In this document: positions 1 to 64,000 of the stretch, piece by piece
Numbering within the stretch: the stretch's first letter is position 1
How the letters are laid out: each line of letters starts with the position of its first letter
Source of the DNA: Paenibacillus donghaensis
Lineage (GTDB): Bacteria > Bacillota > Bacilli > Paenibacillales > Paenibacillaceae
Direction: 5' to 3'
Assembly: GCF_002192415.1 (NCBI RefSeq)
Contig: NZ_CP021780.1
Coordinates: 6,138,001 to 6,202,000 of the forward strand
Length of the DNA: 64,000 nt
The notes under the pieces: generated by a model
The model's database searches: none
What the model was told of the DNA's origin: nothing
The model's input: only the letters and a program-made list of their open reading frames with translations
Program-made: the position numbers and the translations under genes

Positions 1-964
1 CGGCAGATCACTAAAGGACATATGACTGGCTTCCTTCACCTCTATCAGTGATGCCTTGCCCTGCAGTCTGCGAACCAGTATTTCTTCAGTTTCTATGTAT
101 TTGGACACTACCTCTTCACCAAAAAGTTCCTTGAATCTGGCGAAATGAACTGCATCCCGCTGCAGTACAAGCACGGAGGGCGTATGTTTCCACTCGGTCT
201 CCCCCGCTCTGAACAAATCCATACTCGGATCAAGCAGAACAGCGGCCGTCGTGCCGCCTAGTGAATGACCAATGAGCGCGATCCGCTCCAGATCCAGTAC
301 GCCTTGCAGCATACCGGATTCTGCATTCAACTTGACCATGGCGTTCAGCAGCCACTTCAAATCCTCGATTCGGAGATCTATTAGTTTACCCAGCGCCGGA
401 TAATTGTTCTCCACCTCCCGCATCTGTTCAGACTGGTGCAGGAATTCACCAGTTGGCAGCACTGTAAACATGGCTTCATAAGGCGCGCTGACCGTAATCA
501 CGGCAAAACCATCGTTAACCAACGCCGCGATAGCATACATATACATGTCCCGATCCAAGCCTAACGCAGGTGTAAGTATCACGACAGGATGCGAAGCTTC
601 TGCTGAAGCATTCTGTTGGATAGGTGTATAGAACGTGAACTTAAGAAGGTTACATACGGAGTTGCCAGGAAGCCCTATGGTTCAGGCTTTCTGGCAACTC
701 CACTACTCCATTCTTAAGTTCATCTTATATAGTCAAGTCTTCCAGCAGCTCCAGGTTCATTCCAATATCCTTAAGCAAGCCCACCGCCTGTTCCAGGCAG
801 GGCTCAAATAACGCTGTATACTTCAGCCCAGGCCCCTGCTCAGGCATCCAGTCAGCCCCAGGAGTATATAGACTGACTATTATCCTTCTCTTCCTCTCTT
901 CATGCTCAGACGTTTCCTGTCGGTTATCATCTGTAAATATCTGCACCCTCCGGCAGATCTGCAT
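1..964 (-). pseudogene. alpha/beta hydrolase (PAF-acetylhydrolase-like), split by a MITE
   Basis: The gene runs right to left and its 3' end lies outside the window. The first part (964 down to 732) encodes an N-terminal segment with RRIIVSLYTPGADW, like the start of platelet-activating-factor acetylhydrolase or dienelactone hydrolase-type proteins. The second part (below 627) has VVILTPALGLD, the nucleophile elbow GHSLGGT and a C-terminal EASHMSF that should hold the catalytic His. A 101-bp MITE separates them and brings an in-frame stop. Removing it with one copy of its TA duplication gives a continuous frame (..EDLT-TPIQQN..), so the gene was intact before the insertion. The start has GGAG eight bases before ATG. 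It lies 47 bp downstream of tatD on the same strand. Substrate unknown. Confidence 0.8.
629..729 (-). mobile_element. MITE copy 1 (101 bp, TA target duplication)
   Basis: A 101-bp palindrome-like element flanked by TA on both sides (627-628 and 730-731). Its ends are imperfect inverted repeats around ACTTAAGAA with an outer TATA, and its middle holds a second inverted pair (GGAGTTGCCAG / CTGGCAACTCC). There is no coding capacity. It is nearly identical to the copy at 4816-4916 but reversed. The TA duplication suggests mobilisation by an IS630/Tc1-type transposase, which is not in the window. Confidence 0.85.
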
Positions 965-1011
965 GGGGATCGCTCCAATCTCCGCTATTTAACTATCCTG
1001 TCTTATCATCC

Positions 1012-1803
1012 TTATATTTTGAAAAAAGCCTTGGCCGTTTCTGTCGTCCGCTCCATCACTTCATCCGCAGCAAGACCCATACATTCGGCGATCACCTGCG
1101 CAATATGCGGCAGGAACGCAGGTTCATTGCGGCCGTCTTTTGGCTTCGGCCGCAGATCACGCGGCGTCAGGAACGGCGCGTCGGTTTCGATCATCATCCG
1201 CTCCAGCGGGATGTGGCGAACCACCTCGCGCAGCGGCCCGCCGCGGCGCTCATCGCAGATCCAGCCGGTGATGCCGATGTGCAGCCCCAGCTCCAGGTAG
1301 CTGTGCAGCTCGGCTTCACTGCCGGTGAAGCAGTGCACTACCGCCGGCAGCGCCTCCGGCCTCCCTTCGCGCAGCATCCGCGCGAAGTCCTCGTGCGCGT
1401 CGCGCTCGTGCAGGAACAGCGGGAGCCGCAGCTGCGCAGCCAGCTCCAGCTGCCGCCCGAACCAGTCGCGCTGCAGCTCGCGCGGCGAGAAATCGCGATT
1501 GTAGTCGAGTCCGCACTCGCCAATCGCCACTACCTCCTCCCGCGCTGCCAGGCGGCGCAGCGCGGGCAAGGTCCGCGCATCACAGCTCTTCACATCATGC
1601 GGGTGTACACCCGCAGTGGCGTAGAGTCTGCGCGGATACTGCGCCGCATACTTCGCAGCGGCTTCGCTGCTTCTGATGCTTGTGCCCGTAAGGATTAGCG
1701 GCGATACGCCCGCGTCGGCCGCCGCCTGCACAACCCGCTCACGGTCTTCGCCGAAGGAGCGGTGCATCAGATTGACACCGATGTCAATCGTCTGTTTCTT
1801 CAT
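1012..1803 (-). CDS. tatD: TatD-family metal-dependent DNase
   Basis: 263 residues, the usual TatD length. TatD proteins are Mg/Mn-dependent TIM-barrel 3'-5' exonucleases or hydrolases in the cytoplasm. Visible motifs are the N-terminal IDIGVNL (the first metal motif is normally DxHxH and here is degenerate), TAGVHPHD, IGECGLDYNRD, PLFLHERDAHED, VVHCFTGS and the C-terminal ETDAPFLTP. I chose the ATG at 1801-1803 because AGGAGG lies just upstream. A longer in-frame extension to 1896 is only translated tandem repeat (see 1826-2262). The first-motif change (GVNLMH for the common DTHCHL) is worth noting, because related TatD paralogues with this change exist and may differ in activity. Confidence 0.9.
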   Translation of the reverse strand: MKKQTIDIGVNLMHRSFGEDRERVVQAAADAGVSPLILTGTSIRSSEAAAKYAAQYPRRLYATAGVHPHDVKSCDARTLPALRRLAAREEVVAIGECGLDYNRDFSPRELQRDWFGRQLELAAQLRLPLFLHERDAHEDFARMLREGRPEALPAVVHCFTGSEAELHSYLELGLHIGITGWICDERRGGPLREVVRHIPLERMMIETDAPFLTPRDLRPKPKDGRNEPAFLPHIAQVIAECMGLAADEVMERTTETAKAFFKI

Positions 1804-1825
1804 GTTCTGTCCTCCTGTCGATCCT

Positions 1826-2262
1826 TCATACGAAATCTTCGCATTCATATCCCGAAGTCCTTCCCGCAGTCCTTCATACGAAATCTTCGCATTCATATCC
1901 CGAAGTCCTTCCCGCAGTCCTTCATACGAAATCTTGCATTCATATCCCGAAGTCCTTCCCGCAGTCCTTCATACAAAATCTTCGCATTCATATCCCGAAG
2001 TCCTTCCCGCAGTCCTTCATACGAAATCTTCGCATTCATATCCCGAAGTCCTTCCGTCAGTCCTTCATACGAAATCTTGCATTCATATCCCGAAGTCCTT
2101 CCCGCAGTCCTTCATACGAAATCTTCGCATTCATGCCTCGAAGTCCTTCCCGTCAGTCCTTCATGCAAAATCTTCGCATTCATATCCCGAAGTCCTTCCC
2201 GCAGTCCTTCATGCGAAATCTTTGCATTCATGCCTCGAAGTCCTTCCCGTCAGTCCTTCACA
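1826..2262. repeat. tandem repeat of about 48 bp, roughly nine copies
   Basis: A minisatellite fills the space between kptA and tatD. The plus-strand unit contains CCTTCATACGAAATCTTCGC followed by ATTCATATCCCGAAGTCC and TTCCCGCAGT. Successive copies are 47-49 bp, some with a single-base deletion (CTTGCAT for CTTCGCAT) or substitutions (ATGCGAAA, ATGCCTCG, CCGTCAGT). In one minus-strand frame a copy reads GLREGLRDMNAKISYE, but the one-base length differences break that frame, so it does not look selected for coding. There are no unique spacers, so it is not a CRISPR array. It lies directly upstream of the tatD ribosome binding site. Confidence 0.9.
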
Positions 2263-2265
2263 ACA

Positions 2266-2844
2266 TCAACTATTAATGCCATAAGTTTCGTCTACGGCAA
2301 GCACTTGCGGCGGCACCCGCTCGGCCAGCCAGACATCATGCCCGGCATCGTAGAACACAATCCCCTGCCGGGCAGCCGCTGCCGTGTCAATCCGCAGCAT
2401 CACCAGCTTGCCCCGGCGTTTTCCCGCCAGCTCGGCGAAATGCGTATCGCCGGACAAATGCACATATTTCCGCCCCATCGGCAGCAGCCCCTGCTCCAGA
2501 ATCTTCGGCAGCGCATGAAGGTTCGTCCCATGGTACAGTGCAGCTGGCGGCATGCCTGCATCATAGGCCAGCTTGCCGAAGCTGTGTCCATATCTCGCCC
2601 GGATGCGCTCCGCAGGCGCAGCGCCGTGAATCTCGAACCGCTGCTTATCCGAGCGCCGAACGACCTCGCGGATATCCTCAGCGGTGGTCTGCGACTGTCC
2701 ACGGCTGCACCGAACGGCAGTCAGCAGGTCCTCCAGCTCACAGGAGCCGTCCTCCGGGTCAAGCCGGAGCCCGAAATCCTGCGGCGCATGGCGCAGCATC
2801 AGACTTAGCAGTTTACTTAAGCTTTGTTCTCCCTTACTGTTCAT
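2266..2844 (-). CDS. kptA: RNA 2'-phosphotransferase KptA/Tpt1
   Basis: 192 residues, full length for the family. KptA transfers an internal 2'-phosphate from RNA to NAD, giving ADP-ribose 1'',2''-cyclic phosphate. Visible motifs include the N-terminal LSKLLSLMLRHAPQ, then KQRFEIHG, the IRARYGHS segment, PAALYHGT, GLLPMGRKYVHLS (NAD-binding Arg and His) and a C-terminal IVFYDAGHDVWLAERVP. AAGGAG lies upstream of the ATG. The bacterial role is not settled; the enzyme can process 2'-phosphorylated or ADP-ribosylated RNA ends. The gene precedes the minisatellite and tatD on the same strand. Confidence 0.93.
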   Translation of the reverse strand: MNSKGEQSLSKLLSLMLRHAPQDFGLRLDPEDGSCELEDLLTAVRCSRGQSQTTAEDIREVVRRSDKQRFEIHGAAPAERIRARYGHSFGKLAYDAGMPPAALYHGTNLHALPKILEQGLLPMGRKYVHLSGDTHFAELAGKRRGKLVMLRIDTAAAARQGIVFYDAGHDVWLAERVPPQVLAVDETYGINS

Positions 2845-2997
2845 AAATGTTCTCCTTATATTGTGTTAGTACCGTGGTCGAATAACCTCTACTATATGTA
2901 CCTGGTGCTCAAATGTCTCCACTATCCGGATTGCTTGTACCATCCTCTGTTCATTCCAGTCCGCAACCGCCTCTGTATTCAATATTATCTGATAACC

Positions 2998-3717
2998 TTA
3001 CTCCCGAATATCATAATCTGCTAATTTTATCAATTCCTTCTTCCCCTGATTCCCTGTAGTCGTGATCAACTTGTTGTTCTCATCGGTTGTCCTCAATACA
3101 TAATCCCCGGTCAGCCAGTTGGTATCTTCAACGTCGGCATTCTCTTCTGCTGTTGTCCCTGTGAAATACGAGCCATTGGTCGATCCAATCAAATACCAAT
3201 CCTTGTTCTGATATCTGAATCTGTGTGTACTGAACCATCGCCAGTTACTTCCGCCATAGTGGTCGACCAGCACCGATCCACGGTTGATTGAAATCTGCTC
3301 AAATGGATCGCCCCATATACCGCCCTCATCTGCTTGCAGCATCACTTTCTGTGCCATCACCGACCGGGTAAATTCATGAGCTTTATTTCCAAAAGCGATA
3401 ACTAGTGCCCGTGGAGCAGCCTCCCCCTCAGCCTGGGACTGATCCTGATCCTGTTCAATCACTGCCGCCAGGTCCGGGATACCGTCCTGATTAAGGTCAC
3501 CTTCTGCTGTTGAAGGTTCTCCTTCCACCCGCTCCAGCACATGCCAACCCTCTGGCACAATTCCTGCAGAGTCATCATCTTCTACTTCTGTTATGGCTAC
3601 GGCCTCTGAATCAACAGTCTGTTGATTTACCACGTTGTTAACAGGGTCAGTTCTTTCCTGACATCCTGTGAGTAGACCTATACTAACCAATAGGTATAAA
3701 AAAATTTGTTTTTTCAT
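2998..3717 (-). CDS. lipoprotein of unknown function
   Basis: I start it at the ATG at 3717 (MKKQIFLYLLVSIG), preceded by a GGAGGGG ribosome binding site. This gives a signal peptide ending in the lipobox LLTGC, so the mature protein should be anchored on the outer face of the membrane. A charged, Asp/Glu-rich linker follows. Around residues 75-90 there is DLNQDGIPDLAAVIEQ, resembling the Ca-binding FG-GAP or VCBS-type loop. The C-terminal half (GGSNWRWFSTHRFRYQNKDW, DTNWLTGDYVLRT) is unrecognised. It faces the catA gene, with a terminator between them. Confidence 0.75.
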   Translation of the reverse strand: MKKQIFLYLLVSIGLLTGCQERTDPVNNVVNQQTVDSEAVAITEVEDDDSAGIVPEGWHVLERVEGEPSTAEGDLNQDGIPDLAAVIEQDQDQSQAEGEAAPRALVIAFGNKAHEFTRSVMAQKVMLQADEGGIWGDPFEQISINRGSVLVDHYGGSNWRWFSTHRFRYQNKDWYLIGSTNGSYFTGTTAEENADVEDTNWLTGDYVLRTTDENNKLITTTGNQGKKELIKLADYDIRE

Positions 3718-3839
3718 TGAGCTGCTCCCCTCCAACCCTATAAGTCAGTGCAACGTTTTAAATACTCGCTGGACCTAAGCAAGAACCATTCTTCGGTTAA
3801 TCCAGAATAATTTGAGTTAGACTGACCCCTAAAAATGTG

Positions 3840-3892
3840 AAACAGCGTCAGCCATGGACGAGAAAATAAAGTCCTGGACTGACGCTGTTTTA
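3840..3892. terminator. bidirectional hairpin between catA and the lipoprotein gene
   Basis: AAACAGCGTCAG pairs with CTGACGCTGTTTT across a 27-base loop region that itself can extend the stem (GCC/GGaC). A T-run follows on the plus strand and an A-run precedes it. It lies 40 bp downstream of the catA stop on the minus strand. Confidence 0.7.
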
Positions 3893-3932
3893 TCGAACTA
3901 TTATTTTCCCGTTAACGGAATACGGTAGCCAA

Positions 3933-4592
3933 TTAATTGTTTGACAACCATTTCGTACAGGTATCTGCACGTATTTGAAGCTCATTATACAGCAGGCTGG
4001 CATGGTAGCCGTCGCACACGGCATGATGGAATTGTCCCGATAATGGCAACAGTATCTTCCCGTCATGTTGAAAATATTTCCCGATTGTAAAGATGGGTAG
4101 TAAATAGGTTCCCTCGTTATAGACGTTCAGGTTAAAGCCCGTGAAGCTGACCCACGGAATGCCTGAAATGGGGAAGGTGTTTGCTGGCTCGTTTGTTTTA
4201 GCAATAAATTGTTTAACACTTCCGTACTTTCTCATATCATCAAGATAACGACTGTAGAAATCATTAAAATCTTCACCGTACAACGTCCAGATGCTTGAAA
4301 AAGTCTTATCATCATCATGGAAAATTGTAAAGCTAGGAGACAAACTGTCCCAATAACCTAATCTACCTTCAGCATTAAGACAGGTGCGAAATTCAGTGTG
4401 GCGGTTTACCACCGTAGTTATCATGTGGATTAGGGCTGGGTACAACTTAACTACCTTATTCTTGATTTCTGCCAGTAGGTGGGTAATGTCAATATTTGCA
4501 GTCATGCTATAGGTACATCTGACATTGTTTAAATAATGTTCGAAATAGGGTTTTCTGCTCCAGTTATCCATGACAATCGGATTAAAAATCAT
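3933..4592 (-). CDS. catA: type A chloramphenicol O-acetyltransferase
   Basis: 219 residues, full length for the trimeric CAT family. These enzymes move acetyl from acetyl-CoA to the 3-OH of chloramphenicol. The N-terminus (DNWSRKPYFEHYLN) and LGYWDSLSPSFTIFHDD are typical. The active-site block is HHAVCDGYHASL, with the catalytic His and the structural Asp. IPWVSFTGFNLNV contains the usual Ser/Thr near the CoA site. AGGAGG precedes the ATG by eight bases and lies in one arm of a strong hairpin (4601-4637), as in inducible Gram-positive cat genes. Confidence 0.92.
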   Translation of the reverse strand: MIFNPIVMDNWSRKPYFEHYLNNVRCTYSMTANIDITHLLAEIKNKVVKLYPALIHMITTVVNRHTEFRTCLNAEGRLGYWDSLSPSFTIFHDDDKTFSSIWTLYGEDFNDFYSRYLDDMRKYGSVKQFIAKTNEPANTFPISGIPWVSFTGFNLNVYNEGTYLLPIFTIGKYFQHDGKILLPLSGQFHHAVCDGYHASLLYNELQIRADTCTKWLSNN

Positions 4593-4600
4593 TTATTATA

Positions 4601-4652
4601 ACCTCCTAAAATTATTGCATTTTTCTTTTTAGGAGGTCTGCTTAATGATCAC
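4601..4652 (-). promoter_or_regulatory. catA leader: hairpin sequestering the RBS, with possible leader peptide
   Basis: ACCTCCTAAAA (4601-4611) pairs perfectly with TTTTAGGAGGT (4627-4637). On the minus strand this puts the catA Shine-Dalgarno in the 3' arm. A seven-codon reading frame starting GTG at 4652 (residues VIIKQTS) stops inside the 5' arm with TCC TAA, as in known cat leaders where a drug-stalled ribosome opens the hairpin. I see no good ribosome binding site for that leader frame. The palindrome also gives an RBS on the plus strand, so it could instead simply serve divergent genes. Confidence 0.55.
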
Positions 4653-4812
4653 GAAAGAGAACCAGGCGAAGTCAGGTATAGCAAAAAACTATCCAACATC
4701 GCAATCTATGTCATCATCCGTAAATAACAGCTCAAAAAAAGCCCACGATTGTGGAAAATACTCGCTGCTTGAAATCCCTCATTTAATTCCTGGCAAGCTT
4801 AAGGTAAACTAG
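4645..4812 (+). CDS. possible small protein, 55 residues, divergent from catA
   Basis: The reading frame starts MITKENQAKSGIAKNYPT and ends LIPGKLKVN. It is preceded by a perfect AGGAGG eight bases upstream of ATG, the plus-strand copy of the catA palindrome. It ends four bases before the second MITE. The sequence is Ser/Lys-rich with no recognised domain. It may be a real small gene, the remnant of a larger one, or an accident of the symmetrical leader hairpin. Confidence 0.35.
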   Translation: MITKENQAKSGIAKNYPTSQSMSSSVNNSSKKAHDCGKYSLLEIPHLIPGKLKVN

Positions 4813-4815
4813 CTA

Positions 4816-4916
4816 TATAAGATGAACTTAAGAATGGAGTAGTGGAGTTGTCAGAAAGCCTGATGCATAGGGCTTCCAGGCAACTCCGTATGTAACATTC
4901 TTAAGTCCACGTTCTA
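4816..4916 (+). mobile_element. MITE copy 2 (101 bp, TA target duplication)
   Basis: Same 101-bp sequence as the element at 629-729 but in the opposite orientation, differing at only a few positions. TA dinucleotides at 4814-4815 and 4917-4918 are the likely target duplication. It sits in the intergenic gap just upstream of the gene at 4943, so it may supply or separate that gene's promoter. Confidence 0.85.
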
Positions 4917-4942
4917 TATATCCTAAACTATTGGAGAATTAG

Positions 4943-5890
4943 ATGCGAACCTTCTCGAACGAAACGGCCCGGAGAATTTTGGCGAATGAAATTAAGGTAG
5001 AAGCCTTGCTGCAGCAGTATCCCGAATATCAGGAAGAGGTACTACAGGAACTTGGTGTGATTAAGAACAACACGGAATCGAACATCGTTCATGCCATTAT
5101 TGACCGCTATACGGCAAGTGCGAAGCTGGCTACCAGCAAAATTCGTAAAAGCGGCTTAAACGAAGCGACCGTCAATGTGTTTTTGCCCAAGATTATCAAA
5201 GCCCGCTTTGCGATTTATCTGCTGGAGCAATTAAATGTTGCCGTCTCTGCGAAAAGCCCTGCCACCAGTGTACGCTTCAACCTGTGGGATGGCACCATTC
5301 TGCAGAAGCTTTTGTTCCGCAAGGGTTTTGACAGAAAGCCCGTGTCATTGGGATTATTTAAGTTCTGGTGGCGGTTAATCTCCCATAAAGAGATCCTAAT
5401 GCCACTCGTGAATAAAAAAGGCATCTACTGCTTCTACTCCAAAGCGTTAATTAAAGAGCTCTCCACCCTGCTCGGAGATAAGAAATGCCTTGAAATCGCG
5501 GCCGGGGATGGCACGCTGACTCGCTTTTTGCAGCAAAAAAATATCGACTGCCATGCAACCGACGACTACAGCTGGGAGCATTACATCACCTATCCTCAGT
5601 CTGTGGAGAAAGCCGACGCCAAAGCTGCGCTCCAGAAATACAGTCCTGAAGCTGTCCTATGCTCCTGGCCTGTGCCGGGTAATCCGTATGAGAAGCATGT
5701 GTTCCGAACACCATCCGTTGACCTGTATATCATGCTTGGTACAAGTGAAGCTGCCGTTACCGGCGATTTCGCAGCCTATACTAACGCTGACAAGTTCAGC
5801 ATGGAACGGAGTGAGCGCCTGTCTGCGCTACTTTTACCTCCATCTGATGAGAATGCTGTGTATATTTTTAGAAGGAAGACCCAGGGCTAG
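4943..5890 (+). CDS. SAM-dependent methyltransferase-like protein
   Basis: 315 residues. The N-terminal 100 residues are helical. The middle carries KKGIYCFYSKALIKELSTLL. At about residues 175-190 there is CLEIAAGDGTLTRFL, the glycine-rich SAM-binding motif I of class I methyltransferases. A later acidic position (HATDDYSW) could bind the SAM ribose. The next motif (AVLCSWPVPGN) lacks the usual D/NPPY, so the substrate is not predictable. GGAG lies 9 bp before ATG, just after the second MITE. The gene is followed after 48 bp by the isochorismatase-fold gene, probably in one transcript. Confidence 0.65.
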   Translation: MRTFSNETARRILANEIKVEALLQQYPEYQEEVLQELGVIKNNTESNIVHAIIDRYTASAKLATSKIRKSGLNEATVNVFLPKIIKARFAIYLLEQLNVAVSAKSPATSVRFNLWDGTILQKLLFRKGFDRKPVSLGLFKFWWRLISHKEILMPLVNKKGIYCFYSKALIKELSTLLGDKKCLEIAAGDGTLTRFLQQKNIDCHATDDYSWEHYITYPQSVEKADAKAALQKYSPEAVLCSWPVPGNPYEKHVFRTPSVDLYIMLGTSEAAVTGDFAAYTNADKFSMERSERLSALLLPPSDENAVYIFRRKTQG

Positions 5891-5938
5891 CCCCATTATC
5901 ACAACAACTAACATTGTACTTCCAAGGAGGAGAGCGCC

Positions 5939-6466
5939 ATAACCATCGCATTACTGATTGTCGATATGCAGAACCTGTTCTTACAAGAGCGGATGGAGAA
6001 ACTGCAGGTTCCTGAAGCCTGTGAGTACATTAATCATGTAGCGGAGCTGCTTCGTGCCCAAGACCAGGTGGTCATCCATATTCATGACATGGAAGGTTCA
6101 ACCGAGGATACCAACCCGGAGGCCAGACATACCATTCCGCAGATTACAGTAGGGCCTCAGGACCTGCAGGTGGCCAAAGAATATAGCAATGCCTTCTGGA
6201 AAACCGATCTGGAAGAGCAGCTTCGCGCCCAGGGGGTCGACTTCGTCATCGTTGCCGGCTTCGCCGCAGAACATTGCGTTACCTTCACCGCTAACGGTGC
6301 CGTGGAGCGAGGTTTCCCAGTTGCCATTCTCCAAAAGGGCATTCTGAGCACCAAACCTGAGGCCATCATCTCCCTCTACCAGGATCGGCATATGATCTCC
6401 TACCCGGTTGTTGAATATATGGTTCAATCATTTAGAGTGAATAATAAACGGATTTTCCCTGAATAA
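5939..6466 (+). CDS. isochorismatase-fold cysteine hydrolase, ATA at the start position
   Basis: The reading frame includes TIALLIVDMQNLF with the catalytic Asp, YSNAFWKTDLEEQL with the catalytic Lys, and VIVAGFAAEHCVTFTANGA with the nucleophilic Cys, the complete triad of the isochorismatase/nicotinamidase superfamily. A perfect AAGGAGG is followed eight bases later by ATA (5939-5941), where ATG is expected. The next ATG (5966) would remove the first beta strand and the catalytic Asp. So either AUA initiates weakly or a point mutation has damaged the gene. The frame is otherwise intact for 175 codons. It overlaps the convergent kinase gene by 35 bp. Confidence 0.75.
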   Translation: MTIALLIVDMQNLFLQERMEKLQVPEACEYINHVAELLRAQDQVVIHIHDMEGSTEDTNPEARHTIPQITVGPQDLQVAKEYSNAFWKTDLEEQLRAQGVDFVIVAGFAAEHCVTFTANGAVERGFPVAILQKGILSTKPEAIISLYQDRHMISYPVVEYMVQSFRVNNKRIFPE

Positions 6467-7418
6467 AATCCTTACACAAGGTATCGCATAGTTCAGCTGC
6501 ATTGGTTTTAATCCACCCATTTCTATTATCGTCTCGGATGAAAAAACAATAGCTGATAAATATGTCCATGAATATCAAACCTTCAATGTACCTTAAATCA
6601 TCCATAATAAATGAACTTTTAGACGAATAGCCATTTAAGAATGTTTTTCTCCATTCGGTAGGGAGCATAGAAGAAGCACTGCCTAGATCGAACAAATAAT
6701 AGCTGTAGCCACTTAAACTAAAATCGATTAATCCTAGCCGTCCATTGTGGATGATGACATTACCGAATTGTAAATCTGCATGGATGAGCCCCCAAGAATT
6801 TTTCCGGGAATCCAGCTCAATTAATTGTCTTTTGACAAGTTGAAGCACTTCTTTGATGGTTTCATACTGTTCCATACTATATAAAGCACGTTCAACACCA
6901 CACTGCAGCTCATCCATAGCAAAATCAATGCGGTTTCCATCGTATACAGGTCTACTTAGTTTCTCCACTGGCTTATAACTGCGAGTAAATTCATGAAGCG
7001 CTGCAAGTTCTTCTCCTAATGCGAAAGCAGCTGCTTCCATATCATCTTCTTCGACGGATAGAGTAGCCCCTTCCATCCAAGTCAATAGTGTTGCTAAGCA
7101 AGGGACGTCAAACTCGGTGGAATTGTATACGGTAACATAATCACCCATGCAATTCTTAACTGGCTCTTGGACATGAATTACATTATTCGAATAAAGCTCC
7201 TTCAGTACAATCATTTCTGACTGCAATCCCTCAAAAGTATTCTGTATACCAGCAAAACCATCGGTGACCGGCATATGTATACGCAATATATAGCAATTAC
7301 GATTTAACGGATCAGTTATCTTAAAAGTGATATTTTCATTATGGCGAATGAACTCGATATCCGGACTGCCAAATGGATACAATGAAACAATTTCCTTGGC
7401 TAATGTTATATAATCCAC
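6432..7418 (-). CDS. aminoglycoside phosphotransferase (APH) fold kinase
   Basis: 328 residues. The family transfers ATP phosphate to small-molecule hydroxyls. Visible motifs are the catalytic-loop block GLIHADLQFGNVIIHN (Brenner motif with catalytic Asp and metal-binding Asn) and LGLIDFSLSGYSYYLFDLG, the equivalent of the DFG segment. An N-terminal lobe with ITFKITDPLNRNCYILRIH matches the nucleotide-binding sheet. It resembles general phosphotransferase-family proteins (homoserine, choline or fructosamine kinases) as much as resistance APHs, so the substrate is left open. The GNAT gene lies 4 bp upstream, suggesting one transcript. Confidence 0.8.
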   Translation of the reverse strand: MDYITLAKEIVSLYPFGSPDIEFIRHNENITFKITDPLNRNCYILRIHMPVTDGFAGIQNTFEGLQSEMIVLKELYSNNVIHVQEPVKNCMGDYVTVYNSTEFDVPCLATLLTWMEGATLSVEEDDMEAAAFALGEELAALHEFTRSYKPVEKLSRPVYDGNRIDFAMDELQCGVERALYSMEQYETIKEVLQLVKRQLIELDSRKNSWGLIHADLQFGNVIIHNGRLGLIDFSLSGYSYYLFDLGSASSMLPTEWRKTFLNGYSSKSSFIMDDLRYIEGLIFMDIFISYCFFIRDDNRNGWIKTNAAELCDTLCKDFIQGKSVYYSL

Positions 7419-7422
7419 ACCT

Positions 7423-7845
7423 TTATCCCCCTTTAGAAGCTAATGTCTTAGTAAGAAGGATTTCCAACGGCTCATCCTCCAGCAGCAAACACCCTGCATC
7501 CCGATAACCCAATCTTCTATAAAAGTGCTGAGCCTCTTCATTGGCCATCGTAGAGGTCATAACTCCTTGAAATCCCTGCTTCTTCATTTCATCTTCCCAG
7601 AACAGAACGGCCTCCTTACCTAATCCCTTGCTTCGATAGGCTTCATCGATCCAAATCATATTCAGAAAAGGGGTGTTGTCCCAAAAGTAACCGTAACGCA
7701 TCCACCCTATAATACTTCCGTCTTCATTCTGTAAAATGTAAATCTCATTCCCCCTAATTTTAGGCAGGATTAAATGTTCGGCAATATGATGGTCATGTTC
7801 TCTAATGAACTCATAGTCCGAATCCGTTGCGGCAACGATTCTCAT
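7423..7845 (-). CDS. GNAT-family N-acetyltransferase
   Basis: 140 residues with the start at 7845 (MRIVAATDSDYEFI), chosen because AAAGGAG lies directly upstream. The longer frame to 7896 would read through that ribosome binding site. The fold is clear from NEDGSIIGWMRYGYFWD, the acetyl-CoA pyrophosphate-binding segment IDEAYRSKGLGKEAV (Q/RxxGxG/A type) and EEAQHFYRRLGYRDAG. The acceptor substrate is unknown. It ends 4 bp before the APH-fold gene. Confidence 0.85.
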   Translation of the reverse strand: MRIVAATDSDYEFIREHDHHIAEHLILPKIRGNEIYILQNEDGSIIGWMRYGYFWDNTPFLNMIWIDEAYRSKGLGKEAVLFWEDEMKKQGFQGVMTSTMANEEAQHFYRRLGYRDAGCLLLEDEPLEILLTKTLASKGG

Positions 7846-7907
7846 GTCGGTTACTCCTTTTACTTTTATGTATACACGGTTTGTTTCCCTAAACAAGGTA
7901 ATCCTTC

Positions 7908-8996
7908 TTAAATAATAGGAATGTATTCGCCGTTATAATCAAATTGGTAGTCATTGTCGATACGGATATAGCCAAGTATGCAATGCCACCTATCCCTGTA
8001 GAACACACTGGAGTAATTCTGATTATCCCGATTTCCTTCTGCAATCAAGATTTCTTTGTCTCCGCATGCCAAAACAATACCTGTGTGATCATGGGAGTCA
8101 TCGGATAACAGTTGATCGTAGATCACGATATCTCCACGTTGAGGAATAAACCCATTCTGCCCATCGCCATAAAAGAACCCGGTTTCAGGTAACTGTGCCC
8201 ACTCTAACCATGCCCCTACCCCAGCCAGCCGATACATACCATTCGGGTACCGAATCGGCAATTGAAATCCAGCTTGCATACAGCAGTGATACACGAACGC
8301 AGCACACCAATTGCTCTGTAATACTTTATAGATCCCTTGATCAGGCCAATATGTACAGATTTCCCGATATCGTTCGTCTCCCGGAATGCCAATGATCTTC
8401 TCTCTCCCGAGTGCTTCTGCAATCTCAGCCAACTTGCTGCGTCTGTTCGGGTGCTGGAGAATCGCCCTCTTGTCACTGTAATGCTTCTTGTCCGAAAGCT
8501 CCCCTGGAATCGCTAATTCACGAAACACATTGCGGAGTCTGCCAGCATCCTGCTGCGTTAACCTACCACTGTTATTATTCTGGAAATACATCTGCAGCAC
8601 ATAAGCATCCTTGACGATTTCTTCATACGGACCCTGAACCCTGCTTCTGTCCTCATGATAGAAGATGGCCTTTAGGATTGTGATCTGCTCTTCTTCCGTA
8701 AAAATATTCAGATGGGTTAACAGAGGTCTTACCGTCTCGGCACTGTTGGGACCAGGAAATTCACGAATTCCGGTTCTATAGAAATAATAATTGTGAAGTA
8801 ATCCTGTAATCGCTGCCAATTCCTGATTTTGTTCTCTCTTCATAGCGAGCATGGAGGCTAAGGTGGACACCCCGTACAGCTGAACACACGCTTCCTGTCT
8901 CTGGAGTGCGTTAACCATGGACATGATCATTTCTTGAACAAGTACACGAACACTATCAAGCCGCTGATTTGCTTTTGTTGCCGTTTGTTCACTCAC
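7908..8996 (-). CDS. HD-like plus CHAP/NlpC-type hydrolase fusion
   Basis: 362 residues with two parts. Residues 1-170 are helical with AAITGLLHNYYFYRTG and LKAIFYHED, which look like the metal-ligand spacing of HD-domain phosphohydrolases, though the classical HD pair is not intact (LHN in place of LHD). Residues 225-345 carry SNWCAAFVYHCC (Cys), DHTGIVLA (His) and ILIAEGNRDN (acid or Asn), the Cys-His-Glu/Asn order of CHAP and NlpC/P60 cysteine peptidases or amidases. There is no signal peptide, so a cell-wall role is not supported. An intracellular amide or thioester hydrolase is possible. Confidence 0.6.
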   Translation of the reverse strand: MSEQTATKANQRLDSVRVLVQEMIMSMVNALQRQEACVQLYGVSTLASMLAMKREQNQELAAITGLLHNYYFYRTGIREFPGPNSAETVRPLLTHLNIFTEEEQITILKAIFYHEDRSRVQGPYEEIVKDAYVLQMYFQNNNSGRLTQQDAGRLRNVFRELAIPGELSDKKHYSDKRAILQHPNRRSKLAEIAEALGREKIIGIPGDERYREICTYWPDQGIYKVLQSNWCAAFVYHCCMQAGFQLPIRYPNGMYRLAGVGAWLEWAQLPETGFFYGDGQNGFIPQRGDIVIYDQLLSDDSHDHTGIVLACGDKEILIAEGNRDNQNYSSVFYRDRWHCILGYIRIDNDYQFDYNGEYIPII

Positions 8997-9124
8997 TGTG
9001 AGTCTTCGCCTCTCTTATACAATTTTTATTAAAAATAGCTTGTTCGGTAAAATAACCCAACCTTATTGTAATACATCACTTGTTCAAGAAGATAGTTATG
9101 ACATCTATAAGTGAACTACCTTAC

Positions 9125-9155
9125 TTGACTTGGAGTAAGCTCCAAGTTATACAAT
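9125..9155 (+). promoter_or_regulatory. MerR-type promoter/operator 1
   Basis: TTGACT (-35) and TACAAT (-10) are separated by 19 bp, the long spacer typical of MerR-controlled promoters. Between them lies the palindrome CTTGGAGTAAGCTCCAAG. It is similar to operators of the NmlR/AdhR branch of MerR regulators. It sits 37 bp before the MerR remnant, as expected for autoregulation. Confidence 0.75.
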
Positions 9156-9191
9156 TGACTTAAACAGATAAGAAAGTATGTGATGAAAATA

Positions 9192-9539
9192 ATGAGTGAA
9201 GTCAACAGATTTACTATTAAACAAACTTCGTAGCAGACCGGATTAACCGAAGATACCATAAGATATTATGAGAAAATCGGCCTGCTGCCACGTGCGGAAC
9301 GAAAGGAAAATGGTCATCGTGTATACCGTTCAGAAGATATTAATTCAATCAAGTTCATTATATGTTTGAAAAAAGCAGGCTTGTCACTCTATGATATGAA
9401 GCCGTATTTGCATCTCTCCTATGACGATAACCTGGCAGAGTTTCCTGAATTGTACGGAATGCTTCAAGGTCACAAGAAAAATATAGAAAATCAAATAGCG
9501 GGAAACTCCGGCTTCCTGAACACTCATAAGTGGATATAA
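9192..9539 (+). pseudogene. MerR-family regulator with a nonsense codon
   Basis: The frame opens MSEVNRFTIKQTS, meets TAG at 9231, then continues in the same frame as QTGLTEDTIRYYEKIGLLPRA, the MerR winged-helix segment, followed by GHRVYRSEDI and AGLSLYDMKPYL. The normal tail is shortened. The wing and dimer helix suggest the aldehyde/thiol-stress group, matching the operator type. Because the stop falls inside the first DNA-binding helix, the protein should not function unless a downstream start is used. Confidence 0.8.
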
Positions 9540-9551
9540 TTTACTTGGTGC

Positions 9552-9582
9552 TTGACTTGAAGTTGACTCCAAGTTGTAAGAT
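9552..9582 (+). promoter_or_regulatory. MerR-type promoter/operator 2, before the aldo/keto reductase remnant
   Basis: TTGACT and TAAGAT are again spaced by 19 bp, around CTTGAAGTTGACTCCAAG, almost the same palindrome as operator 1. This links the regulator remnant and the reductase remnant as a former regulated pair. Confidence 0.75.
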
Positions 9583-9601
9583 GCATTTATTCTCAAAATA
9601 A

Positions 9602-10218
9602 ATGCATAAAGGAGAAAACAATCATGATGAAGTTATTAACTTTATTGATACAGCATATCTCTATGGATTCGGGAGATCCGAAGAACTAATTGGTGAAATC
9701 ATTACAGAAAGAGGCGACCGCGATCGTCTTGTTATATCCACGAAGGCTTCTCCTGATTTCAAATTTGTCGACGGAGTCATGGAAATAGATAATAGTCGTT
9801 CAGCGCTGAGGCAAGCTGTTGAAGACAGCCTGACAAGACTGCAAACGGATTATTTGGATATGTACTTCCTTCACTTCCCGGATACCAAAACCCCACTTGC
9901 AGAGTTAGAATTTAATACCAACCATCAATTGGATGTCCTTCAGGTTCAATATAATTTGCTCGTGAGAACTGCCGAAGCGGAAATCATACCTTATTGTTTA
10001 GAGAACCAAATATCGGTTATTCCCTATTTATCCACTTGCAGACGGGCTGCTTGCCGGTAAATACACGAAGAATGATACATTCAATGACATGTCCCGTATG
10101 AATAATCCTCTATTCCAAAAGGAAGCCCTCCTTGCCAATCTCAATCATATTGAACAGTTAAAGACATTTGCTCTGAATAAAGGAAACTGCACAAGTCGCT
10201 CTCGCCTGGTTGTTAGCC
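9602..10218 (+). pseudogene. aldo/keto reductase, degraded
   Basis: Recognisable blocks are FIDTAYLYGFGRSEELIGE (with the catalytic Asp and Tyr of AKRs), LVISTKASPDF, LQTDYLDMYFLHFPD, LQVQYNLLVRTAE and, near 10195-10218, QVALAWLLAQ. The first 35 or so residues are missing. A ribosome binding site and ATG (9624) remain but lead into the wrong frame. A block is deleted after PLAELEF, the frame shifts around 10030, and the C-terminal quarter is cut off just before a terminator. The gene is certainly non-functional. Confidence 0.85.
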
Positions 10219-10220
10219 CA

Positions 10221-10254
10221 ACACAGGCGAAGGGTTACACTCCTTCGCCTGTGT
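10221..10254 (+). terminator. rho-independent-like hairpin after the reductase remnant
   Basis: ACACAGGCGAAGG pairs with CCTTCGCCTGTGT across an 8-base loop. The T-run is weak (CATT) on the plus strand. Confidence 0.6.
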
Positions 10255-10259
10255 CATTC

Positions 10260-10672
10260 CCTTACGAACGGTTTAATATTTAGTCCTCGTCTCTTCCTTG
10301 AGCCCTCCCTTCTGCAATAAAACGTTACTACTTAGGCCCAGGCAAGAAATTCTACCGCTAGTTCACGGCTAACCCCATCATGCTGAGAGTTACGGACCCC
10401 AGCGCCCTCCGCTGCTGACGCCACTTTTGCGGGAGTTACGGACTCCATGGCCACTTTCAAAGAATATTAAAAACAGGGCTACCCGAAGGCAGCCCCAATA
10501 AAAATCATGTTGATATTCTCGATGTCAGTTCTCTGACAAAAACTGTTCAGTGACATTATAGTTGGTTCCTGAAAAAGTGAGTAAGATCAAGTGTTTCACG
10601 TTTTTATCCGTATTTTAAGTTACAAAAATATGCTCCCTCTTTTTGCATGTGTTTTAATCCCATTTTTTTGAT
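10260..10672. other. gene-free stretch with short repeats
   Basis: No credible reading frame. It holds two direct copies of GAGTTACGGAC (10387-10397 and 10433-10443), a kind of short dispersed repeat, and the terminator at 10475-10496. Otherwise I see nothing in it. Confidence 0.5.
10475..10496 (-). terminator. terminator downstream of the flavoprotein gene
   Basis: On the minus strand GGGGCTGCC and GGTAGCCCT form a stem around TTCG, followed by TGTTTTT. It lies about 180 bp beyond the stop of the flavoprotein gene, its likely client. Confidence 0.65.
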
Positions 10673-11212
10673 TTACAATAATTTTGTGATCAATGATATT
10701 ACCTTCTGGGATTCAGGGAATCTTCCCAAGCCATTATCACCATATGCCAGTCTTCCATATTCCGGCTCTATGAAGTTATATCCATATCTCTTTAATTTTC
10801 TTATATTATCTTGAACAATTAGATTCGTGAACATTTTCACATTCATTGCAGGCACAAACAAAACTGACTTTTGGGTTGCCATAATAGTTGTTGACAGCAT
10901 ATCATCTGCGATCCCGGCGGATACCTTTCCAATGATATTAGCCGTAGCTGGGGCTATCAGAAAAAGATCTGCCATCTCGGCATATGCAACATGCTCAATA
11001 TTCCATTTCTTCGGTTCGGAGAACATATCATAGATTACCGGGTTATGTGTTATGGATTGAAAGGTTAGTGGTTTGACAAATTCCACCGCACTTTCCGTCA
11101 TGATAACATGTACATCTGCATTCATTTTTTTTAACATACTCACAATTTCAACTACCTTATATGCAGCAATTCCTCCACATACACCGACCAGTATTTTCTT
11201 GGTTTTCAACAC
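10673..11212 (-). CDS. Dfp/CoaBC-like flavoprotein decarboxylase (HFCD family), stand-alone
   Basis: 179 residues matching only the N-terminal half of CoaBC. The family holds FMN and decarboxylates cysteine-derived carboxylates, either phosphopantothenoylcysteine or peptide C-termini (EpiD, MrsD). Visible motifs are GVCGGIAAYKVVEIV, IEHVAYAEMADLFLIAPATANIIGK (active-site His; Asn of the FMN pocket), GIADDMLST and VPAMNVKMF, the substrate-clamp PxMNxxM. The CoaB ligase half is absent and no lantibiotic precursor is visible nearby. It may be a PPC decarboxylase paralogue or a former natural-product enzyme. Confidence 0.8.
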   Translation of the reverse strand: MLKTKKILVGVCGGIAAYKVVEIVSMLKKMNADVHVIMTESAVEFVKPLTFQSITHNPVIYDMFSEPKKWNIEHVAYAEMADLFLIAPATANIIGKVSAGIADDMLSTTIMATQKSVLFVPAMNVKMFTNLIVQDNIRKLKRYGYNFIEPEYGRLAYGDNGLGRFPESQKVISLITKLL

Positions 11213-11416
11213 CTGAATATCCCCCCGTAGATTATATTAATTGTCTTCAAACCAGGCCTGTTGATTAACTAATATTTGGTGACCTATAATGGCCCAATAG
11301 CAAACACCCATTCGCCCCTTATTCAAACCTTTTACTGAATTCACGAAAAAGGCACCTGCCCATCCTTTCGGGGAGACCCCCTGACGGCTTATTATTTCCT
11401 GCTACTACCCACTTAA

Positions 11417-11800
11417 TTAGATTTCCACAGCTACACCATAATGATCTGATACAACTGGACCATTCGTGCCATTGAGCACAACGGTCGAGGATTTGGCATT
11501 TACCAAATGGTTGGCAAAAATATAATCGATCCGCAATGGCTGACTGTTATCCTTCCAGTCGCCAATGGCTTTGACCACCGTCGCTCCGTCATCTTTGCTG
11601 AGGGCTGTTGAATAAAGATCAAACCAGATAGCCTGTTGTTCAATGACCACTTGCACACCGAGGATTTTTACGAGTGCGAAAATTGTTATAACTGTGTCGG
11701 TTTCAGTAGTATAATAATGCTCCAGTTTTGTAGCAGACAGAGGCCGCTCATGCATGGATTGGTTGACCTCCTGCAAAGCGATAATATCAAGTTCGTGTAA
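11417..11800 (-). pseudogene. endonuclease/exonuclease/phosphatase-family remnant
   Basis: The start keeps LDIIALQEVNQSM, the metal-binding Glu motif of the EEP superfamily. The end keeps RIDYIFANHL and VVSDHYGVAVEI, the DH motif. The catalytic middle (DxN) is lost and replaced by a short unrelated-looking stretch, so about half of the normal 250 residues is deleted. No start codon with a ribosome binding site is evident. Confidence 0.75.
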
Positions 11801-11965
11801 TAGAAATACAGTATATGGACGGTTCCACTCTCGAACTTAATTCTTGTATTATTTTTACCTCCTCTTGAAAAAACCTGCCGAAGTTCTTTTCTTAGGCATT
11901 GGCGTTGACTGGAAAATTCTACTTGAATCTATAATAATGAAGTCCCTTATTTATTTATGAGGTGC

Positions 11966-13120
11966 CTACTTCTTCTCCGCTATCCGCCGTACCAGCGAAT
12001 CATACAAATAAATCAGCTCACTGGAAGGACGGATGCCAAGCTCCCGGCTGAGCAGCCGGACGTAGTCGGTGTAGACCGCGTTTAGTCCTTTTTTGTCCCC
12101 GGTCATTTCGTGTATGGTCATCAGCTGCCGGATTACCGATTCTTCAAACGGATTACGCTTGTTCAGCTTCAACAACAGCCTGGAGGCGGAAGCTGTATCC
12201 TGCATGGAAATGAGCACTTCAGCAAGCCGTTTAACGAACGAGGCGTACAGTTTCGCATAACGTTCGGTTTCATGAATGGCCCATACGTAGGCTTTGTCCC
12301 CAAACAGGTCCCCTGTATACAACCGTTCGATTTGCAATGCCGTCTCGATATTACCGAGATCAATAGCTTGCAGCTTCTCCACCTGCTTTTCGAATGCCAA
12401 GTAGTCGATCATTGGCTCTTTCAATTCGAGTGCATATCCGTTGTTTTCCGAGCGTACAACTTCCCGTAGACCTAGCGGCTCCAAAGACTTGCGCAGTTGA
12501 TAGACGGTTGTGTTGAGATTGCTCTCCGCATTTGTCCGGTGCATACCTCCAAAAATATCCGTAACCAGTCTGGAACGGGGGATTCGTTTCCCCTGGTAAA
12601 GGAGCAAATAAGCGAACAGTTCTGCACATTTCCGCGAAATCCATTTGACGCGGCCCGATTCGTTGCTCACGGCGACATTGCCAAGCATTGTCAAAGCCAC
12701 CCTATTCAAACTTGTCGAAACCGAAACCTGCGCTGAAAGCGGAGAGGATTGGTTAACCCGCCGATTGTCCAGCGCACGGTTAACCGCACGCTGCAATCTC
12801 TCCTGGGAGACGGGTTTGACCAAATAGTCCAGCACGGACAAATCGTAAGCTTCCAGGGCAAATTCCTTATGCGAGGTTACAAACACGATTTGTACCGGGG
12901 AACCTGATGCTTCCATCCTGGCGGCGAATTCCATGCCGGTCTCACCCGGCATAGAAAGATCTACAAATGCAAGTGCGACATCCGGATTCTCGCTTAAAAA
13001 AGAGGCTGCAGACTTCGTATCCGTAAAAGTACCAACTATGTGGACTTCGGGCAGCTTGAGCAACATTTTACTAAGAATCAGATGTATCGTCCGCTCATCG
13101 TCTACCAGAATAACCTTCAT
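11966..13120 (-). CDS. response regulator with winged-helix and BTAD domains
   Basis: 384 residues with the start at 13120 (MKVILVDDERT), preceded by GAGGAGG. Residues 1-120 are a receiver domain: DDE acidic pocket, VALAFVDLSMPGETG with the phosphoacceptor Asp, and a conserved LDYLVKPVS Lys. Residues 150-240 are an OmpR-like winged helix (RKCAELFAYLLLYQGKRI, NTTVYQLRKSLEPLG). The rest is a BTAD/TPR-type region as in SARP activators. It overlaps the 3' end of the kinase gene by 26 bp, so the two are translationally coupled partners. Confidence 0.88.
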   Translation of the reverse strand: MKVILVDDERTIHLILSKMLLKLPEVHIVGTFTDTKSAASFLSENPDVALAFVDLSMPGETGMEFAARMEASGSPVQIVFVTSHKEFALEAYDLSVLDYLVKPVSQERLQRAVNRALDNRRVNQSSPLSAQVSVSTSLNRVALTMLGNVAVSNESGRVKWISRKCAELFAYLLLYQGKRIPRSRLVTDIFGGMHRTNAESNLNTTVYQLRKSLEPLGLREVVRSENNGYALELKEPMIDYLAFEKQVEKLQAIDLGNIETALQIERLYTGDLFGDKAYVWAIHETERYAKLYASFVKRLAEVLISMQDTASASRLLLKLNKRNPFEESVIRQLMTIHEMTGDKKGLNAVYTDYVRLLSRELGIRPSSELIYLYDSLVRRIAEKK

Positions 13121-14924
13121 AAACTTCCTCCTCTCTTCCGCCATGATTAATCGTATCGCTCTCCCCCGCCGAACCCAGCAAGGTAAAAGAGAAGATGGTC
13201 CCTATCCCCGGCTCACTTTCGAACCAAAGGTTTCCGCCATGAATACGGACAAATTCGCGGGTCAATGCAAGCCCAAATCTTGTTTCCCCAGAATCGTCCC
13301 CGGCAGCCGGCGCTTTTAAGATGGGCTCCTCCAAGCGCAGCATTTCCGCCGTCTGTTCATCAATCCCCGCCCCGTTGTCCCGTACGGACACGATGATCTG
13401 GGTGCCTTCGAGCACGGCTCCAACCTCAATGCTGCCACCTATTCCAGTAAATTTAATGGCATTTGACAGCAAATTGCGGAGGATAAGGTCCAGCATCTCT
13501 TTATCTGCTCTGACCGTAAGATGGCCGCCAATTTTCTCTGTCATCCGAATTTGCTTCATCCCGGCTTTCGTGCCTGACAGTACCAATGCCTGCCTGACAA
13601 CTTGCTGCAAACTCCAGCCCTGCGGGTGAAAGGAAACTTTCCCTTTCTGGCTGCGGTACCAATCCAGTAAATTCTCCACAAGCTGAAAGGTGTTCTGGAC
13701 CTGCCCTTTGAGTTCCCGGACGACCTCCGCATGTTCAAAGTCTGCGATGGTCAGTTCATCGCCAAGCAGCTCCGTCAGGCTGACCAGAAGCGCGATCGGA
13801 TCGCGAATATCATGGGCCACGATCGTGAACAGCTTATCTTTAAATGCGTTTAGCTCGGACAGCTGCCGGGCATTCTCGCGCAGCCGGGCTTCGCTCTCCT
13901 TCAACTCCGTAATATCGCTGAACATCAGAATTTTACCGATTGGCGTGCTACCCGTATCGTAAATAAAAGACAAGCTGCAGTTATAGTACAGCTTCCGGTT
14001 TACATGGAACCGTTCGAACGGAAAACGCTCATCCCCATCGCCAGCGGCTCTAACACGTTCAAGCAGTTCCGGGCTGCCAGACAACACTTCCGCCATATCT
14101 ACCGGGTAACGTTTCATCAAACCCAGCTCCGGAATCACCTTTTCTGCCGCCCGATTGTAACTGACGATCTGGTTCTCATAATCAAACAGGATGACACCAT
14201 CGCGGATGGTTTCGAATACCCGGGCCATCGCAAGAGGCGTCAAGCGGAGCAGATTGAACCTGAGAATTCCCCAGGCATAAGCAACCCCCGATACAGCAAA
14301 TCCAAACGGGGTAAAATCAATACTCGTTCCGGTCCATAGGAACAAGTTGAAAAACATAGGGGCGACCGCACCCAGCAGCAAAACAAAAATCTGCTTCCGC
14401 ACAATCGGCAATGCCCGCACATACATCGGCATAAAGAGCACAATCCCGCTGATCAAAATCAGATAATTATAGACGGTGTGCACCTTATACCAAGGTCCCT
14501 TCACCGTGCTATATAGGGAAACCGAAGACACCGGATTCAGGAGATAACGTTCATAGATCAGATGATGCCAATCATTGGTTAAATGAAGGGAAAATACGAC
14601 GGTGGGGATTAGGAATAGCAGCACAGCGAGCCGCTTTCGATAGCGGGCTGCCGTTCCGGTGAATTGGATGACTTGAAAAAGCCAAAGTGCAGACACAAAT
14701 GGAATGCCTACATATTCGATTTGTAGCGACAGCTTCACGTCGCTTAAGCTCCCGCTAAGTACTTCGAGCGCATAACCGAACGCATAAAAAGCCGCTGCCA
14801 GCATAATCAAAATCATCGTTTTAGCAACAGGCAGATGTCTTTTCTGATAGGACAAGAAAGAGACAAACAACATCAGTGCCGTTGCGACAAAAAGCATAAT
14901 CGACATCCATTGTCTAATGTCCAC
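13095..14924 (-). CDS. 7TM-sensor histidine kinase
   Basis: 609 residues with GTG start and AAGGGAGA upstream. Residues 1-225 form about seven membrane helices of the 7TM histidine-kinase sensor type. A PAS domain follows (DGVILFDYENQIVSYNRAAE; GKILMFSDITELKE), then HisKA with DKLFTIVAHDIRDPIALL (phospho-His) and an HATPase domain with NLLSNAIKFTG (N box), VRDNGAGI (G1) and RFGLALTREF (G2). It should phosphorylate the overlapping REC-BTAD regulator. Both lie downstream of the giant SLH gene on the same strand but after a terminator, so a functional link to it is only suggested by position. Confidence 0.9.
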   Translation of the reverse strand: MDIRQWMSIMLFVATALMLFVSFLSYQKRHLPVAKTMILIMLAAAFYAFGYALEVLSGSLSDVKLSLQIEYVGIPFVSALWLFQVIQFTGTAARYRKRLAVLLFLIPTVVFSLHLTNDWHHLIYERYLLNPVSSVSLYSTVKGPWYKVHTVYNYLILISGIVLFMPMYVRALPIVRKQIFVLLLGAVAPMFFNLFLWTGTSIDFTPFGFAVSGVAYAWGILRFNLLRLTPLAMARVFETIRDGVILFDYENQIVSYNRAAEKVIPELGLMKRYPVDMAEVLSGSPELLERVRAAGDGDERFPFERFHVNRKLYYNCSLSFIYDTGSTPIGKILMFSDITELKESEARLRENARQLSELNAFKDKLFTIVAHDIRDPIALLVSLTELLGDELTIADFEHAEVVRELKGQVQNTFQLVENLLDWYRSQKGKVSFHPQGWSLQQVVRQALVLSGTKAGMKQIRMTEKIGGHLTVRADKEMLDLILRNLLSNAIKFTGIGGSIEVGAVLEGTQIIVSVRDNGAGIDEQTAEMLRLEEPILKAPAAGDDSGETRFGLALTREFVRIHGGNLWFESEPGIGTIFSFTLLGSAGESDTINHGGREEEVYEGYSGRR

Positions 14925-15021
14925 GGCTGCGTCTCCCTTAATATTAAGAATCTACTAAAATAGGATAGCACCTTCTATACTCTAGTGTCCACGCTTCCCG
15001 CTCTCCCTGCCGGTTACAGGA

Positions 15022-15048
15022 AAAGCCGATCCATACCCGGATCGGCCT
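15022..15048. terminator. terminator of the giant SLH gene
   Basis: AAGCCGATCC pairs with GGATCGGCCTT around a 6-base loop, 18 bp beyond the stop codon. The T-run is short, so termination may be partial and leave some read-through into the kinase gene. Confidence 0.65.
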
Positions 15049-15065
15049 TCATGTTGCCTAAAATC

Positions 15066-18000
15066 TTAACTAGTTAACTTATAAACGATTTTCGATAACG
15101 TCATGACCAGCTTGTAGTAATTTTTGAAATCCGAAATATACTGACCTGCCGCTTTCTCGAACATCTTAAGGACAATCTTTGCGCCGATATAATCCCGATA
15201 GACATCCCATACAGCGCCCACAGAATCGAGTACGTTAAATCCGGATACAATCAGCACTTTCAGCGCATCCTCCGGCTCGATGACTTCCGTCACCTTCAGC
15301 TGATTCGTAACAGCCGAAATGCTGATATTCGCGTTCCGCATTGCGGACACTGTGATGATCATGGCAATTTCGTTGTTGTCCAGCAGTTTGCGTTCCACGT
15401 AATCCAGACTGTCATAGAATTGCTGTCTTTCGCGGGTCGAAATCGCTTTAATAATTCGATAGGTCTCCTTCAAAACACCGCCGTTTGCCATCTGGAGCGC
15501 ATCCACCAGATCGACGAGAGAGATCAGACCTGAATCCAGCATGCCTTGGGCTACATCTTGAAGTGTCCAGCCGCCGATTCCTACAAGGGTTCCCAGAACC
15601 CATACCGGTCGGTTACGCGTCTCAATCAGGGCGCCAGCAACGTCGCTGACTTTCGTGAATCCCCCATCATATAGCGCTTTGGCAACGGCATAGTAGCTCA
15701 GACTTCCTTTGTACCGGTTCAGCAGTTTTGCGATATCGGTCGCGGACAGGCCTAACTGCTGCTTCAGAACAGCAATCGTGTTATCGGACTGTACATTCCT
15801 GTATTTGATGTACTCGCTTGGCGTATAGCCATTGCTGATCAGCCATTGAAGCTGCTCATCCGATGACCGGTCATTCAGGAAGACCATTGCATCCGGTGCC
15901 GAAAGTCCAAGCTTTCTCAAAATCCCGGCAATCGCATCGCCGCCTTCACCTACCGCACTCAGTCCTCCCATGATCGCAATACCGTCGTAGCCTTGTTCAC
16001 GCATAGCGAGGGCAATGTCTGCGGCCTGCGCATCCGGCAAGCCTGCTTTGACAATCTTAATCACTTTGTACGGGAGCAGGTTCCACTTTCGCAAATATTG
16101 GACGATGGCTGCAGGCGTATTGACACCAAGCTGAACCAACTCTGCTCCCTGCTCTTCTTCGGTGCCTGCATTTTGACGCGTATCATTATAGTAGTTGTAC
16201 CGCATCTTCAGAATACTCGCGTTGTCGTAACCAAGCTCCCGCAGCGTACCTACCAGATAACTGGAGGGTGCCAGTTCCAGCAAACCCCGAACGTCCAGCT
16301 CGGCAGCCACGTCGTTTGCATTCGCACCTTGATCCTTCATGCGCTTCAGATAGGCAAAGAGTGGATCGTCTCCGAACACTTCGGCGACGGCCGCGCGGAC
16401 ACGTTCCGCCGTCATTACAGTAGATGAAATCGCATCCTGTACGCCCAAGGCATCCAGATTAAAGATGACTTTAAGCGCAAGCACAATGTCCGAATCCGTG
16501 AACTTGCCTTTCATATAGCCCGCTACCGTACCCGGTGTTCCAGTGTAAGCTGCCGGAATCGTTTTGGCCAGGTAGCCGATATTCGTACTGCTGTAGTAAA
16601 CCGTGGTGACAGCAATACCAAGCTCTGGACCTTTGTAGTATGGGGCCAGAAGCGCTGTCGCTTCATCGGCTCCCTTATTGTAAGCATCCTTCAAATATTG
16701 GAGGATATCCTGGACCGGAGTGTTTTGCTTGGTTAATAACGAGACGGCGCCTTCGGCGGTTGTAATTCCGTACAGATCAAGGACCTGCTGCAGCGTACCC
16801 GATGAGGTCCCCACCGAGAAGTACACCTGATCTACGGTCGATTGAACCGCATCGGCTGAATAGATGCCCAGGCCGGTCAGGATGGCCTTCGTTTCCGCTC
16901 CCGTCTTGCCATAACTCTTCTTCAGCATTTCAGCAATATATGCCATCCGGTAGCCGCTCCCACTTAAGGCTAGAGCAGCATTCTCTGCGCTTGTGAAGAT
17001 GCCTTTTGTCATAAAGATATTCAGCATTGCTGCATCAAACGCTGTGCCGTAAACGGTATTTAGATTGCTTAGAATGGCAGAAGCTTCGAAAGAGCCATTC
17101 GCAATTAACAATTCAGCGGTATCCGCTGCTGATTTGCCGCTGTATTCTTTCAACATTTTGATAATGTCATAGAGCGAGTAGCCTGCTGTCCACAGATAAG
17201 CGACAGCCGCGTTATCTTCCGTAATCCCGGCTCCTTGCAGTATGTCTTGAGGTGTACCGGGCGCAGATTCTCCATCCGAATCTTCGCCATAGATATGCAG
17301 AACAGTCCACTCAATGATGCTGCTGTCCTCGAAATGGAGCGTATTTAGCGCATCTATGGTTGCCTGGGACGAATTGCCGTAATAGTCTTTGGACACTTCG
17401 ATCACATCCTGCAAGGTGTACCCCATCCAACGAAGGTACGGAGCGGCATCATTGATTTTGGCGATGCCGCTATTTTTCAGCAGGTCATCCAGACTTTCAT
17501 TCAGCGGTTTCCCGTAGTATTGCGCCACGGCAGCCAATATGTCCGTTGTAGAGAAAGCTTCCGATTGCAGCAGAGCATAGGTGATTTCACCAGCTGCGAG
17601 ATTATAATACGTTTTGCCCGCAAGCACCAGATCGGACAATGTAAGTCCTGCTGTTTTCAGCTGCGGCACCGCATCGGCGAACACGGTAATGCCAAGCGCG
17701 CTCAGCGTATCCAGCGTCGTCTGCGTGAGATTTTGCCCGTATACATAGGACACCGCGTTCTGAATATCCGCTTGGCCATAAGAAGCTTCCGCAATCAATG
17801 CGGCGGCTGTCTCTCCGGCTGTCAGCTGGTAATGCTCTTTACCCACCCGTACGATCCCATTCAGATCAAACTTCATGTTTTGCAGGAAAGACACGGCAGA
17901 CCCGAGTGTGACCAGACCGCTTGCCGTTAATGAATCCACGATGCTATCGCGCGGCGAGGTTCTGTAAATATCCGTGATTCCCGAAACGATATCCGCTTGA

Positions 18001-21000
18001 CGGTACAGATTGGAACTCGTCAGAGCCTGCAAAGCATCTCCGGCGGATAATCCGTATTCCGTTTTGGCCAGCTTGATGCTGCTCGCCAGACTGAAATGAG
18101 ACTGGTAGACGAAGGAGATGGCACTCTCAAAGGAAGTCGTTCCCTGCTGAGCAAGCAGCGCATGAATCGTCCCCTCTATGGACTGGCCGTATACAGCTGC
18201 AATCGTCGTAATCAACACATTTTTATCTGTGAGAATATTCTTCTGCACGAAGAGCAGCGCCGTTTGACCCACCGTTTGGTTAAATGCTTCTTTGGCTGCA
18301 CCTGCGATTTCTTGGGGCGCAAAGCCAGCATTCCACAAATAATCAATCGCCCCGCCAATGTCGGTGATGCCCTTCTCTTGCAGTGCTTCTGCTACCGTGG
18401 AACCCAGCGTCTGTCCGTATACGGAAGCAAGACCCGAGAGGATCAAGCTCTGATTATTAGGGTAAGCGGCGGTTAGCAGCTTTGCTGCTTCTCCAGCCGT
18501 AAGCCCATAATAATCTTTCAAAGCGCGGGCAATGTCCGGCAGCTTGTAGCCGCCTTTTTGCAGAAACTCCAGTCCGTCCTCTGGCGAGTCGATCGACGCA
18601 GCGGTCAGAAGCTGAGCGATGGTGACCTGCTGCTGGCCATATAACGACTGCAGCAGCCCAATGGTCGCCTGCAGATTGTTGCGTACAGAAGCATGGATAA
18701 GCAGCCCCTTCATCACCTCATCCTGACTGAATCCGCCTTGGATCAGGGCAGGACCAGCCTTGCCTGCATCCCAGAAAGAAGGATAACGCGCGGAGAGTGT
18801 GTTGATCACGGATGATGCCGTAGCTCCCTGCACCCGGAGCGTCTGAATCCAAAGCGCGATGGGATCGCTGCCGTATGCCCAGGCAAGCGCACGGGCGATA
18901 GCTTCCTGGTCTTCACCCGTATGCTGAAGCAGCAGCGGCGTTGCTGCACTTGCATCGAGGCCGTAAGCCTCGCGCAGCACCAGCGCTCTATCCTTAAGTG
19001 GATATGGAGCCAACTGATCAATTACTTGGTCCATGGTAAGGCCTTTATTCTTCAAATAGGCCGTGACATCACTTGCCGCAATGCCGTATTTGCTGAAGAC
19101 AGCAATCCATTCGGTCCACCCTTTGCTGTCGAACTCGGCAGCCACCTCTTCGAAGGAATACCCCGCATTTTTCAGCGCAGACATCAGGTAAGGCATTCCC
19201 TTCGCTCTGACCCCCTCCGTCGGATAGAGGTTAATCGTTCCCTCTACGATCATGTCGAGGGTGTACTGGCTGGATACACTCATGGCTACGGTAATATCCG
19301 GAAGCGTTGCGCCAGCGAATAACAATTGGGTATCCTTGACAACCGTCCGCACATCGCATGCGCAGCCAAATCTGGCAAAAGCATTCGTCCGCTCCAGCTC
19401 CACCCAATCCTGCATCGTTACGCCCATCTGTTTAATCAAGACTTTGGCAATTTCGTATTTATCCCACATTTGCGAATTGCTCAGGACCGTCGCCATCGCG
19501 GTGGCGTCTGCCGTTACATTTGGATCTTGAGCAAATACTGTCCGGAGAGCGGCCAGCACCTCGGAAACTTCGTAACGGTTATTGTAATCATTGTAGAAGA
19601 GCTGTATTGCATCACTCAGCGTGAACGACGCTCCACCTTGCAAGGTGGCGTCATGAACACTCTGCAGCGATTGAACGGACGTCCTGCCAGCGAGCCTGAA
19701 CTCTCTGAACAATCCGTCACGGTCGCTGCCATGCTTCAAATTATAATCCGCTAATTGAACCGGATCATATCCCCCATCCAGAAGATACTTAAGGATATGA
19801 TTGCGCTGCTGCTGAGTAAGTCCCGGATACAGAGCGGCAATCGCTGCCGGGATGTCGGCACCGAACTGTTCCCGCAACAAAGTGGCTTGCGCTGAAACAT
19901 TAAATCCGCTGCCGGCGAACTGCGCTAATACATCGCTTAACGATGTGCCCGAAGACACCCATAAACTGTTCACCAAGATAGAGATTTCTTTAATATCATA
20001 GTTGCTGCTGAGCATCGCGCTAATGATCACTGACGCGCCATCACCCGCCGATTTAACCGCTTCGGCAACTACTCTGGCAGACACTTTGGCATTCAGCAGC
20101 GCAATTGCCGCATCAGGCTGCGCATATTCTCTCCGCAGCAGTGAATAGGTGTAAGAAGCGGAGAATCCTGCGCCGAAAAAGGCCTCAATTGCTTCATCCG
20201 CGCCTGCAAAGCTATAATATAACGCAATCGCCCCGCTCACATCGCTTGCCGAATATCCAGCTTGAGACAACCATGTGGCACTTGTAACCGCATCAGCCTG
20301 ATAAAGGTCCTTGATTACTGCGGCCGTATCGCTTGCCGACTGCTTGCCGCCAGCCAGCGCAACCACTGTTGCCGCATTGCTCAGTCCATAGGTGTTCTGA
20401 ACGGCCCCTGCAATCCCGTTTCTATCGTAGCCCGCAGACCTGAGCAACAGAACTGTATTATCGCTCGTCTCATTGAAGTTGACCTTCAGAATCTTGGCAG
20501 CTTCGGATGTGGATACGTTGTAACGCTTCAGATACCCCATTAAATCCTTGCTCTGGAAGCCGAACTTCCGCAGGGCTGGGCCAATGTCACTGGCAGAATA
20601 GCCTGCGGAGAACAATTGTCCGACAACCAAGTAGTCGAAGGAAGCGTAGGGAGCTTTAAACGAATTGTAGGCATCATAGATCGATGTTGCATCCGCATCC
20701 ATCGCATAGAGTATGGGAGCCATCTCGGAACTGATCATGACATACTCTATAAGAATGGCCCGGTAAAGGTTAGCTGATTTAAACCCGCCTTCTCTGAGCA
20801 ATTGAGCTGTCTCCAGCGCTGACTTGCCGTATTGTTTATGAAGCACCTGCGCCGGATAAGCCGCGTCGTTCTTGTAGGCATAACTTGAGACAAATCCGAG
20901 CAGTGTTGCTACATTCGAGGCCGGCAATTCATCAAAAGCGGCCAGATACGTCTGATTCACTGCTTTCACTCTATTTATCCCTGTATAAGCAAGGGATACC

Positions 21001-24000
21001 GTTGAGGTGGAACTAATAGTCCGGCCGCTGCTGCTCCAGGTCAAAATGATTTGCGCCGGATCGGCACCGAGCGTGGAAACTACTGAGCTTTGCCACTGGG
21101 AGTCGATCTTGACGGAAAAGGATGAACTGGAAGCCACGCTGGTCAGCGGCTTATCAAAAGTAAGAATGACCTGCGTGCCGCTTTCGCTGGAGGAGGCATC
21201 GATCAATTGCGGCGGCGCGCTTACATTGTTCACCGTCAGATCCGCTCCGAAATCGTAACCTGTTTTGCCTACCCGCAGCTTGAATTCCTTATTGTAGGCC
21301 AGGTTCACCGTGACCTTATACGTTTGACCGTAATCAGAAGTCGACACGGTGCCGAGCGTTGCCGGATTGCTGCCGTCAAGCAGGGTGAGGTTCAAATCCG
21401 GAACCGGAGAGCTCAGACTTAAGGTAAAGCCGTTCTCATTCACACTTGCGATGCTGGCCGTGACCCGGTACGCCACGTAAACGCTAGCGGCTGTGCCGAA
21501 GTCATACCCTTGTTTCTTCAAGCTCAGCGAGTAAGTCTCCCCCTCAGCCAGCAGCGCTTGAATCGTATAAGTTCCGGCATCCGTTCCGGGAACGATGCCA
21601 GCTACCGTTACCTTATCGCCTGCTTCCGTTAGAAGCATAACGTCCGAAGTCAGCAAATCTATTCCCGCTTGAGCAAGCCGCAGCTTAATTCCGCTAACGT
21701 CCGCACTAGTTACCTGGCTGCCCACCACAATCGGCAGAACCACTTCGAGCGGACCTTCCGTGGGGTGAGCCGGATCTTGAATAAAGATCGTATAGGTTTG
21801 ACCGGCTGATAGAGGAACACGTACGAAATACATTTTACCCGCATCGGCTGTGTTCGGGTTAGCATCATAGAACGAGGTGCTGTTCAGCGTGATGCTCTGA
21901 CCACTTGAGTCGGTTAGATGAACCACAGCCAAATTCAGACCTGGAATTGCCTTACTCAGATTCAGGTTAAATCCGTAGGCGTTAATTGCGGTTGCTGACA
22001 GTTCCAGCATAGGCAGTACATCCAAATGAACAGATGGACCAAAATCATAACCTTGCGCTGTAACCGCTAACCGGTATGCCGCCCCTTCTGTCAGCTTCGC
22101 CGCTGCTTGATAGGTTAATCCGCCGTCAGCAGTCACCAGAGAATCAATCGCTACGGCCTCACCGTTACTGTCCGTCAGCAGGATATGACTAACTTTCAAA
22201 TTAGGAACAGCGGTTTGCAGCCGCAAGGTAAACCCCTTCTTGGACAGTGCCTCAACCGATTGGGTTACCGGCTTCAGTACCGTAAATGGCAGGCCCGTTC
22301 CAAAATCATATCCGTTTTTCACAAGGTTTAGGCTGTAGGTTTCTCCGTATTGCAGTGCCGCTTGCACGGCATATGTCGCACCGCCGTCTGTCGTGGTTGC
22401 CGAAGCGGCGGAGACCGAATTGCCTTGAGCATCCACTAATTTAAAGCTTACTGCGCTTAACCCCGGAACGGCTGGCTCCAGCTTCACCGTCAGCTCGGCG
22501 CTCTGAATATCTGCATAAGCAATGCCAACCGGAATCGGCACAGCGGCTGCAAGCGGGGAGCCAAAGTCGTAACCCGGAGCCGACAACGCAAGCGTATAGG
22601 CCGCCCCAGCCGTAAGATCAGCTGCCAGCGTATAACCCGCTCCCCCGTTCAACTCCGAGACCGAATCGATAGCGACCGCATCGCCAGCGGAGTCGAGAAG
22701 CGTAAAGCTGCTCGCTTGCAGTCCACCGACAGCCGAAGTCAGCAGGATCGTTATTCCTTGTGTATTCACGGCTCCAATCTCACTCGTAATGGCACTTGGG
22801 AGATCGACTGACAGTTCTTCTCCGAAGTCATATCCCGCGTGATCCAGAGTAATCGTATAATTTTCGCCTCCGATAAAGGAAGCCTTAATGCGATAGGTCC
22901 CGCCTTCGTCAGCCGTTACGGCTGACGAAATGGCTATCGGTTGTCCTGAACTGTCTTTCAACGTAAAATCACTGGCGTTCAGCCCGGGAACGGCTGAGTT
23001 TAAGCCAATATCCACGTAAGAGGCTCCGGTTCTCAGAATCGCAGAACTTACGATAACAGGCACGTCGAGGACAACCGCCGCCCCGAAGTCATATCCATCT
23101 TTGACCGGAAGCACCGTGTACTGCTCCGCCCCATAGAAGTTCGCTTCTACTTTGTAGCTGTAACCACCATCCTCCGTCGTAACATTTGATGCAGGGAAGG
23201 TTACAAGAAATCCTCCCTGCTGGATTATGAAGTCGCTTGGACGCAGGTTTGGGATGGCATGGTCAAACCGGAGGGTAAACGCCTGGTTGTTTCCGCTGAC
23301 CATCCCTTCGAACGTTGTCGTTACAGGCTGAACGGATACCGGTATATCTGATCCGAAATCATAGCCGAGCGTATTGAAGCTTAGCGAATATTGGACGCCC
23401 GCGGTGAGCGAAGCGTAAGCCTCATAAGAACGTCCCGCATCCCGGCTAATCAAGGATTCAATGCGGACGGACTGGCCTTGGTCGTCAACCAGGTTTAAGT
23501 TCGCCGGACTCAGACTAATCGGCGAGGACAGGCTGAGCCAGAAACTGGTCAAAGACTGCCGGTCGACGGTTGCCGACAAGGCACTCATTTTGAACGGATC
23601 AAATGTGCCGAAGGTATATGGCGTCTTGTCGGCTATTTTCACTGTGTACGTTTTGCCGCCGGAGAGCGGTACGAGGACCGTATAATTGCCCCCGCCATTC
23701 GTGGCTTGCACAGATTGCACCGTAGCTGTATTACCTGAATCATCGGTAATCGTAATGTCCGATGCGCTCAGACCCGGAACAGCCGGGCTCATCCCGATCT
23801 TGAAGCCCTTCTGCGTTTGTGCGTAGATCACGGTGTTCACACGTACTTTAAATCCGATGGTAAGAGGTGCTCCAAATAAGTAGCCAGGATAATTGGCTTG
23901 GAGCGTATACGTCTCGGTCGGATCAAACTGCCCTTCAATGTTGTAGAGACTGCCTTGTTCTTGGTAGGTCACCGTAAATGTTACCTTCTTGCCTTTGCTG

Positions 24001-27000
24001 TCGAACAAAGAGAAATTGTCCTTGGTCAGATCGGGCAAGAGTGGTGAAATATACACCACAATTTTATTGAGTGCTGTACCTAACAAATTAAGGGAAACTG
24101 TAGGCGAAATATCAAAAGATACCGGTGAGGCCAGTTTGAATTCATCTCTAACCAAATCGAAGGTGTAACCCTTGCCTGGTAGGGCCGATGTCAAAGTCAC
24201 CAGATAGCTCAAACCTCGATCCGTAGTTTTCAAAGTGTACCCAGTCGTTGGGATTTGATCTCCGCTCGGATCGTGAAGGATCACTTGCTGCGGAGTCAAT
24301 CCAGCCACTTTGGAGCTGAACTGAACCTTAAACCCCAAGACCGTCACATTGCTGATCGTTGCCGTGATAATCTTCGAGACCGCGAAGGCAACAGGATCAT
24401 TCACTTGATACGTGACATCCGGTTTGTACTGCACCGTATACGTTTGACCGCCCACAAATGTGCCTGTAAGGGTATAGTGGGCGCCGGAGTCATCTGTTGC
24501 CACCGAAGTCAGCGCAACGCTCTCGCCTGATGCATTTTTAAGGATAAAATTCTTCTTGCCCAGTCCCGGAACCGGCCCATCCAGTTGAACTTTCAAGCTT
24601 GACGTTGTCGCCTCTGTAACGGTAAGCGTTGGCGGCAACATGAAGGACACCGGATTCATGGAGAATTCATCCTTGTCAAGCCTGATGTAGTAGGTTGTGC
24701 CCGAGTGCAATTTATTGCCCGGCACATACAGCTGGTAGCTGGCTCCGCCATCAACCGACTCGAACAGATTCGGATAATAAACCGTGCCCGCTTCATCTGT
24801 TAACGACAAGCCCAAATAGTTCTCGATCTCAGGGAAAGCAGGTGCAAACTTCAACGTCAAATGCCCGTCGTTCGTTACGTCCGCCACACTTCCCGTAATT
24901 AACCGGTTTACATGGAACGAGACCGGCGAATCGAAGATCATATAATCCTTCTGCAGCTCTACCGTATAATCCGCGTTATTCGCGAGCGTTACGCGAACAT
25001 GGTAAGTCCCGCCATGATCATTGGTGGATAAGGCAACACCACTCAGCTTGTTATTCTGCGCGTCTTTGATGGTGATGTTCGCAGGCAGCAGACCGAGTAC
25101 GGGATTGTCAAAAGAAAGATCAAAACCCGCGTTTGTAATATTGGAAAGGGTCGTTGCACCCGCGTCTGCTGTGGCGGCAACCTGGAAATCGACGCCTGCC
25201 TCCGGCAGGTGACCGGTCAATTTCAGATTGTAGCTGCCTCCCGGCAAATGGGCCGACAGATGATACGTTTTTCCTTGATCGTCTGTTACTGCCGATGAAA
25301 TATCCACTTGGTCGCCCGTATCGTTGTTAAACAGCACAAAGGTTCCCGCATCCAGTCCATCCAGCGCGTAGTCCAGCTTCGCGTCCAGTCCATTGGCCGC
25401 GATTGTATCGACCGAAAGGGTCGCAACAACCGGAACCTCAAATGAGAGGACATTCGGATCAACATCCGCATCCAGCGTCAAATTGTAGTAACCCGGCGCA
25501 AGCGTTGCCGAGATCTGGTAGCTGGAGCCTTCATCGTCGTTCATCACGATTTTTTGGAGGGGTACCGCCGTACCGTCGATAGACCTTGTCAACTTAAAGC
25601 CGTATTGCGTATTGACCTTCACCGGAGGCGCCATTACGAGTGTGAATCCGGTATAGGAAGGATCAATAATGGCGTTCTGGGAGTACACATGGATGGTCTT
25701 CGGAGCGCCGAAGTCGTATCCGTCGACCTTGGCCGATACGGAATAGCTTTGGCCGCCCGATCCATCAAAGGTCACCACATATATCCGCTGCCGGCTGTCC
25801 CAAGTGACATCGGTAATTTCGACGTCATGGCCTGCCGCGTCTTTGACTGTAAAGTTATCTGTCGTCAAATCCGGCACACTCGGATTCAGTCCGGCCATAA
25901 ACTGCGTCGGCTTCCGTCCCGCATTCCACAAATTAAGGGTTGCGTTCCCCAGCGTCGTGGGATCTCCGAAACTGTAGCCCGAAGCCGTGATGCCGAGTAC
26001 GAAAGGACCCCCTGCGTTGATCTGCGTGGTTTGCAGCACGTAGCTACTGCCGCCACCTTGGGACAAAACCGAATCAAAAGCAATGACCTCGCCGCTGCTA
26101 TTCTTGAGTTGAAACGCTGAAGCGGTTAAACCCGGCACCGCAACGTCAAAATAAATGGTTAGACCGGTGTAACCTCCGGGATATCCGTCATACGTCGTAT
26201 ACTTGCTTATCGCAACCAATGCAGGAACGTCCACGGTTCCTTGAGCGAATCGGCCATCATACATGTCCACACGGTAGGAATAAATACCAGCCGCAGATAA
26301 ATCCGCTGACACGACCGCAGACTTGCCACCCGCGCTAAGCTGAACGCCGCCTACAGCGACGGATTTACCGCTCGGGTCTTCTAGCGTGATTTCGTCGGAG
26401 GAAACGCTCGAGATGGCATTTTGAAAAACAATCTGGAATCCGCCATGTGATATCCACCCCACCGAAGAGGGGACTCCCTCCGGCTGCACGGTCAGCGTGA
26501 TAGGTTCCGTAAACTCGTACCCTTCCTTATCTAACGAGAGGGTATACGTACCGTTCTTATCCAGCGTCGCCCAGACTTCGTATTCTTTGCCAACGACCAC
26601 CGCGCTGAGCATGTCGATGCTCACTACCTCGCCTGCTCCGTTCTTTAGAACTAAGTTCAATGAGTCTAAAGCCGGCACGATTGGATCCATGGTCAGGATA
26701 AAGCCGTAAGTTCTCACAGTTTTGACCGAAGGGGTTACTTTCACTCCCTCCTCGGCCGGCACTGCCGCCTCTAACGGCGCACCGAAGTTATAACCTGCCT
26801 GCTGGAGGTTGAGTCTGTACGTTTCACCTTTGGTCAATCCTGCGGTAATAGTATAAGTGCTGCCCCCATCAGAGGTTGCCGCGTTGTCGATATCGACCGC
26901 TTGACCATCCTTGCCACTAAGGGTGAAGTTCTCGGTAGTCAGACCAGGTACCGGCTGATCGAGCGACAAAGTGAATCCACTTGCAGTCACGTCACTCACA

Positions 27001-29372
27001 GCCGGAGTCACAACCAAGTCACCTGGCACTGCCACTTCGAGTGCCGCTCCAAAGCTATACCCGCTATGTTCAATAATGAGAGTGTACGTGCTGCCTGGGG
27101 CAAGAATCGCAGAGATCGCATACGATCCGCCGTCGTCTGTTGATACCGCTCCGTCAATCGGTAGTGTTCTTCCGCCTTTTTCTACCAATGTAAAATTGGA
27201 AGGAGTTAATCCTGCTACCGGCGGGTTAAGTGATATTTGGAAACCGGATTCTCCGATTCCGTATACCTCGGCGGTCACAGATATAACGCTCGGGTCCGTG
27301 ACGGGAACGAACACCGACACTGCGTTACCAAAGTTGTATCCCGCCTTGGTGACGGTCAACGAATACGTAACGCCTTCTTGCAAGGATGCTGCTAAGTGAT
27401 AAGAAGTCCCATCGCTATTCGGCGTCATTTTGTTAAGTGGAACAGCTTCGCCTGTTGCACTGCGTTTCAGCGTGAAATTCGACGTTTGCAATCCTGTTAC
27501 CGGTTTGTCGAACGTGACCCCAAAACCTGCGGCACTAATGTTCTGCACCGTCTTGGCTACCACGATGTCATCCGGTGACGTAACCGGCACACTAAACGTT
27601 ACAGATGTGCCAAAGGTATAACCTGTTTTGGAGAGTGTAACTGAGTAGGTTTCACCCTCGTTTAAGGCAGCCGCTACCCGGTAAGAGCTTCCCTCGTTCA
27701 GCGAACCTACAAAGGTGATTCCCACAGCATGATTCGCAGTATCTTGCAGCGAGATATCCGCTGCCGTTAGATTCGCAACGGGGTCGCTGAAGCTAAGCAA
27801 GAAGCCGCTTGATGATGGAAGCGTTGTGGTAACTGCAACATTTTGCGGCTGAGGGTCTACTGGGGTGGTACCGCCTCCGCCAGTACCATCTCCGCCAGTG
27901 CCATCTCCGCCAGTACCACCTCCACCAGTACCACCTCCGCCGGTTCCGCCGGCAACACCGCCACCTGCGCTGCCCGATGTTGAACCTACGGTGTAATCTC
28001 CACGATCCGTAGTCTCCACACTGCCCGGTTTACTTTCGAATACAACATTCGGAGCGTCCACCAGTGCTTTGGCGATTTCCCCCTTACCTTTTACTCTGGC
28101 AGTCCCATGTAGTTCCAAGCTGGTCACCTGAACGCCTTCATTCAACGTAATCGTCGAGGAAGTGGCACTCTCGTTAACTACCATGTGGGCGATTGTACCC
28201 GAGGCAACGGTTACCTTGACGTTGCTCTTAATCTCAACCGAGTTGAAATCACCGGATAAGGTGACCTCGCCCGTCGAAGAGATCACAACACCTTCGATGC
28301 CACCGGACGTTGTCCCGTTTAGGTTTGACTCGATATTTGCATCCGACTGAACGTCGAGCTGTTTAATGATCGTCGTTCCGCCAATCACAACCCGCACGAC
28401 GCCGTCCGCTCTATCAACGACTACAGCTCCGAGCTGCGAATTATCAATATGTACACTATGTGCCCCGCCGCCGTTAATTGCGGTACTTCCGAGCACCGTA
28501 ACATGGTCGAGGTAGATGTCTCCATCTCCAACCTTTTGGCCGATGACCAGATTTCCTTTTACAATCACATTACGCAAGGTAGTGCCAGGAGCATTGACGG
28601 TAAGATCACCGGCGACCATAAATGAACCTGTAGCAGGTCCGTACGTGCCCCCCGTTTCCAACGTCTTAGCCGGAGGAACGATTCCTCCATCCGCATGGCT
28701 TGTTGACTGCTCCCAAATACGGTCCAGCAGCACAACCGCTTCGGCGCGTGTAAGCGACTTAGCAGGACCAACCGTTTGATCCGGAAAACCCTTCATATAC
28801 CCGGCAACCATCAGAGCGCTAAGCGCGTCCCGTCCATAGCCCGGCACACTGCCCGCATCCTTAAACACATCAAGAGGATTGTCTCCCTCTTTCATCAGTA
28901 AAGGCGTAAGCTTGGCGAGCATCACCGCTGCTTCCACGCGTGAAAGCGACTTATTAGGCTGGAAGGTCCCGTCAGGGAAACCTTTTACATACCCAGCTTG
29001 TGACGCGGCACTCACCTCAGAGGCGAACCAGGCTTTAGTGGGCACATCCTTAAAGGAAATATCCGCCGTTCCTTTGTATGCAAACAACCGGTTCACTAAC
29101 GTGACAAATTCAATCCGCGCAATGGCCTGATCCGGGCGAAAACTTCCGTCTTGGAAGCCTTTAATGTATCCGTTCTCCATCCATTCGTTCAATTGCTTCT
29201 CCGCCCAATGGCCTGTTGTGTCATTCGCTATAGATGCAACTCCGTCCACAGCAGCAGCGGCCGCTTTGCCCGTCAAGAGAGGCCCGGGCTGAATCATACC
29301 CACTATCAGGCTCACGATCAAAAGCCAATTGAGCAAGAGCATTCTCCACTTTCTTGCCAAATGTTTCTCCAA
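15066..29372 (-). CDS. giant SLH-anchored repeat surface protein, 4768 residues
   Basis: Starts at a TTG with AAAGGGG seven bases upstream. Residues 1-40 are a signal peptide. Three SLH domains (about 45-215; TTGHWAEKQLNEWMENGYIK, GYVKGFPDGTFQPN, AGYMKGFPDQTVGP) should bind pyruvylated wall polysaccharide. Residues 235-460 look like a beta-helix. A Gly-rich linker (465-505) precedes about two dozen repeats of about 95 residues to residue 2750, each with GFxLxLxxPVPGLxxxNFxL, DGGxTYxIxAxL and GYDFG. After one Ig-like segment, residues 2815-4768 are tandem helical repeats of about 40 residues (VYGQ.., AGY.., AAxLL). No catalytic domain was recognised. The frame is open throughout, so it is probably maintained by selection. 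Adhesion or surface-layer function is inferred. Confidence 0.93.
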   Translation of the reverse strand: MEKHLARKWRMLLLNWLLIVSLIVGMIQPGPLLTGKAAAAAVDGVASIANDTTGHWAEKQLNEWMENGYIKGFQDGSFRPDQAIARIEFVTLVNRLFAYKGTADISFKDVPTKAWFASEVSAASQAGYVKGFPDGTFQPNKSLSRVEAAVMLAKLTPLLMKEGDNPLDVFKDAGSVPGYGRDALSALMVAGYMKGFPDQTVGPAKSLTRAEAVVLLDRIWEQSTSHADGGIVPPAKTLETGGTYGPATGSFMVAGDLTVNAPGTTLRNVIVKGNLVIGQKVGDGDIYLDHVTVLGSTAINGGGAHSVHIDNSQLGAVVVDRADGVVRVVIGGTTIIKQLDVQSDANIESNLNGTTSGGIEGVVISSTGEVTLSGDFNSVEIKSNVKVTVASGTIAHMVVNESATSSTITLNEGVQVTSLELHGTARVKGKGEIAKALVDAPNVVFESKPGSVETTDRGDYTVGSTSGSAGGGVAGGTGGGGTGGGGTGGDGTGGDGTGGGGTTPVDPQPQNVAVTTTLPSSSGFLLSFSDPVANLTAADISLQDTANHAVGITFVGSLNEGSSYRVAAALNEGETYSVTLSKTGYTFGTSVTFSVPVTSPDDIVVAKTVQNISAAGFGVTFDKPVTGLQTSNFTLKRSATGEAVPLNKMTPNSDGTSYHLAASLQEGVTYSLTVTKAGYNFGNAVSVFVPVTDPSVISVTAEVYGIGESGFQISLNPPVAGLTPSNFTLVEKGGRTLPIDGAVSTDDGGSYAISAILAPGSTYTLIIEHSGYSFGAALEVAVPGDLVVTPAVSDVTASGFTLSLDQPVPGLTTENFTLSGKDGQAVDIDNAATSDGGSTYTITAGLTKGETYRLNLQQAGYNFGAPLEAAVPAEEGVKVTPSVKTVRTYGFILTMDPIVPALDSLNLVLKNGAGEVVSIDMLSAVVVGKEYEVWATLDKNGTYTLSLDKEGYEFTEPITLTVQPEGVPSSVGWISHGGFQIVFQNAISSVSSDEITLEDPSGKSVAVGGVQLSAGGKSAVVSADLSAAGIYSYRVDMYDGRFAQGTVDVPALVAISKYTTYDGYPGGYTGLTIYFDVAVPGLTASAFQLKNSSGEVIAFDSVLSQGGGSSYVLQTTQINAGGPFVLGITASGYSFGDPTTLGNATLNLWNAGRKPTQFMAGLNPSVPDLTTDNFTVKDAAGHDVEITDVTWDSRQRIYVVTFDGSGGQSYSVSAKVDGYDFGAPKTIHVYSQNAIIDPSYTGFTLVMAPPVKVNTQYGFKLTRSIDGTAVPLQKIVMNDDEGSSYQISATLAPGYYNLTLDADVDPNVLSFEVPVVATLSVDTIAANGLDAKLDYALDGLDAGTFVLFNNDTGDQVDISSAVTDDQGKTYHLSAHLPGGSYNLKLTGHLPEAGVDFQVAATADAGATTLSNITNAGFDLSFDNPVLGLLPANITIKDAQNNKLSGVALSTNDHGGTYHVRVTLANNADYTVELQKDYMIFDSPVSFHVNRLITGSVADVTNDGHLTLKFAPAFPEIENYLGLSLTDEAGTVYYPNLFESVDGGASYQLYVPGNKLHSGTTYYIRLDKDEFSMNPVSFMLPPTLTVTEATTSSLKVQLDGPVPGLGKKNFILKNASGESVALTSVATDDSGAHYTLTGTFVGGQTYTVQYKPDVTYQVNDPVAFAVSKIITATISNVTVLGFKVQFSSKVAGLTPQQVILHDPSGDQIPTTGYTLKTTDRGLSYLVTLTSALPGKGYTFDLVRDEFKLASPVSFDISPTVSLNLLGTALNKIVVYISPLLPDLTKDNFSLFDSKGKKVTFTVTYQEQGSLYNIEGQFDPTETYTLQANYPGYLFGAPLTIGFKVRVNTVIYAQTQKGFKIGMSPAVPGLSASDITITDDSGNTATVQSVQATNGGGNYTVLVPLSGGKTYTVKIADKTPYTFGTFDPFKMSALSATVDRQSLTSFWLSLSSPISLSPANLNLVDDQGQSVRIESLISRDAGRSYEAYASLTAGVQYSLSFNTLGYDFGSDIPVSVQPVTTTFEGMVSGNNQAFTLRFDHAIPNLRPSDFIIQQGGFLVTFPASNVTTEDGGYSYKVEANFYGAEQYTVLPVKDGYDFGAAVVLDVPVIVSSAILRTGASYVDIGLNSAVPGLNASDFTLKDSSGQPIAISSAVTADEGGTYRIKASFIGGENYTITLDHAGYDFGEELSVDLPSAITSEIGAVNTQGITILLTSAVGGLQASSFTLLDSAGDAVAIDSVSELNGGAGYTLAADLTAGAAYTLALSAPGYDFGSPLAAAVPIPVGIAYADIQSAELTVKLEPAVPGLSAVSFKLVDAQGNSVSAASATTTDGGATYAVQAALQYGETYSLNLVKNGYDFGTGLPFTVLKPVTQSVEALSKKGFTLRLQTAVPNLKVSHILLTDSNGEAVAIDSLVTADGGLTYQAAAKLTEGAAYRLAVTAQGYDFGPSVHLDVLPMLELSATAINAYGFNLNLSKAIPGLNLAVVHLTDSSGQSITLNSTSFYDANPNTADAGKMYFVRVPLSAGQTYTIFIQDPAHPTEGPLEVVLPIVVGSQVTSADVSGIKLRLAQAGIDLLTSDVMLLTEAGDKVTVAGIVPGTDAGTYTIQALLAEGETYSLSLKKQGYDFGTAASVYVAYRVTASIASVNENGFTLSLSSPVPDLNLTLLDGSNPATLGTVSTSDYGQTYKVTVNLAYNKEFKLRVGKTGYDFGADLTVNNVSAPPQLIDASSSESGTQVILTFDKPLTSVASSSSFSVKIDSQWQSSVVSTLGADPAQIILTWSSSGRTISSTSTVSLAYTGINRVKAVNQTYLAAFDELPASNVATLLGFVSSYAYKNDAAYPAQVLHKQYGKSALETAQLLREGGFKSANLYRAILIEYVMISSEMAPILYAMDADATSIYDAYNSFKAPYASFDYLVVGQLFSAGYSASDIGPALRKFGFQSKDLMGYLKRYNVSTSEAAKILKVNFNETSDNTVLLLRSAGYDRNGIAGAVQNTYGLSNAATVVALAGGKQSASDTAAVIKDLYQADAVTSATWLSQAGYSASDVSGAIALYYSFAGADEAIEAFFGAGFSASYTYSLLRREYAQPDAAIALLNAKVSARVVAEAVKSAGDGASVIISAMLSSNYDIKEISILVNSLWVSSGTSLSDVLAQFAGSGFNVSAQATLLREQFGADIPAAIAALYPGLTQQQRNHILKYLLDGGYDPVQLADYNLKHGSDRDGLFREFRLAGRTSVQSLQSVHDATLQGGASFTLSDAIQLFYNDYNNRYEVSEVLAALRTVFAQDPNVTADATAMATVLSNSQMWDKYEIAKVLIKQMGVTMQDWVELERTNAFARFGCACDVRTVVKDTQLLFAGATLPDITVAMSVSSQYTLDMIVEGTINLYPTEGVRAKGMPYLMSALKNAGYSFEEVAAEFDSKGWTEWIAVFSKYGIAASDVTAYLKNKGLTMDQVIDQLAPYPLKDRALVLREAYGLDASAATPLLLQHTGEDQEAIARALAWAYGSDPIALWIQTLRVQGATASSVINTLSARYPSFWDAGKAGPALIQGGFSQDEVMKGLLIHASVRNNLQATIGLLQSLYGQQQVTIAQLLTAASIDSPEDGLEFLQKGGYKLPDIARALKDYYGLTAGEAAKLLTAAYPNNQSLILSGLASVYGQTLGSTVAEALQEKGITDIGGAIDYLWNAGFAPQEIAGAAKEAFNQTVGQTALLFVQKNILTDKNVLITTIAAVYGQSIEGTIHALLAQQGTTSFESAISFVYQSHFSLASSIKLAKTEYGLSAGDALQALTSSNLYRQADIVSGITDIYRTSPRDSIVDSLTASGLVTLGSAVSFLQNMKFDLNGIVRVGKEHYQLTAGETAAALIAEASYGQADIQNAVSYVYGQNLTQTTLDTLSALGITVFADAVPQLKTAGLTLSDLVLAGKTYYNLAAGEITYALLQSEAFSTTDILAAVAQYYGKPLNESLDDLLKNSGIAKINDAAPYLRWMGYTLQDVIEVSKDYYGNSSQATIDALNTLHFEDSSIIEWTVLHIYGEDSDGESAPGTPQDILQGAGITEDNAAVAYLWTAGYSLYDIIKMLKEYSGKSAADTAELLIANGSFEASAILSNLNTVYGTAFDAAMLNIFMTKGIFTSAENAALALSGSGYRMAYIAEMLKKSYGKTGAETKAILTGLGIYSADAVQSTVDQVYFSVGTSSGTLQQVLDLYGITTAEGAVSLLTKQNTPVQDILQYLKDAYNKGADEATALLAPYYKGPELGIAVTTVYYSSTNIGYLAKTIPAAYTGTPGTVAGYMKGKFTDSDIVLALKVIFNLDALGVQDAISSTVMTAERVRAAVAEVFGDDPLFAYLKRMKDQGANANDVAAELDVRGLLELAPSSYLVGTLRELGYDNASILKMRYNYYNDTRQNAGTEEEQGAELVQLGVNTPAAIVQYLRKWNLLPYKVIKIVKAGLPDAQAADIALAMREQGYDGIAIMGGLSAVGEGGDAIAGILRKLGLSAPDAMVFLNDRSSDEQLQWLISNGYTPSEYIKYRNVQSDNTIAVLKQQLGLSATDIAKLLNRYKGSLSYYAVAKALYDGGFTKVSDVAGALIETRNRPVWVLGTLVGIGGWTLQDVAQGMLDSGLISLVDLVDALQMANGGVLKETYRIIKAISTRERQQFYDSLDYVERKLLDNNEIAMIITVSAMRNANISISAVTNQLKVTEVIEPEDALKVLIVSGFNVLDSVGAVWDVYRDYIGAKIVLKMFEKAAGQYISDFKNYYKLVMTLSKIVYKLTS

Positions 29373-29388
29373 TCTAATTCCCCTTTCA

Positions 29389-29745
29389 TCACATCATCCT
29401 TGTCCTCACAGATCTATGGCCTTGCCTGGTTTCTGCCGATAGACATTGATCGGTTTGGCATGAGACTTTTTTCATAGACAGATTAATAGCTTTCATATAA
29501 GAGTTTATAGGAAACGAATAAAAGAATAATGAAAAAGTTGGATGGGGAACAAGGAAAAACCGCGAAGCAGCAAGGCTTCGCGGTTTTTTAGTTCGAGAAA
29601 TAATATTTTTGGTGATGAAATATTCTATTATTACAGAGATAAGAGAAGTGAGTAGCTCTTGGGATGGGCAACCGCATGCTTGCAAGAATTCATGTTGGGT
29701 GACAAGAAAACGCTGAAACTGCGCTTCAGTTCCTTTGCATGTCAT
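29389..29745 (-). CDS. doubtful small protein
   Basis: 118 codons starting ATG with AGGAG upstream and overlapping the preceding frame by ATGA, which supports translation. The first 50 residues (MTCKGTEAQFQRFLVTQHEF..) look plausible, but the frame then runs through the terminator at 29559, so the C-terminal half is probably not natural. It may be the head of a truncated gene. No recognised domain. Confidence 0.3.
   Translation of the reverse strand: MTCKGTEAQFQRFLVTQHEFLQACGCPSQELLTSLISVIIEYFITKNIISRTKKPRSLAASRFFLVPHPTFSLFFYSFPINSYMKAINLSMKKVSCQTDQCLSAETRQGHRSVRTRMM
29559..29584. terminator. strong bidirectional hairpin
   Basis: ACCGCGAAG pairs with CTTCGCGGT around an 8-base loop, with T6 on the plus side and A5 before it. 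It separates the SLH gene from the PadR cluster. Confidence 0.75.
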
Positions 29746-29948
29746 CCCCTTGCTCCTGGGTGTAAAAAGCTAACTGCCCTCCCTTTCCAGCGGGCGTTTT
29801 CGAAATTAGAGGGGATTTCCGATGGCGTAAAATAGTTTGTGTAAGGACCGGGGAGCCTCAAGCTTAAGCCATTCGCTGCGCACTCCACCCACTGCACCAG
29901 ATCGCGCTTTGAATGGGACTGGTCTAAATTTCTAATCAGCTCGTTCAT
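29742..29948 (-). CDS. hypothetical protein, 68 residues
   Basis: MNELIRNLDQSHSKRDLV... is polar at the start, with a central NGLSLRLPGPYTNYF segment. It begins just after the stop of the SRPBCC-like gene, so it is likely the end of the PadR transcript. No family recognised. The ribosome binding site is weak (GGCAGG). Confidence 0.4.
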   Translation of the reverse strand: MNELIRNLDQSHSKRDLVQWVECAANGLSLRLPGPYTNYFTPSEIPSNFENARWKGRAVSFLHPGARG

Positions 29949-29951
29949 GAA

Positions 29952-30449
29952 TTATGCATACCTGCCGTTATTAAATTTCTTTTCTATATCTTTAGCAAAT
30001 TTCCCGCCCTCATCGGCTAAATGTTTTCTCATGAAGAATCCACCAAAACCATTTATCCATGCTGCAAAAGCCAGTAGCCGAGATGGAAAGTCCGCTCCAA
30101 TCGTACAACTAAGTTCGCAAGAGTAGTTATCAATAGGCGTGACCTTCATTTCCCATGGAACTCCAACAATGGCTGGTATCCATCGACATATATATGCTTT
30201 TGTCCGGTCAGAGTAGAAACGCAAATGATCCTCTTTGTGCTCTTTTAATTGATAGTGCTGAACGATCATCTCATTCCCCATATTTTCCACATTAACCATA
30301 TAGAATTCGCCATTTTCAAAATAACTGCCCATTGCCTTGTGACCTTTTGAAAATGATTCATATTCAGCTGGAGTCATCTCAGTTACCCATTTGTACAAAT
30401 CCACATTTTTCGCTGCAATCTGCAATTTAAAATTCTTTGTCATTCTCAT
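29952..30449 (-). CDS. SRPBCC/START-like protein of unknown function
   Basis: 165 residues. I prefer the ATG at 30449 because AAGGAG lies seven bases before it; an ATG at 30455 is too close. The sequence shows an alternating beta pattern with GSYFENGEFYMVNVENMG, HYQLKEHKEDHLRFYS, VGVPWEMKVTPIDNYSCELSCTI and a C-terminal long helix, as in the SRPBCC helix-grip fold for hydrophobic ligands. It overlaps the end of the padR gene, suggesting the regulator controls it. Confidence 0.55.
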   Translation of the reverse strand: MRMTKNFKLQIAAKNVDLYKWVTEMTPAEYESFSKGHKAMGSYFENGEFYMVNVENMGNEMIVQHYQLKEHKEDHLRFYSDRTKAYICRWIPAIVGVPWEMKVTPIDNYSCELSCTIGADFPSRLLAFAAWINGFGGFFMRKHLADEGGKFAKDIEKKFNNGRYA

Positions 30450-30972
30450 GTTCATTCTCCTTCTTTCCTGTAATTTTTCTGGTGAGTCTATCGTGCCAAT
30501 TCATAATCATTTGATAATATTCCTTGCCAAACATCAACGTCGCGTGCTCATATACACCCATCTCGTGAACGTGCTTCTCTTCTATCGAGGCAAGCTTGTT
30601 ATATTCACTGGCGACAGTGGTTTGAAAGCTGGAAATCAATTGGACAACTTCAAGATCGTCAAGATATTTATAGAAGAAAAGCTTATTCAAATACTCATAA
30701 TTAAAAGGGGAAAAAGTACATGGTGTTTTTAACCATTCTATAAATTCACTCTTCCCTTTTTCCGTGATCCCATATGATTTTTTGAATCTGCCCTCCTCTA
30801 CCACTTCTTCATACTTGATAAGCTCCCCCTTTTCCATTTTTTTCAGCATAGGATATATGCTGCCGAAGCTGGCATCAATAAAGTTTGAAGTACTTAACGT
30901 CATCTTCTGCTTGATTTCATAGCCTGTCATATCCTTTTCGCAGAGGAACCCAAGTAATACATAAATCAACAT
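30427..30972 (-). CDS. PadR-family transcriptional regulator
   Basis: 181 residues. The N-terminal 80 are the PadR winged helix (LLGFLCEKDMTGYEIKQKM, SFGSIYPMLKKMEKGELIKYE, KKSYGITEKGKSEFIEWL). The C-terminal 100 are the Vir-like dimerisation helices. PadR proteins are repressors released by small molecules. It reads with the overlapping SRPBCC-like gene, and a near-perfect palindrome lies in its promoter (31073-31123), fitting autorepression. Confidence 0.9.
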   Translation of the reverse strand: MLIYVLLGFLCEKDMTGYEIKQKMTLSTSNFIDASFGSIYPMLKKMEKGELIKYEEVVEEGRFKKSYGITEKGKSEFIEWLKTPCTFSPFNYEYLNKLFFYKYLDDLEVVQLISSFQTTVASEYNKLASIEEKHVHEMGVYEHATLMFGKEYYQMIMNWHDRLTRKITGKKENEHENDKEF

Positions 30973-31072
30973 AAAATCTATCCCTTCCTTCCTGGCATAG
31001 TGAATGTTCCTTCTGAAATCAAAGGGAACTCATCTCCGTTTACATATAGCAGATTCACATATATATAATCGA

Positions 31073-31123
31073 GATATATCGATTCGATATGTAAAATATA
31101 TAATTTGACGATCGATTTGTCAA
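31073..31123 (-). promoter_or_regulatory. padR promoter with PadR-type palindrome
   Basis: On the minus strand TTGACA (31118-31123) and TATATT (31095-31100) are spaced by exactly 17 bp. Just downstream, ATATCGA-TCGATAT with outer ATAT forms an inverted repeat covering the start of transcription, where a repressor would block RNA polymerase. Confidence 0.7.
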
Positions 31124-31282
31124 TAGCATTTGCTAAAGTTTTATTCAGAAAAATTATTCAAGCTACGCTGGACTATTATAGAATCGAAGAATGAGAGTAC
31201 TACGCTTTTCAATATAAACAAAAAAATCCAAAAGGATGTTATCCCTTCAGATTTCTCAAAGTAAACTGCAATTTCCAACATT

Positions 31283-31558
31283 TCACCGCTTCACCTTATA
31301 AAACACATGATACAGCTTCATCAGTACCCGTTTCTCAATCCGCGATACATAGCTCCGGCTGAAGGAGTGATACTTCAATCCAGATGTCGCAAGGTAGTTA
31401 AATGTTATCGACTGATATGCATAGTCACGCCCTCTTGCAATAATGGTCCATCCGTGATTTCTCTGTATGAATCGAATGATATCTGTAAAAGCAGAAATGT
31501 TCTGTAATTTAAGCAGCTTCTCAATAGATTCGAGTAACAATAAAAAACCGCATAACAA
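31283..31558 (-). pseudogene. SigK-type sigma factor C-terminal fragment
   Basis: The end of the frame reads SFSRSYVSRIEKRVLMKLYH, the region-4.2 recognition helix of sporulation sigma factors (usual form GISRSYVSRIEKRALMK). The preceding residues no longer match region 4 and the rest of the gene is missing. There is no ribosome binding site. It looks like a genomic remnant marking an old recombination point. Confidence 0.6.
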
Positions 31559-31630
31559 CGCGGGTTATCGTAAATCGGTAAAGTAAGTGAACCACTGTCC
31601 ACGGCAAGAGCTACAAGAAATCAATGCAGT

Positions 31631-31668
31631 AAAAAGACACTGAGATCCTATTCATCAGTGTCTTTTTT
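31631..31668. terminator. terminator downstream of the ABC-F gene
   Basis: AAAAAGACACTGA pairs with TCAGTGTCTTTTTT, with a 12-base loop and T-runs on both strands. Confidence 0.75.
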
Positions 31669-31767
31669 GTTGATACTTTTCCACCAACATCTTATTTCAT
31701 CGTTGAACTCAGACTAATTCACTTTAGCTTACCATCCATTCGATCATTTCAATCAGAGGGTTGTAAT

Positions 31768-33507
31768 TTAAAGCAACTTAATCAACTCTTCTAGCTCATC
31801 AACCAATACTTTTGCAAGTACAAAATTAGTATCTTTTAAAGCCAATTCTATTTTCGTTTCAACTGATTTTTTCTTTTGTTCCGTTTCTAAATAGCCTCTA
31901 TCAAAATGACTAGCATAAATCATCTGTCTAAATTTCCGCATACTCAACTTTCTAATCGTCTTATCTTCAATGATTAAAACATAATCCATACCATTTACCA
32001 CAGAATAGAAATCATGAGAAATCATGAGAATCGCACCTTTATAGTCTTCAATGGCTTTCTCCAGTGCTATTTGTGTATAGGTGTCTAAATGACTTGTCGG
32101 TTCATCAAGAAGCAATACGTTTGCTTTACTGGCAGAAACTTTAGCCAATTGAAGCATATTTTTTTCTCCACCAGATAAAGATTCTATCTTTTGATTAACG
32201 ATTTCTCCTTCAAAACCATAGTCTGAAATATATGATCTAATCTCTTCATAAGTTTTAAACCCGGCATCGATGAATTCTTCCAGTATGGTATTAGAATCTT
32301 GTAGCACTTCGCCTTGCTGCTGAGACAAATAAGCTACTTTAACATCCGCATTTATTTCAATTGCATAATGATTATTTTTGAAAATCTCCCGGAGTAGAGT
32401 CGTTTTTCCGGTACCGTTTGCACCGATAAGGGCTACTTTATCCGTAGATTTGATCTCAAAGTTAACATTTTCTAACAGCAGCTCATCAAAGGCAACACTA
32501 TAATTATTAACATTTACAACAATGCAGTCGTCCATTTCATGATCCATACCGAAACGGATATCTGGTTGCTTAATATCCACGAATGGTGCTTTAATTCTCC
32601 GCGCTTCCAATCTTTCCTGAAATTTAACTCTGGCTTTCAGCGCTTTCCCTCTGGAGGCTTCTGAATTATAAGTTGCGATAGCTCTAAGATTATTGACGAT
32701 GTTCTCGTTTCTCGCAATTTCTTCATCTTCAGCGATTGTGAGTTCCTGCAGCTCAATCTTAGTTTGCAGCAATGAGAAGTTGTAATCAATATACCGCCCG
32801 TCAAACTCCTGGAGCTCCATGTTTTCAAGGTGCAGGATTTTGTTGAAACAATGATTCAATAGATAGCGGTTGTGCGTAACAACCAGCAGTATGCCTTTGT
32901 GGGAATTAATAAGATTTTTAAGCGCATTTAGGTTTTCAAAGTCTAAAAATACATCGGGTTCGTCCATAATCATTAAGTCTGGACACTCAAGCATTTCCTT
33001 CATCACTTGAATAAGTTTGAATTCCCCGCCACTCAGGTCGGACACCCTAAGATCTTTTAGCTTCATGAGGTTTGCCAGATTTAGTTTCTTATTAATGTTG
33101 CTTTCGAAATCATCCCCGCCCATTGAATCAAAGGCGTCTAGAGCTAATTGATACTGTTCCAGTAACGAATCAATATCCGGTGATGTCTCCATTTCCGTGC
33201 AAATAGCTGTTATTTCATTTTGTATCTTAATAAATTCTTCTCCTATATATTCAAAAACGGTTGTTTCTTTAGATTTATCCAATTGTGAGAACTGGCTTAC
33301 ATACCCAATTCTGCAAGTGGGGTCTATCTCTAACCTGCCATCAAACAAATATCTTTCCGGATCCATCAGTATATCGATCAGTGTACTTTTCCCGCTGCCG
33401 CTTGTTCCTATAAAAGCGCAATGTTGTGCCTCTTCTAACGTAAATGAAATGTTTTTATATAGTTCTTTTTGCGGAAATGAGAAGGATAAGTTATCAGCTT
33501 TTATCAT
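31768..33507 (-). CDS. ABC-F ribosomal protection protein (CplR/Lsa-type)
   Basis: 579 residues from MIKADNLSFSFPQK. The ATG at 33507 has AAAGG upstream; a longer frame to 33621 lacks support. Two ABC domains without membrane helices: GTSGSGKST Walker A and LSGGEFKL signature in the first, GANGTGKTT and LSGGEKNM in the second, with a charged interdomain linker (about 250-330) that reaches the ribosomal P-site. Such proteins dislodge lincosamides, streptogramins A, pleuromutilins or macrolides. The sequence reminds me of CplR of clostridia and paenibacilli, but the drug range cannot be read from sequence. It lies in the segment ending at the Tn7-like right end at 34490. Confidence 0.85.
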   Translation of the reverse strand: MIKADNLSFSFPQKELYKNISFTLEEAQHCAFIGTSGSGKSTLIDILMDPERYLFDGRLEIDPTCRIGYVSQFSQLDKSKETTVFEYIGEEFIKIQNEITAICTEMETSPDIDSLLEQYQLALDAFDSMGGDDFESNINKKLNLANLMKLKDLRVSDLSGGEFKLIQVMKEMLECPDLMIMDEPDVFLDFENLNALKNLINSHKGILLVVTHNRYLLNHCFNKILHLENMELQEFDGRYIDYNFSLLQTKIELQELTIAEDEEIARNENIVNNLRAIATYNSEASRGKALKARVKFQERLEARRIKAPFVDIKQPDIRFGMDHEMDDCIVVNVNNYSVAFDELLLENVNFEIKSTDKVALIGANGTGKTTLLREIFKNNHYAIEINADVKVAYLSQQQGEVLQDSNTILEEFIDAGFKTYEEIRSYISDYGFEGEIVNQKIESLSGGEKNMLQLAKVSASKANVLLLDEPTSHLDTYTQIALEKAIEDYKGAILMISHDFYSVVNGMDYVLIIEDKTIRKLSMRKFRQMIYASHFDRGYLETEQKKKSVETKIELALKDTNFVLAKVLVDELEELIKLL

Positions 33508-33649
33508 AGTATTACCTTTCTTTATAACTAAATTTATGACTATTAATAGATGTATTGAAAATCGTAAGATTTTGAGTTTACCGTTGATAGAGTAACACTG
33601 TTTACAACCAACTTCAATCATTTCACATTAAAGTTGTTCGTGAAATCGA

Positions 33650-34140
33650 AAAATATAACTTAGAACAATTGATTAAATACGGCATTCTTTGTCGTACCAA
33701 AAAGAACAGGGACATTTTAGTTTTGCTTAATCCATCTAAAGAACACTTCGATGCCCCAATGTGCCTTGTCTAGGTAGCAAGTGATATCTTTCGTTACATT
33801 TGAGTCTTCAACGGATTGGCGTTTTAACGAGTGTGGCTTCACAAGCATGACATTTTCTTTGATACGAGTAACAAAATACTGTTGTTCTCTAGCATATTGA
33901 TCAAATCGTTTGATCTTTCCGTAAGCACGGTCTTGAACAAGGATGTAATTCTTATCTGCAAGCTGTTCGCCAATGGGGCCATCATGGACTTTACCGATCG
34001 TTTCAATGGCGACATCGGTGAGCTTCTTTCCACATTTAAAATGAGTCAGTTTCCGAATAGGAAACGTTCCATTGATCAGAACTTCACAGCATTTATACGG
34101 GTTTCCCCCAAGAATTGCACTTAACGTCTTATTTACGAAC
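33650..34140 (-). pseudogene. IS4-family transposase C-terminal remnant
   Basis: In pieces across frames the minus strand reads LSAILGGNPYKCCEVLING, TIGKVHDGPIGEQL, ILVQDRAYGKIKRFDQYA and HWGIEVFFRWIKQN, the last being the catalytic-Glu block of IS4 transposases. The N-terminal half is absent and at least one stop follows the E block. The adjacent gene-free stretch to 34330 holds only the hairpin at 34141-34175. Confidence 0.75.
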
Positions 34141-34175
34141 TTCGCAAATAACTCTATATGTAGAGTATTTGCGAA
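34141..34175. repeat. near-perfect hairpin beside the IS4 remnant
   Basis: TTCGCAAATaACTCTA pairs with TAGAGTATTTGCGAA around TATG. It has no long T-run. It may be part of the old IS end or a transcript-stabilising structure. Confidence 0.5.
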
Positions 34176-34333
34176 ATTATTGAGCTATCCTGCCCGTTAG
34201 TTGAACAAAAGCAGCGGTAAACTCTATAGAAAAGCTAGTAACATCTTATATTTTCTTTATTGTCTTGTTTCCGAAATTATATACAAAAGTACGAGCTACA
34301 AATGATAAAAGCTTAGTTAACTCAACCAATTAT

Positions 34334-34373
34334 AAAAAGTCCCGATGATTTAAGACATCGTCGGGACTTTTTA
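34334..34373. terminator. bidirectional terminator just inside right end R1
   Basis: AAAAAGTCCCGATGA pairs with a CATCGTCGGGACTTTTT arm; A5 and T5 make it a terminator on both strands. It sits about 30 bp inside the innermost TnsB-type site of R1, insulating the element interior. A related hairpin sits at the same relative place inside R3 (39498-39535). Confidence 0.8.
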
Positions 34374-34404
34374 TGTCGATATTCAATGGGCCTATTCAAC
34401 TTCT

Positions 34405-34490
34405 AGGACCAACTATTTTGTAAAGACACTAACTTTATTGTTTAAGCACCTACATTAATGTCTAGGCACCAACTTTAATGTCACCAGACA
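34405..34490 (-). repeat. Tn7-like right end R1, four contiguous TnsB-type sites
   Basis: Read inward on the minus strand from 34490: tip TGTCTGGT, then GACATTAAAGTTGGTGCC, GACATTAATGTAGGTGC, AACAATAAAGTTAGTGTC, TACAAAATAGTTGGTCC. Tn7 itself has TGT plus five bases and then GACAATAAAGTCTTAAACTG, with four overlapping sites on its right end. Spacing, orientation and core match. The tip at 34490 therefore faces right and the element lies to the left. I found no partner left end or tns genes on that side. Confidence 0.75.
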
Positions 34491-34496
34491 ACTTCC

Positions 34497-34625
34497 TATC
34501 AGGTGATAAAAATCTGTGAAACTAATTTTGTTGATTTTATTAGGATTTTCGGGACATTTGATAAACGCGTAAAAAAGAAAGTGTAGAACCACTAGAATTT
34601 ACTATGTAAAGAAAGTTAGAAACTA
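34497..34625 (+). repeat. Tn7-like left end L3, three spaced sites
   Basis: Sites reading inward on the plus strand: GATAAAAATCTGTGAAACTA (from 34504), GTAAAAAAGAAAGTGTAGAA (from 34569) and GTAAAGAAAGTTAGAAACTA (from 34606). The outermost eight bases are TATCAGGT where TGTNNGGT would be expected. Only six bases separate it from the R1 tip. Confidence 0.55.
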
Positions 34626-34785
34626 ATTTAATTAACTGAACTTTCGCAGACCAGCTTGTTTTCTTTGATAAACGCTCAAAGCTGCTCTTTTATCCAGACT
34701 CTAATTCAGTCAAATCCAGCAATGAATGTTGCCTCAGCTACATCGAAGCTTGTTTGCCAATTAAGTGCTGCGAAGTTCCTTTCAA

Positions 34786-35010
34786 CTATTCATTCTTCTG
34801 CTTTGCAACTTGCATACCGCCGATGATAAGCATGATAATCCCAATTACTGCTAGAATAATCCGAACTAAGAATGGACTCAATGAAAACACCGTTTCACCT
34901 TGCCAGTGTAATCCGAACAACCTTTCATTCAGCCCCACAATCGCCAATAATGGCTTAAGAAACAAACTCAGCGCTAATAATACTATCCCCCAAATAATAT
35001 TGCTATTCAT
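34786..35010 (-). CDS. small membrane protein, two helices
   Basis: 74 residues from MNSNIIWGIVLLALSLFLKP, the ATG chosen for AAGAGG upstream. Two hydrophobic segments (5-25, 45-66) separated by a short loop GLHWQGETVFSLSP, with a charged C-terminus KQKNE. It follows the ABC exporter operon and a 61-residue gene on the same strand, so it may be an accessory or immunity-type protein. No family recognised. Confidence 0.6.
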   Translation of the reverse strand: MNSNIIWGIVLLALSLFLKPLLAIVGLNERLFGLHWQGETVFSLSPFLVRIILAVIGIIMLIIGGMQVAKQKNE

Positions 35011-35065
35011 TGATTCAAAACCTCTTTTCCAATTAAAATAAATGAAGATTATTTCACAATAATAC

Positions 35066-35251
35066 TTACCACTTCGTTTGATTGAGTAACCGATGACAAA
35101 TATGCTCAAGTTTCTCCACATCACGCATCAACACTGACACCATGCAACCTGCTTCCGGTGCAATCGCTTCTTGCATCAACTCTCCCCGTTTACGCATAAT
35201 TCTGACAGCATCAGCACTTTTTTGATCTACCACAATTGTTTCTATGTTCAT
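35066..35251 (-). CDS. hypothetical protein, 61 residues, coupled to the exporter
   Basis: MNIETIVVDQKSADAVRIMRKRGEL... a small soluble protein with a central GCMVSVLMRDVEKLEHIC segment and two Cys. The start lies 1 bp after the stop of the permease gene, with its ribosome binding site (GTAAGG) inside that gene, so translation is coupled. The next gene is the small membrane protein. Function unknown. Confidence 0.6.
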   Translation of the reverse strand: MNIETIVVDQKSADAVRIMRKRGELMQEAIAPEAGCMVSVLMRDVEKLEHICHRLLNQTKW

Positions 35252-35252
35252 A

Positions 35253-36383
35253 TCACGTCCTTACCTTTTCATTCCTTACGATAAAGGAAACAAATATAAG
35301 TAGAGCTGCAAAGCTAAGCATATATATCAGTTGCTGTGAAGCAGCAGCAATACCTTTCCCGGCTATAACATCTCTTCCTGCTTGCAAAAACCATGTCGTC
35401 GGGAAAAAATCTCCGATCTGCTGTGCAAATTTAGGCATAATCTCCCCCGGCCAAAAACACCCCCCCAGCATTAGCATAGGAAAGTAAATTAAAGTCGAGA
35501 GCGAACCAGCCATTAGGCGGGTGTTCGAGAATCTACTGATTGCTACACCTAGAGCGACACAAACAAGGGAGAAAGCCAAGCACACGAGCAACACTTCTTG
35601 TTTCTGCTCAGAGGTCTGCCCGAATGGAAAATCTACTATGCTAGATATAATGCTCAGTAACAATACTGATTGAATAGCAGCGATCACAAAACATGCCAGC
35701 ATGTTTTGTAAGAGATAACTAAATCTTGAAACAGGCGTAACTGCAATACGATCATACACACCTGATAATTTATCCTGCAAGATTATTCTGGTGGAGAATG
35801 TCATGAGAAATATCATACCACTAGCAATAAATCCTAATGATTTTACGGCATTGCTGACGTCTCGTCCTGAACCTGCATACTTAAACGCACTTTCATATGT
35901 AACGTTAAACGTGCTGTTCTTGTAATAGTCCATGCCTTGGTAAAAAATCTTCTCATCACCTCCAGACGCTCTTGCAATTTGTTTTGCAGAAGATACATAG
36001 CTTGACACATACACTTTTACAGGACCAAAGATGTCAGTACCTGCTAAATCACAGATTAATACAGAGACGTCCTCACCATTCAACAAGCTTTCAGTGAAGC
36101 CCTGCTGAAAAAGCAACCCACCGTCTAGTTCTGAATTGATAACCATGCCTTTGACATCATCATTACTCGTCAGATTGATAATCTCGTACTGCCCCTTCAA
36201 CTGTTCTATAAAATCTTGAGTGAACAAGGTATTGTCTTCATCTATTATCCCAACTTTATATTGAACTTCCTGAGATGTCACCACAATCAAAAAAACAATC
36301 AGTAAAATCGGTATAATAAAAATAAACAACAAACTCCAACCCTTCTGGAAAACACTTCTAATACAATTAAGAAATATTGTCAT
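35253..36383 (-). CDS. ABC-2 type permease (LnrN-like)
   Basis: 376 residues from MTIFLNCIRSVFQKGW, preceded by GAGGAGG; the start overlaps the stop of the other permease gene by ATGA. One N-terminal helix, a large extracytoplasmic domain (about 45-180) with KVGIIDEDNTLFTQ, then five helices including LNLLML-type LIYFPMLMLGGCFWPGEIMP, the typical ABC-2 exporter signature. With the adjacent ATPase and permease it should form a drug or lipid exporter of the linearmycin-resistance LnrLMN type. Confidence 0.8.
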   Translation of the reverse strand: MTIFLNCIRSVFQKGWSLLFIFIIPILLIVFLIVVTSQEVQYKVGIIDEDNTLFTQDFIEQLKGQYEIINLTSNDDVKGMVINSELDGGLLFQQGFTESLLNGEDVSVLICDLAGTDIFGPVKVYVSSYVSSAKQIARASGGDEKIFYQGMDYYKNSTFNVTYESAFKYAGSGRDVSNAVKSLGFIASGMIFLMTFSTRIILQDKLSGVYDRIAVTPVSRFSYLLQNMLACFVIAAIQSVLLLSIISSIVDFPFGQTSEQKQEVLLVCLAFSLVCVALGVAISRFSNTRLMAGSLSTLIYFPMLMLGGCFWPGEIMPKFAQQIGDFFPTTWFLQAGRDVIAGKGIAAASQQLIYMLSFAALLIFVSFIVRNEKVRT

Positions 36384-37534
36384 TCTACCGTCCTCCTCGA
36401 AGCAACCAGGCTTACAAGCACTAATCCGACACAAATTAATATCATTACTCCAATATTAATAAGTGCCTGTTCCACTTGATTCCCATATATGACATTGAAA
36501 AGAGCAGTCTTAGCATAATAGCTTGGTGATAGATAGGCAAGTGATCCAAAGTCCACGATTACAAAACCGCCAACGATGAAAGTCCCCCCCAGCGTTATAA
36601 AATTGGATAATGATTGTGCTTTTTCAATGCTACGTGTAATAATAACCAGCATCATCCCAAGTAGTGTAACGAGTATGGATAATATAAACAAAGTAAGAAG
36701 TACAACTATGATATGGTTTCCCCAATCCACACCATATACGTACTTTGTTAACAAAAGTAAGATGACCCCTTGGGAAAATGTCACCAATGACAAACCAAGT
36801 CCTTTGCCAATATATTGTACATACGGTTTCACAGCAGACAAGCGCATTCGATTGCCTAAAGTGCCTAAATAGTCTTCAGACGCCATAAAAATACCGTATT
36901 CTTGCCCGTATAATAATAGCATCAATATCATCGCTATGCTGTAATACCCCATCGCAGTCGTCGCTTGCAAACTTGAATTTGAACTTGTTAAGGATTGTTC
37001 TTTGACATTTTGTTCATTATTCTTCTGCGGCTCGGAACTCATCGCATCGACTTCTGTTTGTCCTGTTATGTTGTAAATAACGCTAGACGTATTCATCAAA
37101 TTGGTTAGACTACTTACAATGTTCTTAACAACCAGCGTAGGTACACCGTATTCTGTTGATAAGTAGACATTGACGACATGGGGGGGATCTCTATCGTCAG
37201 AGAAATTATCAGAAATATAAATAATGGCATCTGCTTTATCCTTATTAATAAGAACTTTGCCATCATCTAATGACTTAACCGGCTTTAGTTCCGCAAGCTG
37301 AGTAACATCATTTGAATGTAAAACAGCATCAAAAATAGCGCCATACCTGCCTGAATCAAGGTTTGCATAAGCTATTGTGACCTTCCCCAATGACCTTTGT
37401 ATATCATATGTACTACCGAATACCGAACCCAAAATGAGAATAATGATAGCATATGTAAGCAGATTAATCAAAATTGCTTTTGGATTCATGATTATCCGTT
37501 TAACCGCATAGAACATCTGGAACAAAATATTCAT
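36380..37534 (-). CDS. ABC-2 type permease (LnrM-like)
   Basis: 384 residues. One N-terminal helix (LINLLTYAIIILILGSVFG), an extracytoplasmic domain to about residue 180, then five or six helices (AMILMLLLYGQEYG, VVLLTLFILSILVTLLGMML, LINIGVMILICVGLVL). It has the same architecture as its neighbour, suggesting a heterodimeric channel. It starts 20 bp after the ATPase gene and overlaps the next permease by four bases. Confidence 0.8.
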   Translation of the reverse strand: MNILFQMFYAVKRIIMNPKAILINLLTYAIIILILGSVFGSTYDIQRSLGKVTIAYANLDSGRYGAIFDAVLHSNDVTQLAELKPVKSLDDGKVLINKDKADAIIYISDNFSDDRDPPHVVNVYLSTEYGVPTLVVKNIVSSLTNLMNTSSVIYNITGQTEVDAMSSEPQKNNEQNVKEQSLTSSNSSLQATTAMGYYSIAMILMLLLYGQEYGIFMASEDYLGTLGNRMRLSAVKPYVQYIGKGLGLSLVTFSQGVILLLLTKYVYGVDWGNHIIVVLLTLFILSILVTLLGMMLVIITRSIEKAQSLSNFITLGGTFIVGGFVIVDFGSLAYLSPSYYAKTALFNVIYGNQVEQALINIGVMILICVGLVLVSLVASRRTVE

Positions 37535-37554
37535 TGCATATCCTCTTTTCCGAA

Positions 37555-38487
37555 TTAATCACGCAACTTTTTACCTGTTAATTGGAGGAAAACCGTTTCC
37601 AAATCCGGTTTTTCTACTGCCATAAATTTTATATTAAAGTGTTGCTTGATTAATTGTTCCAGTATACGAGGAATACAACTGTCATCTTTATCTAGTTTAA
37701 TTTCTAATATCTCTTTGTTAACACTAAAGGACAAAACTCCATCAAAGGACTCGATTACTTTGACAGCTTCTGCTGTATTAGCAGTGAGTTCCAATCTTAG
37801 GCACTGTTCGTGGATATGGTCTGCGATTAATTCGTCAATTGTCCCAAGTGCAATGATCTGACCGAAATCCATGATAGCAACACGGTCACAGATTGCTTCA
37901 ATCTCTTCCATATAGTGAGTCGTATAAATGACCGTCGTGCCTTCTTTGTTCATTATACGGATAGATTCCAAGATATGATTGCGTGATTGCGGATCAACCC
38001 CAACCGTCGGTTCGTCCATAAATAGAACACGCGGTTTATGCACAATCGCACAAGCAATATTGAGCCTTCGCTTCATGCCGCCTGAAAAAGTGCTCACTTT
38101 CGATTTCCGTCTGTCCCACAGACCAGTAAACTCCAGTGCCTTCTTAACCATTTGTGCTAATTCATTTCCTCGCAGACCATACAATCTGCCCCAATAAGTG
38201 ACATTATCTATCGCATTTAACGTTTCAAATATAGCAATTTCTTGAGGAACGTAACCAATTTTACGTTTAATTTCTGTCGCATGTGTTGAAAAGTCTTTGC
38301 CAAGTATCTTCACTGAGCCACTGTTAAAACGTAAAAGTCCTAATATCGTATTCATCAACGTAGACTTCCCAGCCCCATTAGGTCCTAGCAACCCAAATAT
38401 CTCACCTTCACGTATGCTCAGATTAACCCCTTTCAACACATCGAGTTTATTGTATTTTTTGACCACGTCTGAAACTTCGATTATCAT
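37555..38487 (-). CDS. ABC transporter ATPase (LnrL/DrrA-like)
   Basis: 310 residues from MIIEVSDVVKKYNK; GAGGATG precedes the chosen ATG, and an upstream in-frame ATG lacks a ribosome binding site. Motifs: GLLGPNGAGKST Walker A, YVPQEIAIF Q-loop, FSGGMKRRLNIA signature, VLFMDEPTVGVDP Walker B, TTHYMEE switch His. The C-terminal 80 residues form the regulatory domain of antibiotic-export ATPases. First gene of a five-gene operon inside the candidate E3 element, so likely its selectable cargo. Confidence 0.88.
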   Translation of the reverse strand: MIIEVSDVVKKYNKLDVLKGVNLSIREGEIFGLLGPNGAGKSTLMNTILGLLRFNSGSVKILGKDFSTHATEIKRKIGYVPQEIAIFETLNAIDNVTYWGRLYGLRGNELAQMVKKALEFTGLWDRRKSKVSTFSGGMKRRLNIACAIVHKPRVLFMDEPTVGVDPQSRNHILESIRIMNKEGTTVIYTTHYMEEIEAICDRVAIMDFGQIIALGTIDELIADHIHEQCLRLELTANTAEAVKVIESFDGVLSFSVNKEILEIKLDKDDSCIPRILEQLIKQHFNIKFMAVEKPDLETVFLQLTGKKLRD

Positions 38488-38668
38488 ACGCACATCCTCT
38501 ATAATACAGGTCGTCATGTTCTACCCCCACATTAATAGTAAATGAATCAATTTCATAAATCTCAGCCCTTGATATAACAAGCTTCTTCAGGCATAAAAAA
38601 GGAGTACCTCCCCAAATCTCGAATAGGTTAAGCGACTAAGCAAACCAAAGAGACGAGGTGGACTCCCT

Positions 38669-39106
38669 ATGACCTATATTCGACACAAGAGTCTATTTAC
38701 GCTACACAATTTGTTTGAATTGTAACGGAAACATCGATTTGATGTTATATTTTCAACTCTAGATATCTCACCGATCCTGAGTTTAGTCAGAAAAAATTCG
38801 TGTCACGGTGCACCTGTTGAAGTTAATTTTTCAGCAATGGTCTATTCTCTTGTTGCTCGAATTATTATTAAACATTTATTGAAACGACTACGTGAAGACA
38901 TCCTATTTCGCTTGGATTGTGGATTCTCTCTTGCAGAAACGATTCCTTCGGTAGTTTCTTATTCCCGATTAGTAGCAAAGATCAGTCAGAGCAACCGTTC
39001 AGGACAAAAAGCTAAGTTTCATTTTAACTTGGTCACTTTGGTGTACAACTGTACAAAATTAGCTTGTGACCGCATAAACAAACAAGCTCAGTATAATGCA
39101 GCATAA
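38669..39106 (+). pseudogene. DUF772 (IS1182/IS5-type) transposase N-terminal remnant
   Basis: The frame opens MTYIRHKSLFTLHNLFEL, hits TAA, and continues in frame: SPILSLVRKNSCHGAPVEVN, AMVYSLVARIIIKHLLKRLR, ILFRLDCGFSL, which is the helical transposase-associated domain. The catalytic part is missing; the tail ends in an unrelated short sequence. An upstream GGAGT..ACTCC hairpin at 38602-38665 may be the old IS terminus. The stretch 39107-39497 has no gene I can support. Confidence 0.7.
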
Positions 39107-39497
39107 GATTCAAAAAAATGAAGTTGATGAGATTGGAGTAGTCCATTGCTCTTTAAGGCAATGCATTATGAAATTGATTCATCTATGTAGTTCTTTATAT
39201 TTGTAATTTTTAATCCCCATGAACTCGACCCCTCTTTATAATTTAGTGATCTTTCATTGATTAAGAACAAATTGGATGATATATCCACTCCAATTAGTAT
39301 ATCCTCGAATTATTCGTAATGTAAATGTTTATTAGAATTATGGCTGCCTCTTAGCTTAATATCCTTCTCAGTCTACAACAACTCAGCGTTTTCTGAGGCA
39401 CATCAATAGCTTGAAAACTCAGTTTGGTCCTTCTAATTTTTCATTCTAATTTCTCGAATTCGATCCCTAACACTGACTACAATCCCTTCTAAAAAAA

Positions 39498-39535
39498 CAG
39501 CCCCGATGACCTAACAAAGCATCATCGGGACTGTT
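39498..39535. terminator. hairpin just inside right end R3
   Basis: ACAGCCCCGATGA pairs with TCATCGGGACTGT. It shares its core with the hairpin inside R1 (34334-34373) and is followed immediately by the R3 sites. Confidence 0.7.
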
Positions 39536-39603
39536 GTAGAAGTTCCACACTTTTTACTGGTTCTATAGTTTTTTAACTAGTTCCACACTTTTTTATCACC
39601 AAA
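39536..39603 (-). repeat. Tn7-like right end R3, contiguous sites
   Basis: Reading inward on the minus strand: GGTGATAAAAAAGTGTGGAA, then TTAAAAAACTATAGAACC and GTAAAAAGTGTGGAACTT. These match L3 rather than R1 or L2. The expected terminal ACA on the plus strand is missing, because the left end of the next element (TGT at 39604) begins at that point. Confidence 0.6.
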
Positions 39604-39745
39604 TGTTCAAATACATTAAAGTTGTGAAGTTAAGAACCCTTACATATCAAGGGTTTTTCCTGTTTTAATAAAATTACGAATTACATTAAAGTTGTGAAGT
39701 GAGGCTGATTGAAAATTATCAGTGACATTAAAGTTATGAAGTGAA
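39604..39745 (+). repeat. Tn7-like left end L2, three spaced sites
   Basis: Tip TGTTCAAA (39604-39611) is followed by TACATTAAAGTTGTGAAGT (39612), the same at 39682, and GACATTAAAGTTATGAAGTG (39724). Tip-to-first-site spacing of eight bases and three spaced sites are as in Tn7-L. A small hairpin with T5 (39635-39657) lies between sites. It marks the left boundary of the tnsABC-tniQ element. Confidence 0.78.
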
Positions 39746-39778
39746 TATTGAGCGTTTTTCTGGTATTAGTTATACAAC

Positions 39779-42700
39779 CTATGTTGATGGTTGAACACTT
39801 TTTCTTTTACCTTTGCTCACTTTTTTCACGCTTGAAAAAACCTCCTCGTATGCCTCTTGTAATACCTTATTTTCTTCATTAATGTCTTGATAATTTTGCA
39901 CACGGTCAACAAATGTATTCCATATTCCCGGATCTCCCTGTTTATAAATTTCAGGCTTCATTTTAAATAAATTTGCCATCTCTACTATCTCTTTTGTATC
40001 TTCGCGCTGAAGTATTTTCGTAAATCCTACATTTATTAGCTCATTAATGTAATCCTTCGATATTTCGGTTACATGTTCAAAGATTACTCCATGGAAAACT
40101 TTTAGAATATCTTTTACGGAATTATCTGACTGGTTGATGTGACGTCTTATTTTAAGGATAACACTTTCTTTGTGAGAATCATCTACAACAGAGAACAATT
40201 TAATAATATCATCTTTATATTCATCTAATTTGTCTGTGACTAGCATATATATCAAATCAGCATAATCAACACCTAAGGTGAAGTTGGAGTGTAAGTTAAT
40301 AAAATCAGTGAAGAAATCATAAAAACTATCTTTTTCAGTAAGGGTTATTCTCCAGAATTCATTACTAAGTTTCTTTAGATTAGTAGCAATCCAATCAAAT
40401 ACAATATTTCTACTAATATCTTCAACCATTAATATCACCTTACGATAAAGTCCACTATTTTCAGGCATAAAATTAGAGGTGATTAGTGAATTAATAAACT
40501 CATCTTGACCTACAAAATGTAGTAATAAATCATGGATCTCCCCACCTGAAGCTTTATCCAATAGATGATAATACTTCACAATATGATTACAATTTAAATT
40601 TTTGTAGTAATATGTTTTATCCTTTATTATTTCCCTAAGAACTATTTCAGCCAGTTGCGAAGAATATCCTTCAATTCCTTGTCGTGAAAAAGCGATTTCA
40701 ATATCAACATTATTTTTAAATTCTTCAATCATAGGTTCAACTATGTGTGTATTGTGGTGAGGATAGTCAATTAAATTTTGAATCAAATTCACACCGTTCG
40801 ATGAATTCCCTGAATGTTGTCTCAACGATAAAGCTGGATTACTAATAAGAATTAAACAAAGTATCGTTCCTTCAAGTTCAATAAGTGCATGCTGGTTAGA
40901 AAAAGAATAAAAATTAAAGAGATAAGAATCTAAATTACTCTTCGTCTCTTGTATTATATCGCTCGGGTATGACATGATTCTTAATAAAGCTAAGTGGAGT
41001 GATAACAGTGTATTTAATTCATTTGAACTCTGAACGCTGGTACCTAACTGCAAAATTCTATTGTTGATAGTTTGAATGATTTCATTATCAGGAGACACTA
41101 ATGAAATGGAATATAATCTTTTCAACACTATTTCTTCTTTAGCTGTTGCACTGCCATTACTTATCCTGTTAATGAGTTCATTTTTTACTTTTAACGGGTC
41201 AATAGAGTAGGAAGATAATAATTTCATCGTATTTAATAAACCAGTATCTTTTAAAGCCCCTACGAATTCAAATATTGAAGTTTCATTAATTGGATTAGGT
41301 ATTGAACGAATTAAATCCAAATAATCATTATTCTCTAAATAACTAATTACATAGCTAATTCCCTGTAACCATTCATCTACTGAAGAATCTTCAAAATCCT
41401 CAATCATATTGATATGAGATAACATATTTTTTTTGGCCTCTAAATTTGCTTTCTTTAGTAATTCAGTATACCCTATTCCCGCCCGTTTACTTGCTATATA
41501 CCAATCAGTCTTGTTATTAACTCCAGCAAGAAGAGTTCTCCAAACTTTATTAATTCCTTTTAGATTTTCGACACTTGCTGGAATTTCCGACAATGTATAA
41601 GCTGTTTTTACAAGCGAGGTAGGATCCTTAACAAAACTCTCCTGTTCTTCTAGAACTACTCTTTCTAATACATCATAAAAACCATGAGTTCCTATTAATT
41701 GTTTTAATTCTTTTCTTTCCCCCATTAGGAGAGCAGCAGTTATCCTTGGACCCATAATAATTTGTAAGGCATCCTCTTTTCCAACATTTAAGTATAATGC
41801 AGCCATATTGTTAAAAAATTCATCACTTAATAAATATGAGTATCGATATAAAACCGACATTTTCTCTTCTTTAAGCAACTCTTTATACACATCGATATCT
41901 AAAAGGCCCATCGCAACATAAAAGGCTTGATCAGCCAATGGTATAGTGTCTTCCCATATTCTATGTATAACTGCTATTTGATTCAAAAATAATTTTATTT
42001 TTCTTGGGGTTATTAATTCATCTCCACTTTCTTTAACGAAATAAAGCAAGAAAACTTGGTAAACATCATGAAAATCATCGGTGTTTTTGTGATTAGGCAA
42101 AACCTCGTTCTGCAATAGCTTTTCCATATAGTTTTTCCATTTAGAAAGAGCCGGTGGGGGAACATCGAATTTAATTTGTACTGTTTTATCTATCAATGAA
42201 TTAACAAATAATTGAGTCTTTGATTTTAACGTATTATCAGAATTTTTATGCAAAGTATTTTCAAGAGCTATTTTATCAAAAGGTAAAATTAACCAAAATC
42301 TATTCTTCCATTCTTCTTTTGTGGTTGCATCAAGAAAAGTACGCATCGTCGACCATGTCTTTAACAAGTCATCTGCAGACAGTCTATCTAAATTATCGAT
42401 GACCACCACAAGCTTTCTTTTTGGATATTTAGACAGCACGGTTCCTAGAATTTTATTAAATTCAATTTGAAACTCAATAGATGTTGGCTCTGGATTTTCA
42501 AATGTTTCAGTTTTAGTCACTGTTTCAACCTTGTTTAGAAAGAGGGATAATATATTCATCTTATTATTTTTATCTTTAGGTTTAAGTAGGTATATTAAGA
42601 AAAGTAAAATCGGACTTAATGCACACAAAACGAGTAATGCTACTAAATAAGGCACGAAATTCGGGCTAATATATGGAATGACCTGCCAAGTTAATCCAAG

Positions 42701-43186
42701 CCTATTCTGTGTAGCAAAGGAAAGTTTGTTTAGTCCCATTATTCCTATTGTAGAAAAAGCAGTAGCAATAATGAAATTTCTACCCTCTTTAGTCAATGTA
42801 GGCAAGGATCTGGTTTCTGTTTCCTTTAGTTTCCTAGAAATACGATTTCTTGTCGGAATCCATTGCTCTGCTTTACTCCATTTAGTCTTTTCCAAATTAT
42901 CCATTAGTGACTCAAGAAAGCTTCTTCTTAAAGAATTCCCCTCGTGTTCCCAAGCATCGAATTCCATAATTTTAATATCCGGTTCTTCGGCTAATACTTT
43001 ATCATTTATAATAGAAACGATAGTTGATTTACCGCTCCCCCATTGGCCAGTGAGAGCAATAGTTTTACTATTTTTTTCGATCTTTATTAATTCATATATT
43101 GCATCTGCCACTCTCTCATGAGACTCGAATTCATCTTTATTTGCAGGATCATCGTTCAGAAAGAAGGACGTACATTCTTTGGTCAT
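39779..43186 (-). CDS. KAP-family P-loop NTPase with two membrane helices
   Basis: 1135 residues. Walker A ALTGQWGSGKST near residue 45 and Walker B KLVVVIDNLDRLSADD near 265, with two transmembrane helices inserted between them (about 138-155 and 180-202), the hallmark of KAP NTPases. The remaining 800 residues are helical and unrecognised. The gene has its own TAGGAG and a TATAAT-like box upstream. It is the last gene before left end L2 of the Tn7-like element, a usual cargo position. Some KAP-family proteins take part in anti-phage defence, so it is a defence candidate; a transposition role is also possible. Confidence 0.82.
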   Translation of the reverse strand: MTKECTSFFLNDDPANKDEFESHERVADAIYELIKIEKNSKTIALTGQWGSGKSTIVSIINDKVLAEEPDIKIMEFDAWEHEGNSLRRSFLESLMDNLEKTKWSKAEQWIPTRNRISRKLKETETRSLPTLTKEGRNFIIATAFSTIGIMGLNKLSFATQNRLGLTWQVIPYISPNFVPYLVALLVLCALSPILLFLIYLLKPKDKNNKMNILSLFLNKVETVTKTETFENPEPTSIEFQIEFNKILGTVLSKYPKRKLVVVIDNLDRLSADDLLKTWSTMRTFLDATTKEEWKNRFWLILPFDKIALENTLHKNSDNTLKSKTQLFVNSLIDKTVQIKFDVPPPALSKWKNYMEKLLQNEVLPNHKNTDDFHDVYQVFLLYFVKESGDELITPRKIKLFLNQIAVIHRIWEDTIPLADQAFYVAMGLLDIDVYKELLKEEKMSVLYRYSYLLSDEFFNNMAALYLNVGKEDALQIIMGPRITAALLMGERKELKQLIGTHGFYDVLERVVLEEQESFVKDPTSLVKTAYTLSEIPASVENLKGINKVWRTLLAGVNNKTDWYIASKRAGIGYTELLKKANLEAKKNMLSHINMIEDFEDSSVDEWLQGISYVISYLENNDYLDLIRSIPNPINETSIFEFVGALKDTGLLNTMKLLSSYSIDPLKVKNELINRISNGSATAKEEIVLKRLYSISLVSPDNEIIQTINNRILQLGTSVQSSNELNTLLSLHLALLRIMSYPSDIIQETKSNLDSYLFNFYSFSNQHALIELEGTILCLILISNPALSLRQHSGNSSNGVNLIQNLIDYPHHNTHIVEPMIEEFKNNVDIEIAFSRQGIEGYSSQLAEIVLREIIKDKTYYYKNLNCNHIVKYYHLLDKASGGEIHDLLLHFVGQDEFINSLITSNFMPENSGLYRKVILMVEDISRNIVFDWIATNLKKLSNEFWRITLTEKDSFYDFFTDFINLHSNFTLGVDYADLIYMLVTDKLDEYKDDIIKLFSVVDDSHKESVILKIRRHINQSDNSVKDILKVFHGVIFEHVTEISKDYINELINVGFTKILQREDTKEIVEMANLFKMKPEIYKQGDPGIWNTFVDRVQNYQDINEENKVLQEAYEEVFSSVKKVSKGKRKSVQPST

Positions 43187-43303
43187 GTTATACTCTCCTA
43201 TACCGTATGTACTTTTATAGGATAATTATACCATGGAAACAACGGCAAAATGTGATATATTACCACACCTTAATATACTTTAGGATAGTTCAAAAGCCTA
43301 GAT

Positions 43304-44872
43304 CTACTCCTTACATGTCACGTCCTTCAACTTTTCTTTTGTTAAGGGCAATTTGTCAAGTTTGGTTCTAATCATCGTTAAACACTTTAACCTTCTTCCA
43401 ATTTCATTACGGGATACTCGTATATTTCCTGATTTTTTAATTTCAATAGCAACTCGACTAACTTCTTCAGCTAAACATTCATCTCTTTTTTTCCAATCAA
43501 CCCGCACTCGTATGTTAGTAACTATTTTTTTATTACTATGTACTTTAAATGAATATACTTTATGTGGTTTCGAATCTTGTTGAGCTTTCCCTTTCGCACC
43601 TAGTTTTAGTAAGTTTGTTTGTCTTTTGACTGTACCAGCATCAACACCAAGCTGCCTCGCTCTCTCACGCAAGCCAAGATCTTTATTGTCGTTTAATTCG
43701 ATTAATTTTTCTATCCATGTTGGTCCAAAGTTCTTAATCCTTCCTATTCGATAAAGATCTTCATTTTTTTTATCTGGACCTCGCCTTGAGTAAACAAAAC
43801 CACAATTACAACTAAAGGTCCCTACTGAATTCCCTGATTCATAATCTCTTGTTATATTTACAGTCGGAATTGTAAATCCCCCGAAGTGTTCAGATCCCTT
43901 ATTCAGACAAGGCCAGGGGCCTTCACCAAATGGTAATACAGCACTGACGTACTTCTTTTCTAATATCTCTTTTACTTCTATCCCCAAATAAAGTTGAAGC
44001 AAGATATGCCTTAAAGGATGTACACCATGCCTTGGCTTTCGGAGCATTTTATGCAACCAAGTATGCTGACTGTTCTTGTCTATGGAGCAGCGCTGCTCTT
44101 TAAGATAGATTGCTCCAAAAAAGGATTCGAATTTAGGTAGCAAATCTTGAAACCTTACATGTCCCTTGGCAGTGAGCAATCCCATTTGACTCAGCCTCCC
44201 ATAGTACACTTTTCTTATCGCTACTTCATTTATAGCTTGATAATTCATCTTTAGTAAAGCTTCCGATTGTTGTGCGATTAATAACTCTAACGCGTTCTCA
44301 CTGTACTCCAGTTGATGCGAATTACTATCTAAGACAGACTCAAGCATAACAAACTCATGCTTATTTCGTCGTTGTGCGTAAGAAACTTTTGAATTATGCA
44401 GATAACAATTATGAACAGAGCATATGTTGAATCCTGTAATCTGATGATATCTATGCCAATACGCTGCACCATATTTACTACGATCTTCTTCGATACACGC
44501 AGAGCAATATCTCAGATAAGATAATTGCTTTACTTTATTTGCAGCTAACCCCATTTTCATATAAATGGACTGCCCATCCCCAAAAATCATGTCCCGTGTA
44601 ACATTATCATACTGTTCAGGCGTAATGTAAGGCCGGTAGTATGGAAGAAGCGTGTGTCCATTAATTAGTACGCTAAGCGGAATCGCATTTCCAGGGATGA
44701 GCGAGTGAAGATCATTCAGGTGTCCAGGAAAGTCAGTCACCGCACAGACCGTCTTTTTACCAAACAAATCCCTCATTGTAAATTTAGTGTTTTCGTTACC
44801 AGACCTAGCATGATATCGAGCTAAAACGCTATATAACAACTCGTCTGGAAATGGTGGTGGAAAATAAATCAT
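43304..44872 (-). CDS. tniQ: TniQ/TnsD-family targeting protein (second, intact copy)
   Basis: 522 residues. N-terminal TniQ domain: FPDELLYSVLARYHARSGN, PYYRPYITPEQY, and the zinc-binding set YCSACIEEDRSKYG..WHRYHQITGFNICSVHNCYL. A second cysteine group (CNCGFVYSRRGPD, residues 350-362) and a helix-turn-helix-like LGLRERARQLGVDAGTVKRQ follow, so it resembles TnsD with a C-terminal DNA-reading part. It should recognise the attachment site and recruit TnsC. It is the only undamaged targeting protein here, since the neighbouring copy is broken. Confidence 0.85.
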   Translation of the reverse strand: MIYFPPPFPDELLYSVLARYHARSGNENTKFTMRDLFGKKTVCAVTDFPGHLNDLHSLIPGNAIPLSVLINGHTLLPYYRPYITPEQYDNVTRDMIFGDGQSIYMKMGLAANKVKQLSYLRYCSACIEEDRSKYGAAYWHRYHQITGFNICSVHNCYLHNSKVSYAQRRNKHEFVMLESVLDSNSHQLEYSENALELLIAQQSEALLKMNYQAINEVAIRKVYYGRLSQMGLLTAKGHVRFQDLLPKFESFFGAIYLKEQRCSIDKNSQHTWLHKMLRKPRHGVHPLRHILLQLYLGIEVKEILEKKYVSAVLPFGEGPWPCLNKGSEHFGGFTIPTVNITRDYESGNSVGTFSCNCGFVYSRRGPDKKNEDLYRIGRIKNFGPTWIEKLIELNDNKDLGLRERARQLGVDAGTVKRQTNLLKLGAKGKAQQDSKPHKVYSFKVHSNKKIVTNIRVRVDWKKRDECLAEEVSRVAIEIKKSGNIRVSRNEIGRRLKCLTMIRTKLDKLPLTKEKLKDVTCKE

Positions 44873-46313
44873 TGGTTGCCTCTTCTCATTAAAATGCTAC
44901 TAATAGTATTTATCTGCTTCCTTCACTGCCCAATTCAGTACTTCAGGAGAACATTTTTTATATACCTTCGAAATAGTTTGAAGCCGTTTTAAGGTTAACC
45001 TTCTGTATCTGGTTTTCAAGAATTTCTCAACTACATACGGAAATATCCTTACTGCATAGTCATCAATGGATTCAATATTTGAGTTCAGAAGTTCTACTGT
45101 ACGAGGCATCTGATTTTGAAATTTATAATAACGTGCCTTAAGAAAATCAGGTACGATATTAAAGAAGGAACTTAAACATATTTGTCTTTTAGGCGGATCG
45201 TTGCTCACCGTTTCTACAGCTTTCTTCATGATTTCAAACATTTCTTCATCAATTTTTTTATAATTAATGCTATTCGGCAATGGCTCTCTTGATGGTAGGC
45301 GATCCTCCAACCATAATCTATCGTTTTTCATTAACCAATCGTATCTATGCATATTGAATTTTCGAATGTCCTGTCTAGAAGCACCTGCTCCTAATGTCTC
45401 TAAGGCTTCCCCAAGCTACTTCTACATTCCTCAATTTTTGGGAGCTCGGTTGCAGCCGCTTGATGGTACCCAAGTTCTAAAACAGTAGAAGGATCGACTT
45501 CCCTCGGATATGCTTTACTCCGCTTTCTTCCCCTGTGCGGCATAAGGTACTTCCTAATTGTTGTCCTATTGGATAATAACTTATTTGCTATTTCATCAAA
45601 TGTCAGTCCATTCTCATAAAAAAGAACTGCCTGTTCAATGAATAAAGAGCCCATTGTATCTATAGAATATTGTGTTTCATCTTCAGTTTTAGGAATTCCT
45701 CGTCTAGTATAGATCATTCCACAGTATGGACAACTGAATCGACCAGTAACCCATTCATGTGCTTTTCTGTATATCGTAGAAATAATCCTATTATTGTATT
45801 GTGGACAGATTGTATTGACACACAGCCATGGTCCATTCCCAAATGGGATTGGGATTGAGTAATTTTCATCTTTATAAAACCAATCTTTTACATTATATGC
45901 AAAAAACCTCATAATCAACAAGTATAAGATGAGGTTATCCTTGAGATTATTTTTTTGAAGAAAGTGCACCATTTCTTTTTCACTCATCAGATAAGCTGGG
46001 TCGAGACCGAATGATTTTAAATACTCAACACCAAAATACTCTGTCATATCAGATAAAAGTCTTTTTTTATAGATAAAATCGCCCCGAAAATGAATATAGC
46101 CTTTGGCACCGGCATACGAAATTAATTTAATAAAGCTTGTGTCTAAGTTAGCGCTTGTTTGTTTCATTAATATTGCTAAATCATCGATTAATCGTTGGTT
46201 TTCATCAGTTACTTTATTAGAGCAGTGATCAACATTAGCTAAAATCTCATGTCCGTTAGGGCAGATTGAATCGATAAGCATTTGTTCACAGGTTTCGTTA
46301 GTTACCTCAATTC

Positions 46314-48024
46314 CCCCGAAATTATAACCATGCGGGATCATGCAAACAAAGAACCCTTATACACCAAGGGAATTGATCGGAAGTTCACTTGTACAATCCC
46401 CATAACATGGTTATAATTATAACCATAAATCCAAATTATGGGGTAATTTTATATGGCCTACCGCGTGCATCATTACAATAAGAAGAACGGAATCACTTAT
46501 GTCTACGAAGCTGTTTCAGTATGGGATAAGGAAAAAAAGACTTCCACAAATAAGCAAGTCTGTATCGGGAAGCTGGATTCGGAAACGGGTGAATTGATTC
46601 CTTCCAAAAGGTTGAATTCCTCCCCTTCCACATTACATAACTCTAAGGCCACCGCAACGTCTCTAGTGGCTGGGCCCTCTCTCCTCCTGGATTCGATTAC
46701 TCAAGAGCTTGGCATTGAAAAACTGCTGAAGAAGTGTTTTCCGAACGACCATCAACAGGTGCTCTCCGTGGTCTATTTCCTGGTTCAACGGGGCCAGGCT
46801 TTAAGCCACTGCGAAAGTTGGTGTAAAGGCCACCTGCATCCATACTCCAAAGGACTGACCAGTCAGGCGATTAGTAAGCTACTTGCTTCTCAAACCGAAG
46901 ATGCCAGACAAACGTTTTTCAAGCAATGGAGTCGCGTCATCACGGAAAAAGAATGCCTCTGTTATGACATCACTTCCGTTTCCTCGTATTCCGAACAGAA
47001 TGAGTATGTGAAGTATGGATACAACCGGGACAAAGAAAAATTGCCCCAGATCAATATGGCGATGCTGTTTGGCCAACAAAGCCGACTGCCTGTCTATTAC
47101 AAGCGTCTGCCTGGAAACATTACAGATGTGAGCACGTTGTCTAACTTTTTGAAGACGATGAACTTCTTGGGCAACGAAACACTTCATCTTGTACTGGATA
47201 AAGGATTTTACAGTAACGCCAATGTAGACGAGTTGTTTGCTGCGCACCATAAGTTTACGATGGGGGTTTCGATCCACCTCAAATGGGTGCAAGAAATTGT
47301 GGATGAGTTCCAGCCCGATATGCTGGATGTAGAGAACTACCGGAAGATCGGTGATGATGTCCTTTACGTGAGAACCAAACTGTACAAATGGGGGACTCAA
47401 GGAAAACGTTCGTATGTTCATGTTTATCATAACGCTCGTGCTGCCGCAGAGGACAGGGACGATTTTCATGAAAAGTTGCTTGAATACAAGGCAGAACTGG
47501 AGTCGGGACACAGAGTCAAAGAACACGAGTCGTTTTATCAGCGATATTTTATCATAAAGAATACCCCGGTGAGGGGGGTCAAAGTAAGATTCAATCCAGA
47601 AGCCGTGCAGGGCTATCGCAAGCGCTATGCCGGTTTTTTCATCCTGTTTACCACTGGCATTAAAAACCCCGCAACGGCACTGGATAGCTATCGAAATAAG
47701 GACGTCGTGGAAAACTGTTTTGATGATCTCAAGAACCAACTGGATATGAAACGGCTACGGGTTCATCATTCCTCGACCATGGATGGCCGGATATTTCTGC
47801 AATTTATAGCGCTCATCTATATCAGTGCGATCCGCAATACGATCCAAAAACATCCCTCGCTGGCGCATTTTACCGTGAAGGAACTGCTTGAGGAAATGGA
47901 GACGCTCTCCAAGATCACCTATTCGGGACGATATGGATCTATCTTTACCGAATCTACCAAGATGCATAAAGAGATCGCACGCATTTTTAATATAGACCTT
48001 AAAACCTAGTTATAATTTGCGGGG
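46314..48024 (+). mobile_element. IS1634-like insertion sequence in tniQ
   Basis: 1711 bp. Imperfect terminal inverted repeats CCCCGAAATTATAAC and CCCCGCAAATTATAAC, flanked by the 5-bp direct repeat AATTC (46309-46313 and 48025-48029). It contains a single transposase gene in the opposite orientation to the tns operon, so it should block expression of the distal part. Confidence 0.88.
46453..48009 (+). CDS. IS1634-family DDE transposase
   Basis: 518 residues, full length. Catalytic candidates: CYDITSVSSYS (first Asp), LVLDKGFYSNANV (second Asp) and VVENCFDDLKNQLDM (Glu), with the Y-(2)-R-(3)-E-like spacing of IS4-superfamily enzymes. The N-terminal ITYVYEAVSVWDKEKKTS is typical of IS1634. 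The frame is intact, so the element may still be active. Confidence 0.9.
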   Translation: MAYRVHHYNKKNGITYVYEAVSVWDKEKKTSTNKQVCIGKLDSETGELIPSKRLNSSPSTLHNSKATATSLVAGPSLLLDSITQELGIEKLLKKCFPNDHQQVLSVVYFLVQRGQALSHCESWCKGHLHPYSKGLTSQAISKLLASQTEDARQTFFKQWSRVITEKECLCYDITSVSSYSEQNEYVKYGYNRDKEKLPQINMAMLFGQQSRLPVYYKRLPGNITDVSTLSNFLKTMNFLGNETLHLVLDKGFYSNANVDELFAAHHKFTMGVSIHLKWVQEIVDEFQPDMLDVENYRKIGDDVLYVRTKLYKWGTQGKRSYVHVYHNARAAAEDRDDFHEKLLEYKAELESGHRVKEHESFYQRYFIIKNTPVRGVKVRFNPEAVQGYRKRYAGFFILFTTGIKNPATALDSYRNKDVVENCFDDLKNQLDMKRLRVHHSSTMDGRIFLQFIALIYISAIRNTIQKHPSLAHFTVKELLEEMETLSKITYSGRYGSIFTESTKMHKEIARIFNIDLKT

Positions 48025-48565
48025 AATTCAGGTTAGTTAAGGAGATATTGCACACTGGGCATGCATCAATCAACGTTATGTTATGTTTAAGACATTTATG
48101 CAAAAAAGAAAATTGATGAATACGGTGTAAATAGACAATTCCAATATTTTCGAGATCCTCTTTCATACAAGCAGAACAATATCGTGCAGAAGAATGAAGA
48201 AGTGACTGAATATGCCTAATAAGCAGACTCCTACTGTTCTTTTCGTAAACGCTTGAATACATGACATCCCAAAATTTCGACTGAATATCGATAGAAATAA
48301 ACGGTCGCAAAAATGGATAGTAGGTGTGATTCTCAATTATTCTTTCCGCAAATGCGGGTGTAAGCCCAAACTCTTTTTCAATTCTAGATAAATTGAGAGG
48401 AATTAAGGCAGCTTTTCTCGTGCCATATTCACCAAACATTTCGTACTTTGCTTTAGTAAAGACAAGTGGCGAGCGAAGAAAATACCTAAAAACAATACTT
48501 CTAAAATCTTCGTCAGGATATGTTGAAGGAAAAAAAACAAAACTCCCCATATCTCTATCTATTGT

Positions 48566-50281
48566 TTATACAAACTCACAGAATTCCCCAACTAATCCTA
48601 CATTCCTAAGTGCCTCATCAACACTCAAGTTATCTATTTTCCCTTGGGCTACAATATATCGAATATCATTTTCATCTAATTCAAGGCTTTCACTCTTTTT
48701 ATTTCTCCTTTTCTTTATAATTTCAACAACTTCTGAAATAGGTTCATTTGGGCTAGCAGTTTTACCTTCAAAAACAAGTCTAGCCATTTCTGTATACAAC
48801 ACTTCCATATCATGGCCGGTTCCCCGATTATGAAGTTCGACCTGTTCAGCATAAGTTAATGCCACTTCTTCAGCACAACCCATTTTCATTGCGAATGTAA
48901 GAAGTTGCTCGATTAAAATCCTTCTATTATGCTGCAACAGAATAAGTTTATGCTCCTCAGAGAGGTGTCCATCTATAGTAATACGATGCTGTGCTTCCTT
49001 CAGATATTCTTTAAAAGTGATCCAATCTGGCTTTAAATCCTCATATTCAGAAGGATCAATATCTTCGCCTCCTCTTATACGTTCGAATATTGGCTGAACA
49101 AGCCTAAACGTTTTGTTGGCTACTTTTTCGATCAATTCCGCAGTAATAACTTCATCATCTTCATATATAATTGCCCGGCATTGAACATGCATGAATAATT
49201 TCACAGCAAAGTCGGGTATCCCAAGTGTGTGATAATACATTACTGCTTTAAGCTCCTCAGTTAATATTGTGTGCTTATTCGTGTATTGAAGTTCCCAGAG
49301 TCCTTTTAAAAAGATATCCCATTGTAAATCATCCTTCATTCGGTCAGTAATGTTTTCCCCATATCCGTCCGGAATTCCTCGCCTTGAATTAGCAAGAGAA
49401 GTCTTGAATAAGTAAAGTGCTTTGAACGTACCAATCATCACAATGGGTATACCAAGAGAATTAGTAAGCTCAGTAATAAAATCGATCATTTTTTCTTCGC
49501 CACCAGAGTGCCCTTTGTGTACTCGTTGTACTTCATCGATAAATAAGCCACCAAGACTAATATTTCCGGCTACCTTTGCCATTCTTTTTGCTAGAACTTC
49601 AGCACGACCATCTTTTTCTGCTAAATCTTCATAATAGCTGGTTCCTAACAACTGATCCACAGCCCAATAAAAATTTCGGCATAACGCCCCCACCGATTTA
49701 TTGCTGGGGCACTCGATATGAAGCCACACAACTTGTTTTACTGGAAAGGGTTGTCCTTCGTACTCCACATGATGGATAACTTGCGGAAAAAGTCTTAACA
49801 ATCTTTCATAAGATTTTGTCTTCCCCATACCGCTAAGTCCAATATCTGCAAATGTTTGAGCCGTTTGAATATTTCCAGCTAGATTCTTACCATCTTCATC
49901 TGTTCCATGTGATAATATGTTATCCCATCCTATTGCAATTTCTCTTTGGTAAATTGAACTTAATGGATTTCGAGATTGGTAACCAATCTTTAACATATTA
50001 TATATGTTTCTATATCTCTCGAAATGAGTTGCTAATGGCTTCCAATATTTTGGTTTGATTTGCTGAATAAGTTCTAATCGATCTTCCATATCCAACTGAT
50101 TGATGTCTCCAGAAAAGCGAGGGACTGAATCTAACATGTGATACAATTGATCTTGAGCTAATCTAGGCGGCAAAGCTTCTATAAACGGATTTCCTTGATA
50201 TTCTTCAACAATCTGTGGATAGTACGTCGCTTTAATTTGACTACCTTTTAGATATATATACCGTCCTTGTTCTTTTATCAT
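48566..50281 (-). CDS. tnsC: TnsC-type AAA+ ATPase
   Basis: 571 residues. Walker A GLSGMGKTKSYERLL near residue 145, Walker B GLFIDEVQRVHKG near 240, sensor-like IVMIGTFKALYLF. TnsC forms ATP-bound filaments on target DNA and connects TniQ/TnsD to TnsAB. Flanking extensions are longer than in CRISPR-associated TnsC and closer to Tn7 TnsC (555 residues). Starts 5 bp after the tnsB stop. Confidence 0.92.
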   Translation of the reverse strand: MIKEQGRYIYLKGSQIKATYYPQIVEEYQGNPFIEALPPRLAQDQLYHMLDSVPRFSGDINQLDMEDRLELIQQIKPKYWKPLATHFERYRNIYNMLKIGYQSRNPLSSIYQREIAIGWDNILSHGTDEDGKNLAGNIQTAQTFADIGLSGMGKTKSYERLLRLFPQVIHHVEYEGQPFPVKQVVWLHIECPSNKSVGALCRNFYWAVDQLLGTSYYEDLAEKDGRAEVLAKRMAKVAGNISLGGLFIDEVQRVHKGHSGGEEKMIDFITELTNSLGIPIVMIGTFKALYLFKTSLANSRRGIPDGYGENITDRMKDDLQWDIFLKGLWELQYTNKHTILTEELKAVMYYHTLGIPDFAVKLFMHVQCRAIIYEDDEVITAELIEKVANKTFRLVQPIFERIRGGEDIDPSEYEDLKPDWITFKEYLKEAQHRITIDGHLSEEHKLILLQHNRRILIEQLLTFAMKMGCAEEVALTYAEQVELHNRGTGHDMEVLYTEMARLVFEGKTASPNEPISEVVEIIKKRRNKKSESLELDENDIRYIVAQGKIDNLSVDEALRNVGLVGEFCEFV

Positions 50282-50286
50282 TAATC

Positions 50287-52415
50287 TTAAGACCCCCTTT
50301 CTAGATTCTTGCCTAAAAGAAACAGCTCCATTTTATCCAGCTTGCGTTTTTCAATCACTGGAGTCTGGTTATCTACTGTAGCAGTTGCAGCTATAACCCG
50401 TGCCTGAGATTTAGTCGCAGTCCAAGCTTTTGCACTTGATTCAATTCTTCTCTCAAGTTTTCGAACACTCCGCTTATTCTTGAATTTAGCTGATTTGGGC
50501 CTCCCCTTTTGTGCTTCTTTTAATTTTGCCACTTCAACTTGTGTTAAGTTTTTCGCAACTGTATCTAACTCTGCTTCAATTTGATTTCTATTATTCTTAG
50601 CCTTTTTTAATTGCTTACTCTTGAAACTCATTATTTCTTTTACATCTTCAAAATGAAGGCCTTCGTATTCCTTGAATTTTTCAGTAAGAAAAAGCTGCTC
50701 CTCTTTCCCATTTGCGAGCTTAATAAACACACTGCTACAATTTCTCGGGTCATAACTAACTATTACTTCTCTTCTACCTTCGATCATTTCGTCCTCGAAC
50801 CATCCCTCATCTTCACCACGTTGGCAGGCATAACTCATTTTTCTTAACACCACACCTCCTCGAGTAACTTTGCATGTTTCTTTAGGAAGAAGTGCGTATC
50901 GGATCAAGCTACGTGGTTGCTCCTGTAGGAGATTATATTGCATTCCCCAATTCCACATAGATAAGGGGGTGAGTTCCACATTATCCACAAACATTTCCTT
51001 TGAAACTAAAAAATCTTCACTTAATGCTTTTCGGTTATACTCCAGGACAAACAGAATCACTAATTTTGTATAAGCCTCAAATGTATAGGCAGCCTTCTCT
51101 TCTGGATTTTTGTCTCCTCTAACCCTATGCTCTTTATGAATTCCCCCTGGATCAAGTTCTCTCATGCGCATACAAAAACTTTTGAATTGCTGTTCTATAT
51201 ACGGCTTTAAGTCTGCACGGTACGAAGGAGGATTACCTACCCGTATGTTAAGAAGCGCCAGATTGTTAGAGTTTTTACTTTTCATTTCTCCTCGGTCACC
51301 CACAATATATCTTGGTAAATGCTTAGCTGGCCAGTCTTCTTTATTAATAGTTATCCCGAACTGTGCACAATATGAGACTTTATCAGTAGAAGCATTCTCA
51401 AGCGCTACCATTTCCTCTTCCCAGGAAGGAGTCTTACATATGTGCATCCCAGTAATCAGTCTATTTATTACATCTTTAACAAAATAAACATGAGGTCTTC
51501 CTATAATCGTTTTATGATCAAGGGATACTAAAATATCATCAGCAGGTGTAGAGTCGGTTTCGTAGAGTGCTCCAGGTCCTTGGAGGTCGCCATTTGCAGA
51601 TTTAAGGAGGGATCTTGCCAACATTTCAGCCTTTCGTTGACCAAACTTAGCAGCAACTTTCTTCTTTTTGTTATATTCTTTGTCATACCAATATAAAAAC
51701 TGTCTCAACGAGGGTCCGCCAACCATTGGAATAAGCTCTCCAAATTTTCTATAATATCCATCTGGGTATTCTTCTTCACACATATGTTTGTGTGTGGCCC
51801 TTAAATTCATTCCTTGATCAGTATGGAATTTCTTAATTGCCTTTTTAAATTTCTTTTTGTCCTCATCGGTTATAATAAAGCTTTTCCCATTCTCAGGTTT
51901 TGGGCCTGTATTTTCACTTCGATTTCGTCCCCCGTAGTCGGAACTCCTACGTCAAAATAATCATTTAAAAGACCATTTTCATTCTTCCCATAAAACCAAT
52001 ACCTTTTTAATAATTGATAAACCCAATTTACTTGTTTATTACATTGTTCAGCCGCCCCACTAACTAGCTTTCCTCTTTTTCCAGGTATATATATGTCCGG
52101 CTCTTTAAATACAATTCCCTCAATAATTGCGAATTTTTCATCTCTCCTTTGAGAGTACTTTTTGAGATATTCATCGCTAGGAGCGATTAGGCGTAAATCA
52201 GGATCAATAATTTCAACCTGCGCACTACCACTCTCCAGGTAAAGTAATAAATCTTTATAGTCTCGGAAATAGGGAAAAGGGACTTTCTTTTTATTATCAA
52301 TGTTAATGAGAACAACCTGCGAATGATCAGGAGCGATCCACAATACACGTTCAAATGTCCTCTTCTTATTAGGACCTACATCTAGAAAACAGATAACAGA
52401 ATTTTGAAAGATCAT
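50287..52415 (-). pseudogene. tnsB: TnsB-type DDE transposase with a one-base frameshift
   Basis: About 709 codons in total, as in Tn7 TnsB. The first 165 codons (MIFQNSVICFLDVGPNKKRT...) carry the DNA-binding part up to about 51905. The frame then drops by one in an A-run (GTGAAAATACAGG) and resumes as TGPKPENGKSFIITDED in the next frame, leading to the catalytic domain: ETDSTPADD (first Asp), IVGDRGEMKS (second Asp) and PYIEQQFKSF (Glu), the last two 34 residues apart. A fifth A would restore the protein, so it is either a recent mutation or a homopolymer sequencing error. No canonical slippery heptamer is present. Confidence 0.88.
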
Positions 52416-52428
52416 TTCCTCACCACCA

Positions 52429-53232
52429 TCATTTTAATGATTTATCTATAACCAAAGGGGCACTTTCACGTATCAATGCATTCATATCTGTTACCCAGCG
52501 TTTATTGGCAAGCATATGTTTAACCATAAACATTGATGTTCCGGGTTCAAGACCAATACTTTGATCGCACTTTAAACAATTTTTGCTTATGGATAAACCG
52601 CGATCATTCTTTTTCAATAATTCAAATATAGGTTCAGCAATAATATTGACCATCTCATTATCCATGCCCGGACGTACATCTGGTCGCTTTGCATCGTGTA
52701 ACCAATCAATATTCTTTATGAAATTAATAGGTCTTCCCACATCAAATATCACTTTCCACTGAATACCGATTTCTTTATAGTACCGCCTTTCAATTTCAAA
52801 TAATTCAAGCGTCCTTTTAGTCAAATTATTTATTGGTTTAAAAGTTCTGGCTTCTTCCATTGTTCTATTCTGACCATTTGGAACGGTTAACATAAAATCA
52901 GTAGTCTGAACTACATCTTCTCCTTTTAGATTCGCATGAATTATATTTAATTTCTTCGCTATTCGTTGTGTTTCTTCAATTGGAAGGGGATATTGTTCTC
53001 TGATATCTATAACTTGACCTGCCCAATCCTGTACAAGCAGATATTGATACTCATATTTGGACAACGTATGATGTATTCGATTTGAATGCCAGCCTGGAGT
53101 ACGGGTTAACCATCCCTCTGACGCCACTTTATTATCATTTGCTTGAATGAAAGGAATGTAGTCTGCTCCTCTTCCTTGCCCTCTTCCATCTTTAAGTCGA
53201 TTTGCATGTGTTATATTTATAGTGTTTGTCAT
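52429..53232 (-). CDS. tnsA: TnsA-type endonuclease
   Basis: 267 residues, like Tn7 TnsA (273). It cuts the 5' ends of the transposon, giving cut-and-paste movement together with TnsB. The restriction-enzyme-like core shows SKYEYQYLLVQDW (Glu), DVVQTTDFMLTV (Asp) and RTFKPINNLTKR (Lys region), then ELERRYYKEIGIQWKVIFD-like residues of the C-terminal TnsC-binding half. GGGAGGAG precedes the ATG. First gene of tnsA-B-C-tniQ; its start should be close to the right end or to right-side cargo. Confidence 0.9.
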   Translation of the reverse strand: MTNTINITHANRLKDGRGQGRGADYIPFIQANDNKVASEGWLTRTPGWHSNRIHHTLSKYEYQYLLVQDWAGQVIDIREQYPLPIEETQRIAKKLNIIHANLKGEDVVQTTDFMLTVPNGQNRTMEEARTFKPINNLTKRTLELFEIERRYYKEIGIQWKVIFDVGRPINFIKNIDWLHDAKRPDVRPGMDNEMVNIIAEPIFELLKKNDRGLSISKNCLKCDQSIGLEPGTSMFMVKHMLANKRWVTDMNALIRESAPLVIDKSLK

Positions 53233-53339
53233 TTACTTCTCCTCCCACTATAAATTAATATTTTCTCTTGTTTGCTCACTCGTTCTCAGGTTTTCATTCA
53301 TTGACAGATTGAGAGTTGGAATAGTCATGTAAGGATGAC

Positions 53340-53637
53340 ATTATTTTCTGGAAGAGCCGGTGGCGGGAATAGAGAGTGGGGGAGTTATCCCCAACCCAAA
53401 GATACATTCTGTAATCGCACTTTGGATATCCACACCTGTCTCTTGACGGCTTACCCTCCCATGTCACGCGGGGTCTTTGCCCTTACATTCCTTCGTTCTG
53501 CCTCTCAAGAGGTGGACGCCGTTTCTTGCTCCTTTACAGGGTCGTTGCCCTTATGGAATTGATTCCTGCGGCTGCTCCGTGCTTCTTTTGTCTTTGGTGA
53601 TTCCTACTTCAATGAGCAAAAAGAGTCTGGTCTTTTC
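53340..53637 (-). ncRNA. possible IS110-type bridge RNA region
   Basis: About 300 bp between the stop of the IS110-type transposase and the tnsA leader have no protein frame of merit and are much more GC-rich than both neighbours. They hold several short self-complementary blocks (GGGGGAGTTATCCCC; TCTCTTGA and TCAAGAGG). IS1111-group elements encode a bridge RNA downstream of the transposase, and this fits that position. The exact ends of the element and RNA could not be fixed. Confidence 0.35.
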
Positions 53638-55011
53638 TTAAGCTGCCATCTGTAGCTGGGCCAGACGTACCGGCCCTAACACGTCGTTAGCGTCGTACGG
53701 AATTCGCTTCGTACCGAGTGTATGCAGGACGCGTATAAGTTTTCCGCATAACGCCACAAGGGATTGCTTTTTCTTCAATGGATTCTGACTTCGTGTCGTA
53801 AAGTACTGGTGCAGCGCCTTGAACTCCGCGTTCTTCGCTACCATGGGCATGACCGCCCGGAACAGCAGGGCTCTTAGCCTTGCACGTCCACGTTTGGTAA
53901 TGCTGGACTTGCCTTTTTTCTTTCCTGAACTGTTTTCTTTGAGATTCAGTCCGGCCAGCCGTATGATCTGCTGTCCGTGCTCGTAACTGCTTAGGTCCCC
54001 TACTTCTGCAAGGAACCCCGCCAAGGTGACTACGGCCACACCCGGCACAGTGAGCATCTCCTTCGTTCCCGGAATTTGTGCAAGTAGACGTTCCACCTCG
54101 ACCAGAATCTCTTCGAGTTGTCTGGCGAACATTTCGTACTGCTCCAGAAGCGTTTTAATCTCTATTTTGGCTGCGGGAAGTCCTTCGGTAAGCCCGATGG
54201 ATCTTCTTGCAGTTTCGACCAGTTGCTCCGCTCGTTTCGTCCCTACGGCGCGCTTCACGTCTTTCTTCCATCGCTTCACAATGGCCTCTGTACCGAGCGC
54301 TACGATCTCTTCTGGCGTCGGAAACTCGCTTAACGTAATAAGGGAGGCTTTCCCCTCCCAGTCTTTAAAAACCTTTGTATACTCCGGGAAAAATCGATCC
54401 TGCCAGTTCTGCATTCGTCTTTGTACCTGCCCGAGGTTCACCATGATTTTCTCGCGAAGATTCATGAGAATCCGCAGATCTGCATAGAGGTTCGTCGGCA
54501 GTTTCGGTTCGCTGTACTTCCCGTTACGCACTAAATCGGCAATGACTTTTGCATCCTTATAGTCGTTTTTCGTCGGTGAGTTGTCTTCCAGTTCTTTGCT
54601 TTTGTGTACATGATGCGGATTGACGATGACCAAAGGAATCCCTTGCTGTCCCAAGTATTCGGCCAGATTAAACCAGTAGTGTCCGGTAGGCTCAATGCCA
54701 AAGAGGACGTCAGTCTTGGCATGCTCCTGCTGAAGCTCCTTCATCCACTGAACCAGTTGTTCCAGCCCGGTACGGGTATTGGAGAACACACAGTCCTTTC
54801 CCAGTTCAATGCCCCGAAAGTCGATGGCACGGGCCACGTGGGTTTCTTTAGCAATGTCTGCGCCTACGACAAGGGTCTTGTCAGAAATTCGTGTAATCCG
54901 TTGATTCTGTTTCTTCGATTGTTTATACTTCATGTTGAGTGCCTCCTGCGCTGGAATTTGTTCTTTGGACGGAACGTTTCCCAGTATACAGTTGGCGCTT
55001 TTTTCTTTCAA
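53638..55011 (-). CDS. IS110-family DEDD transposase
   Basis: 457 residues. N-terminal RuvC-like half with LVVGADIAKETHVARAID (first Asp), DVLFGIEPTGHYW (Glu) and SPTKNDYKDAKVIADLV (two Asp). C-terminal half with LTVPGVAVVTLAGFLAEVGD and GLNLKENSSGKKKGKSSITK, containing the catalytic Ser region. These enzymes act as RNA-guided recombinases. The element separates tnsA from the CBASS side. The first 30 codons before MKYKQSKKQN may be untranslated. Confidence 0.9.
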   Translation of the reverse strand: MKEKSANCILGNVPSKEQIPAQEALNMKYKQSKKQNQRITRISDKTLVVGADIAKETHVARAIDFRGIELGKDCVFSNTRTGLEQLVQWMKELQQEHAKTDVLFGIEPTGHYWFNLAEYLGQQGIPLVIVNPHHVHKSKELEDNSPTKNDYKDAKVIADLVRNGKYSEPKLPTNLYADLRILMNLREKIMVNLGQVQRRMQNWQDRFFPEYTKVFKDWEGKASLITLSEFPTPEEIVALGTEAIVKRWKKDVKRAVGTKRAEQLVETARRSIGLTEGLPAAKIEIKTLLEQYEMFARQLEEILVEVERLLAQIPGTKEMLTVPGVAVVTLAGFLAEVGDLSSYEHGQQIIRLAGLNLKENSSGKKKGKSSITKRGRARLRALLFRAVMPMVAKNAEFKALHQYFTTRSQNPLKKKQSLVALCGKLIRVLHTLGTKRIPYDANDVLGPVRLAQLQMAA

Positions 55012-55264
55012 ACCTCAAATTAATTCATTACAGGAATGGCTCCTTTCAAAACAGAAAGACGCATAACTATTTAGTCATGCGCCTCTAGATGCAGTATATG
55101 TAAATCATTAACCTCAGTATTATATTCTAAATCAGTTTACAATGAGGGCCGATATTATTATATAGAATTTTAAAATTTTAGCACTTTATAAAACACAAAA
55201 AACAAACAACAAAGTATAAGTTCAATTTTTTATTCTCATAAATAACTTAAATTCACTTTCTTCC

Positions 55265-55447
55265 TTAACCCCAATCTTCTGTTAGGTCTAACTCTCTATT
55301 ACAAATATCGCAATGAACGTGTATAACTGTTCCGAGACTGGTTGGAATAAATGTATATGAAAACTTAGCCCCCGTAACATCAACGGCTTTACACGAATCC
55401 CATTTCTTTATCTTCTTTTCCATTTCGGTAGTGATTTTAAATAACAC
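55265..55447 (-). CDS. hypothetical protein with a CxxC pair
   Basis: 60 residues, GTG start with GGAGGG eight bases upstream. Alternating charged N-terminus (EMEKKIKKWDSCKAVDV), then a beta-rich segment TFIPTSLGTVIHVHCDICNR ending in an acidic tail. The HxHCDIC arrangement could bind zinc. It shares the minus strand with CBASS but lies beyond the CBASS terminator. Confidence 0.5.
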   Translation of the reverse strand: MLFKITTEMEKKIKKWDSCKAVDVTGAKFSYTFIPTSLGTVIHVHCDICNRELDLTEDWG

Positions 55448-55493
55448 ACGATCCCTCCATCACTGTTTCTGTTATAAAGCATGTCAATATCTC

Positions 55494-55757
55494 TTACATA
55501 CTAGAATCAGCATTTACAGAAGTATCCCTTGAAAAATAATGATCTGCACAACGATTGACGATATCTTCACGAGTCTTCTCGTGAATTTTTAGCAGTTGAT
55601 TTAGAACAAAAATACGTTGAACATTATCTTCAGTAAACATGAACAATTGCTTTTTGTAATAATCTATTTGCATTTGGTGATTCCGTGAATAACGCTCCTT
55701 TCTTTCATATATGCTGAGTAATTGTAGATGCAGCTTATAAACATCATCATAATTCAT
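55494..55757 (-). CDS. hypothetical helical protein, 87 residues
   Basis: MNYDDVYKLHLQLLSIYERK... almost entirely amphipathic helix, Lys/Glu/Gln-rich, with one Cys near the end. AACCTCACTAGG-type leader and no clear ribosome binding site. It lies between the CBASS terminator and the CxxC protein. No family recognised. Confidence 0.45.
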   Translation of the reverse strand: MNYDDVYKLHLQLLSIYERKERYSRNHQMQIDYYKKQLFMFTEDNVQRIFVLNQLLKIHEKTREDIVNRCADHYFSRDTSVNADSSM

Positions 55758-55856
55758 TACTAAACCTCACTAGGTTTCTTTTCTCTATTATCTCCACCTC
55801 TCATTAATTAATACGTTTCAAGAGAAAACTACCTATATAAACACATTAATATACCC

Positions 55857-55890
55857 AAATAAAGGATACCCAATCGGGTGCCCTTTATTT
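55857..55890 (-). terminator. CBASS operon terminator
   Basis: AAATAAAGG-TACCC pairs with CGGGT-CCTTTATTT around AAT, 36 bp after the cap3 stop. Confidence 0.7.
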
Positions 55891-55925
55891 AGGTCACTTC
55901 TCAAAACTTATTCTAAACTTCCATT

Positions 55926-56426
55926 CTAGATTATTTCAGGTAAGTACTCACTAAGCTCTAGTGGTTTCTTGTTTTTCATAAAAATGCTGATTGAAACAGA
56001 ATGCGCTGTTCTTGGATTTCCTCCAATGATAAATAATATGGGTTCTGGACAGTTCATTGACTTATTATTAGAAATTGAGCTCATTTGTTTAGAATCAATT
56101 ATGCTCATTTTACTCGATGCGAATGGATGAAAATGCCACTCTCCCACATAATATGCCTTCTCTAACTTCCATAGAGTATTAAGCCAATCTTTGAGACCAT
56201 GAACTCCTCTATAAAATCTAGTTCTTGATTGTTTCGAATCAATAGGGGCAGCACTGCTCTTTATTATAACAGCCCTATTCAACGCATCATCATAGTAGCC
56301 GGCCAGAATACCACCTGTTTCTAACTCTCCACTTAAGGTACATTGCGCTAACATAAACGCTAATACATCGTCACTAAATTCAACCTCAAGAGTACTTCTA
56401 CTATCTTTATATCTATGAACAAGCAT
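55926..56426 (-). CDS. cap3: CBASS Cap3, JAMM isopeptidase
   Basis: 166 residues. JAMM zinc motif: ETGGILAGYYDD (catalytic Glu) and GEWHFHPFASSKMSIIDSKQ (HxHPx7Sx2D). In type II CBASS this enzyme removes the CD-NTase from its Cap2-made conjugates, balancing activation. The start overlaps the cap2 stop by one base, giving coupled translation. Last gene of the operon. Confidence 0.92.
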   Translation of the reverse strand: MLVHRYKDSRSTLEVEFSDDVLAFMLAQCTLSGELETGGILAGYYDDALNRAVIIKSSAAPIDSKQSRTRFYRGVHGLKDWLNTLWKLEKAYYVGEWHFHPFASSKMSIIDSKQMSSISNNKSMNCPEPILFIIGGNPRTAHSVSISIFMKNKKPLELSEYLPEII

Positions 56427-58258
56427 TAAAACACCTCTCGTTGCTTTAGTAAGACACCAGCTGGTAATCCCTCTAAATGTTGTTGTTCATAAACAGCAAA
56501 TATGTTGGGTCCAAATGGTTGAAGCCACCATGCTTCAATTTCTTTTATCGCTAGTCCTGCCATCATCCAAATGTCATCTGAGCGAGCAGGAAACAAAGGA
56601 TGGTAACATCCTATCCCATCTCTAGGTAAGATGATGTCTTTATTCTCTTCTCGCTCCAATTCAATCCACGGCCTGAGAAAGTTATAGAAAGACTGAGCAG
56701 GAAATGGATGTTTATTGGATAAAAAAACAAACATTCTTTTAGCTCCGAATCCTAGTGACACTGAAACAAATCTTTTCGGAAGTGTCCAGTCAAAGGAATA
56801 TAAATAGTCAACAACTGCGTCGCTTCCTGTAGTATCAATAATGACGTCCTGACTCTCTAATATATCTACTTCATCTTCACTCAAATTAGGAAAAGCACTG
56901 TTTATGGCTCCGGACCAGGTGTGTACATTATTGTAATTGATTCTATGCGATAATGCTTCAGCTTTATTCATGGATAAGTGATTAATACCAAGCGTATGTC
57001 GAGATAAATTACCAACTTTTAAAATATCATTGTCACAAACAATTATTTTAGAAATGCCTGTACGAGAAAGTAGTTCCCCGATGGCTGAACCAAGAGCGCC
57101 CGCGCCGATTAAAAACACACTATCATGATGTACTTTTTCATTTAAACTCCCACGACTAAGCACTGATTCTTTACTCCAGTTCTCTGTACGAACATACCTT
57201 AAGCTTTTTTCTGGATGTAAATGGTTTATGCGATCTCGTTGAAAATAGAAGTCATTTGCTCTTCTGAATCCTGTAATCTTATTTACCTTTTTAGTTAATT
57301 TCGCTATTTCAATACTTATCCAATGAACAATTGCATTTATTCCTCCGACCAATTGGGGAATTTGAAATCCAATCAATAGGTAATTCTGTTGTTCCTGTTC
57401 TCTGAAGACATGCATGTGCCCATATATTTCTCGCCAGATATCAAAATGATGTTTCTTACAAATAGCTTCTAATTCCTTTATTGTTTTAGGATAAGTCCAA
57501 GGATGGGAAATGGGCAAGAACGGAAGCAAAACCCATACCCCGTAATGAAGAATGGGTTCAACGCTAGCTCCGATAAGTTTCCCCCAGCTATATGTTTGAA
57601 TGACATTTGACTTCCTATCATAAAAATCCGAAACAAATAAAGTGTTCTTATATTCTGGTATCTCTTTAAGAGATACCAACCCGGATCTAATTTTCATTCC
57701 ACTCCACTGTATAAGATGCTTTTGTTCTTCTGCGAAGGCAATGAACTGTTCTCCGTCATAATATAAATGTGGCAATTCGAAATAATCTCCGGAGTTCACC
57801 AAAGAATTGTTTGAAGCAGCAAGCACCCACTTTTTTAATCGCTCAACATGCCATGAAATACGTTGATCTGAATCCATCTGTTCCTCAGTATCTGATAATA
57901 ACTCAAGCTGACCATTATCCCAATCGGTACATATTTTTCCTAATCGCCAAGGGAAATGCTCTACCATTTTGTTTTCATTCATGTGCTGATAGGTTTGAGT
58001 AATACTATTTACTTTGTCGGGGTATATACCAATAGACCCTCTCGGATAAAGAGGATCTATTAACATATACCAATTCGTGGTATGGGGGATAGATCGTTCA
58101 TCTACCCCTGATACATTTATACTAAACCGAAAAATCCAATTTTTAAAATTTTCAGACCAATAAAGGTCTTGGAGTTGCTGATATCCTTCAACAATTTCTA
58201 ACTGGGTACACCCAACTATTATGCTTTCAGGTATTGAAGGATTATCCAAACCGTCCAC
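56426..58258 (-). CDS. cap2: CBASS Cap2, fused E2-E1 ubiquitin-like ligase
   Basis: 610 residues. N-terminal E2-like domain with HFPWRLGKICTDWD (likely catalytic Cys near residue 110). A middle region follows, then an E1/ThiF adenylation domain with FLIGAGALGSAIGELLSR, IIVCDNDILKVGNLSRH, VIIDTTGSDAVVDYLY and the crossover Cys in DGIGCYHPLFPARSDD. It activates the C-terminal glycine of the CD-NTase and attaches it to targets, priming signalling. The start is a GTG within the end of the CD-NTase gene (17-bp overlap); a TTG three codons on is an alternative. Confidence 0.92.
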   Translation of the reverse strand: MDGLDNPSIPESIIVGCTQLEIVEGYQQLQDLYWSENFKNWIFRFSINVSGVDERSIPHTTNWYMLIDPLYPRGSIGIYPDKVNSITQTYQHMNENKMVEHFPWRLGKICTDWDNGQLELLSDTEEQMDSDQRISWHVERLKKWVLAASNNSLVNSGDYFELPHLYYDGEQFIAFAEEQKHLIQWSGMKIRSGLVSLKEIPEYKNTLFVSDFYDRKSNVIQTYSWGKLIGASVEPILHYGVWVLLPFLPISHPWTYPKTIKELEAICKKHHFDIWREIYGHMHVFREQEQQNYLLIGFQIPQLVGGINAIVHWISIEIAKLTKKVNKITGFRRANDFYFQRDRINHLHPEKSLRYVRTENWSKESVLSRGSLNEKVHHDSVFLIGAGALGSAIGELLSRTGISKIIVCDNDILKVGNLSRHTLGINHLSMNKAEALSHRINYNNVHTWSGAINSAFPNLSEDEVDILESQDVIIDTTGSDAVVDYLYSFDWTLPKRFVSVSLGFGAKRMFVFLSNKHPFPAQSFYNFLRPWIELEREENKDIILPRDGIGCYHPLFPARSDDIWMMAGLAIKEIEAWWLQPFGPNIFAVYEQQHLEGLPAGVLLKQREVF

Positions 58259-59363
58259 CTACAATATCTGAACTAGTTGGGTTTTCTCTTTTTGAAAAGA
58301 CTCCAGAACTACTCTGATTATTAGTTGTAGCCTCAGATGTAGGAAATTTCGAACCAAAGAGTTTGTTCCATTCTTCAGCACTTTCTTTAACAGTGGTGGC
58401 ATCTGAAGCTTTTCTAGCAATTTCTGCAGCCTTTTTAACCAACTCATAAAACTCATTGTATTCTTCATCGGTAACTCTACCCATTACATCATGTTCCGGT
58501 ACACCGTGATCTGCCATAACCGGCTTTGTTGAATAGTCATTCACTATGCCCTCCAAGACTTCAGTTACACCTTGACCAACGCTTTGTATTCCATCTGGGC
58601 AACATAAACCAATGAGATGCTCCAGTGGATATCCCTTAGGATGTTTTGGCACATTGTTTATTCTTCTCCACCACTTTAGTGCCTTAACTACGTTGACGTA
58701 ATGCCGGTTACATGATTTATTTTTGTCTTGTGTCCATTTAATTTGTGCCAGAGGATCTGTTTGCTTCCATTCCTCCGCCTCCCTATCAGGAATCCAAAGA
58801 GGAACTGTTTTCCATTCCGGTTCATTAGCATTCGAATATGTTTTGAAAATAGAGCTTGCTTCTATAGTTTCATTTAAAACTTCCCATGATCCCTTTAAGG
58901 ACCATGTTTCAATATCTTCCAGTGCTCGCATATCAGTAACACTAGCTGACTCCAGGATACCTTCTTCACTCTCTGAAGGGGCAGCTGTTATAACTACATC
59001 TAAGTCTACATAACTCAAAGAAATCCCTATTGAACGACCCTGAATCTGATACTTCCCCTCATAGTGTTTCTCCATAAATGGTTCGAAAACTTTAATAGCA
59101 TCTTCTGGATTACTGTATTCCTCCATGCTCAACTTAGTCACCACAATGACATCGACATCCGAACGACTTTCCCCTTTTGGCCGAACAGCCGTAGATCTTC
59201 GGTAACTTCCTTGCAGGAATGTACTTACAATAATCTTAGACATATCTTCGTCTTCATTTAATCTTTTTCTTAACGTGGTATGCCCTTTGATTAGATCATC
59301 GACTTGATTATCAGTTAAACGAATTTCTTTAAGGAATCTGGCAAAGTAAGTAGGAATATTCAC
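58242..59363 (-). CDS. cdnD: CBASS CD-NTase (cyclic oligonucleotide synthase)
   Basis: 373 residues. Nucleotidyltransferase signature FLQGSYRRSTAVRP and ESRSDVDVIVV (GS..DxD), third acidic residue in SYVDLDVVI, then the helical OAS-like domain (NRHYVNVVKALKWWRRIN; HPKGYPLEHLIG). On infection it should make a cyclic di- or trinucleotide. A flexible Ser/Thr/Asn-rich tail ends in VGGRFG, giving the C-terminal Gly needed for Cap2 conjugation. Clade D is suggested by the Cap4-type effector rather than proven. Confidence 0.92.
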   Translation of the reverse strand: MNIPTYFARFLKEIRLTDNQVDDLIKGHTTLRKRLNEDEDMSKIIVSTFLQGSYRRSTAVRPKGESRSDVDVIVVTKLSMEEYSNPEDAIKVFEPFMEKHYEGKYQIQGRSIGISLSYVDLDVVITAAPSESEEGILESASVTDMRALEDIETWSLKGSWEVLNETIEASSIFKTYSNANEPEWKTVPLWIPDREAEEWKQTDPLAQIKWTQDKNKSCNRHYVNVVKALKWWRRINNVPKHPKGYPLEHLIGLCCPDGIQSVGQGVTEVLEGIVNDYSTKPVMADHGVPEHDVMGRVTDEEYNEFYELVKKAAEIARKASDATTVKESAEEWNKLFGSKFPTSEATTNNQSSSGVFSKRENPTSSDIVGGRFG

Positions 59364-59381
59364 AGTAATACCTCCGAATTT

Positions 59382-60902
59382 TTAGAGTGGTAATATAAGC
59401 GAAGGTGAATATGATCCATCGCCAGAGAAGTCATGTTCGTACAAAATGATCTCTGGGATATTGGCTGCTTGTTGAGCAAGAAAAAAAACAAAACCACCAG
59501 GAGCAGCAAAGAAAAAATGAACCTTTCCTTTTCTCTGTTTCGGATTGCGCCTGTCTAAAATCCGGATGACCTGTCCTGCTAATAACCAGGCATGTGTACC
59601 ATCTTGAATTGCCTTAGTGCCCTCTAAAGGTAAACAAAAATGATAAAATGATTTTATTGATAATTCTTTCTCCTCAATGTACCACTCAACATGAGATCTA
59701 ACATTCCGAGTTATACTGATGGCAACAACTGTATCTCCTTCAAGCAGAGAGTTATCTGTGTACTCTTCATTGAACATTGGGTACGCTGGAGTTATTTCAT
59801 AATGTACATCCGGAATCCATGCAATTAATCCATCTCCACGCTGAACAGGAAATACCTTGACGCCTGATTTTGGATTAAGGATTAAACCTGCAGCAAATGT
59901 TATAGAAAGATGTGTATTGAATTGAATAAGGTATGCATTACCTGGAGAAAAGACTTTTTTGGTGAACTCTACTAATCTAGCGTAAATATCCCCATTCCAA
60001 CTTTTTTCTGATTTAAGCAATCGTCCATCGAAGTGGTCACTAAGACATAATAGATGGTTTGTTTCTTCCTCCAGAGTTTCCGTATACGGAAGAAAACTGC
60101 GAATTCCTACAGGAATATCATCTTTAAATAATAGCGGTTGGCCTGTATACAATCGTTCTGCGCGGCAGAGCTTTAAAAAGGACTCTTTATTAAAGCGTTT
60201 ACTTCCCTTACTTGCACAGTTTACTATCAAATCATTATAAGGATTTACAAGGACCTTAAAATCAAGGGGTTTAAGTCCTGCAAGCATTAATTTAGAATTG
60301 AGTTGTTCCTTGATTAACATAGAAATACCCGGTTTACTATGTTGAATGCGAATACTGCTTAAAACAACACGTAGTTCGGCCTCATTATCTAGCTTTAGAT
60401 GTTGCATCATAGATTTTCGAGCTAAGGCCATTTTAGTCCTTTGTCTTCCATCAAATAACACATTCAATTGTAGTTTGTTATGATGATTGTCCAATAAAAC
60501 TTCTAGTGGATCGCCTTTTTTAATGTTCCAGGGTGTAATTAAATGAAATCGAGCTTTAGTGTACCCTTGTTTCAAAGCATCGTGCACGCGATTTAAGAAG
60601 GAGTGTGTAGAGGCATTAATAAATGAAGGATCAATGAGGTCCAATAATTCTATCTGTTGCGAATTCTTAACATGATATTTCACCTGATAAAAGTCCATCG
60701 TAATTTCATCATCGATGCTGTAATCCCCCCTAATAGGTTCAATATATTCAACTACAACATCGTCGAGAGATTTAATACGATCATCCTCATATGATACTTC
60801 CTTAATATTGGTATCATTATGGAGCAACTCAGAAGCAAATATCCAAAAATACAGATTCTGATACGTCAAACCAGCATTAATTGCATCAATTGCTTTCCCC
60901 AT
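59382..60902 (-). CDS. cap4: CBASS Cap4-type effector, DUF4297 nuclease plus SAVED
   Basis: 506 residues. N-terminal DUF4297 restriction-like nuclease: YQNLYFWIFASELL, an acidic stretch, and DFYQVKYHVK (QxK motif). C-terminal SAVED sensor domain ending HFFFAAPGGFVFFLAQQAAN..IILYEHDF.GDGSYSPSLIL. A cyclic oligonucleotide made by the CD-NTase should bind SAVED and trigger dsDNA degradation, killing or arresting the infected cell. First gene of the operon; 18 bp before the CD-NTase gene. Confidence 0.9.
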   Translation of the reverse strand: MGKAIDAINAGLTYQNLYFWIFASELLHNDTNIKEVSYEDDRIKSLDDVVVEYIEPIRGDYSIDDEITMDFYQVKYHVKNSQQIELLDLIDPSFINASTHSFLNRVHDALKQGYTKARFHLITPWNIKKGDPLEVLLDNHHNKLQLNVLFDGRQRTKMALARKSMMQHLKLDNEAELRVVLSSIRIQHSKPGISMLIKEQLNSKLMLAGLKPLDFKVLVNPYNDLIVNCASKGSKRFNKESFLKLCRAERLYTGQPLLFKDDIPVGIRSFLPYTETLEEETNHLLCLSDHFDGRLLKSEKSWNGDIYARLVEFTKKVFSPGNAYLIQFNTHLSITFAAGLILNPKSGVKVFPVQRGDGLIAWIPDVHYEITPAYPMFNEEYTDNSLLEGDTVVAISITRNVRSHVEWYIEEKELSIKSFYHFCLPLEGTKAIQDGTHAWLLAGQVIRILDRRNPKQRKGKVHFFFAAPGGFVFFLAQQAANIPEIILYEHDFSGDGSYSPSLILPL

Positions 60903-60949
60903 ATATCACAGTCCTATAAGTAAATTAAAGAACTTATGTTCCCTTAATT

Positions 60950-60978
60950 ATTATCTCACAACAACCTTCTATATTCAA
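60950..60978 (-). promoter_or_regulatory. probable CBASS promoter
   Basis: On the minus strand TTGAAT (60973-60978) and GATAAT (60950-60955) are separated by 17 bp, about 50 bp before the cap4 start. No regulator gene or obvious operator adjoins it. Confidence 0.55.
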
Positions 60979-61196
60979 CTATCCAATCACTTTCCCTGGT
61001 TTTGCAGCAAAGGAAACAGTGTATGTACATAGCCAAAAGAGTGCTGTGAAAAAGGTCTTGCCGTGCCTTTGCTGACATCTGCTGCGACTCCCTTGCTGAT
61101 TTTTAATACCCTGTCCGCTAATTTAAGTATTCCAGTGAAGATTTGACCGTAGCTTCTTAAATGCGAATTTAGATCCTGGATGTGGTATTCTCTAGG
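60979..61196 (-). other. unrecognised gene fragment
   Basis: A stop-free stretch without a start, reading PREYHIQDLNSHLRSYGQIF..LKLADRVLKISKG.. and ending QNQGKVIG. Its composition looks like real protein but I do not recognise it. It runs into the CBASS promoter, so CBASS or its carrier may have inserted into this gene's 3' end. Confidence 0.35.
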
Positions 61197-61345
61197 TTAT
61201 TGCCGGACTAAAGGATACTGAACATGTTCTGGATCTCGAGAACCGGAACTGATTCAACTGCTTCCTCGTCTCCCGACAGGTAGGAGCAAGGCTAGACTAT
61301 GTTAGCGTACAAGGGATAACACCACCAAAAAACAAGCATTCATAT

Positions 61346-61815
61346 TTATGAAAATAATTGTTTTATTTGCACCGAATTACCCTCAAAGGATTGCCTCTCA
61401 CTCAGTGAGCTTTTCTCGTAATCGGTATCTTCCAGTAACGGGCGACCAATGGCAATAATATCAGCCAAGCGATTCAAGGATACGGTCCGCTAAATTACGA
61501 ATTTGAATATTCCCTACAGGTATAAAAGGTATTTGTACATGCTTTTTAATGAATGCTACGCGAGGTGCTTGATAAGTGTCATATATATCTTGTGGTCTCA
61601 CAGGGGTTATCCCCCGCCTCTTAATACATGGATAGCATTTTCATCGGTTTCTAACCCCGAAGAATGTGCGCTAACTCTTCCGGATATAACCCGTCCTCCT
61701 TATAATCTGTTGTAGATACACGTACCATTACCAGATATTGATTTCCTACATCTTCACGAATGGCAAAAAGGATCTTCAGGGGACTCTCGAAAGCTTGATC
61801 GTGTTGGCGACGCTA
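61346..61815 (-). pseudogene. old yellow enzyme (NADH:flavin oxidoreductase) remnant
   Basis: In shifting frames the minus strand reads PLKILFAIREDVGNQYLVMV, RVSTTDYKEDGLYPEELAHI, then RVAFIKKHVQIPFIPVGNIQ, and finally ADIIAIGRPLLEDTDYEKS, the C-terminal half of OYE barrels (the GRP phosphate-binding motif is plain). At least three frameshifts or stops and loss of the N-terminal half make it a pseudogene. Confidence 0.8.
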
Positions 61816-62020
61816 TGGGTTATAAATAAAGAATAATATTATTACTGGTACAGAGCAATCATTCTTCATAAATTGCAAAAGATCTGAATAATACTAACCT
61901 TTAAATAAAACAAAGAATGTAACTCAAACGAGTATATAGTCTTTTTTTAAAGCATCATTTGGTAGATGGTTATATATTAAATTAGTCAATATTCATTGGC
62001 ATTACTACTCATATTAAAAA

Positions 62021-62239
62021 TTATTTACTCTCTTTCTTTAAAGTTAACACTCTTTCGAAATGTATATAACTTTGCTTGGTCATATCAAAAAGATAAATAC
62101 TTGTAGGATAATGGGAATTTTCATCTTCAGAAAGAACAAGTTGTGTGGCTGATATTGCATATAAAACATGTAAATATCGCTCTTCTATTTTTTCAGGAGT
62201 CGGAGATAATACGTAACTCCAACATCTTCTTTTAAAGCC
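62021..62239 (-). other. unrecognised reading-frame fragment downstream of the split membrane gene
   Basis: After the membrane-protein stop the same frame stays open for 72 codons, with SYVLSPTPEKIEERYLHVLY and YPTSIYLFDMTKQSYIHFER, ending KKESK. No start codon with a ribosome binding site was found. It may be the end of a decayed neighbour. The AT-rich stretch 61816-62020 shows nothing else. Confidence 0.3.
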
Positions 62240-62503
62240 TTATAAGTAAAGTTGTGCTTTCATTAAAAGATACGTAATCATAAAAAACACAATAATACAT
62301 GAAATAAGATCCCAATAATATGCTCCATTTTTCACACCCGAATTAAAGTAGGATTCGTTTAAAAAGTATGCATAAATAATAAGATTTAGAAAAACCATAC
62401 CTATGGTTATATATTCAACTTTTTTCTCAGAGTAATTGATTTCGTTACCTGTCTTTTTTTCTTTTTGTTTTTTTGATATACAGGTACAACCAATGATTAT
62501 TAA

Positions 62504-63880
62504 CTATAAATGAGCAAATTCGCTTCCAGTAAACTGTAAAATCAAAAAGAATAGAGACAAAGTGCTCTCCTTGTGTTAAAAAGTAGTCACCACAACACAC
62601 TTTTTAGCCGAAGGAGAACTCACAATGTCCCATACCGCCATCGTACCTGATCATCAAATGCTTCGCAACTATTTATTGCAGCACCGGTTGCCTTTATATT
62701 TCTCTAAACCCGTGATGAATCATATCCTATCTTACATGGCAGCAGCAACGTCCAAAGGATTTCGGGGTAAGGTCGTAGATCTAGCCGATTATAGCCCGTG
62801 TCACCGCACTGCTCTCGGGCACTTTTTGACTCACGGGCACTGGGACGAAAGGATTCTTCAACATAAAGTGAAGCAAGAATCTATTCGTCATGTACTCCGC
62901 GAGTCCACACAAACGGCGGAGCCTCTATTTGTGATTCATGATGATTCGATTTGCAAGAAGACCAAGCCTTCGTCACAGGCCAAGTCTCCCATCGAACAGA
63001 CTGGATATCATCATTCGCATCTCGAAGGTAAAACCGTCTGGGGCCATCAGGTTCAGGCCACTATCGTACAATGTGGTGCAGCGGCATTGATTCATTCTAT
63101 AGATCTATACGACAGAAAAAAAGTTCATCCGGATGGCTCCGTCTATACTAAAATCGATCATGTGTGTGACATGGCTGCGACGATGCCTTTGCCTCCATAT
63201 GGGGGATATGCGCTTGTCGATTCCTGGTTTACTTGCTCCCGGATCATTGACAGCTACGCGACTGCAGGATACCACCTGATTGGCGCTTTAAAAACCAATC
63301 GTATTCTCTATCCGCAAGGCATCCGGATCTCGGTTCAGCATTTTGCCGCGCATGTGTCCAAAAAAGACGTTCACCTCGTGACCGTGAATGGTTCTTCGTA
63401 CTGGACGTACCGATATGAGGGAGCCTTAAACGACATCCCGAATGCAGTCGTACTTCTCTGTTGGCCTGAGCAAGCCTTTGGTCAGCCGAAAGCTTTACGC
63501 GCCTTTTTGTGCACGAATGTGTCTTTAGAGACAGAGACGATTTGTACGTATTACAGCAAAAGATGGCCGATTGAAATCTTCTTTAGACAATCCAAAGGTA
63601 ATTTAGGATTCGAGACGTATCAAGTTCGCTCGGCCACTGCGTTTATTCGTCTATGGGCACTACTCGCCTGGACACATTTGTTCTGTACCGTGGGGCTTGA
63701 ACAGCCTTGTTCCTTTGGCGATGGGCTACGCACCGTTCGCAAGCAAGTCAAACAAGATATCGCCCAGTTTATCTATGACTGCGGCCGAAAGAACATTCCT
63801 TTTCAAGTGATTCAAAAACGATTAAAATTAGCATGATCTTTGATTTGGAATTTTTTGTATCCGTTTTTGCTCATTTATAG
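62504..63880 (+). mobile_element. IS4-superfamily insertion sequence, 1377 bp
   Basis: Inverted repeats CTATAAATGAGCAAA at both ends and a perfect 7-bp target duplication TTATTAA (62497-62503, 63881-63887). One transposase gene fills it. Both ends and the gene are intact, so it may be active, and the insertion is recent. Confidence 0.92.
62625..63836 (+). CDS. DDE transposase, IS4 superfamily (IS701-like)
   Basis: 403 residues. FVIHDDSICKKTKPSS (first Asp), GGYALVDSWFTCSRI (second Asp) and YYSKRWPIEIFFRQSKGNLG (Glu with the YxxRxxIE motif). AAGGAG precedes the ATG. Family assignment inside the IS4 superfamily is tentative. Confidence 0.88.
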   Translation: MSHTAIVPDHQMLRNYLLQHRLPLYFSKPVMNHILSYMAAATSKGFRGKVVDLADYSPCHRTALGHFLTHGHWDERILQHKVKQESIRHVLRESTQTAEPLFVIHDDSICKKTKPSSQAKSPIEQTGYHHSHLEGKTVWGHQVQATIVQCGAAALIHSIDLYDRKKVHPDGSVYTKIDHVCDMAATMPLPPYGGYALVDSWFTCSRIIDSYATAGYHLIGALKTNRILYPQGIRISVQHFAAHVSKKDVHLVTVNGSSYWTYRYEGALNDIPNAVVLLCWPEQAFGQPKALRAFLCTNVSLETETICTYYSKRWPIEIFFRQSKGNLGFETYQVRSATAFIRLWALLAWTHLFCTVGLEQPCSFGDGLRTVRKQVKQDIAQFIYDCGRKNIPFQVIQKRLKLA

Positions 63881-64000
63881 TTATTAACGCAATAATATAT
63901 ACAAGTAAAAGGATGCCTATCGCAAAATCCGTATATCTAAGTTCTTTGACTTGATTCATAAGGAACGCGAATAACACTCCATACCCAATGAATAGAGCAA

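Follow-up and report, generated by a model that had tools for sequence, protein, structure and literature searches.

How do four transposon ends of the Tn7 type come to lie almost end to end in the chromosome of Paenibacillus donghaensis, and what do they record? In the window – the whole stretch of 64,000 nucleotides analysed here – an earlier note placed a right end R1 running to 34490, a left end L3 from 34497, a right end R3 to 39603 and a left end L2 from 39604, and read them as an island of tandem elements built by repeated insertion at one attachment site, with the newest toward the right. All four ends are found at these positions, and six ends of three types (T1, T2 and T3) have been mapped in all; from left to right the island consists of a remnant R0, L1 to R1, L3 to R3, L2 to R2, and glmS. 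Its features are listed here, in window coordinates unless stated otherwise.

10470..10538, facing right: R0, remnant of an older right end, tip TGTCAGAG (read from the sequence)
10544..34490: element 1 (type T1), 24 kb, delimited by its ends
10544..10571, plus strand: L1, outer left-end site of element 1, TGTTCAGTGACATTATAGTTGGTTCCTG
34332..34374: terminator-like hairpin within R1, formed by the 94% complementary inverted repeat I6
34404..34490, minus strand: R1, right end of element 1, four contiguous sites of about 20 bp, tip TGTCTGGTGACATTAAAG
34492..34496: left copy of the element 3 duplication, CTTCC
34497..39603: element 3 (type T3), 5.1 kb, delimited by its ends
34497..34627, plus strand: L3, left end of element 3, three spaced sites, aligned with five relatives
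35253..38517, minus strand: element 3 cargo, ABC-2 permeases (35253-36434 and 36380-37534) and an ABC ATPase (37555-38517) (Pfam)
39537..39603, minus strand: R3, right end of element 3, three contiguous sites at 39537-39593
39604..64000 and on to R2 at genome position 6213054: element 2 (type T2), about 35.4 kb
39604..39744, plus strand: L2, left end of element 2, three spaced sites at 39612, 39682 and 39724
about 6212966-6213054 of the genome: R2, right end of element 2, at 75054 in window coordinates and so outside the window
about 6213086-6213088 of the genome: glmS stop codon

R2 and the attachment gene, which the earlier note expected beyond position 64000, are both there: R2 lies 31 bp past the glmS stop codon, and the right end of element 2 adjoins the attachment gene. 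L1, expected left of 34 kb, is the top T1 match. The ends were evaluated with 28-bp matrices built solely from right tips of other genomes (12 T1, 5 T2, 13 T3), tips that had been typed beforehand with earlier matrices that included sites of the P. donghaensis genome. In the 204 kb around the window the best matches are L1 and R1 for the T1 matrix (36.1 and 35.9 bits), R2 and L2 for T2 (34.1 and 26.4 bits) and R3 and L3 for T3 (28.0 and 27.1 bits), against maxima of 16.2, 18.6 and 17.3 bits for T1, T2 and T3 once those 204 kb had been Markov-shuffled 10 times; R1, L3, R3 and L2 are confirmed as real Tn7-type ends, beyond what chance would give.

The claimed asymmetry of the ends also holds, with contiguous sites and a hairpin in the right ends and three spaced sites in the left ends. 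R1 has its outer tip ACA at 34488-34490, and L3 begins six bases past it, with sites near 34508, 34574 and 34608; the last of these is weak and shows up in the alignment with relatives and with a matrix of which it was itself a part. The hairpin of R3, read from the sequence, lies at about 39500-39536; ends of the L2 kind are also present in G113, G018, G062, G093 and G008. Inner sites of L1 were not recognised with confidence. R0, separated from L1 by 5 bp, has a terminator-like hairpin, GGGCTGCC..GGTAGCCC, that recurs after the right ends of G026, G028, G032 and G111; binding sites are not recognisable in its sequence. Native genes flanking the island were looked for in relatives, and with just two matches, some 14-18 kb beyond the window's left edge, the left border of the island is not fixed.

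Only one of the three elements carries transposition genes. The ends of element 1 form a matching pair of one type, and its cargo comprises a two-component pair, a 4768-aa ORF with SLH domains, a PadR regulator and an ABC-F protein (Pfam, NCBIfam); an interpretation of the 4768-aa ORF as NRPS cargo was dropped, Pfam finding SLH domains and one weak match. There is no 5-bp target duplication around element 1 (flanks GAAGT and GTTTT). No tns genes of its own were found in element 1 or in element 3: TnsA and TniQ are absent from the rest of the genome, and within the 204 kb searched, matches to the tns genes of T1, T2, T3 and T5 are confined to 43-53.4 kb of the window. The tns genes and a CBASS system within element 2 are as follows.

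43304..44872, minus strand: TnsD-like protein (TniQ and TnsD domains, Pfam), a single open ORF of 522 aa
44900..48550, minus strand: second tnsD-like gene, apparently broken
48566..50281, minus strand: TnsC-like ATPase, 571 aa (Pfam TniB/AAA)
50287..52415, minus strand: tnsB in two ORFs (181 and 507 aa), apparently broken
52429..53232, minus strand: TnsA, the sole match in the genome
55926..60902, minus strand: CBASS cargo with JAB, E1-E2, cyclase and SAVED endonuclease effector (Pfam, PADLOC)

Element 2 thus has the genes of a Tn7-like transposon – tnsA, tnsB (split in two ORFs), tnsC and a TniQ/TnsD gene – as well as asymmetric ends, contiguous on the right and spaced on the left, the right one beside glmS at 31 bp as compared with 29-32 bp in five other T2 genomes. 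The 522-aa TnsD-like protein matches the E. coli TnsD structure 8glu (E 5e-26). The second tnsD-like gene, which G062 and G093 carry as a single ORF (635-638 aa), is here apparently in pieces, with its TniQ part at 47999-48550, the remainder in two ORFs (45400-46341 and 44900-45352), and an IS1634-family transposase ORF (46453-48009) interrupting it. A natural two-protein design of TnsB was considered and rejected, as tnsB is a single ORF of 711-733 aa in seven relatives of four types. The 5-bp target duplication, present in all five T2 relatives examined, is absent from element 2, whose flanks read CCAGT and TTTGG.

Element 3 is altered at both tips: L3 begins with TAT where TGT is expected and R3 is without its outermost two bases, L2 adjoining directly, so that neither tip has an intact terminal TGT. 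It nevertheless has matching GGAAG on both sides (in the orientation of glmS), the right copy lying beside glmS with element 2 between R3 and that copy, a match that counts only if the displaced tip beside glmS, TGTCCAGT, once belonged to R3; this tip is unlike what is left at R3. The ABC ATPase of its cargo is DrrA-like in NCBIfam, under the cut-off. Judged by its sequence, element 3 is a transposase-less relative of Tn7-like transposons and not a full member: its ends are asymmetric in the Tn7-like manner, and a T3 right end precedes tnsABCD in G089, machinery tied to T3 by that right end alone. The tandem order claimed for the island stands with three corrections, namely the remnant of a fourth right end left of L1, the lack of tns genes in elements 1 and 3, and the altered tips of element 3.

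Related genomes show the same site in simpler states. Among 100 genomes surveyed, glmS was found in 99, and 98 flanks were oriented, of which 97 were used, P. donghaensis included; G023 (glmS end reads N), G029 (glmS at a contig end) and G025 (no match) were left out of the flank survey. G100 and G112 have uninterrupted DNA at the site that is occupied in G113 by a T2 element (ATTAA on both sides) and in G086 by a T3 element (GTTTT/ATTTT). To the left of each element the flank can be aligned to G100 over at least 2 kb at 89-92% identity; the match begins at base 28 past the glmS stop codon for G113 and at base 20 for G086, in each case exactly 5 bp before the insertion point (32 and 24). The comparison with genomes lacking elements that the earlier note had in mind was one between related strains; these empty sites do appear, in relatives that include no strain of the same species. 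Chains occur as well. In G062 two tns-bearing elements stand head to tail (R2, tns, L2, then R5, tns, L5), and further chains, of differing types in the same orientation, are found in G093, G108, G018, G060 and G008; G018 has the R1-R3-L2 order of P. donghaensis. Taken with glmS on the right and R2 abutting it, these empty sites, single insertions and chains bear out repeated insertion at one attachment site, and most likely the elements were stacked successively beside glmS, the newest nearest the gene.

Exact 5-bp duplications were found in 8 of the 18 left/right pairs examined (5 of 6 for T2), as compared with at most 7 in 100,000 permutations and with 4 of 306 cross pairs; the other 10 of the 18 have no exact duplication, and some of these right ends may not belong with the left end closest to them. 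The pairs include six read by eye (G008, G018, G093, G060 and elements 1 and 3), the pairing being presumed in G018 and G008, where L2 and R2 are on different contigs. The search for nearest left ends found one of the right type for 12 of 50 typed right tips and none for 38 in the sequence examined; for the T2 rows and G108 it picked internal sites, and outer tips read by eye were used instead. A single duplication common to all junctions was rejected when the junction sequences were read. A search for related loci with TnsC found none.

Could the repeats be regulatory or REP-like sequences that happen to lie near glmS? Tandem repeats of about 20 bp just after glmS were found by a type-free survey in 49 of 97 genomes; the same survey gave 11 positives in 970 shuffles and 6 in 913 distant windows. 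The earlier note would have counted it against transposon ends if such repeats were common in genomes without tns genes or did not coincide with insertion boundaries, and they are indeed common without a TnsA hit (46 of the 69 end-positive genomes, both counts including one spurious match in G024). Yet the ends coincide with insertion boundaries, so their commonness does not refute the reading; they also pair left with right around tns genes, bound 5-bp duplications and are missing at the intact site in G100 and G112, and an origin as REP-like repeats is exceedingly improbable. Serial Tn7-like insertion beside glmS, including the T2 reach rule and the present immobility discussed below, is in our judgement very probably the best explanation overall.

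A rather unlikely variant has strains trading pre-formed chains through homologous recombination within glmS and within ends they have in common, the order then being no record of local insertions. The unmatched duplications of elements 1 and 2 in P. donghaensis would fit such a mosaic, as would the R1-R3-L2 order common to G018, with 82% DNA identity across the R3-L2 junction and 85-86% in two genes behind L2. Element 3, however, retains matching GGAAG on either side, and the exact insertion signatures at junctions in G018, G008, G062 and G093 indicate that chains do form by insertion. Two of the three element duplications here mismatch, so later change or recombination is part of the local history, and the same order in G018 makes it possible that some of the chain was passed on or swapped as one unit. 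Within serial insertion there is also the question of how elements 1 and 3 came to lack tns genes: they would either have been moved by tns genes elsewhere or have lost their own. That they are decayed full elements from which tns genes were deleted is conceivable, if somewhat doubtful. The altered tips of element 3 favour decay, as does the T3 genome G089, where tns genes lie behind a right end of this kind, but tns matches are absent from both elements, and G076, a genome without a TnsA hit, has a 6.5-kb T3 element with an exact duplication (CTCGT/CTCGT) and no tns matches. Moreover, the T3 elements of G000, G010, G086 and G076 have no detected common DNA except at the left end and in the first 460 bp at the right end, with unrelated cargo between these alike end regions; element 3 itself has DNA in common with those of G010 and G086 at the left end only, and none detected with that of G076.

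Most types begin 22-26 bp past glmS: T1 at 23-25 bp in 12 of 13 rows, T3 at 23-26 in 16 of 18, T4 at 24-25 in 6 of 6, T5 at 24-26 in 7 of 7 and T6 at 22-25 in 6 of 9. T2, the tns-bearing type of the window, is at 29-32 bp in 5 of 8 rows and in a sixth (G093) at 30 by its outer tip, the two further T2-matrix rows, G067 at 25 bp and G097 at 52, being of doubtful standing. The matrices of this survey were trained partly on the same genomes, the type-free survey and the other-genome matrices being more independent. Rows with implausible distances are still counted, also among the 69 end-positive genomes and the 46 without TnsA (G072, G093, G097, G098, G068, G011, G103), as is the spurious G024 match, of negative distance, among the 18 T3 rows; the latter was omitted from the nearest-left-end search.

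For each element a TnsD-like protein would read the end of glmS and direct insertion at a fixed distance, and for that reason a new insertion would be placed between glmS and the older element. As T2 inserts at 29-32 bp and most others at 22-26, a T2 newcomer would land inside the resident's tip, and more than 5 bp inside, the duplication would no longer span the tip, so that the resident would lose its outermost bases and be expected to be trapped. In four relatives T2 does lie inside the resident's tip, by 3, 5, 6 and 7 bp, with exact 5-bp duplications. The resident has lost one outermost base in G093, two in G018 and two at R3 of P. donghaensis; in G062 and G008 the duplication leaves the tip whole, and trapping is for that reason not universal. 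We suggest tentatively that glmS in Paenibacillus may serve as a stacking dock for rival Tn7-like families, with many transposase-less cassettes alike only at their ends, and that a family with a reach longer by 6-8 bp would clip the resident's tip, locking older cargo in the chromosome as a reach-based ratchet. With both tips of element 3 altered, tnsB in two ORFs and one tnsD-like gene interrupted, the sequence suggests that the chain is probably immobile now.

Like Tn7 of E. coli and other glmS-targeting Tn7-like transposons, these elements have TGT and ACA tips with contiguous right and spaced left sites; as in Tn7, there are TnsA, B, C and D proteins, the right end is toward glmS, and there is a 5-bp duplication (element 3 here, and elements in relatives). 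They differ from Tn7 in that T2 insertions lie 6-8 bp farther away from glmS and in that tnsB and one tnsD-like gene look broken here. Tn7 genomic islands at attTn7, as Parks and Peters are said to have described in 2007, reportedly hold two or more elements or remnants beside glmS, much as here; the present chain differs in being resolved to single ends and duplications, an insertion order, and insertions within a resident's tip. The Tn7-like transposons with CBASS and other cargo of Benler et al. 2021 (PMC8649781) are also alike in cargo and in ends delimited by arrays of transposase sites, but that survey scanned outward from tnsB, and for that reason elements 1 and 3 would escape its delimiting.

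Here the ends by themselves yield the insertion order in a tandem island, and they reveal transposase-less cassettes that a search started at tnsB would miss. The geometric rule they suggest is that each family's insertion distance from glmS would decide whether an older element stays mobile; if true, a longer-reach transposon would fix another transposon's genes in the chromosome. The rule bears on how one safe site is shared by unlike Tn7 families, which are not expected to recognise each other's target-immunity signals. Several unlike families at one site in one genus are a further difference from Tn7: a tnsABCD set lies beside glmS in some genome for four of the end types, and the TnsB proteins of T1, T2, T3 and T5 are 29-43% identical between types.

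The Tn7-type ends in and around the window, with R0, the remnant of an older right end, left of L1, establish a chain of Tn7-like elements in the order R0 / L1..R1 / L3..R3 / L2..R2 / glmS. Its features are as follows, in coordinates of the window (6138001-6202000 of the contig) unless stated otherwise.

10544: L1, the best match of end type T1
34490: tip of R1, which has four contiguous ~20-bp sites backed by a hairpin
34497: start of L3
39603: last base of R3, three contiguous sites and a hairpin
39604: start of L2, three spaced sites
genome 6212966-6213045: R2 sites, contiguous and matching L2
genome ~6213086: 3' end of glmS, minus strand, after R2

The four ends reported in the earlier note (R1, L3, R3 and L2) are thus all where it placed them, and the search it proposed of the right flank of the 8.54-Mb contig recovered both R2 and the attachment gene, the R2 tip lying 31 bp from the glmS stop. 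Its island of tandem elements is a real chain, and was understated. L1, for which that note gave no position, was found in the search left of 34 kb, and R0 starts beyond it, with five bases, GTTTT, between them. The R0 hairpin is also present behind right ends in four relatives (G026, G028, G032 and G111). Matrices were built from the outer 28 bp of right tips beside glmS in other genomes only (12 T1, 5 T2 and 13 T3, sorted by type with earlier matrices that include sites of this genome, G000), and their best matches in 204 kb around the window are L1 (36.1) and R1 (35.9) for T1, R2 (34.1) and L2 (26.4) for T2, and R3 (28.0) and L3 (27.1) for T3; the maxima over ten Markov-shuffled versions of that sequence are 16.2, 18.6 and 17.3, respectively.

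Relatives show empty sites, single insertions and chains at glmS, bearing out the proposal of repeated insertion beside one attachment site. The glmS flank is uninterrupted in G100 and G112. A tns-bearing T2 element occupies it in G113 (ATTAA on each side), and a T3 element in G086 (GTTTT and ATTTT on its sides); the DNA beyond their left ends aligns to G100 from bases 28 and 20 after the glmS stop, that is, 5 bp ahead of where the elements inserted (32 and 24), and continues along G100 for at least 2 kb at 89-92%. G076 contains a T3 element of 6493 bp, flanked left and right by CTCGT, in which a search for tns genes gave no matches, and G095 a T5 element with tns genes between copies of GTTAT. 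Among 18 element or junction pairs, 8 duplications are exact and 10 match at four or more of five bases, compared with 4 and 26 of 306 cross pairs; the best of 100,000 permutations gave 7 exact. T2 duplications are exact in five of six pairs, the exception being G000. Of the 50 typed right tips, 38 gave no left end of the same type in the sequence searched, mostly 20 kb. We note that in G087 (L105) a T1 right end follows glmS and the native flank of G100 and G112 is picked up again 5.4 kb from the gene, and this is therefore probably another short insertion. In G096 (L102, 10365-14058) a T3-like element whose right tip looks truncated lies away from glmS, inside a gene reading like a MATE transporter.

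One hundred genomes of the genus were searched for the 3' end of glmS, which was located in 99, with downstream DNA readable from the stop codon in 97, G000 included. A type-free test (lag of 19-21 bp with at least 12 of 15 matching, 15-155 bp after glmS) detects tandem repeats in 49 of the 97; the control rates are 11 of 970 for shuffles and 6 of 913 for distant windows. By this test or the type matrices, whose training set overlapped with these genomes, 69 of 97 score as end-positive, including a spurious case, G024. TnsA hits occur in 30 of 100 genomes (27 above the cut-off), and a genome-wide search gave no match in 46 of the 69 end-positive genomes. Tn7-like elements without TnsA are described in PMC8649781, and a missing TnsA alone is therefore no proof of a missing transposase.

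Element 2 encodes TnsA, TnsB, TnsC and a TnsD-like protein, carries CBASS as cargo, and accounts for all TnsA and TniQ matches of G000; tns genes of T1, T2, T3 and T5 elements gave no matches in the 204 kb outside 43-53.4 kb of the window. Its tnsB is two ORFs of 181 and 507 aa, matching 20-148 and 203-672 of E. coli TnsB (7pik), and is one ORF of 711-733 aa in seven relatives; its second tnsD-like gene is split by an IS1634-family element. Element 2 also holds an IS110-type (53638-55011) and a DDE (62625-63836) transposase gene and, nested just inside R2, a piece of 2.9 kb, containing one ORF of 422 aa, between a T5-type right and left end (genome 6209960-6212840, window ~71960-74840). T5 or T6 end pairs lie inside other elements, 150-400 bp from glmS, in G015, G012, G018, G027 and G017, as does a T5 right end near glmS in G031.

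The cargo of element 3 is an ABC exporter. On its L3 side (34786-35010) is an ORF of 74 aa resembling a small membrane protein, in a 289-bp block found whole or in part, at 86-98% identity, in scattered places in at least 18 other genomes. Element 1 has as its largest cargo gene one very large ORF of 4768 aa with SLH domains (15066-29372); it also carries a two-component system and, beside R1, an ABC-F protein (31768-33621). Homologues of the ABC-F protein, 87-89% identical, lie no more than 20 kb from glmS in G012, G011, G036 and G009 and, in G018, on the contig that bears R1. Left of element 1 (3933-4592) is a type A chloramphenicol acetyltransferase gene that passes the NCBIfam cut-off.

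The T3 elements of G000, G010, G086 and G076 have unrelated cargo, including a separate IS3-like transposase in G010, and common DNA was detected only near their ends. Left-end blocks of 126-132 bp (78-83%) link G010 with G076, G000 and G086, and G086 with G000; within the first 460 bp of the right end, G076 shares 305 bp (80%) with G010 and 231 bp (72%) with G086, and G010 and G086 share 65 bp (80%). Comparison of the G076 and G000 elements gave no match. These tns-free cassettes either were moved in trans or have lost tns genes of their own.

The mechanism is a known one, insertion of Tn7-like elements next to glmS, here in a genus in which many dissimilar families share a single spot. In the open-access library searched for Tn7-like elements at glmS, tandem or non-autonomous, no paper with such an arrangement was found; classic Tn7-island papers lay outside it, and stacking at glmS is therefore not claimed as new. 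What is possibly new is the difference in reach, the distance from the glmS stop to the right tip, and its effect on residents. Right tips lie 23-25 bp after glmS in 12 of 13 T1 rows, 23-26 bp in 16 of 18 T3 rows, 24-25 bp in all six T4 rows, 24-26 bp in all seven T5 rows, and 22-25 bp in 6 of 9 T6 rows. Those of T2 lie at 29, 30, 31, 31 and 32 bp in five of eight rows; a sixth, G093, comes to 30 bp when measured to its outer tip, and the rows of G067 and G097 are ambiguous and outside the 29-32 bp set. T2 has entered the resident tip by 3 bp in G062, 5 bp in G008, 6 bp in G093 and 7 bp in G018. Since five bases are duplicated, the resident tip stays whole in the first two, and its loss amounts to one base in G093 and to two bases in G018.

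R2 of G000 sits 8 bp inside the residual tip (TGTCCAGT), R3 is without its outermost bases, and the element 2 duplication does not match (CCAGT / TTTGG). That of element 3 does, with GGAAG beside glmS and between L3 and R1; one extra base between the latter copy and the R1 tip fits tips at 23 and 24 bp. The element 1 duplication does not match (GAAGT / GTTTT). Insertion in G000 presumably proceeded from T1 to T3 to T2. A clipped tip would be expected to trap the resident element, since Tn7-type transposases need their terminal bases.

Chains recur in relatives. In G062 two elements follow each other head to tail, in the order glmS, R2, tnsABC and two tnsD-like genes, L2, R5, tnsABC and one tnsD-like gene, L5, with reading frames checked for the first (T2) element only. 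T2 sits on a T1 end in G093, T1 on a T3 end in G108 (duplication CCCTG / CCTG, short by one base), T3 on a T5 end in G060 (duplication four of five), and T2 on another type of end in G008. In G018, R1, a remnant R3 and L2 share one contig, with R2 beside glmS on another; the T2 ends of G018 and G008 lie on different contigs, and we therefore infer their pairing. Over the 500 bp next to glmS, G071 (L134; R4-R3) and G018 (L059; R2-R4-R5) have right ends of unlike types in direct series with no left end between them, as if the right end alone remained of an element.
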